Virus record (IMG/VR): IMGVR_UViG_3300029953_000096
Location: 1-35,775 of that record
DNA length: 35,775 nt
Reading direction: 5' to 3' (one strand)
Origin: a virus
The notes beneath the pieces were generated by a model that was not told where the DNA came from, did no database searches, and saw only the letters and a list, made by a program, of their open reading frames with translations. The translations under genes and the position numbers were made by a program. Positions 1-35,775 of this stretch are shown in pieces. Each line of letters starts with the position of its first letter. Position 1 is the first letter of the stretch.

Positions 1-139
1 TCTCCATGTCGGGGAGTGACGCCTTGATTTCTATTCCAGCGGCATTCAAAGACGTGGCAACGAGAGTAAAGTATAAATGCAAAGCTCGATTCTGTGATAG
101 CGTTCTCTTGTTATCTATTTTTGGTTTATCTTTATCCAT
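1..139 (-). CDS. NinB-like recombination protein, N-terminal part (runs off left edge)
   Basis: The ATG is at 139-137 and the frame stays open to the window edge, giving 46 residues. The N-terminus is Lys/Asp-rich and then reads LSQNRALHLYFTLVA, followed by LNAAGIEIKASLPDME. The QNRALH element and the LNxAGxxxKxxLP stretch are what I remember from phage proteins of about 120 residues related to lambda NinB (ORF), a recombination mediator that acts on single-stranded DNA. The gene starts one base after the stop of the 101-residue gene (TGATATG), so it is translationally linked to the leftward operon. The C-terminal part of the same kind of protein enters from the right edge, which suggests one gene broken by the window ends. 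The family call is by eye; the reading frame itself is clear. Confidence 0.6.
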   Translation of the reverse strand, partial: MDKDKPKIDNKRTLSQNRALHLYFTLVATSLNAAGIEIKASLPDME

Positions 140-140
140 A

Positions 141-446
141 TCACTCAAATGATTCGGCCCAGTGGGGTGTGACGATGTGTTCGCCAACTTTCTCCTCACG
201 GCCTTTGCGTTTCAATTTGACTTCGGGACTAGCCTCGTATTTTCCCTCCTCCTGAAACTTGCGGCGGATGCGCGTGATCGTTTCGGGGCTGGTGAGCTTC
301 ACGATGTTGTCCACGTTCACCCAGCAGCCGTTGTGGATGAACTCAGGATGCCATTTACGATAGAACTCTGATATCAGGATTCTATCCTCATCACGCGCTG
401 GTTGTGAACGATCAAGGACTTCGGCCACTTGGTTTTTCACGGACAT
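141..446 (-). CDS. Conserved-looking phage protein, unknown function
   Basis: A 101-residue soluble, charged protein without transmembrane segments. The middle part (about residues 45-75) reads like a helix-rich segment with TSPETITRIRRKFQEEGKYE, which could be a small helical DNA-binding or recombination-associated module, but I do not recognise the family. It starts three bases after the stop of the 213-residue coiled-coil gene and ends one base before the start of the NinB-like gene, so it belongs to the recombination end of the leftward operon. No Shine-Dalgarno sequence precedes the ATG. A role in DNA transactions is inferred only from its neighbours. Confidence 0.65.
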   Translation of the reverse strand: MSVKNQVAEVLDRSQPARDEDRILISEFYRKWHPEFIHNGCWVNVDNIVKLTSPETITRIRRKFQEEGKYEASPEVKLKRKGREEKVGEHIVTPHWAESFE

Positions 447-449
447 AAA

Positions 450-1091
450 TCAACCGTTGATAGGTACTTCCTCCTCCCACATTTTTACACCTGGGATTGA
501 AATACCTGCTTTGACGGTCGCGGCAATCTTCTTCTCGTCGATCACCCAATAGGCAGCAGGGATCAACTCTTGGTTCTCGATCTCGTAGCGTGTCACCTTG
601 CGATAGGTGAGCTTGCCCGACTGCGTTTGTACAGCGCGTGGCGCGATAGCAGCGGCTACGGCGCGTTCGTCGTTGGCAACCTGCATCTTCTCCAAGTCTC
701 CCATTCGGACGGCGTGTGAGGCGTCCCGTGCGGCTTGGGCAGCCGCGTCCTTGGCCGCCTGTACCTGTGAGCTGTTGCGGTACATCGTGAGGCCGCGCAC
801 GACGATCAGGTCGGCTTCTTCGAGCGGGTTGGTGGCTTGCTTCACTTCGGCGTTTATCATCTTCACATGGTCGTTGAGCGGCTTGACGAGCTTCACACGC
901 GTGGCTTCGCACGCCTTGGCGCGAATGTTGATCTGGGCGCGAAACTCGGCCGCACGCTTCTCATGCTCGGGCTGCGTGATGTTCGCAACCTCGTGGGCTT
1001 TGGCGAGTAGTTTTGCGGCATCGCTTTTTAGGCTTTCGATTTGTTCCTCGTGTAAGACTTCGACCATTGTTTCTGTGGGAGACATATTCAT
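450..1091 (-). CDS. Coiled-coil phage protein next to annealing protein
   Basis: A 213-residue protein. Residues 15-150 are Ala/Glu/Lys/Arg-rich and predicted to be a long helical coiled coil. The C-terminal part is different: about residues 160-210 contain RYEIENQELIPAAYWVIDEK and end with IPGVKMWEEE, a pattern I have seen at the C-terminus of many phage proteins that sit beside single-strand annealing proteins. The ATG overlaps the stop of the DUF3268-type gene as ATGA; a second in-frame ATG two codons later is an alternative start. The family is likely real and phage-specific, but its activity is unknown. The position between the annealing-like gene and the NinB-like gene supports a role in recombination or its regulation. 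Confidence 0.7.
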   Translation of the reverse strand: MNMSPTETMVEVLHEEQIESLKSDAAKLLAKAHEVANITQPEHEKRAAEFRAQINIRAKACEATRVKLVKPLNDHVKMINAEVKQATNPLEEADLIVVRGLTMYRNSSQVQAAKDAAAQAARDASHAVRMGDLEKMQVANDERAVAAAIAPRAVQTQSGKLTYRKVTRYEIENQELIPAAYWVIDEKKIAATVKAGISIPGVKMWEEEVPING

Positions 1092-1444
1092 TTTTGATAA
1101 AAGTTTTTCTCAAGCCATGCAATCACGATGCGACAAGTTTCATCATCCGCTTCGCCAGCGTGAATTTCGCGACCAAATTCTTGCTTCATTCGCCCGTATA
1201 TTTCATCTCGACCCGCTTTCTTCGACTTCCAAATAGGATCAAGTAATGTGTGAACATGGACACGCCACGCTCGGACGACTGGCCCCGCGAGCGTTCCTAG
1301 AGGCTTCTTCGTGTTGTTGTGACAACCGACACGAGCATCACATGGGCGACAAAGCCACATCATGTATGAATTGCCGTAATTCTTTCCGTAGATCGCATTG
1401 TTCTCCACCCATTCGGCCTCTAGGCCGCAATAAGGGCAGATCAT
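1088..1444 (-). CDS. DUF3268-type zinc-finger protein
   Basis: A 118-residue protein starting MICPYCGLEAEWV. It has CPYC near residue 3, then IYGKNYG and WLCRPCDARVGCHNNT, giving a CxxC...CxxC zinc-binding fold, followed by KPLGTLAG. This order of motifs matches the DUF3268 zinc-finger family found in many phages and prophages. The longer open frame upstream of this ATG (to 1702) is out of phase with the neighbouring gene and is low-complexity basic sequence, so I chose the ATG at 1444. That ATG lies one base after the stop of the preceding gene (TAATATG), and the end overlaps the next start. Function is unknown; a nucleic-acid role is plausible from the zinc finger and the recombination neighbours. 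Confidence 0.85.
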   Translation of the reverse strand: MICPYCGLEAEWVENNAIYGKNYGNSYMMWLCRPCDARVGCHNNTKKPLGTLAGPVVRAWRVHVHTLLDPIWKSKKAGRDEIYGRMKQEFGREIHAGEADDETCRIVIAWLEKNFYQK

Positions 1445-1445
1445 A

Positions 1446-2324
1446 TTAGGCCATCGAATCCTTCGTGGATTTGCAGGTTGGATAATTGGAGCAACCGTAG
1501 AATTCGCCGCGCGCACCATTGCGGAGCTTGTAGTGGCCCTTGCCGCACGCAGCGCACAACTCGCCTTGATCCTCTGGTGCGTGGTCTGGGAATGGTTCGG
1601 GTGGGTATTCGTCGTGCGCCGACGTTCCATAGTTTGGCGTCTCGGCTTTCGTTGTTGGCTTGGCGGCTGGCTTCGCTTCTTGATGGACAACTTGCTCGTC
1701 AACCTCGATCACACCATCCTCGACGTCCTGCGTGAACAGGTCGCTCATGCCAGTTGCGCGGATCACGGCATCAACGAACGCGGATTTTTGGGCCATCTTG
1801 ATCGTCTTGTTGAGCGCGAGCGGGTCGAACACTGGTTCCTCTTGCAGCTTCCAGTATTCATAGGTCGATCCTGTCTTGGATGTGCCTTTGAACGGGCCTT
1901 TGAGCGCGGCTGTTTCCTCGGCCGTGAGCGATGCTTTGTCCGAATTGAAGATACGGCGATAGCTATTGCGCATCAGTTCGACGAACGCTGCGCCACGACC
2001 CTCGCCAGCAAAAATGCCGTTGTATGTGAGTGTGCAAACGTAGGCAACGAATTTCTTATCGCCCATGTCTCCCAAGGCATCCATCGTCTCGTTGTCGATC
2101 TTGAACGACGCGCGAAGGGCATAGAATGACGCGAGCTTCTCTGCTCCAGGCTTTCCCAAACTGTCTTTCTTCATTCCAGGCAATCGGTAGAAGTCCGTTC
2201 CCTCGATCAAGAGGGGGCGCACTTTGGCGATCATGTGCGCGCGGTTGGTTATCATGTCGTCAATGCGTGTTTGCACGTCCGTCATTGAAAGTTCGTTGTG
2301 TACGGTTTGAATTTCATTTTCCAT
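1446..2324 (-). CDS. Putative single-strand annealing / recombination protein with C-terminal topoisomerase-type zinc finger
   Basis: A 292-residue protein. Residues about 40-70 read GTDFYRLPGMKKDSLGKPGA, followed by EKLASFYALR, a signature I associate with a phage family encoded among recombination genes. The middle (about 100-200) is a mixed alpha/beta domain with the charged segment ALNKTIKMAQKSAFVDAVI near its end. A Pro/Ala/Thr-rich linker (about 215-250) leads to a C-terminal four-Cys finger (C257, C260, C278, C284; GEFYGCSNYPTCK), which matches the zf-C4 topoisomerase type. Expected role: binding and pairing of single-stranded DNA, analogous to ERF/RecT-class proteins. That is inferred from the zinc finger and neighbours (NinB-like, NinG-like), not from a recognised catalytic motif. 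Confidence 0.7.
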   Translation of the reverse strand: MENEIQTVHNELSMTDVQTRIDDMITNRAHMIAKVRPLLIEGTDFYRLPGMKKDSLGKPGAEKLASFYALRASFKIDNETMDALGDMGDKKFVAYVCTLTYNGIFAGEGRGAAFVELMRNSYRRIFNSDKASLTAEETAALKGPFKGTSKTGSTYEYWKLQEEPVFDPLALNKTIKMAQKSAFVDAVIRATGMSDLFTQDVEDGVIEVDEQVVHQEAKPAAKPTTKAETPNYGTSAHDEYPPEPFPDHAPEDQGELCAACGKGHYKLRNGARGEFYGCSNYPTCKSTKDSMA

Positions 2325-2345
2325 AGGATCTGTTAATGAATAAAA

Positions 2346-2468
2346 TCACTTATCGTCGTAAAGGTCTACGTCTGGTTCATACTTACTTATCAAGAACCAC
2401 GGGCCACTTGGACACTCACAATCATCTAAATGCTTGTTACAAAAATCGCAGCGTTCAGGTTTTTCCAT
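2346..2468 (-). CDS. 40-residue Cys-rich mini-protein
   Basis: A short frame, MEKPERCDFCNKHLDDCEC followed by an acidic tail. CxxC and CxC pairs suggest a zinc-binding knuckle. It overlaps the end of the preceding gene by 14 bases and ends 21 bases before the annealing-like gene starts. No Shine-Dalgarno sequence is visible. I do not recognise a family. The Cys spacing, the operon position and the absence of other coding sequence in this gap make it likely to be real. Confidence 0.55.
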   Translation of the reverse strand: MEKPERCDFCNKHLDDCECPSGPWFLISKYEPDVDLYDDK

Positions 2469-2622
2469 ACGGTGGTTTTGACAGCTTGCGCGTCCATTCC
2501 ATCCCGTCGGCTTCACGGACGGCATTCTTGAACATATCCTCGAAAACCTGTTGGAGTTCGTAGGTGGTTCGTGGGCCTTCTGGGTTCTTCAAGCGGTAAA
2601 ATTCTGATCGGGTGGAGTTCAT
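2455..2622 (-). CDS. 55-residue protein, unknown
   Basis: Begins MNSTRSEFYRLKNPEGPRTT and continues with a helical segment (YELQQVFEDMFKNAVREADG). I chose the ATG at 2622 because it lies exactly one base after the stop of the upstream gene (TAATATG), a junction used repeatedly in this genome; the frame extends further upstream without other support. Soluble, mildly basic, no membrane segment. Function unknown. Confidence 0.6.
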   Translation of the reverse strand: MNSTRSEFYRLKNPEGPRTTYELQQVFEDMFKNAVREADGMEWTRKLSKPPYGKT

Positions 2623-2623
2623 A

Positions 2624-2773
2624 TTATTCACATTTTTTACATACATTTTTCCAAGTCGTTTCCATTCTGTTGCCACCGTGCAGCTTGTCCTCGACGATCT
2701 TTATATTCACAGGCTTGCGTATTCGTTCACCGTGACAAAGTGGACAGGGCAACACGGGCGGTAGTTTCTTCAT
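2624..2773 (-). CDS. Mini zinc-ribbon protein (49 aa)
   Basis: Starts MKKLPPVLPCPLCHGERIR and ends WKNVCKKCE, giving a CPLC...CKKC pair separated by about 33 residues, a classical zinc-ribbon spacing. The frame continues upstream of the chosen ATG but is proline/arginine-rich and unlike a protein, so the short form is preferred. It is followed by a TAATATG junction into the 55-residue gene. Many phages carry such tiny zinc ribbons; their roles are mostly unknown. Confidence 0.65.
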   Translation of the reverse strand: MKKLPPVLPCPLCHGERIRKPVNIKIVEDKLHGGNRMETTWKNVCKKCE

Positions 2774-2795
2774 AGGTCTGTTTAGTAGCTTGGGC

Positions 2796-2888
2796 TTATT
2801 CCTCCTCACTGGCGGGAGCAGTTGTGGCCGCAATCGTCGTGAGGAGGTCTGCGAGAGAGGCATCAGCCTCATGGATACAGTGTCCCAC
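2796..2888 (-). CDS. Possible 30-residue ORF in a short gap
   Basis: A GTG-started frame of 30 residues with an acidic Ala/Thr-rich end (TTIAATTAPASEEE) occupies most of the 125-base gap between the mini zinc-ribbon gene and the ribbon-helix-helix gene. No ATG is available in frame and no ribosome-binding site is visible. It may be a real tiny gene, the remnant of one, or chance. Confidence 0.22.
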   Translation of the reverse strand: MGHCIHEADASLADLLTTIAATTAPASEEE

Positions 2889-2898
2889 CTTTTGTATG

Positions 2899-3084
2899 TT
2901 ATGTCAAGCCCACTTTATCCACACGATCTAGTACCATAACCTGACTAGCTACTCGCAGATTTACATCTACAAAAGCGACCAAACTCATGTCTGATCGTTT
3001 AGCTGCTTTACGCACATCCTTCAACGTCTTCTTCAGTATACGGATACGAGTGTATTTTTTTTCCTTGGACGGTTTTAGAGGCAT
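2899..3084 (-). CDS. Small ribbon-helix-helix-like protein
   Basis: A 61-residue basic protein. Residues about 11-45 read YTRIRILKKTLKDVRKAAKR then SDMSLVAFVDVNLRVA: a short beta strand followed by two helices, the pattern of ribbon-helix-helix (Arc/MetJ/CopG-type) DNA-binding proteins that act as dimers. It could be a phage regulator or an antitoxin-like protein; no toxin partner is visible. It overlaps the 58-residue Cys-finger gene in another frame for 77 bases, which is unusual. No Shine-Dalgarno sequence precedes the ATG. Confidence 0.6.
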   Translation of the reverse strand: MPLKPSKEKKYTRIRILKKTLKDVRKAAKRSDMSLVAFVDVNLRVASQVMVLDRVDKVGLT

Positions 3085-3184
3085 AATTTTTAGGTTTTAA
3101 TTTTTCCCTCCCTGTTTGTGAATGCACAGGACAATACGTCCTTTGTCTAAGCGTTGGAGAGCCACAGGTGAGACAAAAAGACAT
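3008..3184 (-). CDS. 58-residue N-terminal Cys/His-finger protein, overlapping the RHH gene
   Basis: The frame starts MSFCLTCGSPTLRQRTYCPV followed by His: CxxC and CxxH spaced by about 13 residues, a credible zinc finger. The rest is basic and Lys/Tyr-rich. The ATG lies six bases after the stop of the Gly-Asn repeat gene, as expected for a packed operon. The last 77 bases overlap the ribbon-helix-helix gene in a different frame. Either both genes are real and overlap, or the finger and RHH segments were once one protein separated by a frameshift. Confidence 0.45.
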   Translation of the reverse strand: MSFCLTCGSPTLRQRTYCPVHSQTGREKLKPKNYASKTVQGKKIHSYPYTEEDVEGCA

Positions 3185-3190
3185 ACAAGC

Positions 3191-3433
<243 letters not shown>

Positions 3434-3434
3434 A

Positions 3435-3797
3435 TTACTCACTCCAGTTCGCCACCTTAGCGATGGACTTTTGAGCTTCTTCGGTACATGGGATTACTTC
3501 AATTACTTCTGATAATTGCACCTCGTTAACTTCGCAAGGAAACTTACATTCTTTTGGTTTACTCACACCTTCCATAGCAAGTTGAGAGAGTGAAGCGGCT
3601 CCTGCCCAGTACCACAAACGTCGAGCATTCAAAACGATACCTTCTTTTCCCACGAGACTTTTGAGATAACCAGCGAATACACCAGCACTGTAAGTACGAA
3701 CAATGCAGTATTTCAAACCGTCAGTGTTCACAGCTGTTTGGCCTTTAATTGTTCCTTCTGGGACGTAGGTTACTCCGTCGATAATGATTGATTTCAT
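3435..3797 (-). CDS. Conserved phage protein (resembles DUF6948 family)
   Basis: A 120-residue protein starting MKSIIIDGVTYVPEG. The centre contains RTYSAGVFAGYL, then NARRLWYWAGAASLSQLA, then ECKFPCEV and a C-terminal VIEVIPCTEEAQKSI. This series of motifs is highly characteristic of a widespread small phage protein family that I recall as DUF6948; the name should be checked. It is predicted to be soluble and beta-rich with conserved aromatic residues. Function is unknown. Its first residues (IIIDGVTYV) resemble the 21-residue ORF at 7614-7679. It is directly followed by the Gly-repeat gene. Confidence 0.75.
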   Translation of the reverse strand: MKSIIIDGVTYVPEGTIKGQTAVNTDGLKYCIVRTYSAGVFAGYLKSLVGKEGIVLNARRLWYWAGAASLSQLAMEGVSKPKECKFPCEVNEVQLSEVIEVIPCTEEAQKSIAKVANWSE

Positions 3798-3843
3798 ATG
3801 TTTATTGATATTTTATTAGATTAGTAGGTGAGACATGAGCATA

Positions 3844-4245
3844 TTAGTACTTCAAAGCTTTTTCCAAGTGGGTACGAATACGCTTTAGCTCGACCCGTCC
3901 GTCCTCGTTTTCGTCTATATGGTATTGAACGGCTACAATAAGTCCAGCAACATCTGCCCTCGAAAGTTTTAAGGCAACCATTCCGTCGGATTCAACGTTA
4001 TGGTCTGGCTTGCAGAATGTGTCATGTTTAATTTTCTCAATGATTTTATCCATTTCCTTTTGGTTCCTTGGTATCTTCACAGAGACTTTTGTCTCAAGTG
4101 ATACGGATTTTAAGTGTGTCATAAAGTCCTTTTCAAATCCCGTCATTGGATGAGCGCAAGAGGCACAATGAGACGGATTACAGAGGCAAGTTGTAATAAA
4201 TCTGTCTTTGGCGTGTTTCTCGCAATGTGTCGTTTTAGATGACAT
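3844..4245 (-). CDS. Cys/His-rich N-terminal protein, unknown
   Basis: A 133-residue protein. The N-terminus is Cys/His-rich (HCEKHAK, then CLCNPSHCASCAHP), enough ligands for one or two zinc ions. The remainder is helical and charged (about residues 45-133) and ends with a Lys/Arg-rich helix (VELKRIRTHLEKALKY). No membrane segment. The start is preceded by AT-rich sequence without a Shine-Dalgarno motif. No family recognised. Confidence 0.6.
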   Translation of the reverse strand: MSSKTTHCEKHAKDRFITTCLCNPSHCASCAHPMTGFEKDFMTHLKSVSLETKVSVKIPRNQKEMDKIIEKIKHDTFCKPDHNVESDGMVALKLSRADVAGLIVAVQYHIDENEDGRVELKRIRTHLEKALKY

Positions 4246-4260
4246 ATTGATACCGATATA

Positions 4261-4500
4261 TCAGTTTGGTTTTAGTTTCATGCGTGGGTCTTCAGGTAAC
4301 ATTGTGCGTTCAAATTGAGAGGCGAACACTTGCCACTTCGCCTCACGTTCCATCCAGTAGACCTGTATCTCTTCGGGGGTGCGTCTTTTTAATTGAACAA
4401 TGATAGCTCCACAATTCTTGCAAATAGGTAATGGATTTGGATCACCACCACCAGAACGGATTAGGTTTACTTCATCATGGTTGCAAGGCATATCATCCAA
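4261..4500 (-). CDS. Small Cys-ligand protein, unknown
   Basis: A 79-residue protein with PCNHDEVNL near the N-terminus and PICKNCGAIIVQLKRRTPEE in the middle, forming a C-H-CxxC zinc site similar to fingers in many phage mini-proteins. The C-terminal half is a helical segment. The ATG at 4500 overlaps the preceding gene by 8 bases; a second ATG three codons later is possible. Function unknown. Confidence 0.6.
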   Translation of the reverse strand: MDDMPCNHDEVNLIRSGGGDPNPLPICKNCGAIIVQLKRRTPEEIQVYWMEREAKWQVFASQFERTMLPEDPRMKLKPN

Positions 4501-4804
4501 TCGTATGTGGACATCTTAGAGCTTCGGCTTGCTTTAGTTGGGTTTGCATTTCGCCAAGAACAACCGCCTGTTTGAAACACATCGCCTGCAACCGTTCAAT
4601 CTCACTTACTAGCTGGCCAAATGAATTTCGGAGGGCGACGATGAAATCGGCATCCTCACGAGTGAAGAAGTCGTCCGCGATAAAATAGACATCACCTGTT
4701 TCCATCAACGAGTTTATATTGACGGAAACTGTATCTTCATCAACTTCGTATTTCCCTTTCGTCGCCTTTGATTCGAGGTCTTTCAGTTTTTGGAGGTCGA
4801 GCAT
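4493..4804 (-). CDS. Ea22-like protein
   Basis: A 103-residue protein. It starts with LKDLESKATKGKYEVDEDT and has the central segment DADFIVALRNSFGQLVSEIE followed by a Leu/Gln-rich coiled coil. The arrangement (A/S-K-A-T-x-G at the N-terminus, then DAxFIxAxRN, then a heptad helix) is the typical pattern of Ead/Ea22-like early phage proteins. The molecular role of this family is poorly known; members are found in early accessory regions. It is the second of two tandem genes with the same N-terminal pattern. Confidence 0.65.
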   Translation of the reverse strand: MLDLQKLKDLESKATKGKYEVDEDTVSVNINSLMETGDVYFIADDFFTREDADFIVALRNSFGQLVSEIERLQAMCFKQAVVLGEMQTQLKQAEALRCPHTIG

Positions 4805-4806
4805 AT

Positions 4807-5502
4807 CTATTCGTTTTTAGGCGCAAGAGCGAGGGCGGCGTCACGTTGGTCTATCCACTTCTGACCTAAAACCCACGAACCGTAGAAAGCATTGAGAATC
4901 TTCTCTACACTCTCTGAGTATTTCTGCCACTTAGCTTCACGGGATTCCCAATCTTTCTTCCAAATCGCGTAAACTGAAATCGCATCCGTTTTCTGTTCAT
5001 TCTCTTTCTCCAACCGCTCTATCGTTTCGCGGAGACGGGTGAGTTCTTCGTTCTGCCCTCTATAACTTTCGGACAGGATTTTGTTTCCTTCGTGCCATTT
5101 CACCAATTTCTCATTCTCTTTCTCCAACCGCTCTATCGTTTTGGTTTTTTGAAATTCGCTTCCTTTGCAGTTGATAATCGTTTTTGAATCCTCTACAAAT
5201 GCTGCTCGAAGGTATTGGACTTCTTCTTCCAACCGCTTTACTTTTTCCTGTTCATCACAGAGTTTATCAGCGAACTCGCCTTTGGCCTTGTTGCTGCGAT
5301 CCAACCGCTCTAACTCGGCGATGAGGGAGGGGAAGGCCGCCAATACAGCCGATATAAACTTCAATTCATCTTGATTCAATTCGGTTGTCTCAACTCCTTC
5401 AATTTTAATGTTTGTCAGGATTGCTCGTGCGCCATCACGAGGTCCTTTCGTCGCCTTCGCTTCCAGTTTCTTCAACTCTTCGATTGTGTCGTGGATGGGC
5501 AT
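4807..5502 (-). CDS. Ea22-like coiled-coil protein
   Basis: A 231-residue protein starting MPIHDTIEELKKLEAKATKG. Residues about 45-70 contain NQDELKFISAVLAAFPSLIA, the Ea22-type core. From about residue 70 to 200 it is a long Glu/Lys/Arg coiled coil with two repeated segments reading TIERLEKENE. I chose the ATG at 5502 because it follows the stop of the 29-residue membrane peptide by one base (TGATATG); the longer frame has no support. Function unknown; dimerisation or oligomerisation is likely. Confidence 0.65.
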   Translation of the reverse strand: MPIHDTIEELKKLEAKATKGPRDGARAILTNIKIEGVETTELNQDELKFISAVLAAFPSLIAELERLDRSNKAKGEFADKLCDEQEKVKRLEEEVQYLRAAFVEDSKTIINCKGSEFQKTKTIERLEKENEKLVKWHEGNKILSESYRGQNEELTRLRETIERLEKENEQKTDAISVYAIWKKDWESREAKWQKYSESVEKILNAFYGSWVLGQKWIDQRDAALALAPKNE

Positions 5503-5503
5503 A

Positions 5504-5593
5504 TCAATACGTAATGATAGTAATAGCAATCCCGAGGATCACAACAGCTGTCATGAAACCGACCATGAAACCAATGTACCAAGAATCGTTCAT
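5504..5593 (-). CDS. 29-residue single-pass membrane peptide
   Basis: MNDSWYIGFMVGFMTAVVIL followed by GIAITIITY: almost the whole peptide is one hydrophobic helix. Its ATG overlaps the stop of the upstream gene as ATGA, and its stop is one base before the next start, so it fits the operon perfectly. Such tiny membrane peptides in phages often act as lysis modifiers or inhibitors of membrane proteins, but nothing in the sequence shows which. Confidence 0.6.
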   Translation of the reverse strand: MNDSWYIGFMVGFMTAVVILGIAITIITY

Positions 5594-5844
5594 ACACCAA
5601 GTATCTTACGCGCCGCCTCCAACGTCGCGGTGCGGCAGTAGTTAAATCCATCGACGTAATATTCATCGCGGTAATAATCGTCTGGATCAACGGTTCCACG
5701 CACTAACGTCATCTTCATTTCTACTGGTAAACAACTCGTAACGAACTCCAGGGCGAAGCGTTGGAGGATTTCTTTTATGTCGTCGGGATAAAAGAACAAA
5801 CCTTCACCTTTATCTATGGCTTGGAAACATTCATCAATGGTCAT
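5590..5844 (-). CDS. 84-residue soluble protein, unknown
   Basis: An acidic protein with an Asp/Tyr-rich middle (DPDDYYRDEYYVDGFNYC) and a helical end (TATLEAARKILGV). No membrane segment or metal motif beyond two isolated Cys. The C-terminal stretch resembles the short amphipathic helices at the end of many small phage proteins. Its stop overlaps the start of the 29-residue membrane peptide (ATGA). Family not recognised. Confidence 0.6.
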   Translation of the reverse strand: MTIDECFQAIDKGEGLFFYPDDIKEILQRFALEFVTSCLPVEMKMTLVRGTVDPDDYYRDEYYVDGFNYCRTATLEAARKILGV

Positions 5845-5877
5845 ATTCAGGATTCGTTAGGATGGCGGCCAAAGGGG

Positions 5878-6045
5878 TTAGGAATTAAGCAACCAGGTTC
5901 CAACTAATATGCAGACGACCGCGGTCGAGGCGACAAGGAGAATGGTCAATCCCTTTCTCCATCCCTCTGTCAAAAATAACCCAAGAACAAGCAAGACAAA
6001 GGGAACTGATAAAATGCCATATCCTAGGACTTGTTTAAGGTTCAT
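5878..6045 (-). CDS. Small two-pass membrane protein
   Basis: A 55-residue protein beginning MNLKQVLGYGILSVPFVLLV. It has two hydrophobic helices (about residues 8-27 and 35-53) separated by a short Trp-Arg-Lys turn, so a hairpin in the membrane is expected. The ATG at 6045 lies one base after the preceding stop (TAATATG), which decides the start. Size and topology would suit a holin-like or superinfection-exclusion peptide, but its place in the early operon rather than next to the lysis genes argues against a holin. Function unknown. Confidence 0.6.
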   Translation of the reverse strand: MNLKQVLGYGILSVPFVLLVLGLFLTEGWRKGLTILLVASTAVVCILVGTWLLNS

Positions 6046-6046
6046 A

Positions 6047-6211
6047 TTATTCTTCCACCGAATCAATCACTTGATTTAAGATGGCACGAATGACGGTTTG
6101 GTTGCTGGTCTTCTGCTTCTTAGCGATGCGTTCTATCTTGTCGAACACGGGGCCTTCAATACGCAACGCACCGATGATGCGCTCGGTCTTTTGATGGAGT
6201 TGAAGTTTCAT
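6047..6211 (-). CDS. Ribbon-helix-helix-like regulator (54 aa)
   Basis: Begins MKLQLHQKTERIIGALRIEG and continues VFDKIERIAKKQKTSNQTV. The segment ALRIEGPVFDKIERIAKKQK followed by a Thr/Ser turn and an Ile-rich helix fits a ribbon-helix-helix DNA-binding fold, in which the beta strand contacts DNA and the protein dimerises. I chose the internal ATG because the upstream extension is hydrophobic and unrelated. It sits directly before the two-pass membrane gene. It could repress an early promoter; no specific operator can be assigned. Confidence 0.55.
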   Translation of the reverse strand: MKLQLHQKTERIIGALRIEGPVFDKIERIAKKQKTSNQTVIRAILNQVIDSVEE

Positions 6212-6319
6212 AGTTAGTTGCGGGATGAAAGGAATGATTGAATGGATGAATCCGTTTAAAACCTGACTTCTTACGAGAGCCAGCATCCTTCAATCATCCA
6301 TCACATCCCACAAGTTGGA

Positions 6320-6484
6320 TTAAGATTTAGCGAGTTCGAGCAGGCGTGCTACATCTTTTCGTACTTGATCTCGTTCTAATTTTAATGCTTTATTTTCTGT
6401 CTCCAGACGCTCTATTGTCTTTATAATTTGGGGGAGCATGTCCCACAAGCTCATTAGATTTTTGTATTTTGTTGCGAATGTCAT
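6320..6484 (-). CDS. Short coiled-coil protein (54 aa)
   Basis: MTFATKYKNLMSLWDMLPQI followed by a heptad-type helix (TIERLETENKALKLERDQ). The element TIERLExEN also occurs twice in the Ea22-like protein at 4807-5502, so the two may share ancestry or interact. The frame is short but fills a gap between two genes and has a convincing heptad pattern. No Shine-Dalgarno sequence is visible. Confidence 0.55.
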   Translation of the reverse strand: MTFATKYKNLMSLWDMLPQIIKTIERLETENKALKLERDQVRKDVARLLELAKS

Positions 6485-6563
6485 AAATTATTATTTTGTC
6501 ATTCACCACTTTGCTACCAGGGATGGATGGCTGGCGGGGATTTAGATGAGAGGCGCGGGATGG

Positions 6564-7052
6564 CTAGTAATCCTTTGCCATTTCATTGATTCTGACTCGC
6601 GCCTTCTCTTGACGCTCCTTCAAGGACTTTTTGAAAGATTCAGGGACGTATGAGTAAAGATATTTGATGCGCTCTTTCGGTTCCATCAACACCATTACCT
6701 GCGCGTGATGTTTCCAAGCGTCTTCGTATCTGTAGCTTTCGGCCATCAGCGCGGGAACAGGCGCATCCACGAAAGTTAGGTCTGGTCTAACCAAGATTTC
6801 AATTTGTGGGAACCTAGAGAAGAATGCCTGTAAAAACGAATGGTCAAGACAGCTGTGATCGTCAACTGGATAAGACCTATAATCTATCATTTCAACAGCC
6901 GCATCCATCAAATCAGCTTTTCTTCCATAAAGATTCTCTAATGACTCACGCTGTCTTGATAGCCAAGCCTGTTGCCATCCACACGTAAATGCCAACAACC
7001 TTACAAGTTTTTCTTTATCTTCGAGTACGAAGCGAAATTGATGTTCTTGCAT
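6564..7052 (-). CDS. 162-residue protein, unknown
   Basis: A soluble protein rich in aromatic residues. The N-terminal half is helical (LVRLLAFTCGWQQAWLSRQR), the middle contains several Asp/His (VDDHSCLDHSFLQAFFSRF), and the C-terminal part ends in a Lys/Arg-rich helix (KSLKERQEKARVRINEMAKD). No recognised domain. An AGGG tract lies close to the ATG, making it one of the few minus-strand genes with a weak Shine-Dalgarno-like element. It belongs to the early operon. Confidence 0.6.
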   Translation of the reverse strand: MQEHQFRFVLEDKEKLVRLLAFTCGWQQAWLSRQRESLENLYGRKADLMDAAVEMIDYRSYPVDDHSCLDHSFLQAFFSRFPQIEILVRPDLTFVDAPVPALMAESYRYEDAWKHHAQVMVLMEPKERIKYLYSYVPESFKKSLKERQEKARVRINEMAKDY

Positions 7053-7152
7053 ACCCTATTTCTTTATCAATTCATTTTTTAACCTCGTTCTGATTTGGTA
7101 GGTCGAGCTGGCGGCGTTTGTTCAGCACCCTGCAAAGCGATGCGGCATTCTT

Positions 7153-7599
7153 TTACTTGCCTTCGAGCAAGTGTTTGTGTTCCCAGATGTTGCCGATGAC
7201 TTCCAGCTTGACCATGTTCGGTTTCTTGTAGGAGATACTTCCGTCGATTGGACGCGTCATTGTCTCTATTGGCAGGTTTTCGTCACCAATGAGTCTGACT
7301 CGAAATCCCGCCTGAGTTTCATCCCAACGAAACTCCCAAAGTTTACCAAAACAATCTTTTCCTAGATCTCCCTCGAAGCATTCCTTTCCTTTCGTATCGA
7401 GGAGGCCTGTAAATTGCATGAGTTCAACGTCTTCAATAGGACAAAATGACTGCCAGTTCCAAAGTCGTACTTCCTGATTTCCTGATAGCGTTTCATGGAT
7501 GCTTCTTACACGTTGCATACCGTTTATCTTTCCATCAATGTCATCTGATTTTTCTTTCGACCATGTTTTGTGCCATGCTCTAAATCGTATTTCTCGCAT
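7153..7599 (-). CDS. YopX family protein
   Basis: A 148-residue protein starting MREIRFRAWHKTW. The N-terminal MREIxFRAW, the central DVELMQFTGLLDTKGKECFE followed by GDL, and the C-terminal VKLEVIGNIWEHKHLLEG together form the complete signature of the YopX family (named after B. subtilis phage SPbeta YopX). The members form barrel-like oligomers; their function is unknown, though they are common in early regions of temperate and virulent phages. I chose the internal ATG (7599) because conserved YopX sequence starts there; four extra upstream residues are possible. Confidence 0.9.
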   Translation of the reverse strand: MREIRFRAWHKTWSKEKSDDIDGKINGMQRVRSIHETLSGNQEVRLWNWQSFCPIEDVELMQFTGLLDTKGKECFEGDLGKDCFGKLWEFRWDETQAGFRVRLIGDENLPIETMTRPIDGSISYKKPNMVKLEVIGNIWEHKHLLEGK

Positions 7600-7613
7600 A
7601 TCCCTATTCACAA

Positions 7614-7679
7614 TTAAACTTCTTTAACATCAGACCTGCGGACGTATTCCACTCCATCAATCGTGATCGTCTTTGTCAT
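7614..7679 (-). CDS. 21-residue ORF resembling the N-terminus of the 3435-3797 protein
   Basis: MTKTITIDGVEYVRRSDVKE plus Val. The first half matches the start of the 120-residue protein at 3435-3797 (MKSIIIDGVTYVPEG) closely. It may be a truncated duplicate or a tiny gene in its own right. The frame fits between the YopX gene and the 78-residue gene without overlaps. Confidence 0.4.
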   Translation of the reverse strand: MTKTITIDGVEYVRRSDVKEV

Positions 7680-7683
7680 ACAT

Positions 7684-7920
7684 TTATTGGTTGAGTTTAT
7701 TTAGTAATTCTTTAATGGCTTGCGCGGCAGCCTCGGCCTTCTCACGGGTGGGGAAGCAGTTGCCGACAGCAAATAACTTCTCTTCATGTTCGAATCCAAC
7801 CTCTGACCAACCGACACCACAATACAGATTCACAAACCAATATTCTTTGGACGGCTTCCAGCGTGGTTTTGGTTGAGGGGGAGGCGCGTGGACGATTTCT
7901 TGTTTCAGGGAAAGGGGCAT
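7684..7920 (-). CDS. 78-residue conserved-looking phage protein
   Basis: N-terminal Pro-rich segment (about residues 10-25), then YWFVNLYCGVGWSEVGFEHE and FAVGNCFPTREKAEAAAQAI followed by a helical end. The pattern of an aromatic beta strand, then GNxFxTxEEA and an amphipathic helix is common in small phage proteins of unknown function. Its ATG lies one base after the stop of the zinc-ribbon gene (TAATATG). Probably a small alpha/beta fold; no function can be assigned. Confidence 0.6.
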   Translation of the reverse strand: MPLSLKQEIVHAPPPQPKPRWKPSKEYWFVNLYCGVGWSEVGFEHEEKLFAVGNCFPTREKAEAAAQAIKELLNKLNQ

Positions 7921-7921
7921 A

Positions 7922-8095
7922 TTATTGTGAACAATGCGGGCATTTATTTATCCATGTTTCCTCGACTTGTTGGGCCGTCCATCCATTTTGTTTCGTTTCC
8001 TCGACAAATTCCTTGTAGTGAACGCAGCCAGTAAAAATCTCGCTTTCTCCGCACTCATCGCACTCGATCTTTCCTTCATTGAAATTGATTGACAT
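7922..8095 (-). CDS. First gene of leftward operon: mini zinc ribbon (57 aa)
   Basis: MSINFNEGKIECDECGESEI with a second pair at the end (INKCPHCSQ): CxxC...CxxC zinc ribbon with a helical insert containing FVEETKQNGWTAQQVEE. Many phages and prophages encode proteins of this layout at the start of early operons. The ATG is only ten bases from the -10 box of the promoter at 8105-8133, so its mRNA is almost leaderless; an AGAGGA element sits just before the start. The longer overlapping frame on the same strand is a shadow. Confidence 0.7.
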   Translation of the reverse strand: MSINFNEGKIECDECGESEIFTGCVHYKEFVEETKQNGWTAQQVEETWINKCPHCSQ

Positions 8096-8104
8096 AGTTC
8101 CTCT

Positions 8105-8133
8105 ACTTTAGCACAGAGTGGGACACGGGTCAA
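8105..8133 (-). promoter_or_regulatory. Promoter of the leftward operon
   Basis: On the minus strand, a -35 box TTGACC (8133-8128), a 17-base spacer and a -10 box TAAAGT (8110-8105). Both boxes are close to the sigma-70 consensus and the spacing is ideal. Transcription would start near 8098, leaving about three bases before the ATG at 8095. Confidence 0.7.
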
Positions 8134-8152
8134 TTAGTTATCCACAAAAAAA

Positions 8153-8189
8153 TACCACGGAGGTTTGACCGAAGTCTTTTTCCGTGGTA
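8153..8189. promoter_or_regulatory. Nine-bp inverted repeat, probable operator
   Basis: TACCACGGA (8153-8161) and TCCGTGGTA (8181-8189) are perfect inverse copies with 19 bases between them. The right arm touches the candidate rightward -10 box and the -35 lies between the arms. A dimeric repressor is the simplest explanation; a hairpin in a transcript is the alternative. Confidence 0.5.
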
Positions 8190-8193
8190 CTTT
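8165..8193 (+). promoter_or_regulatory. Candidate rightward (late/leader) promoter
   Basis: TTGACC (8165-8170), a 17-base spacer and TACTTT (8188-8193). The -35 and spacing are identical to those of the leftward promoter, but the -10 box is weak (three of six), as would fit a promoter needing an activator. It lies within the inverted repeat and upstream of the structured leader. Confidence 0.35.
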
Positions 8194-8194
8194 G

Positions 8195-8221
8195 GGATCA
8201 TGTTCGCTGGATCATGTTCGC
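8195..8221. repeat. Thirteen-base direct repeat
   Basis: GGATCATGTTCGC occurs at 8195-8207 and 8209-8221, one base apart (period 14). Placement just after the candidate rightward promoter suggests paired binding sites for a regulator or a leader-RNA element. Confidence 0.7.
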
Positions 8222-8225
8222 ACAT

Positions 8226-8257
8226 ATCCCGCAAAACATCAAGCGGGATTTGTTTTA
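8226..8257 (+). terminator. Terminator-like hairpin in the leader
   Basis: ATCCCGC (8226-8232) pairs with GCGGGAT (8243-8249), loop of ten bases, followed by the T-rich TTTGTTTTAT. On the plus strand it resembles an intrinsic terminator, yet it lies upstream of the late genes, which suggests attenuation or premature termination. Confidence 0.4.
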
Positions 8258-8421
8258 TGCCCGTGAGCTGACGGCTGGGAACGTGGTCGGGCGAATCCCG
8301 TGAGCCACCCCTGGATGCCAAGCCAAGTCACGGGAACTGATGTCGAGCGATGGAGCTACCCCAGGGCGGTAGTGACTAAACCGATAACAGCGTGTGATCA
8401 GCGTTCCTCCTTACGCTGATC
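8226..8421 (+). ncRNA. Candidate structured leader RNA between the divergent operons
   Basis: No gene is supported here. Helices: ATCCCGC/GCGGGAT (8226-8232/8243-8249); CGGGATT/AATCCCG (8244-8250/8294-8300); CCCGTGA/TCACGGG (8297-8303/8328-8334); CTACC/GGTAG (8356-8360/8368-8372); and a nine-bp hairpin GATCAGCGT/ACGCTGATC (8396-8404/8413-8421). The first three cannot all form together. The loops of the third and fourth contain CCCTGG (8309-8314) and CCAGGG (8361-8366), which are complementary and could make a six-bp kissing interaction. The strand is not certain, since DNA helices are symmetric; plus is preferred because of the upstream promoter and T-rich tail. It matches no RNA family I recognise. 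The remaining bases 8422-8554 show nothing clear. Confidence 0.45.
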
Positions 8422-8554
8422 GACGTAGGCAATCCCCATGGCGGGGCGAGTACAGAAGGCTGGTGAGACGATGGGAGAGACAACCCTATCAACGTCAATA
8501 ACTAAATCCCTTAACTTACGGGGGCTTTTGTCTTCGCTTCCAGGACTGCCCGAT

Positions 8555-8812
8555 ATGATAGCTTGTAACAAGTGTTTGGAAAACAACTGGTCGTACCATC
8601 ACGAAACGGAATCAACTGCGACGCATCGCATTAGCACAATCACCGCTACCTGTAAGATGTGCGGTTCAGAGGTTTCTTGGGATAAATCGAAACCGATTCC
8701 CAAAGGGGGATTGACGGTTACGTTTGAAACTATTGAAGGAAAAATGCTTCGCGATGGCAAGGCGTTTGAATTTCCAAAAAGAATTTATGAACTTGCTGGA
8801 TCTCGTCCGTGA
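8555..8812 (+). CDS. Zinc-ribbon protein at the start of the late operon
   Basis: An 85-residue protein starting MIACNKCLENNWSYHHETES with a second pair (TATCKMCGSEVSW): CxxC...CxxC with a His-rich insertion. The frame extends 39 codons further upstream, but that part overlaps the leader region and is not protein-like, so the ATG at 8555 is chosen. The C-terminal part is a short beta-rich tail. It overlaps the next gene. Function unknown. Confidence 0.6.
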   Translation: MIACNKCLENNWSYHHETESTATHRISTITATCKMCGSEVSWDKSKPIPKGGLTVTFETIEGKMLRDGKAFEFPKRIYELAGSRP

Positions 8813-8942
8813 TGAAAAAAACAAACAGAAGCTCGTAGATCAATGGGTAGAATCTCTAGAGCCTCCGTTTGGCGTCTTAGAAAGAATCCACAAGGAAAGA
8901 TTGACAAAGCACCTAAAATCTGATAAAGTAGAGTCAACATGA
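8787..8942 (+). CDS. 51-residue helical protein, unknown
   Basis: Starts MNLLDLVRDEKNKQKLVDQW and is charged and helical throughout. The start is uncertain: upstream ATGs at 8754 and 8724 are in frame, but those extend further into the zinc-ribbon gene. The stop overlaps the next ATG as ATGA, which supports the frame. No family recognised. Confidence 0.5.
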   Translation: MNLLDLVRDEKNKQKLVDQWVESLEPPFGVLERIHKERLTKHLKSDKVEST

Positions 8943-9178
8943 TGTTCATCCTCGGCCTAATTGTGGGTCTTCTCATAGCCTTTGGATGTTCTTTGGCTAT
9001 CTTGGTCATCGAAACCAAGCTGCCAGCCTCTCGTAAGATCATCTACCGCGTCCAGCAGGCAGTACCACGCATCAAGGCGGCTATCCTCGACACGGACGAC
9101 GAAACCCTGGCGCGCGACGAGCTGCTCGAAGAGAACGACCGAAACGGAGTGGATACGGAGCTTGAATCAATCATCTGA
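8939..9178 (+). CDS. Single-pass membrane protein with acidic tail
   Basis: A 79-residue protein starting MMFILGLIVGLLIAFGCSLA. Residues 2-24 form a membrane helix, followed by a basic patch (KLPASRKIIYRVQQAVPRIK) and an acidic end (DTDDETLARDELLEEN). The orientation should be N-out with the tail in the cytoplasm, by the positive-inside rule. Coupled by ATGA overlap to the gene before. It could be a spanin-like or accessory membrane protein; nothing decides this. Confidence 0.6.
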   Translation: MMFILGLIVGLLIAFGCSLAILVIETKLPASRKIIYRVQQAVPRIKAAILDTDDETLARDELLEENDRNGVDTELESII

Positions 9179-9183
9179 TCTCT

Positions 9184-9477
9184 ATGGCCCACTTTGGCGA
9201 AATGTACGTTCCAGGCATTTACCTCGAAGGCCCAATTCCATTACCAGATTCCGAGGCAGTTGTGTATAAAATCGCTGGCAAGTTGAAAGAGCAGCCGACA
9301 GAGTTTGAACCTGGTTCAGTGATCCCGAAGATCTACACCTGGGCGATGACGATGCGGCAAGACGATGTGGAACGCCTCGAAGAAGTGATCCAGGCCTCGT
9401 TGAGAGAATTGATCGGTTCGGCAGAAAAGATTGGCGGCTTCGACGAAACCTGGAACGGTGAATGGAAAACCAAATAG
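9184..9477 (+). CDS. 97-residue protein, unknown
   Basis: N-terminal HFGEMYVPGIYLEGPIPLPD suggests a beta-rich start, followed by a helical region (RQDDVERLEEVIQASLRELI). Soluble and acidic. It begins six bases after the previous stop and is followed three bases later by the next gene, so it is one member of the packed early-late series. No family recognised. Confidence 0.6.
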   Translation: MAHFGEMYVPGIYLEGPIPLPDSEAVVYKIAGKLKEQPTEFEPGSVIPKIYTWAMTMRQDDVERLEEVIQASLRELIGSAEKIGGFDETWNGEWKTK

Positions 9478-9480
9478 CCT

Positions 9481-9801
9481 ATGCGCGTCCGCTGCTACGT
9501 CTGCCACAAAGATCACTCCTGGCAAGGACGACTGCCAGTCATCCCAGATCGGGTACGCATGAATCCCGACAACTGGTTCTTTCGTGCAGGCAACGCTACT
9601 TGTTGGAAGTGTAAGGGCTGGACACCACATCAGAGCTATCGAACCGCCGAGGTTGATCGTCAGATATTCGAGCAGCGTTACTGGCACTGGCAGGATTTAC
9701 TCCAACGCAACACCGACGGATTGTTTGAGAAGGTTTACGGATCTCCCACCGATCCATTCGCAACGAAACTGGCTAAACAGGAGGGTAACGAGCTATTATG
9801 A
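9481..9801 (+). CDS. Zinc-binding protein upstream of the terminase
   Basis: A 106-residue protein with CYVCHKDHSWQG at the N-terminus and CWKCKGWTPHQS about 30 residues later: a CxxC...CxxC zinc ribbon with flanking His. The rest is helical and aromatic (YWHWQDLLQR). It may be DNA- or protein-binding; its position directly before the small terminase gene may mean a packaging-related role, which is inference only. Confidence 0.6.
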   Translation: MRVRCYVCHKDHSWQGRLPVIPDRVRMNPDNWFFRAGNATCWKCKGWTPHQSYRTAEVDRQIFEQRYWHWQDLLQRNTDGLFEKVYGSPTDPFATKLAKQEGNELL

Positions 9802-9807
9802 TGAGAT

Positions 9808-10221
9808 ATGGCCACTTTGCGACAGAAACGGCTTGCTAAGAAACTCGTCGAGGCAGTGTCTAATGGGGATTACGACAGGTTAGACACAATGCTGGTTTCA
9901 GCTGGCTACGACGAAACGACAGCGAAAGCAACACCTGGCCGTGTGATAGCCGCAAAAGGCGTCCAAGAGGAAATGAGAATACTTGGCTTCGATCCTGAAA
10001 CTGCCAAGGGAGTTGTGAGCGAGATCCTTACCAATGTGGAAGAGAAAGCGCGAGATCGTTTGACGGCTGCTGACATGACTTTCAAGGTTCATGGGACATA
10101 CGCGCCCATTAAGGCTGAAGTGCTTCAAGTGAACATTGATCAGGCTCGTTTGGAAGAATTGGCTCTCCTCTCACATGGGATCAAAACCAACGTCCGAACA
10201 AAATACGTCAAGTCCAACTAA
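9808..10221 (+). CDS. Small terminase subunit (putative)
   Basis: A 137-residue protein. The centre reads SAGYDETTAKATPGRVIAAK then GVQEEMRILGF, and about residues 87-105 read DRLTAADMTFKVHGTYAPIK. This layout, with the Y-x-x-x-T-A-K-x-x-P motif, a KGxQExM helix and a DMxxKxxGxYAPxK element, matches the pattern I know from small terminase subunits, which bind the packaging site and load the motor. The gene overlaps the large subunit by 47 bases, as commonly seen. No helix-turn-helix is obvious. Confidence 0.75.
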   Translation: MATLRQKRLAKKLVEAVSNGDYDRLDTMLVSAGYDETTAKATPGRVIAAKGVQEEMRILGFDPETAKGVVSEILTNVEEKARDRLTAADMTFKVHGTYAPIKAEVLQVNIDQARLEELALLSHGIKTNVRTKYVKSN

Positions 10222-11812
10222 GCAGGATCTCATCGACCTGACGACGTTGGAGTTTTCCATTTGGCTTGATCTCTACAACGTGAAGAACGAGAAAGGTGAA
10301 TCGCTCGATTGGCGCGACCATCTTTTTCTTTTTGATATCGCTGATGATTGGTCGTCGCTTCAGATCGTGCTGAAGGCAGCGCAGCTCGGCTTCTCAACGC
10401 TGATGATCATCAAGACTCTGTGGGCCGCAAAGTATAAAAGGTTTGAGATCATCTACACACTGCCGACGATGGATGCGATGTACGGCTTCGTTCGCTCCAA
10501 GGTCAACCGCATCATCGAAAACAACCCAGAGCTTCAGAAGTACATCAAAACATCAGACACGCTCGAACAGAAGCAGGTTGGGGATAACATGGTCAACTAC
10601 CAGGGAACCAACACGCTGGCCGACACGCTCATCACCACGTCGGATCTGAACGTCAACGACGAACTCGACGCGTCGAGCCAGGAGAACATCGAGAAGCTGG
10701 ACTCACGCCTTCAGCAGTCCAAGTACAAAGGCAAGTGGCAGTTCACCAACCCTCGCAACATGGGTGCGGCTGGCTCCGTTGCGTGGGAACTCTCGGACAA
10801 GAAAGAATGGTTCATCACCTGCCCCGAGTGTGGTGAGGAGCAGTATCTTCGCTGGCCTGAATCCATCGACAAGGTGCGCGAGTGTTACCAATGTCTCGGT
10901 TGTGACGCCGAGATCACCCGTGAGACACGTCGGGTTGGCGTCTGGAAGCCCACAGCTGTTGGTGAATGGTCTGGCTACCACATGAGCCTGATGATGGCTC
11001 CCTGGGTCACGGCACGCGAGATCCTGGGATACTTCAACACCAAGGGACACGAATACTTTTGGGGATCGGTTCTCGGTCTGCCATACGCTGTGGATGGTTC
11101 GTCGATCAGCGACGACATCTTCACGCGCAACATGACGCTCCAGGTCAACTCGCAGAAGGGAACAATCATCGGCTGCGATAGTGGCGTCAAGAAGCACTAC
11201 GTCATGGGCAACTCCGAGGGACTTTACTTCTACGGCGTGACGGAAAGCTGGAAGACGATCGAGCAATATCTTCGCAACGATTCAACTGCTGTTCTGATCG
11301 TCGATGGTGCCCCTGACATCACAGGGCCGCGCGAGTTGCGTGAGAAGTTCCCTGGTCGAGTGTTTCTGAACCACTACGCACGCGACAAGAAGAACTTCAA
11401 TCTTATAAAATGGGGTGAGAAACAAGACTTCGGCTCCGTGGCCTCGGATCGTAACCCGATGATCCAGTTAGTGATTGACGAGTTCCTGACGCGCCGCATC
11501 CCGCTTCAAGGCAACCTGATGGATTGGGAGGATTACATCAAACACTGGCGCACGCTCTACAAGGTCAACGGCAAGGATTCGCGGGCCAACGACATCTTCC
11601 AGTGGCTCTCTTCAAACGGCATGGATCACTGGGCGCACGCAACGGTGCTGTGGCGCGTCGGCATGGAGAAATACGGGCAGAAGGGTCAAGCCTCGTTCAT
11701 GTCATCAGGCGAGGACTCAACCGAGCTTCGACCGTCGCCATCGCTCATCTTCGGCAAGACGCACGCGCCATCGCCAGCGTTTCCAGACGAGGACGAGGTA
11801 ACCGATGATTGA
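10175..11812 (+). CDS. Large terminase subunit (GpA-like, zinc-ribbon type)
   Basis: A 545-residue protein. The ATPase domain has a Walker A-like loop AAQLGFST (residues 68-75), in which the usual GK(S/T) lysine is replaced by Phe, and a Walker B-like NDELD (161-165). A zinc ribbon follows (C216, C219, then CYQCLGC with C237, C240, C243). The nuclease domain shows acidic residues in GCDSG (D335), LIVDGAPD (D377) and NGMDHWAHA (D484). It drives ATP-dependent packaging of DNA into the prohead and cuts it. Start: the frame extends upstream only by a non-ATG codon, so the ATG at 10175 is chosen. The zinc ribbon places it closest to lambda GpA-type subunits. Confidence 0.9.
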   Translation: MGSKPTSEQNTSSPTKQDLIDLTTLEFSIWLDLYNVKNEKGESLDWRDHLFLFDIADDWSSLQIVLKAAQLGFSTLMIIKTLWAAKYKRFEIIYTLPTMDAMYGFVRSKVNRIIENNPELQKYIKTSDTLEQKQVGDNMVNYQGTNTLADTLITTSDLNVNDELDASSQENIEKLDSRLQQSKYKGKWQFTNPRNMGAAGSVAWELSDKKEWFITCPECGEEQYLRWPESIDKVRECYQCLGCDAEITRETRRVGVWKPTAVGEWSGYHMSLMMAPWVTAREILGYFNTKGHEYFWGSVLGLPYAVDGSSISDDIFTRNMTLQVNSQKGTIIGCDSGVKKHYVMGNSEGLYFYGVTESWKTIEQYLRNDSTAVLIVDGAPDITGPRELREKFPGRVFLNHYARDKKNFNLIKWGEKQDFGSVASDRNPMIQLVIDEFLTRRIPLQGNLMDWEDYIKHWRTLYKVNGKDSRANDIFQWLSSNGMDHWAHATVLWRVGMEKYGQKGQASFMSSGEDSTELRPSPSLIFGKTHAPSPAFPDEDEVTDD

Positions 11813-12011
11813 TATGCCACCCACCCTGCTTTCAATCCAGATCGTATCGGCTGACACCAAGATCCAGCGGTACATTGACCTGGCAAACATCTTGATTGCT
11901 TCGGGTGCTTTTGACATAGCGGAAGGAAGTGTTACAATCCACTATGATAGCGCGGGTTGTATCAAGAAATTGGAACGTAAAGACAACTTAGCCGTACTCG
12001 GTTGCTCCTGA
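11805..12011 (+). CDS. 68-residue protein between terminase and portal
   Basis: The ATG overlaps the terminase stop; a second ATG three codons later is possible. The sequence has a helical stretch (KIQRYIDLANILIASGAF) followed by a short beta-like end. Its position between the packaging and portal genes is typical of small accessory proteins of the head module. No family recognised. Confidence 0.5.
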   Translation: MIDMPPTLLSIQIVSADTKIQRYIDLANILIASGAFDIAEGSVTIHYDSAGCIKKLERKDNLAVLGCS

Positions 12012-12075
12012 TTCCCTACCTATACAGCGGCGGGATACCTTCAAGAATTTATTCTTTGGTGTCTCGCCTTTTTGT

Positions 12076-13962
12076 ATGGGTTCTCCTGATTTACTCGATG
12101 GATTCTTCTCCCTTGGCCAAGATATCAACAAGGTTGAGAATCCCGAAAAACTGGAAACGATGGAAGGCCCACTCACGCCTTCTCTTCCTGAATTACAAAC
12201 AGACACCAATGACGCTGATCTTTTGAAATCAGCGAAAACTTGGGAGGATCGCTGGAAGGATTTTGATTCTGGCCTTCAGAAGCGTCGCAAAGCCTCGGAT
12301 GAATACTGGTTGGGCAAGGCGTTCAACAACAACATCGACGACATGGTGAAGAACGATCCAATGGCGGACAACACGCTTTGGGAAGCTCTCGAAACCTTCA
12401 TCCCGTTCTCATCGGCGCGCAATCCTGATCCAGTCGTGACGACGGACAACACGCCTGACGGCATTGATCTCGCGGACAAGGTGGCCCAGTTCCTCCGCTT
12501 CCAGGCCGATCGTCAGTCGCTCAAAATCAGCCTGTCGCGTCTCACGCGCTACTGGGCTATGTACTTCCTCGGTGTGGTGCAGGTCGGTTGGTCAGAGCAG
12601 TCGGACGACATCAAGACGGTCGTCAAACGTCCACAGGTGATGATCCTCGACCCTGATGCCACGATCGACGAGAAAGGCGAGTACACGGGCGGGTACCTCG
12701 GCATTCACCGCAAGGAAACGGCAGGCGACATGAAGCGCATGTTCAAGTCGATGGCCAAGGAAATCGACACGGAATCAAAGGACAACGATGCAACTGAGAT
12801 CGGCTTCATCGAGTGGTGGACGCCCGACATGACGTTCTCGACGTTGAAGAAGAAAGTCCTTTCCAAAGGCCGCAATCCTCACTGGAACTACGACATCCCG
12901 CCTGATCCGAACATTCCAGGTGTCAGTCCGAAAGCCTTGCGCCGTGGGTTGAACCACTTCCAGCAGCGCAAAATGCCGTTCATCTTCCTGTCGGTCTTCA
13001 ACTTGGGCAAGCATCCAGTGGACGATACGAACATGTTCGAGCAAGCGATTCCAAACCAAAAGAACATCAACGAACTGAACAAACAGATCCGCAAGAACGC
13101 GCAGAATACCAACAATGGTTTGGCAGTGTCGGGCGACGTGTTCACCAAGGAGCAGGCATACAGCGTCGCTGGAGCCGTCCGCAAGGGCAACACGATCTGG
13201 GTTCCAAGCGGTGACGTGAATAAAGCCATCGCACGCCTAGCAGCCCCAGAGTTGGCTCCGATGGTCTATCAAACACTCCTGGACTATCGCAACGAACTCA
13301 AAGGCATATTTGGAACGAAAGTCTTGTCGGGTGGTCAAGCTGCTCAAGGCGATTCCAAGACGCAGAAGGGTCAAGCAGCCGCGCGCTCGCAGGAATTGGA
13401 TCGAATCGGTGGGGGTGTCACAGCCTTCATCGAACAGGCAGCCGACAACATTTACAACTGGTGGGTTCAACTCTTCTACGTCTACTACTCCGAGGATCAC
13501 ACTGCTTCGATCATCGGGAAGGAAAACGCCGTCGAGTACGTCGAGCTGAAGAAGTCGGATCTGAACCGCCGCATCCGCGTCACGATCAAGGAAGGTTCGA
13601 TGATCCCGCAAGATCCGATGTCGCGCCGCAACGAAGCCGTGGAATTGTTCTCGGCTGGTGCGCTCGATCCTATCACGCTGTTTGAACGCCTCGATTACCC
13701 GAACCCACGCGAGGCCGCGAAGAACTTGTATCTGTGGAAATCAAATCCTGCTTCGCTCTTCCCAGAATTGAATCAGCCACAGAAGCCAGATGATTCTGGT
13801 CAGGTATCACCTGCGGGTGGGCCAGCCGCGCCGCCAGCACCGCCTGGTGTCCCTGGTGCGCCGCCTGGTTCCCCAGCGGGTCTACCGCCACCGCAACAAG
13901 CCCCAGCACCTCCAGCAGGCCCGATGCCTGCGCTCGGAGCCTCTAATAACCCCTTAGCCTAA
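12076..13962 (+). CDS. Portal protein
   Basis: A 628-residue protein. Residues about 50-200 contain the helical wing region, followed by VVQVGWSEQ, RPQVMILDPDAT and the helical core. The region with NQKNINELNKQIRKNAQNTN and VAGAVRKGNTIWVPSG is typical of portal proteins, and the C-terminal part (about 580-628) is a disordered Pro/Gly/Ala-rich tail. Size and position directly after the terminase and before the scaffold support this call. It forms the twelve-subunit ring at one prohead vertex through which DNA enters. I cannot place it in one named portal family. Confidence 0.85.
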   Translation: MGSPDLLDGFFSLGQDINKVENPEKLETMEGPLTPSLPELQTDTNDADLLKSAKTWEDRWKDFDSGLQKRRKASDEYWLGKAFNNNIDDMVKNDPMADNTLWEALETFIPFSSARNPDPVVTTDNTPDGIDLADKVAQFLRFQADRQSLKISLSRLTRYWAMYFLGVVQVGWSEQSDDIKTVVKRPQVMILDPDATIDEKGEYTGGYLGIHRKETAGDMKRMFKSMAKEIDTESKDNDATEIGFIEWWTPDMTFSTLKKKVLSKGRNPHWNYDIPPDPNIPGVSPKALRRGLNHFQQRKMPFIFLSVFNLGKHPVDDTNMFEQAIPNQKNINELNKQIRKNAQNTNNGLAVSGDVFTKEQAYSVAGAVRKGNTIWVPSGDVNKAIARLAAPELAPMVYQTLLDYRNELKGIFGTKVLSGGQAAQGDSKTQKGQAAARSQELDRIGGGVTAFIEQAADNIYNWWVQLFYVYYSEDHTASIIGKENAVEYVELKKSDLNRRIRVTIKEGSMIPQDPMSRRNEAVELFSAGALDPITLFERLDYPNPREAAKNLYLWKSNPASLFPELNQPQKPDDSGQVSPAGGPAAPPAPPGVPGAPPGSPAGLPPPQQAPAPPAGPMPALGASNNPLA

Positions 13963-13967
13963 GATGT

Positions 13968-14102
13968 ATGCCTTTTCCCCCGCCCGCAGCTATGCCGAAA
14001 GGAAAGATGCCGATGAAGAAAAAGAAAAAGTCGAAACTGGGCTATCAAGCCGACGCGTTGAAGGCTGCCGCCGCCGCGCCACAGCCGATGCCAGGTAAGT
14101 AA
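13968..14102 (+). CDS. 44-residue basic protein between portal and scaffold
   Basis: Starts MPFPPPAAMPKGKMPMKKKK and ends with an Ala-rich helix and a Pro-rich end (ALKAAAAAPQPMPGK). Strongly basic in the first half. The frame fits exactly between the portal stop and the scaffold start, five bases after the stop. Small basic proteins at this place may bind DNA or the portal; no family recognised. Confidence 0.5.
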   Translation: MPFPPPAAMPKGKMPMKKKKKSKLGYQADALKAAAAAPQPMPGK

Positions 14103-14130
14103 TTTCATTCACAATTAAACCAAAAACCTT

Positions 14131-14910
14131 GTGTCAGACTTTTTAGCGAGCCTGCCGACCGACGGTGAAGATCCGTTTGTCGAGCAGACAGAGGAGATGA
14201 CAACTCCTCCCGCCCCGCTAGCGGACAAAGAATCAGAGGAAGACGAGCCATCGCAGGAGGGCGAGAATACTCCTGGCGAAGTCACTGATCCTAAGAGTGC
14301 GGAATCGCACAAAGTACCAGTTGGTCGCTTGCGCGAAGTTGCGCGCCGCAATCGCGAACTGTTACGCCAGAACGAAGAACTTCTTGCCTTCAAGGAAGAG
14401 CAGGAGCGTAAAGCTACGCAAGCCGCCGCACCAGCCGCCAGCACTGATCAGGCGGTGCCAGCATGGTTTGGAGGCGACAAGGCCGCTTGGGACGCATACC
14501 AAGCCCATCAAGCGTCTGAACGTCAGCGCGTGAAGGAAGAATTGGTTCGCGAACAAGAGGCTCCACGACTTGCGGAGCAGCGAGCAACTGAAGAAGCTAA
14601 TGATTTCATCGACGATCAGTATGCCGCGCTTGAAGAAAGCGGGCGTATCAAAACCCCAGAGCAACGCCAGGAACTCGCGAAGTTTATGCTCGAAAATCCA
14701 GTCATGGATCAAGACGGAAACTACGATCTGGCCAAGGGTCTGACGCTGATGGAAAAAATCAACGGCAATTCCAACGCAGCCCGCATGGGTGCGCGCAAGT
14801 CCTTCGCCAATTCACTGTCACCCTCGCACAGCGGCGGTGATGGAAGCGGTGAAAAAGACTACATGACCGCTGCGGACTTCGCAGGAAAAGACGTAACCGA
14901 CCTGTTTTAA
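14131..14910 (+). CDS. Scaffold protein
   Basis: A 259-residue acidic protein with a GTG start. The N-terminus (about 1-60) is Asp/Glu/Pro-rich and disordered, residues about 65-150 form a coiled coil (VGRLREVARRNRELLRQNEE), and the C-terminal part (about 200-259) is mixed with a Gly/Ser-rich linker. Composition, length and the position immediately before the major capsid gene are what is expected of a scaffold protein, which fills the prohead and leaves before packaging. No protease domain is visible. Confidence 0.75.
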   Translation: MSDFLASLPTDGEDPFVEQTEEMTTPPAPLADKESEEDEPSQEGENTPGEVTDPKSAESHKVPVGRLREVARRNRELLRQNEELLAFKEEQERKATQAAAPAASTDQAVPAWFGGDKAAWDAYQAHQASERQRVKEELVREQEAPRLAEQRATEEANDFIDDQYAALEESGRIKTPEQRQELAKFMLENPVMDQDGNYDLAKGLTLMEKINGNSNAARMGARKSFANSLSPSHSGGDGSGEKDYMTAADFAGKDVTDLF

Positions 14911-14928
14911 TCTCACTCATTCAACTCT

Positions 14929-15978
14929 ATGGCTACATTAGGCAATCGAGTTACCACTACCACACGTTTCAAGCTGATGCCTTTCGTGGTTGACACTGTG
15001 CTTAAAAGCAACGTGTTCTTCACACGCACTGTATCGCGCGCGAAAAAGTGGAGCGGTAACCAAATGAAGTACCCAGTGAAAGTCTCTAAGAACAGCACGG
15101 GAACCTCGTTCGCAGGCATGGATACGTTCTCCACGTCCGCCACGAACAACCGCCAGCTCTTGGCCTTCGATCCTGCTTTCTATCAAATCTCGGTCGCCTT
15201 GCCGCTTGATGAATTGTCCGCCAACGCGACGGATGATCAGATCATCGACCTCGCTGCGATCGAAGTGAAGGGTGCCGCACAAGACATGGCCGATTCGGTC
15301 GGTGGCTTGTTCTATCTCGATGGCACGGGCAACGGAAACAAAGATCCTTTGGGTCTCGCTGCGATCGTCGATGACGGTACTTCCGTTGCGACGTTCGGTG
15401 GATTGTCCCGCACGACTTTCCCAACCATCAAAGCAACCAAAACGGCTTCGGGCGGCACACTGTCCTTGCCGAAAATGGCGACGCTCTACAACGCCGTGAC
15501 CTCTGGCACGATCAAGCCGACTGTCGGTGTGACCGATCCCGCGACCTGGGCTTTGTACGAACAGCTTCTCCAGCCGCAAGAACGCATCAACAAGACGCCA
15601 GCTAACATGAAGAACGACAACAAGGGCTTGAACTCCCAGTCGGGCTTCATCGGTGGTACAGGCTTCACTGGCTTGGACTATAAGGGCTTCGCGATCTTGG
15701 CTGATGAAAAGTGTACGGTCGGCAACCTCTACTTCTTGAACGAAAACTTCATTGAGTGGCGCGCGCTCCCGATGGCGATGACGGAAGCCATTAAGTACAA
15801 GTCCGTTGACATCGAAGGCAACGATTACTCGAACGTGCTGGGCCTCGGCTTCTCATGGAGCGGCTGGATCAAGCCTTCGGATGCCGCTGCTGTCGTCGGT
15901 CACATTTACCTCGGTGGCGAACTCTGCTGCGACAACCCGTTGCGCCAGGGCGTTTTGACAGGCGTGACAGGTGTGTAA
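14929..15978 (+). CDS. Major capsid protein (HK97 fold)
   Basis: A 349-residue protein. It starts with an N-arm (about 1-60) containing SNVFFTRTVSRAKKWSGNQM, then an E-loop and spine-helix region (ATDDQIIDLAAIEVKGAAQD), an A-domain with YLDGTGNGNKDPLGL, and a C-terminal beta region (YLGGELCCDNPLRQGVLTG). The YxDGTG element, length and position directly after the scaffold gene are characteristic of HK97-fold capsid proteins. No cleavage site is evident at the N-terminus. High codon regularity supports high expression. Confidence 0.9.
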   Translation: MATLGNRVTTTTRFKLMPFVVDTVLKSNVFFTRTVSRAKKWSGNQMKYPVKVSKNSTGTSFAGMDTFSTSATNNRQLLAFDPAFYQISVALPLDELSANATDDQIIDLAAIEVKGAAQDMADSVGGLFYLDGTGNGNKDPLGLAAIVDDGTSVATFGGLSRTTFPTIKATKTASGGTLSLPKMATLYNAVTSGTIKPTVGVTDPATWALYEQLLQPQERINKTPANMKNDNKGLNSQSGFIGGTGFTGLDYKGFAILADEKCTVGNLYFLNENFIEWRALPMAMTEAIKYKSVDIEGNDYSNVLGLGFSWSGWIKPSDAAAVVGHIYLGGELCCDNPLRQGVLTGVTGV

Positions 15979-15985
15979 AAATTGC

Positions 15986-16017
15986 TTGACGGTGTAGATC
16001 AGAAGTGAGAATATAGT
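15986..16017 (+). promoter_or_regulatory. Candidate promoter of the HNH gene
   Basis: TTGACG (15986-15991) and TATAGT (16012-16017), each five of six matches to consensus, but with a long 20-base spacer. Transcription would begin about at the ATG (16023), giving a leaderless message. A private promoter is common for free-standing homing endonuclease genes. Confidence 0.4.
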
Positions 16018-16022
16018 GGCCT

Positions 16023-16646
16023 ATGAAACCCACATCTCTCAACGAAGATCAGCTCGTCAAGGAATACGCCGAAGGAAAGTCAATGACAGTCCTCGGTAAG
16101 CAATTCGGCTGCGACGCAAAGTCAATCTCGCGCCGATTGAAAAAGCTCGGAGTAAAGGCTCGTCCGTTCTCAACTAAAGGGATTCCATTTTCACGGCTTG
16201 GTTATCATCATTCGATAGAAACCAAAGAAAAGCTGCGTCAGGCTCATCTTGGGAAGAAACTAACCGAGGAACATCGTTTGAAAGTCATTCAGACTCTCAA
16301 TCATGGAACTGGAAACGGAAACAATGTTTGGAAAGGCGGAAAGGTCTTAAGCAAAGATGGATACGTTTATGTGAGACAGCCAGATCATCCGAACGCATTA
16401 GCGAATGGATATGTTCGAGAACATCGCCTTGTGATGGAAACAAAACTTGGAAGATTGCTCGAAGAGCATGAGGTTGTTCACCACATCAATGGATTCAAAG
16501 ACGATAATCGACCAGAAAATCTTGAACTGCTTACTCAGTCGACGCATAGCCACGAACATTGGGATCGTCCCGAAATGAAAGACTGGCAGGCGAAACGAGT
16601 GAGTGAACTACGTTCTAAACGATTCTGGTCTTCTAAGAAAAAATAA
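16023..16646 (+). CDS. Free-standing HNH homing endonuclease (NUMOD3 plus HNH)
   Basis: A 207-residue protein. Residues about 14-43 form a helix-turn-helix (KSMTVLGKQFGCDAKSISRR), about 62-90 contain a NUMOD3-type DNA-binding motif (SIETKEKLRQAHLGKKLTEE), and 134-170 a HNH_3-type nuclease (HRLVMETKLGRLLEEHEVVH followed by HINGFKDDNRPENLEL). The ligands are H153, H154 and N162. It lies between the major capsid gene and the next virion genes, a usual insertion point for selfish endonucleases that cut alleles lacking them. The base composition is less regular than that of the neighbouring virion genes, which suggests later arrival. Confidence 0.9.
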   Translation: MKPTSLNEDQLVKEYAEGKSMTVLGKQFGCDAKSISRRLKKLGVKARPFSTKGIPFSRLGYHHSIETKEKLRQAHLGKKLTEEHRLKVIQTLNHGTGNGNNVWKGGKVLSKDGYVYVRQPDHPNALANGYVREHRLVMETKLGRLLEEHEVVHHINGFKDDNRPENLELLTQSTHSHEHWDRPEMKDWQAKRVSELRSKRFWSSKKK

Positions 16647-16686
16647 TCACCTTTGACCCCGTTTACGGGGGAGGGTCTACAAGATT

Positions 16687-17268
16687 ATGTCGATGTTACT
16701 CGAAGATGCTTTGCCTCTGGTGAAGTACCAGGGGCTCAACACGAACAAGAACGTGGTACTCGGCGGCACGCTCGCTGTTACGGGCACGCTCGCTGTTACG
16801 GGTGCGACCACGCTTCCCGCTGGTACGACGATTGGCGGCGTGCTCGGTGTTCCAGGCGCAGTCAACGCCTCTGGTGGCGCGACCGTTGCGCTCACGGCCG
16901 CCCAAAGCGGTCAGGTATTCTTGATGGATGCTGCGACGGGTATCGCGTATACGCTACCGACGACGCCTGTTGCGGGGATGATCTTCACGTTCATTGTGAG
17001 CGTGTCGGTTACCTCCAACGCGCACAGCGTCACAGCAGTCCAGTCAAGCATCTTTCTTTCAGGCGCGGTTCAATCGCTTATCAGCGCATCGGCTACTACC
17101 AAAGCGTTCTTCGCAAACGGAACGAGCAACTACACCCTCTCGATGAACGGTTCAACGACGGGTGGATTGATCGGGACCACGCTCACGTTCACGGCCATCT
17201 CCGCGACCGTGTGGAACGTAACAGGTTTGGTCGCCGCCTCTGGTACGCTTGCCACACCGATTACATAA
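16687..17268 (+). CDS. Virion protein, capsid decoration or fibre-like
   Basis: A 193-residue beta-rich Ala/Gly/Thr/Val protein. Near residues 27-41 a six-residue unit TLAVTG is duplicated by an 18-base direct repeat. The C-terminal half (about 70-193) looks like an immunoglobulin-like or jelly-roll fold. It comes directly after the capsid gene apart from the inserted HNH gene, so a capsid decoration or vertex protein is likely. A five-bp hairpin (CCCCG/CGGGG) lies just before the start. Confidence 0.6.
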   Translation: MSMLLEDALPLVKYQGLNTNKNVVLGGTLAVTGTLAVTGATTLPAGTTIGGVLGVPGAVNASGGATVALTAAQSGQVFLMDAATGIAYTLPTTPVAGMIFTFIVSVSVTSNAHSVTAVQSSIFLSGAVQSLISASATTKAFFANGTSNYTLSMNGSTTGGLIGTTLTFTAISATVWNVTGLVAASGTLATPIT

Positions 17269-17287
17269 ATCATCTAAGCCCTATTTT

Positions 17288-18013
17288 ATGGCTACAAAAC
17301 TCTGTCCAGGAATGGTCACCGCGCCTGATCTGGCCTTCTCGGACAACACCACACAAGGTGCGAACCTCGGTGATCGTATCCGTTCAACGGACGGTCGCGA
17401 GTTCGTTTACGCCCAAGTCGGCGCGACCGCCTGGGTTCCAGGTAAGGTCTATCAAGGCGCGGCTGTCGTCGCCAACCACCAAAACATGGTTTGCGTCACA
17501 CCGTTCACTGTCACTGGTGGTCAATCCATCAGCGCAACGCTCGGCGGCACCGCCTCGACACTCGGTCAATACGCGAACGGCTATTGCTTCGTGAACGACG
17601 GCACGGGTGCTGGTCAAACCTTCTTCGTGAAAACCAACACGGCCCAGTCCACCACGACTGGTACGGTGGTCATCACGATTGAAGATCCTGTGATCACGAC
17701 GCTCGACACGACCTCGCGCATCAGCTTGATGCCGAACTTGTACGCGAACACCATCATCTATCCTACGACCGCAACCAACGCCGTTGCTGGTGTGGCTCTT
17801 TATCCTGTCGCTGCGACAGATTTCGGCTTCCTCCAGACGAAAGGTTTGATCGCTGTCTTGAACGATGCTGGTACGACCGTCGGCCTCGGCGTTTCCCCTT
17901 CAACCAACACCGCTGGTGCTGTGATGACGGTGGCTGCGACGACCGTTCAGATCGGCATGGCCGCTCAAACGGGCGTGACAACGAAGTACAACTTGGTTTT
18001 CTTGAACATCTAA
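17288..18013 (+). CDS. Capsid-associated (decoration-like) protein
   Basis: A 241-residue protein starting MATKLCPGMVTAPDLAFSDN. It contains GDRIRSTDGREFVYAQVGAT then WVPGKVYQGAAVVANHQNMV, SATLGGTAS, YCFVNDGTGAGQTFFVK and TTLDTTSRISLMPNLYAN. The order (G..R.TDGR.F.Y...GA..L..GK.YQ...V.NH, then L.VNDGTG.G..., then LDTTS) is one I recall from a common phage head protein family encoded after the major capsid gene. The protein is all beta and likely sits on the capsid surface. The family name is not known to me. Confidence 0.75.
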   Translation: MATKLCPGMVTAPDLAFSDNTTQGANLGDRIRSTDGREFVYAQVGATAWVPGKVYQGAAVVANHQNMVCVTPFTVTGGQSISATLGGTASTLGQYANGYCFVNDGTGAGQTFFVKTNTAQSTTTGTVVITIEDPVITTLDTTSRISLMPNLYANTIIYPTTATNAVAGVALYPVAATDFGFLQTKGLIAVLNDAGTTVGLGVSPSTNTAGAVMTVAATTVQIGMAAQTGVTTKYNLVFLNI

Positions 18014-18029
18014 TTGTTCAAAGGCTTAT

Positions 18030-18054
18030 CGGGGCTGTGCCTAAAACAGCCCCG
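18030..18054. terminator. Strong nine-bp hairpin without T-tract
   Basis: CGGGGCTGT (18030-18038) and ACAGCCCCG (18046-18054) pair perfectly with a seven-base loop. No T-run follows, so it is more likely an RNA processing or stability element, or a factor-dependent pause, downstream of the decoration gene than a classical intrinsic terminator. Confidence 0.5.
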
Positions 18055-18095
18055 TCGGATGTCAAATAGCGGAACTCATCCACCGCCAAACCCTT

Positions 18096-18560
18096 ATGAA
18101 AAGCGTCTTGTTCAAGAACTTCACGGATCGTACCTTTACCTGGCAGTGGAACAGCGTCAGTTACACCTTCAAACCTCACCAGGAAATCTTTTTGGAGGAT
18201 TGGTTGGCAGAACACTTTGCCAAGCACCTGATCGACGACGAGATCAACCACATGAACATTGGCGTCAAAGATGCCGAGAAACAGATTCGCACGAATAGCG
18301 TACCTGTGCGCGCTGAAATCTATGCCAAGATTATCTTCCAGCAAGATGATTCCGAGGAGGTTGACCAGAACCAAATGACCACGGAGCTTTTGAACAAGAA
18401 CAAGCCAGTGCCTCCGCACTTGCCGCAGCCAGATCAGCCAAGCTCCAGCATTAAGGGCAAAGCTCCTTTCTGCGACACATGCGATTCAAAGGGCGTTCGA
18501 CACAAAAAAGGCTGCCCTAAATACACTCCTCCCGCTCCCGTAACTGAAGCCGCCGTATGA
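18096..18560 (+). CDS. Virion-module protein with C-terminal Cys knuckle
   Basis: A 154-residue protein. The N-terminal half reads KSVLFKNFTDRTFTWQWNSV then YTFKPHQEIFLEDWLAEHFA followed by KHLIDDEIN, a pattern I know from small structural proteins of the phage head module (FTxxYxFKPxExxxLxxxLAEHFAKHLxDxEL). The C-terminal third is Pro/Gln-rich with one zinc knuckle (FCDTCDSKGVRHKKGCPK). It overlaps the next gene by four bases. Probably part of or associated with the virion; exact role unknown. Confidence 0.65.
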   Translation: MKSVLFKNFTDRTFTWQWNSVSYTFKPHQEIFLEDWLAEHFAKHLIDDEINHMNIGVKDAEKQIRTNSVPVRAEIYAKIIFQQDDSEEVDQNQMTTELLNKNKPVPPHLPQPDQPSSSIKGKAPFCDTCDSKGVRHKKGCPKYTPPAPVTEAAV

Positions 18561-18751
18561 TGAAGCTCTTTCAAAAGAGCGACCTACGAAAAGCGCAGCA
18601 GGAACAACTTGCAACCTTGACCCAAATGAAAGCGAAACTTCAATCGGAGATCGCCAAACTCATCAAGGACGTGAATAAACTGCGCGACGAACATCAGAGC
18701 CTCATCAACGACGTTACTGACTTACGGAACAAGCGGAGAGATTTATCCTAA
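18557..18751 (+). CDS. Short coiled-coil protein (64 aa)
   Basis: MMKLFQKSDLRKAQQEQLAT followed by an uninterrupted heptad helix (residues about 10-60, KLQSEIAKLIKDVNKLRDEH). The ATG overlaps the previous stop (ATGATGA); the second ATG is possible. Probably a small assembly or oligomerisation protein of the head module. Function unknown. Confidence 0.65.
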   Translation: MMKLFQKSDLRKAQQEQLATLTQMKAKLQSEIAKLIKDVNKLRDEHQSLINDVTDLRNKRRDLS

Positions 18752-18754
18752 AAT

Positions 18755-19099
18755 ATGTCCCAAGAACTTCTTCGACACAAAGGCGAGATTATCCGCGCGG
18801 ACATCTCGATTGCTACGTCTGGCAACAACACCATCATCACGGGCGTTGCTGGAAAGACGATCCGTATCCATCGGATTACCTTGTTTTGCAATGTAAGCAA
18901 CAACATCACGCTGTACAACGGAGCGACAAAAATAATGGACGTGATGGACTTCACATCCAATATGGGATGGGAACATGATTCGTGCGATCACTGCCCGTTT
19001 GTTCTCGCAGATGGCTCCAATTTCGTCCTCAACTTGTCGGCTTCTCAACAGGTAAGTGGTTCTGTTTGGTACGCACAAGATTTGACGCTTAACTCCTAA
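18755..19099 (+). CDS. Small beta-sandwich virion protein
   Basis: A 114-residue protein with alternating hydrophobic strands: TIITGVAGKTIRIHRITLFC, NITLYNGATKIMDVMDF, CPFVLADGSNFVLNLSASQQ and VSGSVWYAQDL. The layout (IRVxxxxL..., then strand, LxLNxSxxxxVSGxVxY) is typical of small beta-sandwich phage proteins found beside fibres. Likely a decoration or fibre-associated protein. It precedes the 445-residue fibre-like gene. Confidence 0.6.
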   Translation: MSQELLRHKGEIIRADISIATSGNNTIITGVAGKTIRIHRITLFCNVSNNITLYNGATKIMDVMDFTSNMGWEHDSCDHCPFVLADGSNFVLNLSASQQVSGSVWYAQDLTLNS

Positions 19100-19110
19100 C
19101 ACATCCCCGT

Positions 19111-20448
19111 ATGTCAGCTTTTTTTGGAAGCGGCGGCAATAGCGGAGTCATGGCTATTGGGGATGCCGTTGGGAGTGGAACCAGTGGATCAGTTTTGTTC
19201 GTAGACGGTTCAGGAAATCTGGGACAAGACAATGCCAAGTTCTTTTGGGATAATACGAACTTTCGTTTAGGGATTGGCACAGCTTCGCCAACGGCTACTC
19301 TTTCCGTAGCGCAAACAGCATCTTCATCAGGCGTGCCCATCACAGCCTTGTTTACGCCAGCATCCAATACAGCAATCACGCTCTCGACAAACGCGCCGCA
19401 ATTTATACTTGCAACCTCAACGCAAACCTACGCGACAGGTGCATTGGCTGAATACGATTACGCTCAATTCAATGCGCCCACTTTGGCGTTCGCGGGAGCT
19501 TCGACAATTACTTCTGCGGCTACGTTTACTATTTCAGGTGCTCCAATTGCTGGTACGAATGCTACAATTACGAATGGGTATTGTTTATGGTCTAAAGGCG
19601 GTGTAACTCGTTTAGATGGTCAGCTTCAAGTAAACGCCTCCGTGTCAACAGGCTACCTTAGTATGGGTTTATGTACGGCTTTTGTTCATCGAGCTAATGG
19701 AGCGGGTGAAGCAATCATCACTAATGATGGAACGCAAGTCTTACAAATGAGTACGTCGAGTTCAGGTACATCCAATGAATCCTATTTTGCAGTTAATAGT
19801 GGTGTTGCAGGTAGTTATGGTTTAGTTGTTGGTTTTACTGAAAATAATGGCACCTTCGGTCGTGCAGGGGTCTTTCGAGTTATACCGAATAATGCGACAC
19901 TTCAGTTTATTGTGAACAACACTACAATTGCTTTAGCGGTTGCAGCCTCTGGCTCACAAGCATGGAACGGGTCTGCAACTTCATCTGGGGCAGTTGCTTT
20001 TTCTTCATGGACTCCGCCAAATAATACGGGTATAACGACCACAGTGAACGCTCCAGAATTCTTGTTCGTTACGTCTACTCAAACGTGGGCGACAGGTACG
20101 GTTGCAGAGGCTGATTACATGCAAATTAATGCCCCGACGTTTGCCGCTGCTGCTGCCTCTACGTTCACAGCAGCGAGTACAGTGACAATTACGGGCGCGC
20201 CAATAGCTGGGAGCAATGCAACGCTGACGAACAAATATGCTCTGTGGATCAAATCTGGTTCAATACGCGCTGATGGCGGTATAGATCTTTCGGGTATCGG
20301 AAGTACGACAGCCAATATCACCTACACCGCGACCACCTCGACCCCAGCGACGACCTGGACGACTGGAGCAACGACCTCTAACCCACAAGGATTTATCAAG
20401 GTGATCACGGGTGGAGCGACCGTCGGATATATCCCTGTTTACTCCTAA
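19111..20448 (+). CDS. Fibre-like protein with an internal duplication
   Basis: A 445-residue beta-rich protein. Residues about 28-60 have the FVDGSGNLGQDNAKFFWDN element followed by LGIGTASPTATLSV, as in tail-fibre stalks. Two homologous modules follow (about residues 70-175 and 290-395): each has a TPxxNTxIT start, an APxF motif, STQTxATGxxAExDY, a NAPTxAxAxAST segment and ISGAPIAGTNATITN or ITGAPIAGSNATLTN. The region between them is a less repetitive beta domain. The protein probably forms a trimeric fibre or head fibre; it is separate from the larger fibre at 25082-27397. Confidence 0.7.
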   Translation: MSAFFGSGGNSGVMAIGDAVGSGTSGSVLFVDGSGNLGQDNAKFFWDNTNFRLGIGTASPTATLSVAQTASSSGVPITALFTPASNTAITLSTNAPQFILATSTQTYATGALAEYDYAQFNAPTLAFAGASTITSAATFTISGAPIAGTNATITNGYCLWSKGGVTRLDGQLQVNASVSTGYLSMGLCTAFVHRANGAGEAIITNDGTQVLQMSTSSSGTSNESYFAVNSGVAGSYGLVVGFTENNGTFGRAGVFRVIPNNATLQFIVNNTTIALAVAASGSQAWNGSATSSGAVAFSSWTPPNNTGITTTVNAPEFLFVTSTQTWATGTVAEADYMQINAPTFAAAAASTFTAASTVTITGAPIAGSNATLTNKYALWIKSGSIRADGGIDLSGIGSTTANITYTATTSTPATTWTTGATTSNPQGFIKVITGGATVGYIPVYS

Positions 20449-20457
20449 AATCCTTCT

Positions 20458-20682
20458 ATGACCCTCGCACTCGTTCAGGATGCCGACGGAAACAACGCGC
20501 TTCAGGTCACTGCCGACGATGGATCTGTTCAGACATTTTCAAAAGTACAAGTTGATGCCATCCAAGCAAATACACAGGCACAAACACCTATCGTAACCGC
20601 CGCCGTTGCGCTCAACACACAAGCTCTCGCTGATTGTGAAACGATGGAAGCGTTCTGCCTCGCTAATGCAATCACGGTTTAA
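20458..20682 (+). CDS. 74-residue protein of the fibre region
   Basis: N-terminal beta pattern (LALVQDADGNNALQVTADDG followed by SVQTFSKVQ) and an Ala/Gln-rich helical C-terminus. It lies ten bases after the fibre gene and twelve before the next one, in the same operon. It might be a fibre-assembly or small virion protein. No family recognised. Confidence 0.55.
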   Translation: MTLALVQDADGNNALQVTADDGSVQTFSKVQVDAIQANTQAQTPIVTAAVALNTQALADCETMEAFCLANAITV

Positions 20683-20693
20683 TCTTTCAAAAT

Positions 20694-21134
20694 ATGGTTA
20701 AGTTTACGACCACACAACCAGTAGCCGCGACTGCCATCTTCTTTTCAAAGTTTGGCCTTCAAGGGATGTCACTTGATACGCAACGCAAAGCTATCAAATG
20801 TCTCCACAAAATCCGCACGGAGATTGAACCGACGGAAGAAGCACTTCAATCGAAATCGCAAGAACTGACAATCTTGAACAATCAACTAAAAGGAAACGTC
20901 CCTGTGACAGTGGAATTTATGGCGCAAGTCACAGCAGCCACGGAAGAAATGACGAAGGGTAACAAACTGCCAATCGAGGTCGAAGCTATGGCAGAAGGCG
21001 TCAATGCGTTCATTGAAGTGTTGAAAAAGATTGATTGGTCGTCAGCCGAATTAAAAGACAAATTCGAGGGTGTCCAAATGATCAACGTCGAACAGATGAT
21101 CTGCGATCTTGAATCGGCCAAAGAAGCCGTATAA
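20694..21134 (+). CDS. 146-residue helical protein, unknown
   Basis: Almost entirely helical with a Gln/Lys/Glu-rich composition (QRKAIKCLHKIRTEIEPTEE then ALQSKSQELTILNNQL). No membrane segment. It lies between the fibre region and the lysis cassette. A fibre chaperone is one possibility; nothing in the sequence proves it. Confidence 0.55.
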   Translation: MVKFTTTQPVAATAIFFSKFGLQGMSLDTQRKAIKCLHKIRTEIEPTEEALQSKSQELTILNNQLKGNVPVTVEFMAQVTAATEEMTKGNKLPIEVEAMAEGVNAFIEVLKKIDWSSAELKDKFEGVQMINVEQMICDLESAKEAV

Positions 21135-21138
21135 ACAT

Positions 21139-21519
21139 ATGCCTGACGAAGCTGTCTCCAAAATCAATGAAGCGGCTGCTGATGCGGCTCATGTTGTGGC
21201 CCAAGCCGCGGCAGAAGCAAAAAACGTGATCAACGCAGCGGCTGCCAGTGCCATTGCTACATTGACGACGGCAGCAGCGGTTCAGGCACGAGAGATCAAA
21301 TACATTACTGATACTCTCGATAAAGTGAACGATAAACTCGATAACCTGGAGAACAAATACGTCACAAAAGAAGAGTTTAAGACCATAGAAAACTCCGTTG
21401 AGAATTGCGTTACGTCAAGTGATTTTGCTCCTGTAAGGAACACTGTCTATGGGACTGCCGCAGTCATCTTCACAGCGATTATCGGAGTTGTCTTGAAGAT
21501 TTTATTCTTCAAACTCTAA
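21139..21519 (+). CDS. Holin-like protein (coiled coil plus C-terminal membrane helix, XhlA-like topology)
   Basis: A 126-residue protein starting MPDEAVSKINEAAADAAHVV. Residues about 1-55 are Ala-rich helix, about 55-80 a coiled coil (ITDTLDKVNDKLDNLENKYV), and about 102-125 a membrane helix (VYGTAAVIFTAIIGVVLKIL) ending with a Lys. This tail-anchored coiled-coil topology resembles XhlA-type holin-associated proteins. I chose the ATG at 21139; the longer frame overlaps the previous gene without support. It precedes the C39-like peptidase, which strengthens a lysis role. Confidence 0.6.
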   Translation: MPDEAVSKINEAAADAAHVVAQAAAEAKNVINAAAASAIATLTTAAAVQAREIKYITDTLDKVNDKLDNLENKYVTKEEFKTIENSVENCVTSSDFAPVRNTVYGTAAVIFTAIIGVVLKILFFKL

Positions 21520-21523
21520 AGGT

Positions 21524-22003
21524 ATGCCAGCACTTCCAAAATTTCGCATCCTTGGCCAGCAAGAACAACCGTGGGCCAACATGAAACTCGGCGCATCAAA
21601 TCTCACTGTGGGGCATGATGGTTGTGATCTGTGTTCGGTCATCACTCTTTCAAACTATTTCTACGGAGGAATGAAGTGGACGCCAGATCAAGTGTGTACG
21701 GATGCCTCCTTGTTTACCCCAGATGGTCTGGTGATTTACGACGCTTTGTGCGCCAAACTAGGTAACCTGAAATATACGGGTGCCACGGTTGGTGAGAATG
21801 ATGTCGCGATCAAAGCTGCTATCCAAGGAACGAACACGGGTGTCGTCCTGTGGGTGAACAATAAATCACACTTCGTCCTCGGTTGGTCTATTCCGATCTT
21901 TGGAAATGATTTCAACGTAGCCGATTCCTGGTATCAGAAAGTCGATCAAGCAAAAGGCACTTGGAAAAACATAGACGGAGGACGTTTCTTTATTCACGCA
22001 TAA
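21524..22003 (+). CDS. C39-family-like cysteine peptidase, probable endolysin
   Basis: A 159-residue protein. It has PWANMKLGASNLTVGHDGCD then LCSVITLSNYFYGGMKW, matching the Peptidase_C39_2 pattern (W...LG...ti...GC..cS.....nYf); C34 or C37 would be the nucleophile, with H116 (NNKSHFVLGW) and D134 (NVADSWY) completing the triad. In phages, such proteins commonly act as murein-degrading lysins or peptidases. It sits between a holin-like coiled-coil gene and a two-pass membrane gene, so it is probably the endolysin, though the cut bond cannot be told from the sequence. Confidence 0.75.
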   Translation: MPALPKFRILGQQEQPWANMKLGASNLTVGHDGCDLCSVITLSNYFYGGMKWTPDQVCTDASLFTPDGLVIYDALCAKLGNLKYTGATVGENDVAIKAAIQGTNTGVVLWVNNKSHFVLGWSIPIFGNDFNVADSWYQKVDQAKGTWKNIDGGRFFIHA

Positions 22004-22010
22004 CAAAAAT

Positions 22011-22295
22011 ATGTTGTTTTCTCAACTCCCTGCCGACATTCAATCCGCTTTGAACATGGACGCTTTGTACGTTGCCCAATTCAGCTCGAATGTGAATGAT
22101 CCAGCTGGCACAATTACTTCTGGTGCGCGCATCTCCCTTAAATCCCCTGCGCTCGCTCAATCCCTCATGGCGCATCAAGGCTTCCAGCTCGTAAGTGCCG
22201 AGGTCTGGTTCAACCAAGAGGCCGCTCCTTCCACGGACGCCGAAGGTTTGCAAATCGCTCAAAACGCTATCGCCGCGACCGCTGCGGGCGTCTAA
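22011..22295 (+). CDS. 94-residue protein in the lysis cassette
   Basis: Starts MLFSQLPADIQSALNMDALY, then a Ser/Ala-rich middle with VNDPAGTITSGARISLKSPA and a helical end (GLQIAQNAIAATAAGV). No signal peptide or membrane helix. It lies between the peptidase and the two-pass membrane gene with short spacers. Function unknown. Confidence 0.55.
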   Translation: MLFSQLPADIQSALNMDALYVAQFSSNVNDPAGTITSGARISLKSPALAQSLMAHQGFQLVSAEVWFNQEAAPSTDAEGLQIAQNAIAATAAGV

Positions 22296-22299
22296 ATAT

Positions 22300-22566
22300 A
22301 TGAAAGCATTTTGGGATTCAAAAACAGTTTGGATTAACGGGCTTACATCCGTGGCTGCCATTGTCGGCCTGGTAGTACAGCAGAACGGCCTCCTGCCGAC
22401 AGCCTGGATTGGCTACGCAGTGTTAGCCCTCGCAATCGTGAATCTTATTCTACGTTTCGTTACAGGCGAGCCTATAGGACTTCCGACGCCACCTACAGCC
22501 ACAACGGTAACAACTACGACTGCTGCACCAGCGACCGTAGTGGATGCTTCAACCACATCAGCCTAA
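22300..22566 (+). CDS. Two-pass membrane protein, holin candidate
   Basis: An 88-residue protein. The ATG at 22300 is four bases after the previous stop. Residues about 11-27 (INGLTSVAAIVGLVVQQ) and 33-52 (PTAWIGYAVLALAIVNLIL) are membrane helices, and the C-terminus is a disordered Thr/Ala/Pro tail. The size and topology suit a class II holin that lets the C39-like lysin reach the murein. It is one of two holin-like genes in the cassette. Confidence 0.6.
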   Translation: MKAFWDSKTVWINGLTSVAAIVGLVVQQNGLLPTAWIGYAVLALAIVNLILRFVTGEPIGLPTPPTATTVTTTTAAPATVVDASTTSA

Positions 22567-22577
22567 CCCCCCCTCCT

Positions 22578-23477
22578 GTGAAAAGTTTTACCGACCTCCA
22601 AAAACTATATGGCACGCTGACCAACGATTCATCGTCGGCAAACTTGGCGGTCGGTGCGGAACTGATGAACGATTCGATTCGTAAGATCTGCGCGGCTCGT
22701 GATTGGGATTTCATGCAAACAACTTTTACCGATCAAACCGTCGCGAGCCAGCAGGCTTACAATTTGCCCTACGATTACGACACGTTGGAGAACGTAAATT
22801 TTCTTGTTGGTACGACAACCTACGTTCCAAGCGAAGCACCGAATAAAGATTTCTGGGATTTGTTGAACCAAAACACTACAATTACCTCGAACATTCAGAA
22901 TTGGTACTTCATCATTAACAAGCAAATTCTCTTTTATCCAACGCCTTCTTCAAACGGCAATTCAATCAACTACACCTACCGCCGCCGCGTGGTTGATTTG
23001 AGCCGAGCTGATTACACGACAGGCAGTGTAAGCGCGGTAACGAATAACGCGTTCACACTCACTGGTTCAGGCACGACATGGACAGCGGCGATGGCTGGCC
23101 GTTATATCCGTATCAACGCAAGCGATGTTGCCACCACTAACGGCGATGAATTTTGGTATCAGATTGCATCGGTTCAATCAGCGACGGCCTTGACACTTAC
23201 GCGGCCTTATGCTGGTACCACAATCTCAGCCAATGCCACTTACACTATTGGGCAGATGTCCGCACTTCCCGAAGCGTATCAGGATCTTCCAATCTACGAA
23301 GCGGAGCAGCCGTACTGGGCGACTGTTCAGCCAGAGAAAGATCGCTACGACACAGCAGTCGATATGTACGATAAAAAATACGCACAGCTCGTTTACGATC
23401 ATTCTACGAAGACCATGAATCCTGCTATTGATGATGACCATGTGCAGACGAATCCTAACCTTTTTGTTACACTTTAG
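22578..23477 (+). CDS. Head-tail adaptor-like protein
   Basis: A 299-residue protein with a GTG start. The N-terminal helical part has AELMNDSIRKICAARDWDFM, followed by the beta-rich segment FTDQTVASQQAYNLPYDYDT and a middle domain (VVDLSRADYTTGSVSAVTNN). The IRxICxxRDWxFM helix followed by QAYxLPxDYxxL is a pattern I associate with head-tail adaptor or tail-tubular-A-like proteins that bind below the portal in short-tailed phages. The order after the lysis cassette, followed by a propeller-like tail protein, fits that role. Confidence 0.6.
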   Translation: MKSFTDLQKLYGTLTNDSSSANLAVGAELMNDSIRKICAARDWDFMQTTFTDQTVASQQAYNLPYDYDTLENVNFLVGTTTYVPSEAPNKDFWDLLNQNTTITSNIQNWYFIINKQILFYPTPSSNGNSINYTYRRRVVDLSRADYTTGSVSAVTNNAFTLTGSGTTWTAAMAGRYIRINASDVATTNGDEFWYQIASVQSATALTLTRPYAGTTISANATYTIGQMSALPEAYQDLPIYEAEQPYWATVQPEKDRYDTAVDMYDKKYAQLVYDHSTKTMNPAIDDDHVQTNPNLFVTL

Positions 23478-23496
23478 TGCTTAACCTAGCAAAAAT

Positions 23497-25077
23497 ATGG
23501 CACTCAAGCGCATCACAATCGACGGCATAGCCAACGGGCGCGCTGATACCAAATATATGCCCAAGAGCGGTCAATTCACCGCTTCGATTGCGATTGACCC
23601 TGACCTACCTGTGGGAGATTCTGTGCTTACGTCAGGCATGGCGGTTCCCACAAGTTTCAAGTCATTTTCAAGCAGTGCGATGACTTCTTATGTCATTCAG
23701 TGGATCACGTCGCCAAAGAACGCGCTGATCTATGCCGTGCTGAAAAATGGAAGCCTACTCTCGTACACAGCAGCTCTTGGATCTGAAACATTGGTCGCTA
23801 CGGTCGCTGGCGGGAACGCAGAAGGCGCGGCGTACTACAACAACTACATTTATATCTTCGGCACGGGTTCTTCAAAGAACGACGTGTCGCGGTATGGGCC
23901 TCTGAACAATTCACCGACGCTTGTCGATGGTGTTTGGACTGGCTCTACACTCGGCAGCCAGACGGCGTTGACCGCGACGACCTATCCGCAGTTCAATCAG
24001 GCGACTTTGCCTAACCACTGGGCATTCGCACACTCGGACGGCAATCTTTACTTCGTCGATTACATCAATGGTCAAGGTTTAGTCCACAAAATAGCAACCA
24101 CAAAAGGAACTAACGAAGGAGATACCAACAATGGCTCCGCGTATAACGTCCTCGACCTCAATTACGGGTTCTATCCGACCTCGATCTGTAATTTTGGCAC
24201 AGACATCGCGGTTATCGCCATCCAATCGACCTCCGCAGCCATCAATCAGGGTCAAGCGGCTCTGTTTTTGTGGGATCCAACAAATACGGTCACTTTCTAT
24301 CGTCAGATTGCCCTGCCTGACCCGATGGCAACGGCCCTGACGTATGCAGACGGTTATTTGACCATTTGGAGTGGTAACGCGGGCGCAGGCGTGCGCCTGA
24401 CGCAGTACACGGGCAACGGCGACACCGTCTCTGACCTTGTTTCACTAGAAGATGGTCAACCTCCACTCGCAGGAGCAGTGGACAACATCGAATCGGGCGT
24501 GGTTTGGGGTCAACAAATTACCTATCCATCCCTCGCGGCAGTGGTTTTTGCCTACGGATATGATGGGGGGGATCTAAGCAGTGGTCTTCAGTGTATTTCG
24601 CGCGCGAATGATGTATCGATAGTCAATCCAAACATAACAGCCCTCATGCTTGCTCTTCAGAGCGCGCGTGCATCGAATCAGTTGATTCAGGCTTGGGCCG
24701 ACACTGGAACATTCGCTGCCGATAGTTATGGGTCTACCACTCTCGCATCCGTTTTGAACCTGCCAATGGCAATGATTGGTCAACGCTTCAACATAAAAAA
24801 AATCCGCATCCCATTTGGGGGAGCGGTTGATTCTAATACTACGATTACGCCAAAGATTTATTTCGATGATGAATCTTTGACACTTACGTTGGCGACAATC
24901 AACAACACGAATTACCCAGCCCAACGCAAGGTTCTCTATAAGCAGCCGCAGATTGTTGGTAATACAACACAAAACAATTTCTTCCTCCAATTAGTTTGGA
25001 CAGGCACAACTGCTCTACCGTTATTATTCCCAATCTTGATTGACATCGAGACATTCGAAGACGAAACGAACCAATAA
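23497..25077 (+). CDS. Nozzle / propeller-like tail protein
   Basis: A 526-residue beta-rich protein. It has repeated short strands with Gly/Tyr/Asn turns (AAYYNNYIYIFGTG, WAFAHSDGNLYFVDYINGQG, TYADGYLTIWSG), typical of beta-propellers, and a separate C-terminal beta domain (about 440-526). Proteins of this size and build that follow the adaptor gene form the tail nozzle in P22/T7-like phages, through which DNA exits. No signal or enzymatic motif. Confidence 0.55.
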   Translation: MALKRITIDGIANGRADTKYMPKSGQFTASIAIDPDLPVGDSVLTSGMAVPTSFKSFSSSAMTSYVIQWITSPKNALIYAVLKNGSLLSYTAALGSETLVATVAGGNAEGAAYYNNYIYIFGTGSSKNDVSRYGPLNNSPTLVDGVWTGSTLGSQTALTATTYPQFNQATLPNHWAFAHSDGNLYFVDYINGQGLVHKIATTKGTNEGDTNNGSAYNVLDLNYGFYPTSICNFGTDIAVIAIQSTSAAINQGQAALFLWDPTNTVTFYRQIALPDPMATALTYADGYLTIWSGNAGAGVRLTQYTGNGDTVSDLVSLEDGQPPLAGAVDNIESGVVWGQQITYPSLAAVVFAYGYDGGDLSSGLQCISRANDVSIVNPNITALMLALQSARASNQLIQAWADTGTFAADSYGSTTLASVLNLPMAMIGQRFNIKKIRIPFGGAVDSNTTITPKIYFDDESLTLTLATINNTNYPAQRKVLYKQPQIVGNTTQNNFFLQLVWTGTTALPLLFPILIDIETFEDETNQ

Positions 25078-25081
25078 ATAT

Positions 25082-27397
25082 ATGGCTGAAGAGTACGAAG
25101 ATTTGAACATTTATTACGACGGGAATAATGTTCCCATATCTTCGGATTCCTCATCGGATAATTCTTCGGACAATTCAGACACATCGGATTACGTCACCGC
25201 TGATGTCGTTCAGGGAATGATCAAAACAGCTTTGTCACAGCTCACGGTTCCTCTCTCGTCTGGAGCAGGCTCAAACGCCTTCAACGTCACAAACCAAGGT
25301 CTGTATCTCGGCAGTGGTACATTTGCCACCGCGCCTTTCTCGGTAACAATGGCAGGTGTTTTACGGGCCACGGGTGCCATCATCTCTGGTTCCATCACAG
25401 CCACAAGCGGAACGATCGGCGGATTCTCCATTGGTTCAACAACCATCTCATCTACTGGCCTAACACTCACAAGCGGTGCATCCGCTTCGCTCGCGTTTGG
25501 GACGGTTCCCCCGACTTCACCTTCGTCGGGCACGGGCATTTATATAGACAAAACAGGTTTATTTGGTCTATCGGCAAACACGCAGAATTTCATCATATCG
25601 GCGGCAAATGGAAGTATAACTGCTATATCAGGGACGATTGCAGGGGCCACGTTCACATCCTCGGCAATCAGCTCTTCCAACTACGCTTCAGGATCAATCG
25701 GTTGGACGATTTCAAATAGCGGAAATGCCGAGTTCAATAACATCTTGGTGCGCGGCGAATTCCATTCGTCGGTTCTTTCGTATGCTTCCGTTCAGGTAAC
25801 GGCTGGGTCAACGCTCCTGGCTCTATCTGGTGGCTCATTGCGCGCGGATGTTACGACGGCAACATCTCCGACGACGTTCAATGTGGATATTAACGATCCG
25901 CCGTCTGGTCACATTCAGGTGTTTGCTGCGAATGACATTCTTCGTATCAAGGACGGCAGTGGAAATGATAATTGGATGACAGTTTCTTCGGTGTCAGATC
26001 AAACGACTTTCTTCCGATATGTCTGTACGAAAAATAACGGAACAAACGCCACATTCCGCGCGGGCGCGGCAGTGGCTGATTATGGTCAATCAGGACAAGG
26101 CCTCATTTTCAACACGGTGGATCAAACCAATGCGCCGTACATGAGCATTCAGACGCACACTGGTTCTCCATGGTCTTCGGTCACGGAGCAAGTTCGCATT
26201 GGTCAGTTGAACGGAATCAATGGTTTCGTTTCAAGTACCTATGGGATTTCCATTGGCCAGATCACGACGGGCAATTACCTCACCTACGACACGGCATCGG
26301 GAAAGCTAGTCGTGAACGGTTCCCCAATCACAAACGAGGACATTTTCGGTGACGGTTCTGATGGGACTCTTGCGGGAGGAGGAGGGACAAAAACTTTGAC
26401 AAGGGACACATTCTATTCGAATGCAACGCTCAACAGCGGGGATGTCATTGTGACGAACGGATTCCGTTTATTCGTCAGTGGAACTCTCACAATCAATTCG
26501 GGAGCATTTATACGATGGAATGGGAATAACGGAAATACGGGTGGCAACGCTTCAGGCATCACAGGCGGATCCGCAGGATCATCTCCTGGCCCATTAGCTT
26601 CAGGCTCCGTTAATGGAACGGTGGATGGTGGTGCAGGAACAGCAGGCGCAACTGGCGTGTCCGTTAATAACGGCGCAGGTCAAAACTCTAGTGCTTCATC
26701 GACTGGAACTTCGGTAACGAAGGCTATCACTGGCAATCCAGGCGTTAAAGCAGGTCAGGGCGCATCTGGTGGTACAGCCACGGGAGGATCGACTTCTCCA
26801 AATGGCACGGGAGGTTCGGTTGGAACCGCTGGCACAGTTTCAGGTACGATCTTCAATACCCTCCACACGGGGGCAGCTTGTTATCTCTTACAGGATTTAT
26901 TCCCATCTCTCACACCACTAACGGTCGCGGCGGGTTCCACTGGTGGCACGGGGGGGGGTGATGGAGCTGCTTCCTTCGCCAACGGCAATTCAGCATCATC
27001 TGGGGGCGGCGGAGGTGGTGGTAGTGCTGGAACGCCAGGTGGTATCGTTCCAATCTTTGCTCGGATCATCGTCAATGCAGGCACGATTCAAGCACTTGGC
27101 GGTAACGGCGGTAACGGCGGTAACGGCGGTAACGGGACAGTCGGCACAGTTTCCCAAGCAGGTGCAGGTGGAGGCGGTGGAGGCGGTGGAGGCGCGCCTG
27201 GGCCAGGAGGCGTCATCATCATGGTTTTTTCAGCCATTACCGATACAGGAACGGAAAGTGTAGCAGCGGGCAGCGTTGGATCTGGGGGAACTGGTGGAAC
27301 TGGCGCACACTTCTCCACTGGCACGGCGAATAATGGTGCAACTGGATCAAATGGAGCTACGGCAGCGTCAGGAACGATTATCAAACTTCAGGTCTAA
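25082..27397 (+). CDS. Large tail fibre / adhesin with polyglycine C-terminal region
   Basis: A 771-residue protein. The N-terminus is Asp/Ser-rich (residues about 17-38). Residues about 45-430 are beta-rich with phage-fibre-like SGSITATSGTIGGFSIGSTT and AISGTIAGATF elements. From about 440 to the end it is Gly-rich, with runs of GGNGG, a stretch of nine consecutive Gly and the element GAPGPGGVIIMVFS, which resembles polyglycine-II adhesin domains of other phage receptor-binding proteins. I chose ATG 25082; the longer frame overlaps the nozzle gene. Expected role: host-surface recognition. Confidence 0.75.
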   Translation: MAEEYEDLNIYYDGNNVPISSDSSSDNSSDNSDTSDYVTADVVQGMIKTALSQLTVPLSSGAGSNAFNVTNQGLYLGSGTFATAPFSVTMAGVLRATGAIISGSITATSGTIGGFSIGSTTISSTGLTLTSGASASLAFGTVPPTSPSSGTGIYIDKTGLFGLSANTQNFIISAANGSITAISGTIAGATFTSSAISSSNYASGSIGWTISNSGNAEFNNILVRGEFHSSVLSYASVQVTAGSTLLALSGGSLRADVTTATSPTTFNVDINDPPSGHIQVFAANDILRIKDGSGNDNWMTVSSVSDQTTFFRYVCTKNNGTNATFRAGAAVADYGQSGQGLIFNTVDQTNAPYMSIQTHTGSPWSSVTEQVRIGQLNGINGFVSSTYGISIGQITTGNYLTYDTASGKLVVNGSPITNEDIFGDGSDGTLAGGGGTKTLTRDTFYSNATLNSGDVIVTNGFRLFVSGTLTINSGAFIRWNGNNGNTGGNASGITGGSAGSSPGPLASGSVNGTVDGGAGTAGATGVSVNNGAGQNSSASSTGTSVTKAITGNPGVKAGQGASGGTATGGSTSPNGTGGSVGTAGTVSGTIFNTLHTGAACYLLQDLFPSLTPLTVAAGSTGGTGGGDGAASFANGNSASSGGGGGGGSAGTPGGIVPIFARIIVNAGTIQALGGNGGNGGNGGNGTVGTVSQAGAGGGGGGGGGAPGPGGVIIMVFSAITDTGTESVAAGSVGSGGTGGTGAHFSTGTANNGATGSNGATAASGTIIKLQV
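27101..27136 (+). repeat. Nine-base tandem repeat in the fibre gene
   Basis: GGTAACGGC occurs three times in succession (27101-27127), then once as GGTAACGGG (27128-27136). It encodes the GGN repeat of the polyglycine segment and preserves the reading frame if units are gained or lost. Confidence 0.9.
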
Positions 27398-27413
27398 GTG
27401 CTAAAATCACCAT

Positions 27414-30158
27414 ATGCCAAATCCAATCACACCCACTCCTTCAGCGGCAACCCTTCAACTTCAAAAGGAAGCCGCTTTGACTGCGTCTGGAAATAAAGCA
27501 GGAGCAGTCGCTTCAAGTGCGACGTATAACCAAACCCCGCCCGCTCCAGTGGTTCCAACGACACCACCGCCCGTGACACAACCAGCTCCCGCCCCTGCCG
27601 CAGCCCCACCAATGCCTGCGGGTGGAGTGGCCGCGCCGACTGGAGCCTCGGCAAACACACCTGGCTTCACTTCAAAAGCTCCTGCGGCATCAACGCCACA
27701 GCAGGCAGCTTTGACGTGGTATCAAGGTATTATCAATGGATCGACGCCGTACAACCCTTCCGACCCGAATGCTTCAACATATCTTCAGGCTCTTGCACAA
27801 ATGGGCGTAGCTGGAGCCAGTAACATTCAAGCATTAGGAGCATCGGGTGTTGGCCGCGCACAACAAAATTATACTGACGCGCAGAGTCAGATTTCCGATC
27901 GCATCAGCAACGCGTATTCCAACATTCAAAACATTCTTGCGAACGGACAGAATACCCCACAGCAGCAAGCAGCGGTTCAATCTCAAATCGCTGGCATTCA
28001 AGGCTATCTGAACGTGGCCGCGAATTACGGCATCCCGCTCACAGGAATTGCCTATCAAGACGCAAACGGAAACTGGATCGCTGGAACAGCTGCGGCTCCA
28101 TCTCCCGCGCTAGCTGGAAATGCGGGTAACGTACCAGCAGTAAATGGAACGACAGCACCAGTTAGCACTCCACCCCCTGTGACTGCTAATGGCGGGAATA
28201 GCGGCACCACTTCGAGCGGTACGTCGGTTGCGCCTGCTGGCACCACGGCTCCGCCCGCACCTGGAGGTAACGGTTCAACTGTTCTTCCTGGTGGTGGAAC
28301 GAGCACGCCCATCACGCCCGCGGCTGGCGCGAACGCATCGGGTTCCGCAATCACACTCGCTGATGCTGGTGGTCCCGCTGGTTCGAACACATTGAGCCCG
28401 CCGCCAGGATCAACCTTGCTTACTGGGCCGAGCCAGCTCGCAGGTCTGACGGAAAGCCAGATTTTTCGTGGATCAAATGGTCAGATTTACGCACTGCCTG
28501 GTGTGACACCTGGCGGTGGCGGAAGTTCTTTCGGTTCAACTGGAAGCGCAGCAGGAGGCACAGGTGGTGCTGGAGGCGCAACGGGCGCGCCAGTCTCCAC
28601 ACAGGTTCCAGGGGCGAGCACGGCCAACGGTATGCCTGGCTCTTCGGGATATCCCGCTGGTTCAATTCAAGATCTAAAAGCCCAAATTACCTATTTCCAG
28701 GGTCAGATCATCTCGGCTGAGGCACCGACGGCTGACGAAACGACACTTCAAAACACATTAGACACATTGAACGAAGAACAAGAAGCGATCACGTCGACCC
28801 TTTTGTCGAACGATGTGAATGTAGAAGGTCAACCGATTGCACAAGCTTTCGTCACAGGCCAGCAGGCAGCTCTTCAGCGTAAAGCAGACGCGCAATCTGC
28901 CGCTCTTGGCGTTTCACAAACGAACGTAGAGGATCAACTCAAAGAACTTCAGGCGAAGCGCGCAACCGCTTTGGATACGGCTACTTCGGACGAACAATTT
29001 GCGGAGGAGAACTACGCCGCCGCCGTTCCTGCTCCAGTTGCTCTTGCGGCGGGTGCTTCGTTGGTGAACCCATTGACGGGAGCCACGGTCGCGAATGGCG
29101 CGCCGAAAGAGGTTCGTACGGGTTCCACGACCGATCCGACCACGGGAGCCGTCAGCTATTCATACGGCCCAGAGCCTGGCACTGGTGGTGCGACATCGAG
29201 CGGTGGATCCTCAAGTGGATCTACTTCAGCCCCTGCATCAACGGGCGGTGGTCTAGGCACCACAACTTCTACTCCTGCCATGAAGGGTGGATTAGGTAAG
29301 GCTGTCACACCTACGCCAACGGTCTCTGGTTTGACGACAGCGAGCGGTCAACCAGCCAACTATCAGGATGCGAGCGGAACGAGCTACTACGTCGCACCCG
29401 ATGGCACGAAAACGATCGCAAACATCCCAGCGGGCGGTGCGGCTAAGTCTTCGGCAACTTCTACATCTTCGAAGTCAACTGGAACGCCTTTGTCGAACCC
29501 GAACTTGGAAAGTGTGGCACAGGCTCTCGCTGATGGAACTATCGCGCCTTCACAGGTATCAATGAGCCGTGGCGGAGCTGGCGAAATCAATCAGGTGGAA
29601 ATGCGAGCATCTCAAATCAATCCGAATTTCAATGCTGCCGAGGCACAGAAGCAGTACGGTTATGCCACAACTCCAGCCACGATTACGCAGGCACAGGCCA
29701 TCGTCAGTGCATATCCAAACTTTGACACGTTGATAAATCTCGCAAAGAACGCAAATTATAAAGGCCCGAAGACTTTGAATAACATTCAACTGGAATCGGG
29801 GGTTGAGTTCGGAAATACGAACGCGGCAAATTTCGCCCAAGCACAGAAACTTCTTGGCGACGACATAGCTGGAATCCTTGGTTACGGTTCCGCTTCCGAT
29901 TTGAAAACCCAACTTGGTTTGGATGTGGTCGATCCAACACTTACAGTCGATCAATTCACTTCAAATATGAATCAATTGAAGGGGTTCGTGGACAACAAAA
30001 TCAACGCAATTAACAGTCAGGCTGGAATGTACGCACAGGGTCTTTTGAACCTTCCTGTCCAGGTTACATCTCCTGACGGTACTACTGGTTGGATGCCAGC
30101 TTCAAATCTTCAAAAAGCATTGAGCCAGGGATTCACTCAGATACAAACGAATCAATAA
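27414..30158 (+). CDS. Large Ala/Gly/Pro/Ser-rich virion protein (possible ejection protein)
   Basis: A 914-residue protein. Residues about 30-90 are Pro/Ala-rich and disordered, followed by a helical segment (about 100-210, QALAQMGVAGASNIQALGAS), a long Gly/Thr/Ser/Pro-rich section (about 220-420), a coiled coil (about 425-530), another Gly/Ser/Thr-rich stretch (about 560-690) and a helical C-terminus (about 700-914). No enzymatic motif is visible. Such large, modular low-complexity proteins between the tail and the end of the late operon may be internal proteins ejected with the DNA; this is inference. Confidence 0.5.
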   Translation: MPNPITPTPSAATLQLQKEAALTASGNKAGAVASSATYNQTPPAPVVPTTPPPVTQPAPAPAAAPPMPAGGVAAPTGASANTPGFTSKAPAASTPQQAALTWYQGIINGSTPYNPSDPNASTYLQALAQMGVAGASNIQALGASGVGRAQQNYTDAQSQISDRISNAYSNIQNILANGQNTPQQQAAVQSQIAGIQGYLNVAANYGIPLTGIAYQDANGNWIAGTAAAPSPALAGNAGNVPAVNGTTAPVSTPPPVTANGGNSGTTSSGTSVAPAGTTAPPAPGGNGSTVLPGGGTSTPITPAAGANASGSAITLADAGGPAGSNTLSPPPGSTLLTGPSQLAGLTESQIFRGSNGQIYALPGVTPGGGGSSFGSTGSAAGGTGGAGGATGAPVSTQVPGASTANGMPGSSGYPAGSIQDLKAQITYFQGQIISAEAPTADETTLQNTLDTLNEEQEAITSTLLSNDVNVEGQPIAQAFVTGQQAALQRKADAQSAALGVSQTNVEDQLKELQAKRATALDTATSDEQFAEENYAAAVPAPVALAAGASLVNPLTGATVANGAPKEVRTGSTTDPTTGAVSYSYGPEPGTGGATSSGGSSSGSTSAPASTGGGLGTTTSTPAMKGGLGKAVTPTPTVSGLTTASGQPANYQDASGTSYYVAPDGTKTIANIPAGGAAKSSATSTSSKSTGTPLSNPNLESVAQALADGTIAPSQVSMSRGGAGEINQVEMRASQINPNFNAAEAQKQYGYATTPATITQAQAIVSAYPNFDTLINLAKNANYKGPKTLNNIQLESGVEFGNTNAANFAQAQKLLGDDIAGILGYGSASDLKTQLGLDVVDPTLTVDQFTSNMNQLKGFVDNKINAINSQAGMYAQGLLNLPVQVTSPDGTTGWMPASNLQKALSQGFTQIQTNQ

Positions 30159-30159
30159 T

Positions 30160-31896
30160 ATGGATGACTACTCCTCGCTGGGCTTCATGCCTTCTGCGGT
30201 ACAACCGAAAACAAGCGCACCAACTACGGCTGCGCCTGCTTCGTCAAATCAGTATTCCGATTTGGGGTTTATGCCGTCAGCGGCGAATACTACATCTGCT
30301 CCAACTCCAGCACCAGAAACATGGACGCAAAAAGCGGAGGATGTAATGGGTACAATCAATAAATATAATCCCGTCAACATCGGGAACGAAGCTCTCGTCG
30401 GTGCTGGAAAACAGATCGCTGGAATGGTTCCAAACGCGGCAGAACTCGGCGTGACGGCTGGAAACTGGGCGGCCTCAACTCCTGTTGGAAAAACCATCGC
30501 CAAAGATGTCATCCAACCTGTCGCTCGCAAACTTGGATTTACTCCACAGATGGCGGGAGAGGTTCAACAAGGCATCCAGCAGGGCGTGACAAAATCTCAA
30601 CAGGACTTCGCTCCAAAAGGTCTACCAGAACAGGCAGGCGCGCTTGCGGCGAACGTGGCTGAATTTGCCGTGCCTGGCATGGGTGAAGAGGCTGGTGCCG
30701 CGCTTCTGCCTCGAATGGCTACACAGGCCGCAGAAACAGGCGCGCTTTCCGCCGCCCAAACTGGATCATGGAAACAAGGAGCATATGGAGCCGCATTGGG
30801 GGCTGCTATGCCTCTCCTGGAGCCTGTAATGGCTGCGGCGTCCAAACCTTTTGGAAACATGGCAAAGGAGGCGGCTACGTTCGTCGCATCGAAATTAAGC
30901 GGCGTCCCGAAGGCTGCCATTAATTACGCGATTGAAAATCCTGAAGCGGTTCAGGCGTCGATCAAAAAGATGTCCGAGAATCCCGAACTTGGCGCAGAGA
31001 AAATTACGCAGGATGCTAAGGATGCTCTCGATGCCCTCAAATCCGCGCGCAGCGATGCTTACGAGGCAAACATGGCCGCAGTAGAAAAGTCAGTTCCCGA
31101 AAAGGCACTTACCACACAAGGAATAAAAAAGAGCATCACACAGACGCTCACTGACTTCAATGTTCCGACAAAGGGAACCAATCTTGATTTTACAAAAGCC
31201 ACGCTCCCAAAATCCTATCAGAACAATCTCACGGAATTGGTTCAACGCGTCTATGATTGGGATGACACAACACCAAAAGGCATGAACCAGTTGCGTAAGA
31301 TCATCTCCAGCTATCGTGTGGGTGGCATTTCTCCAAGCGGAGCTGCCAAATCCTTTGATGCCATCGTCACAGGACTTTCTTCTGGCCTCTCGGATTATAT
31401 CTCGGAGCGTGCTCCTGAAGTTGGAGTGATGAACAAAGAATACGCCGCCGCCTCACAATTTATTGACCAAGCCAAAAGTGCATTGAGCCTTGAGACGAAA
31501 ACCCCGACTACGGCTGCCCGTAAACTACTCAACGTCTTCAATCCAAAGTCGATTGTCTATCGAAACGTGACGGAACAACTCGGAGCAAAAGCCAGTAAGG
31601 ATTTGATGTCTGACATCGCGGGACTTCTCATGTCAAAATGGACAGCGGAGGGTCTTGGATCATATCTAACTACGTTTTTGCTTGGGAGTGAGGGGATGGG
31701 TGGCTTTGAGTCCATGATCCATAATCCTTATGTGATACCTGGCATGGCAGCGACGGCAGCTACCTCTTCTCCACGAATCGTTGGTGAGACGGCAACCCGC
31801 GTCCCAATGTTCGCCAAAGCGATTGCTCCCATAGCAAAACCTCTTTTAAAAGGGGCAGCTAAAAAAGCAGCCGTATCAGTTTTTGGTAATCAGTAG
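30160..31896 (+). CDS. Large helical late protein (possible ejection protein)
   Basis: A 578-residue protein. The ATG is one base after the previous stop (TAATATG). The N-terminal 50 residues carry two copies of a YSxLGFMPSA motif, each with a Pro/Thr/Ala-rich linker. Residues about 60-250 are Ala/Gly-rich and amphipathic, and about 250-578 are long helices with KSARSDAYEANMAAVEKSVP and WTAEGLGSYLTTFLLGSEGM. The sequence could be a membrane-inserting internal protein. It is the last late gene; no intrinsic terminator is visible behind it. Confidence 0.55.
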   Translation: MDDYSSLGFMPSAVQPKTSAPTTAAPASSNQYSDLGFMPSAANTTSAPTPAPETWTQKAEDVMGTINKYNPVNIGNEALVGAGKQIAGMVPNAAELGVTAGNWAASTPVGKTIAKDVIQPVARKLGFTPQMAGEVQQGIQQGVTKSQQDFAPKGLPEQAGALAANVAEFAVPGMGEEAGAALLPRMATQAAETGALSAAQTGSWKQGAYGAALGAAMPLLEPVMAAASKPFGNMAKEAATFVASKLSGVPKAAINYAIENPEAVQASIKKMSENPELGAEKITQDAKDALDALKSARSDAYEANMAAVEKSVPEKALTTQGIKKSITQTLTDFNVPTKGTNLDFTKATLPKSYQNNLTELVQRVYDWDDTTPKGMNQLRKIISSYRVGGISPSGAAKSFDAIVTGLSSGLSDYISERAPEVGVMNKEYAAASQFIDQAKSALSLETKTPTTAARKLLNVFNPKSIVYRNVTEQLGAKASKDLMSDIAGLLMSKWTAEGLGSYLTTFLLGSEGMGGFESMIHNPYVIPGMAATAATSSPRIVGETATRVPMFAKAIAPIAKPLLKGAAKKAAVSVFGNQ

Positions 31897-31950
31897 CCAG
31901 AGACAACAGATAATCAGAAATGTTTGAAGCATATCATTTAGTGATTACAT

Positions 31951-32022
31951 TCAATCGTTACGATGATCCACAGCAACTTTGATTATCACTGCGAGAATTG
32001 CGGCAAGTAGAATATCGGTCAT
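31951..32022 (-). CDS. 23-residue membrane peptide after the HNH-AP2 gene
   Basis: MTDILLAAILAVIIKVAVDH followed by RND: one hydrophobic helix with a charged end. Its ATG lies one base after the HNH-AP2 stop (TAATATG), the junction used across this genome. The region 31897-31950 on either strand shows nothing else. It may be a tiny real gene; the size makes this uncertain. Confidence 0.4.
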   Translation of the reverse strand: MTDILLAAILAVIIKVAVDHRND

Positions 32023-32023
32023 A

Positions 32024-32509
32024 TTATTTTGGAATTACGTTTAGTCGAGCAAACTCGCCGTGATATTTTAGTGCTGCTACGTTGTAGGCCTTTGCTGCCT
32101 CGATTTTTGTTTTGAATGTTCCTAAATGGATGTGTTTATAATTTACCGTAATTTCCGCCGACCATGGCTTACCATTTTTCTGCTTTACGACGCCTTTAAA
32201 TCCTGAAGTGTTATTGACATTCTTTCCTCGGTTTCTCAAATTCTCCGAATGACAGCAGAGACGCAGATTTTCCTTTCGGTTGTCGAGTCCATCGCCATTT
32301 ATGTGATCTACATGCTGGCCTTTTTCGGCCTCCATTATGATCCGATGCATTGATACATCTTTTCCATAATTCGGTAGTTTCCTGGAGGCATAAACCAGTT
32401 TTGATTTTTTGGTCATGCTATGTAGATACCACGAAGACTTTGAAATACGATCAAAATCATCGTCATCTACCTTCGCATGATACCCTTTTGTCAATTCTAT
32501 TTTTTTCAT
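32024..32509 (-). CDS. HNH endonuclease with AP2 domain
   Basis: A 161-residue protein from the ATG at 32509. About residues 53-85 form the HNH nuclease (MHRIIMEAEKGQHVDHINGD then GLDNRKENL; H66, D68, H69, N71), and 100-157 an AP2/ERF-type DNA-binding domain (TSGFKGVVKQKNGKPWSAEI followed by LGTFKTKIEAAKAYNVAALK). HNH-AP2 proteins are mobile homing endonucleases. A longer start at 32518 adds three residues. The gene runs opposite to the late genes and is preceded by a compact three-way-junction RNA. Confidence 0.9.
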   Translation of the reverse strand: MKKIELTKGYHAKVDDDDFDRISKSSWYLHSMTKKSKLVYASRKLPNYGKDVSMHRIIMEAEKGQHVDHINGDGLDNRKENLRLCCHSENLRNRGKNVNNTSGFKGVVKQKNGKPWSAEITVNYKHIHLGTFKTKIEAAKAYNVAALKYHGEFARLNVIPK

Positions 32510-32514
32510 AAAAA

Positions 32515-32585
32515 TCACTCAGAGGCTGAGAGTGCGACGGTACCAGCTACCGCGTGGATTTCTCCACCTCTCAACCTTTGAGTGA
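32515..32585 (-). ncRNA. Three-way-junction RNA element in the HNH-AP2 leader
   Basis: Outer helix TCACTCA/TGAGTGA (32515-32521/32579-32585); inner helix TGAGAG/CTCTCA (32527-32532/32568-32573); two hairpins CGGTA/TACCG (32538-32542/32548-32552) and GTGGA/TCCAC (32554-32558/32563-32567). On the minus strand the last hairpin has a GAAA tetraloop, which favours that strand as the transcript. The element ends six bases before the HNH-AP2 start. T-runs follow on both strands (TTTTT on minus, TTTTTT on plus), so it may also act as a terminator. It matches no RNA family I can name. Confidence 0.6.
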
Positions 32586-32595
32586 CTTTTTTGGC

Positions 32596-32623
32596 TGGAC
32601 TTTTCGCACGGAAAGCGTATCAT
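32596..32623 (+). promoter_or_regulatory. Weak candidate promoter of the ATP-grasp operon
   Basis: TGGACT (32596-32601), a 16-base spacer and TATCAT (32618-32623). The -10 box is good (five of six), the -35 is poor. The transcript would start about 20 bases before the ATG at 32651. Confidence 0.3.
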
Positions 32624-32650
32624 GGATTCATAGATTTGTCAACACCACCT

Positions 32651-34033
32651 ATGCCCTTGAAACGCGCTTATTTCATGGATTTCTTCGGGGAATGTCTTCC
32701 CGTGGCTGAACATTTACAACGTGAAGGTGTGGACGTTGTTGTGTCTCTTTTGCCTGATATTCGATCCACGGAAACCTCGGCTGACGGAAAAAAACACGAA
32801 GAGAGTGATGACAAGAAGAAACGCATGTCTGCTTTCGACGGGATCGTGAAAAAAGTCACTCCTGAAAAGATGGTTCAGATGGTTTTGAATGACAAGAAAC
32901 CTGAAGAGGCGTTTTTCTTCGCGGGATTCAACTTGGTTTTTGAGTACGCCGAACAGTTGAAGGACTGTAAGATGATGGGCTTGTACTGTACGGAGGAAGA
33001 TCGAAAGTTAGAGGTAGATCGTGCCGCTGCTAAAAAGTTTGTCGAGGCCAACTATCCTGGTTTAGAGGTAGCCGAAGAGCATGAGTTTTCCAAGGTAGCC
33101 GACGCTATTCAATTTCTACAGGATACCGATTCCGCATGGGTCGCCAAAGGATTTGACGAATCTGCTCCCACCTCCGTACCTGATTCTGATGATCCAGAAA
33201 AGGCACGCGATGACATCACAAAAAAGTTGGAGAAAAACCAAAAGGAATTTGAGCGTGGTGGTTTTCTGTTAGAAAAAAAGATTGCCAATGCCGTAGAGAT
33301 CACCCCCGAAGCATTGTTTGTCGATGGAAAACTCGTCGCCACGACTGTTGATATTGAATTGAAGAAGATCGGAGCGGGTGATATTTCTTTTTTGACAGGT
33401 TGCTCGGCCGATCTGGTCTTCACAACGGATCCAGGAGCGCAGATCAATGAAATGGCCTTCCCACCCGCTGTCTACAAAATGGCAAAGGCACATAAGGGCG
33501 TATTCATTTTTGACGCATCCATTTTATTTGATCCAACTGATGGTACGCCTTACTTTTCCGAATTCTGCTCCAATCGAGCGGGCTTCAATTGCCTTTATAG
33601 CGAATTGGCTCTTGTGGGTTCGTGTAAAGAATTTTTCGAGGCTCTGATGGAACATCGCAATCCTTATGAGAACGCACCTCATAAATTCGCCTCCAGCGTT
33701 CGAGTTTTCAACTTCAAAAACAGTGACGGAAAGATCGTAACACCAGAGGATGCCGATGTTGATTACGACGAAGAAATCCAAGACAATGTTTGGAACATGG
33801 ATGTCAAGATGAAAGGCGACCAACTTGTGACGGTTGGGGCCGATTATCAGCTTGCGGTTGTTACGGGTACTGGTGATTCGATTCCGAGTGCGGCGAAGGA
33901 TTGCTACAATAACCTCGAAGGATTCAACTTTCCAAACAAATACACCCGCCCTCTTCTCGACTATCTCTCCAAGGCATATCCTGGGGCCATTCAGAAACGC
34001 TACGCTTACGGCCTAAAAAATAACCTCTTTTAG
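32651..34033 (+). CDS. ATP-grasp (GARS/PurD-like) protein
   Basis: A 460-residue protein. The N-terminal part (about 1-130) looks like a Rossmann-like preATP-grasp domain (KRAYFMDFFGECLPVAEHLQ, DVVVSLLPD). The central part has DTDSAWVAKGFD, FLLEKKIANAVEITPEALFV then DGKLVATTVD, and a C-terminal LAVVTGTGDSIPSAAKDCYN followed by NLEGFNFPNKYTRP. These resemble the VVVKAD, VxEExLxGxExSxxxxxDG and C-terminal DTLxxAxxxAY elements of glycinamide ribonucleotide synthetase (PurD), in order. It should couple ATP hydrolysis to ligation of an amine and a carboxylate, but its substrates are unknown. The longer upstream frame has no support. It is the first gene of a three-gene operon. Confidence 0.6.
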   Translation: MPLKRAYFMDFFGECLPVAEHLQREGVDVVVSLLPDIRSTETSADGKKHEESDDKKKRMSAFDGIVKKVTPEKMVQMVLNDKKPEEAFFFAGFNLVFEYAEQLKDCKMMGLYCTEEDRKLEVDRAAAKKFVEANYPGLEVAEEHEFSKVADAIQFLQDTDSAWVAKGFDESAPTSVPDSDDPEKARDDITKKLEKNQKEFERGGFLLEKKIANAVEITPEALFVDGKLVATTVDIELKKIGAGDISFLTGCSADLVFTTDPGAQINEMAFPPAVYKMAKAHKGVFIFDASILFDPTDGTPYFSEFCSNRAGFNCLYSELALVGSCKEFFEALMEHRNPYENAPHKFASSVRVFNFKNSDGKIVTPEDADVDYDEEIQDNVWNMDVKMKGDQLVTVGADYQLAVVTGTGDSIPSAAKDCYNNLEGFNFPNKYTRPLLDYLSKAYPGAIQKRYAYGLKNNLF

Positions 34034-34036
34034 CCT

Positions 34037-34177
34037 ATGAAACTTCGCCAATGGTTCTCCAAGTTCAAAAGGAAGTTCAGCAAAAACAACTGCGTGGGAA
34101 ACATGCACGTCCAAACGGATCGAAGCGGCGTCTGTGCATGTGGCAAGATTTCAGGCATTCCTCCTCAATGCCGTTGA
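34037..34177 (+). CDS. Cys-rich basic peptide, 46 residues
   Basis: MKLRQWFSKFKRKFSKNNCV then a Cys-containing C-terminal half with GVCACGKISGIPPQCR. The N-terminal 18 residues are strongly basic and amphipathic. It starts three bases after the ATP-grasp stop and ends one base before the next start (TGATATG). Four Cys could bind zinc or form a knot. It may be a substrate, a regulator or simply another mini zinc protein. Confidence 0.55.
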   Translation: MKLRQWFSKFKRKFSKNNCVGNMHVQTDRSGVCACGKISGIPPQCR

Positions 34178-34178
34178 T

Positions 34179-34547
34179 ATGCGCTTCATTCTTGAAACGG
34201 TGGATAAAAAAGATATCAGGAATGAAGATGTAGGCGATTGGATTCCTACTGCTTACGGCGGTTACATCAAAGGCGTGGACTTGGGCGATGCCGACATGAA
34301 CTTTGTACTCTTGGTACATGAATTGGTAGAGTTTTACCTTTGCATGAAGAATGGGGTGACGGATGAACAAGTGACGGCCTTCGATGCCTCATTTCTGGCC
34401 TCTGGTAAGCCTGGAGAAGCGGGCAACGACCCTGATGCTCCATACGCGCCATTCCATGACTTTGCCACGGTTGTGGAGCATTTAATCGCTAACAAACTTG
34501 GGATACCTTGGGAAACTTACGATCAACTTATTGAGGAATACAAATAA
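34179..34547 (+). CDS. HExxE-motif protein (122 aa)
   Basis: Residues 45-56 read LVHELVEFYLCM (H47, E48, E51), an HExxE arrangement close to metallopeptidase zinc sites. It continues with NGVTDEQVTAFDASFLASG, GNDPDAPY, an H/F/D segment (PFHDFATVVEHLIANKLG) and a WxxYD end. I recall similar small phage proteins (HExVExxLxxxxGxTDxxVxxFD, then DPxAPYxxxH), but no established function. The ATG at 34179 follows the preceding stop by one base. Last gene before the terminator. Confidence 0.65.
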   Translation: MRFILETVDKKDIRNEDVGDWIPTAYGGYIKGVDLGDADMNFVLLVHELVEFYLCMKNGVTDEQVTAFDASFLASGKPGEAGNDPDAPYAPFHDFATVVEHLIANKLGIPWETYDQLIEEYK

Positions 34548-34548
34548 G

Positions 34549-34569
34549 CACCCATTACGGGTGTTTTTT
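34549..34569 (+). terminator. Intrinsic terminator of the ATP-grasp operon
   Basis: CACCC (34549-34553), loop ATTAC, GGGTG (34559-34563) and six T's (34564-34569), immediately after the stop of the HExxE gene. Confidence 0.85.
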
Positions 34570-34573
34570 GATG

Positions 34574-34600
34574 AAAAACGGAAGGCTTGTTAGCTTTCCG
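34574..34600 (-). terminator. Intrinsic terminator of the minus-strand zinc-ribbon gene
   Basis: On the minus strand CGGAAAGC (34600-34593), loop of six bases, GCCTTCCG (34586-34579) with one A-C mismatch, followed by TTTTT (34578-34574). The hairpin overlaps the stop codon of the 53-residue gene. Together with the plus-strand terminator it separates the two converging units. Confidence 0.65.
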
Positions 34601-34751
34601 TAAGCGTCTTGCAGTGCAGACAGTTGCGAATGTCTATCTCCTTTCCGTCAACGTATTTCACACCCACATCGTGGCGTGTACTTCGACGGCAGTTGTGACA
34701 AACCATCACAGTGCTTCTCATCCACTTGATCACGGGATCTTCAGTTTCCAT
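34590..34751 (-). CDS. 53-residue zinc-ribbon protein with strong Shine-Dalgarno
   Basis: METEDPVIKWMRSTVMVCHN continues to CRRSTRHDVGVKY and ends NCLHCKTLTES: CHNC...CLHC zinc ribbon. Unlike nearly all other genes here it has a strong ribosome-binding site (AAAGGAG, six bases before the ATG). It lies between two terminators and the hairpin-rich region. The different initiation signal suggests another origin or independent expression. Confidence 0.7.
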   Translation of the reverse strand: METEDPVIKWMRSTVMVCHNCRRSTRHDVGVKYVDGKEIDIRNCLHCKTLTES

Positions 34752-34800
34752 GTTATCTCCTTTCGTTCCGTTCTCACTCTAGCCCAAGACACCCAAGCTC

Positions 34801-35046
34801 GAATGAGGACGAAACGGGCGAGATTTTACGTCTCACCAATTCCGTCTCTGAGGAGCGTTAATCGCTCCGTTCAAACGTCCGATAATTTCGGACAGTTAAA
34901 CGGAACGCCCAACGTGGAAGAGTTGGGGTCGATGCGCTCCGATAAAGGTTCTTCAAAGAACAGAGCGCACGAACGCTCGTGTGCCTAACCAACGTCTTAA
35001 ACGGAGCTGGCATTTGAGGCCAATTTGCTATCCGTTTTCTTTACAT
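34801..35046 (+). ncRNA. Candidate large structured RNA in the convergent intergenic region
   Basis: No gene is supported. Hairpins in series: GGAGCG/CGCTCC (34852-34857/34863-34868), GTCCG/CGGAC (34877-34881/34889-34893), CCCAAC/GTTGGG (34908-34913/34922-34927), GCGCTC/GAGCGC (34934-34939/34963-34968) with an inner GTTCTT/AAGAAC, and finally AAACGGA/TCCGTTT (34999-35005/35031-35037) around TGGC/GCCA, followed by a T-rich tail. The last resembles a plus-strand terminator. Density of stems far exceeds the coding regions. No family recognised; an origin or packaging-related DNA element is the alternative. Confidence 0.45.
34809..34842 (+). repeat. Intergenic motif, copy A
   Basis: ACGAAACGGGCGAG, then a short variable hairpin loop, then TCTCACCAATTC. 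GAGA/TCTC can pair. A second copy occurs 250 bases downstream. Confidence 0.75.
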
Positions 35047-35058
35047 TTGGTCAAGCGC

Positions 35059-35095
35059 ACGAACGGGCGAGGAAGTTTCAAAACCTCACCAATTC
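35059..35095 (+). repeat. Intergenic motif, copy B
   Basis: ACGAACGGGCGAGG, a variable loop, then CCTCACCAATTC. GAGG/CCTC can pair, so the hairpin is kept with compensating changes relative to copy A (GAGA/TCTC). The preceding AGCGCACGAACG also occurs at 34964-34975. Confidence 0.75.
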
Positions 35096-35186
35096 ATGTT
35101 TATGAAGATTTGAGCGGGTTCCTGTTCAGCTACGACCCTATGCACACCACCTGACAGTGATGAAATAGATAGCCAATCAGTGCCTA

Positions 35187-35204
35187 CCCACAAACGAATG
35201 TGGG
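35187..35204. other. Six-bp hairpin near the end of the NinG-like gene
   Basis: CCCACA (35187-35192), six-base loop, TGTGGG (35199-35204). No T-run on either strand. The rest of 35096-35226 shows no gene. It may mark the end of the leftward operon transcript. Confidence 0.45.
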
Positions 35205-35226
35205 AATGTCGCGCTGTGTTTATATT

Positions 35227-35637
35227 TTACTCCTTCGACAAAGTTTTCAAAAGTGCTTTATATTTCTCTATCATGTCTTGATACCATTGAACCGTGTATT
35301 TTACTGACATTCTTGGTTTACCAAATAGGTAATCATAACGTTCAGGAAATTTGGCTTGGAACCAGTCACCAGCTTCAATAGGATTCTTGTGCCACCAATT
35401 TATGTGGCAGTGATAACAAAGTGTCTTGATGTTCAAAGGATCGAAACGGAATTGATTCCCAGCAGATACAGGGATGACGTGTGACCCGTGACAATCTGAT
35501 CCTGTAACGTACTTGCCGCACCGCTGACAAATGTTTTTGTCCCTTATTTTCACGAATTGTTTTACTAGAATCTCAAGTTGTTTTTTCAAACGACTTATTG
35601 ATGGTTTCTTTTTGGATTTTACTTTGAAGTAGTTCAT
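35227..35637 (-). CDS. NinG-like HNH protein
   Basis: A 136-residue protein. The N-terminal third is basic and helical (KKKPSISRLKKQLEILVKQF), then CQRCGKYVTGSDCHGSHVIP (C37, C40, C49, H50, H53) and FRFDPLNIKTLCYHCHIN (N69, C74, C77), followed by WWHKNP, DWFQAKFPERYDYL and a C-terminal helix. This is the NinG (Rap)-like HNH layout: Cys-zinc finger, HxH, then C...C and a YDYL-type end. Lambda NinG stimulates recombination by resolving branched DNA. Its ATG overlaps the stop of the NinB-like gene (TAATG), which keeps the lambda-like ninB-ninG pairing. Confidence 0.75.
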   Translation of the reverse strand: MNYFKVKSKKKPSISRLKKQLEILVKQFVKIRDKNICQRCGKYVTGSDCHGSHVIPVSAGNQFRFDPLNIKTLCYHCHINWWHKNPIEAGDWFQAKFPERYDYLFGKPRMSVKYTVQWYQDMIEKYKALLKTLSKE

Positions 35638-35775
35638 TAGGATATTGTATCACTTTTGCTGGGGTTCATCAGCATCAAAGTCTCAATGCTTGGAAATGCC
35701 TCATGGATGCCGAGCGATGCCAGATGACGATTCACCACGTCATACACCAAATCAATTTCCTTTGTGGACAAGTCC
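35637..35775 (-). CDS. NinB-like recombination protein, C-terminal part (enters from right edge)
   Basis: The frame from the right edge to the TAA at 35639-35637 encodes 45 residues: TKEIDLVYDVVNRHLASLG then IHEAFPSIETLMLMNPS and a short end. The VYDxxNRHLAxxxGxHxxFPSxE pattern is what I remember from the C-terminus of the same family whose N-terminus (QNRALH) lies at the left edge. It should bind single-stranded DNA as part of a NinB-like protein. The two parts add up to about 91 residues, against about 120 in the family, so about 30 residues (about 90 bases) appear to be missing between the window ends. Confidence 0.6.
   Translation of the reverse strand, partial: DLSTKEIDLVYDVVNRHLASLGIHEAFPSIETLMLMNPSKSDTIS

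Follow-up and report, generated by a model that had tools for sequence, protein, structure and literature searches.

A candidate structured minus-strand RNA with a duplicated hairpin between ninG and a predicted zinc-ribbon gene in a phage genome

Described systems and the locus

To our knowledge few large structured RNAs of phages have been described, and the function of GOLLD and ROOL is still unsettled. Other systems to which a locus of this kind can be compared are OLE, a large structured ribonucleoprotein RNA with protein partners, and the structured leaders of autoregulated phage and ribosomal-protein genes. GOLLD and ROOL are both large RNAs borne by phages, and tRNA islands are often found close to GOLLD RNA (PMC12286853). 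We analysed a viral stretch of 35,775 nt (hereafter the window), in which a region of 475 nt between two minus-strand genes is a candidate for a further structured RNA. The features of the locus, in minus-strand order, are:

35227-35637, minus strand: NinG-like HNH recombination endonuclease (Pfam NinG, 2.8e-11; PHROG 5034, 4.3e-15)
34752-35226, minus strand: proposed structured RNA of 475 nt, intercistronic, bounded by the stop codon of ninG and the zinc-ribbon start codon
34764-35109, minus strand: core with the folding signal, consisting of the middle and 3' domains (z per domain against shuffles)
35058-35098, minus strand: motif copy 1, CAUGAAU-U-GGUGAGG(11-nt loop)CCUCGCC-C-GUUCGUG, with a U.C mismatch between its two 7-bp helices
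34974-35065, minus strand: predicted long hairpin with closing helix CGUUCGUG/CACGAGCG, competing with the outer stem of copy 1
34808-34846, minus strand: motif copy 2, GACGGAAU-U-GGUGAGA(7-nt loop)UCUCGCC-C-GUUUCGUC, with the architecture of copy 1 and compensated pairs
34764-34907, minus strand: 3' domain with a predicted five-way junction, its closing helix being CGUUCCGU/ACGGAACG (z -7.5)
34757-34763, minus strand: AAAGGAG, ribosome-binding sequence of the zinc-ribbon gene (from the sequence)
34590-34751, minus strand: predicted zinc-ribbon protein of 53 aa with two CxxC motifs (sequence and AlphaFold2 model)
34573-34601, minus strand: intrinsic terminator, ACGGAAAGCUAACAAGCCUUCCGU followed by a U-run (sequence; fold z -3.6)

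Like GOLLD and ROOL, the proposed element would be a large multi-helix phage RNA, but it has no sequence or covariance match to either, is shorter than GOLLD, adjoins the next gene without separation and has no tRNA genes nearby (ARAGORN found none in the whole 35,775-nt window). It resembles OLE and its protein partners in that the RNA is followed by the gene of a small protein; it differs in being phage-borne, in lacking a covariance match and in that the putative partner is a predicted zinc ribbon of 53 aa. With the autoregulated leaders it shares a position directly upstream of a gene for a small, possibly RNA-binding protein and an edge that carries the ribosome-binding site, whereas it contains one hairpin twice, about 250 nt apart, and shows no mimicry of a known target, the regulation here being putative.

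The initial annotation had named GOLLD and ROOL as candidates and had suggested cmsearch against Rfam as a check. In this search the region gave no match at gathering score and only chance matches at E up to 10. The models of ROOL and OLE were unmatched at either level, and GOLLD likewise lacked a covariance match, so that the region cannot be recognised as GOLLD, ROOL or OLE. No family of known riboswitches or other cis-regulatory RNAs reached the gathering score, the sole cis-regulatory match being Glutamine-II with 12.2 bits, where the cut-off is 33. An RNA anti-CRISPR was rejected, since the loop lengths (11 and 7 nt) and the spacing of about 250 nt are unlike those of CRISPR repeats.

Gene context and possible function

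The minus strand carries, in this order, the NinG-like gene, the 475-base region, the 53-aa zinc-ribbon ORF and the intrinsic terminator, which overlaps the end of the zinc-ribbon gene and closes the unit formed by this gene and the element. The region itself holds no minus-strand ORF of at least 60 aa. It had been placed at the end of two converging operons; instead, it lies inside the minus-strand unit, upstream of the gene at 34590-34751. The plus operon has its last position at 34547, and the minus-strand operon, in which the NinG-like gene is upstream of the structured region, runs on beyond 34752-35226. The region lies in the 3'-terminal part of the early/replication operon.

For the zinc-ribbon protein no family was found in Pfam and PHROG searches. 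AlphaFold2 run on the single sequence predicted a confident fold (mean pLDDT 91 for the best model), with two of the five models at about 90 and three at about 50, and fold searches with the model gave no significant match.

We consider it possible, with a probability of roughly 0.4, that the region is a structured intercistronic RNA of the minus strand that works on or together with the zinc-ribbon gene. Minus-strand transcription would run through ninG, the structured stretch and the zinc-ribbon gene; a protein, in the first place perhaps the zinc-ribbon protein itself, would bind the duplicated hairpin, possibly recognising the U.C mismatch between its two helices; and binding would set the fold of the 3' domain beside the ribosome-binding site or, alternatively, lead to assembly of a ribonucleoprotein. 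A translation switch is not visible, because the Shine-Dalgarno bases of the zinc-ribbon gene are largely unpaired, and only partly paired, in the predicted ensemble. The length of 475 nt, which is long for the leader of a 53-codon gene, also speaks against reading the element as a leader. If the zinc-ribbon-linked reading is true, a phage RNA that is internally duplicated and has a small partner gene next to it would make up a compact system for the study of structure, partner and regulation.

The main rival, which we judge somewhat unlikely but rank directly behind, is a free trans-acting RNA like GOLLD, ROOL or OLE, which would either be processed out of the early transcript or have a promoter of its own and would form a multi-helix particle with the duplicated hairpins as docking or oligomerisation sites. 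The size, the several helical domains, the phage location and the presence of one structural module in two copies are in line with it, and GOLLD and ROOL are phage-borne precedents (PMC12286853). Against it count the missing Rfam match, the absence of tRNA genes nearby, the outcome of the homolog searches described below, the lack of a terminator between the RNA and the zinc-ribbon gene, which starts where the RNA ends, and a scan of the minus strand in which no sigma-70-like promoter was found. The last result implies that the RNA may exist solely within a long message.

Folding signal and the duplicated hairpin

The region folds better than its shuffled versions on both strands, with the minus strand (-190 kcal/mol, z -7.65) ahead of the plus strand (-159 kcal/mol, z -4.9) and none of 100 shuffles equally good in either case. 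When the whole window was scanned in 240-nt tiles on both strands, the minus-strand tile at 34801 ranked second of 594 (z -6.7). The signal is confined to about 34764-35109: the middle domain (34908-35109) has a z of -6.7 and the 3' domain, which contains motif copy 2 and closes directly before the ribosome-binding sequence, one of -7.5 (0 of 200 shuffles for each), while the 5' quarter (35110-35226) is at chance level (z -1.1). The many perfect stems pointed out in the initial annotation do exceed the shuffles (four Watson-Crick hairpins of at least 6 bp against a mean of 1.4), yet this excess is only mildly unusual, being reached in 13 of 300 shuffles, and is the weaker evidence. With G.U pairs allowed, the minus strand has 25 hairpins and the plus strand 12. 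The suggestion that structure is under selection, in RNA or in DNA, is supported and can be made more specific: since the G.U pairs make sense solely on the minus strand, the selected molecule is most likely the RNA of that strand.

A duplicated motif with an exchange of GAGA/TCTC for GAGG/CCTC had also been described before, and both copies and the exchange were indeed found. Read on the plus strand, they are ACGAAACGGGCGAG...CTCACCAATTC near 34812-34843 and ACGAACGGGCGAGG...CTCACCAATTC near 35060-35096, with a spacing of about 250 nt. In this reading several pairs, including conserved U.G ones, turn into A.C mismatches, and the motif is therefore better read on the minus strand, where the arms of copy 2 are ACGGAAU-U-GGUGAGA...UCUCGCC-C-GUUUCGU and both copies consist of two helices with a single U.C mismatch between them. 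Paired 9-mer repeats that are colinear and have a motif-like spacing occurred in only 4 of 5000 dinucleotide shuffles.

All 14 pairs of the motif form in both copies; four of them differ on both sides and one on one side, and none is broken. When the partner is shifted by 1-3 columns, the paired fraction falls to 32-50%. As covariation this evidence is limited, coming from two paralogous hairpins only, and the count was reached by 32 of 500 shuffles. The latter number favours the view that repeats and hairpins built up neutrally in this non-coding DNA and that the pair changes between the copies arose by chance, as do the location of the region in a variable genome arm and the fact that conservation across species is not demonstrable. 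We nevertheless find this explanation, third in rank, improbable, given that the 14 pairs are kept in both hairpins despite five changed pairs, that z is near -7 in two separate domains and that the tile ranks so high in the window.

The 3' arms of both outer stems have an alternative partner downstream. In copy 1 the arm CGUUCGUG (35058-35065) pairs at 8 of 8 positions with CACGAGCG (34974-34981), and in copy 2 CGUUUCGU (34809-34816) does so with ACGGAACG (34764-34771); in both cases the alternative partner strand closes the next hairpin and a C.A mismatch follows the eight pairs. When copy 1 was made to keep its outer stem, the predicted energy rose by 3.3 kcal/mol overall, and the fold obtained had a rearranged 3' domain as well. 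Having a full partner is not rare for the 8-mers of the element (0.39 on average elsewhere within it), so the alternative pairing is no strong evidence and, as a switch, is suggestive only. That the element represents a new class of phage RNA, a duplicated switch in which CGUU(U)CGU arms would toggle between two global folds that differ by 3.3 kcal/mol, under control of the zinc-ribbon protein, seems to us a long shot.

The inverted repeats and an exact 12-mer, AGCGCACGAACG, that is repeated could also belong to an element that acts at the DNA level as the target of a phage protein, for example a replication origin or a recombination or packaging site, and the position next to ninG at the end of the early genes would suit this. 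The strand asymmetry, with G.U pairs confined to one strand, argues against it. An origin keeps some residual probability; of its features we found the one 12-mer pair, and the cumulative GC skew has no clear turn at the region. The element is moreover absent from sister phage G003, which has an identical terminase and a ninG at 99% identity, and we rank this explanation last and regard it as quite improbable; for a packaging site in particular, as had been proposed, the absence from the whole record of a phage with the same terminase makes the case unlikely.

Relatives and other observations in the window

Searches with ninG, the zinc-ribbon gene, the terminase and a late 483-aa protein retrieved relatives of which one alone, an IMG/VR contig, carries the RNA; being 99.97% identical around the element, it is uninformative. 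In G003 the structural genes are 99.7-100% identical and the element is missing from the whole 44-kb record, and it is equally missing from the whole record of G002, which has ninG at 99%. It follows that the element is part of a variable genome arm (about 20657-35233 of the window). Throughout the records searched the element and the zinc-ribbon gene are present together and absent together, which speaks for a link between the two, although joint absence is expected of neighbours.

Four motif-pattern scans over viral contigs (2.9 million) and a fifth over 85,462 prokaryote genomes revealed no divergent homolog; such scans detect exact motif matches only and may thus have missed diverged homologs. 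Beyond the near-identical contig the matches were single hairpins with a chance resemblance to the pattern, several of them inside ORFs. Blastn against phage and plasmid records gave no match, and when 315 kb of related and candidate loci were searched with a covariance model of the 3' domain, no convincing match emerged. One match, L035, has seven extra inner pairs but was rejected as a homolog, since both the second copy and similar surroundings are missing. The G+C-rich hairpin at L035:385-422 (minus strand), in an intergenic gap of an unrelated phage, keeps the frame GAATTGGTGAG...CTCGCC, probably by chance. The element stays a candidate until a transcript or divergent relatives turn up.

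We also observed several features elsewhere in the window. The strongest fold (240-nt tile, z -7.3) is a compact three-way-junction RNA structure at 32510-32594 (minus strand), just upstream of a gene for an HNH endonuclease (32024-32518); it has no Rfam match and a covariance model found no further copy in 1.02 Mb of loci, and it is possibly a translation-control leader of a homing endonuclease. A tandem hexamer, GCCGTT, occurs in 36.5 copies at 3194-3412 within a low-complexity stretch, the length of which varies among sister phages. The mosaicism of G003 is sharp: positions 9721-20657, with the terminase and most structural genes, are 99.7-100% identical, and 20657-35233, up to ninG, is different. 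Finally, in contig L001 window position 35775 is followed by 79 bases and then by window positions 1-167, from which the ends of the window appear to join, and the record probably represents an almost complete genome, circular or permuted, that was cut within a 120-aa ORF.
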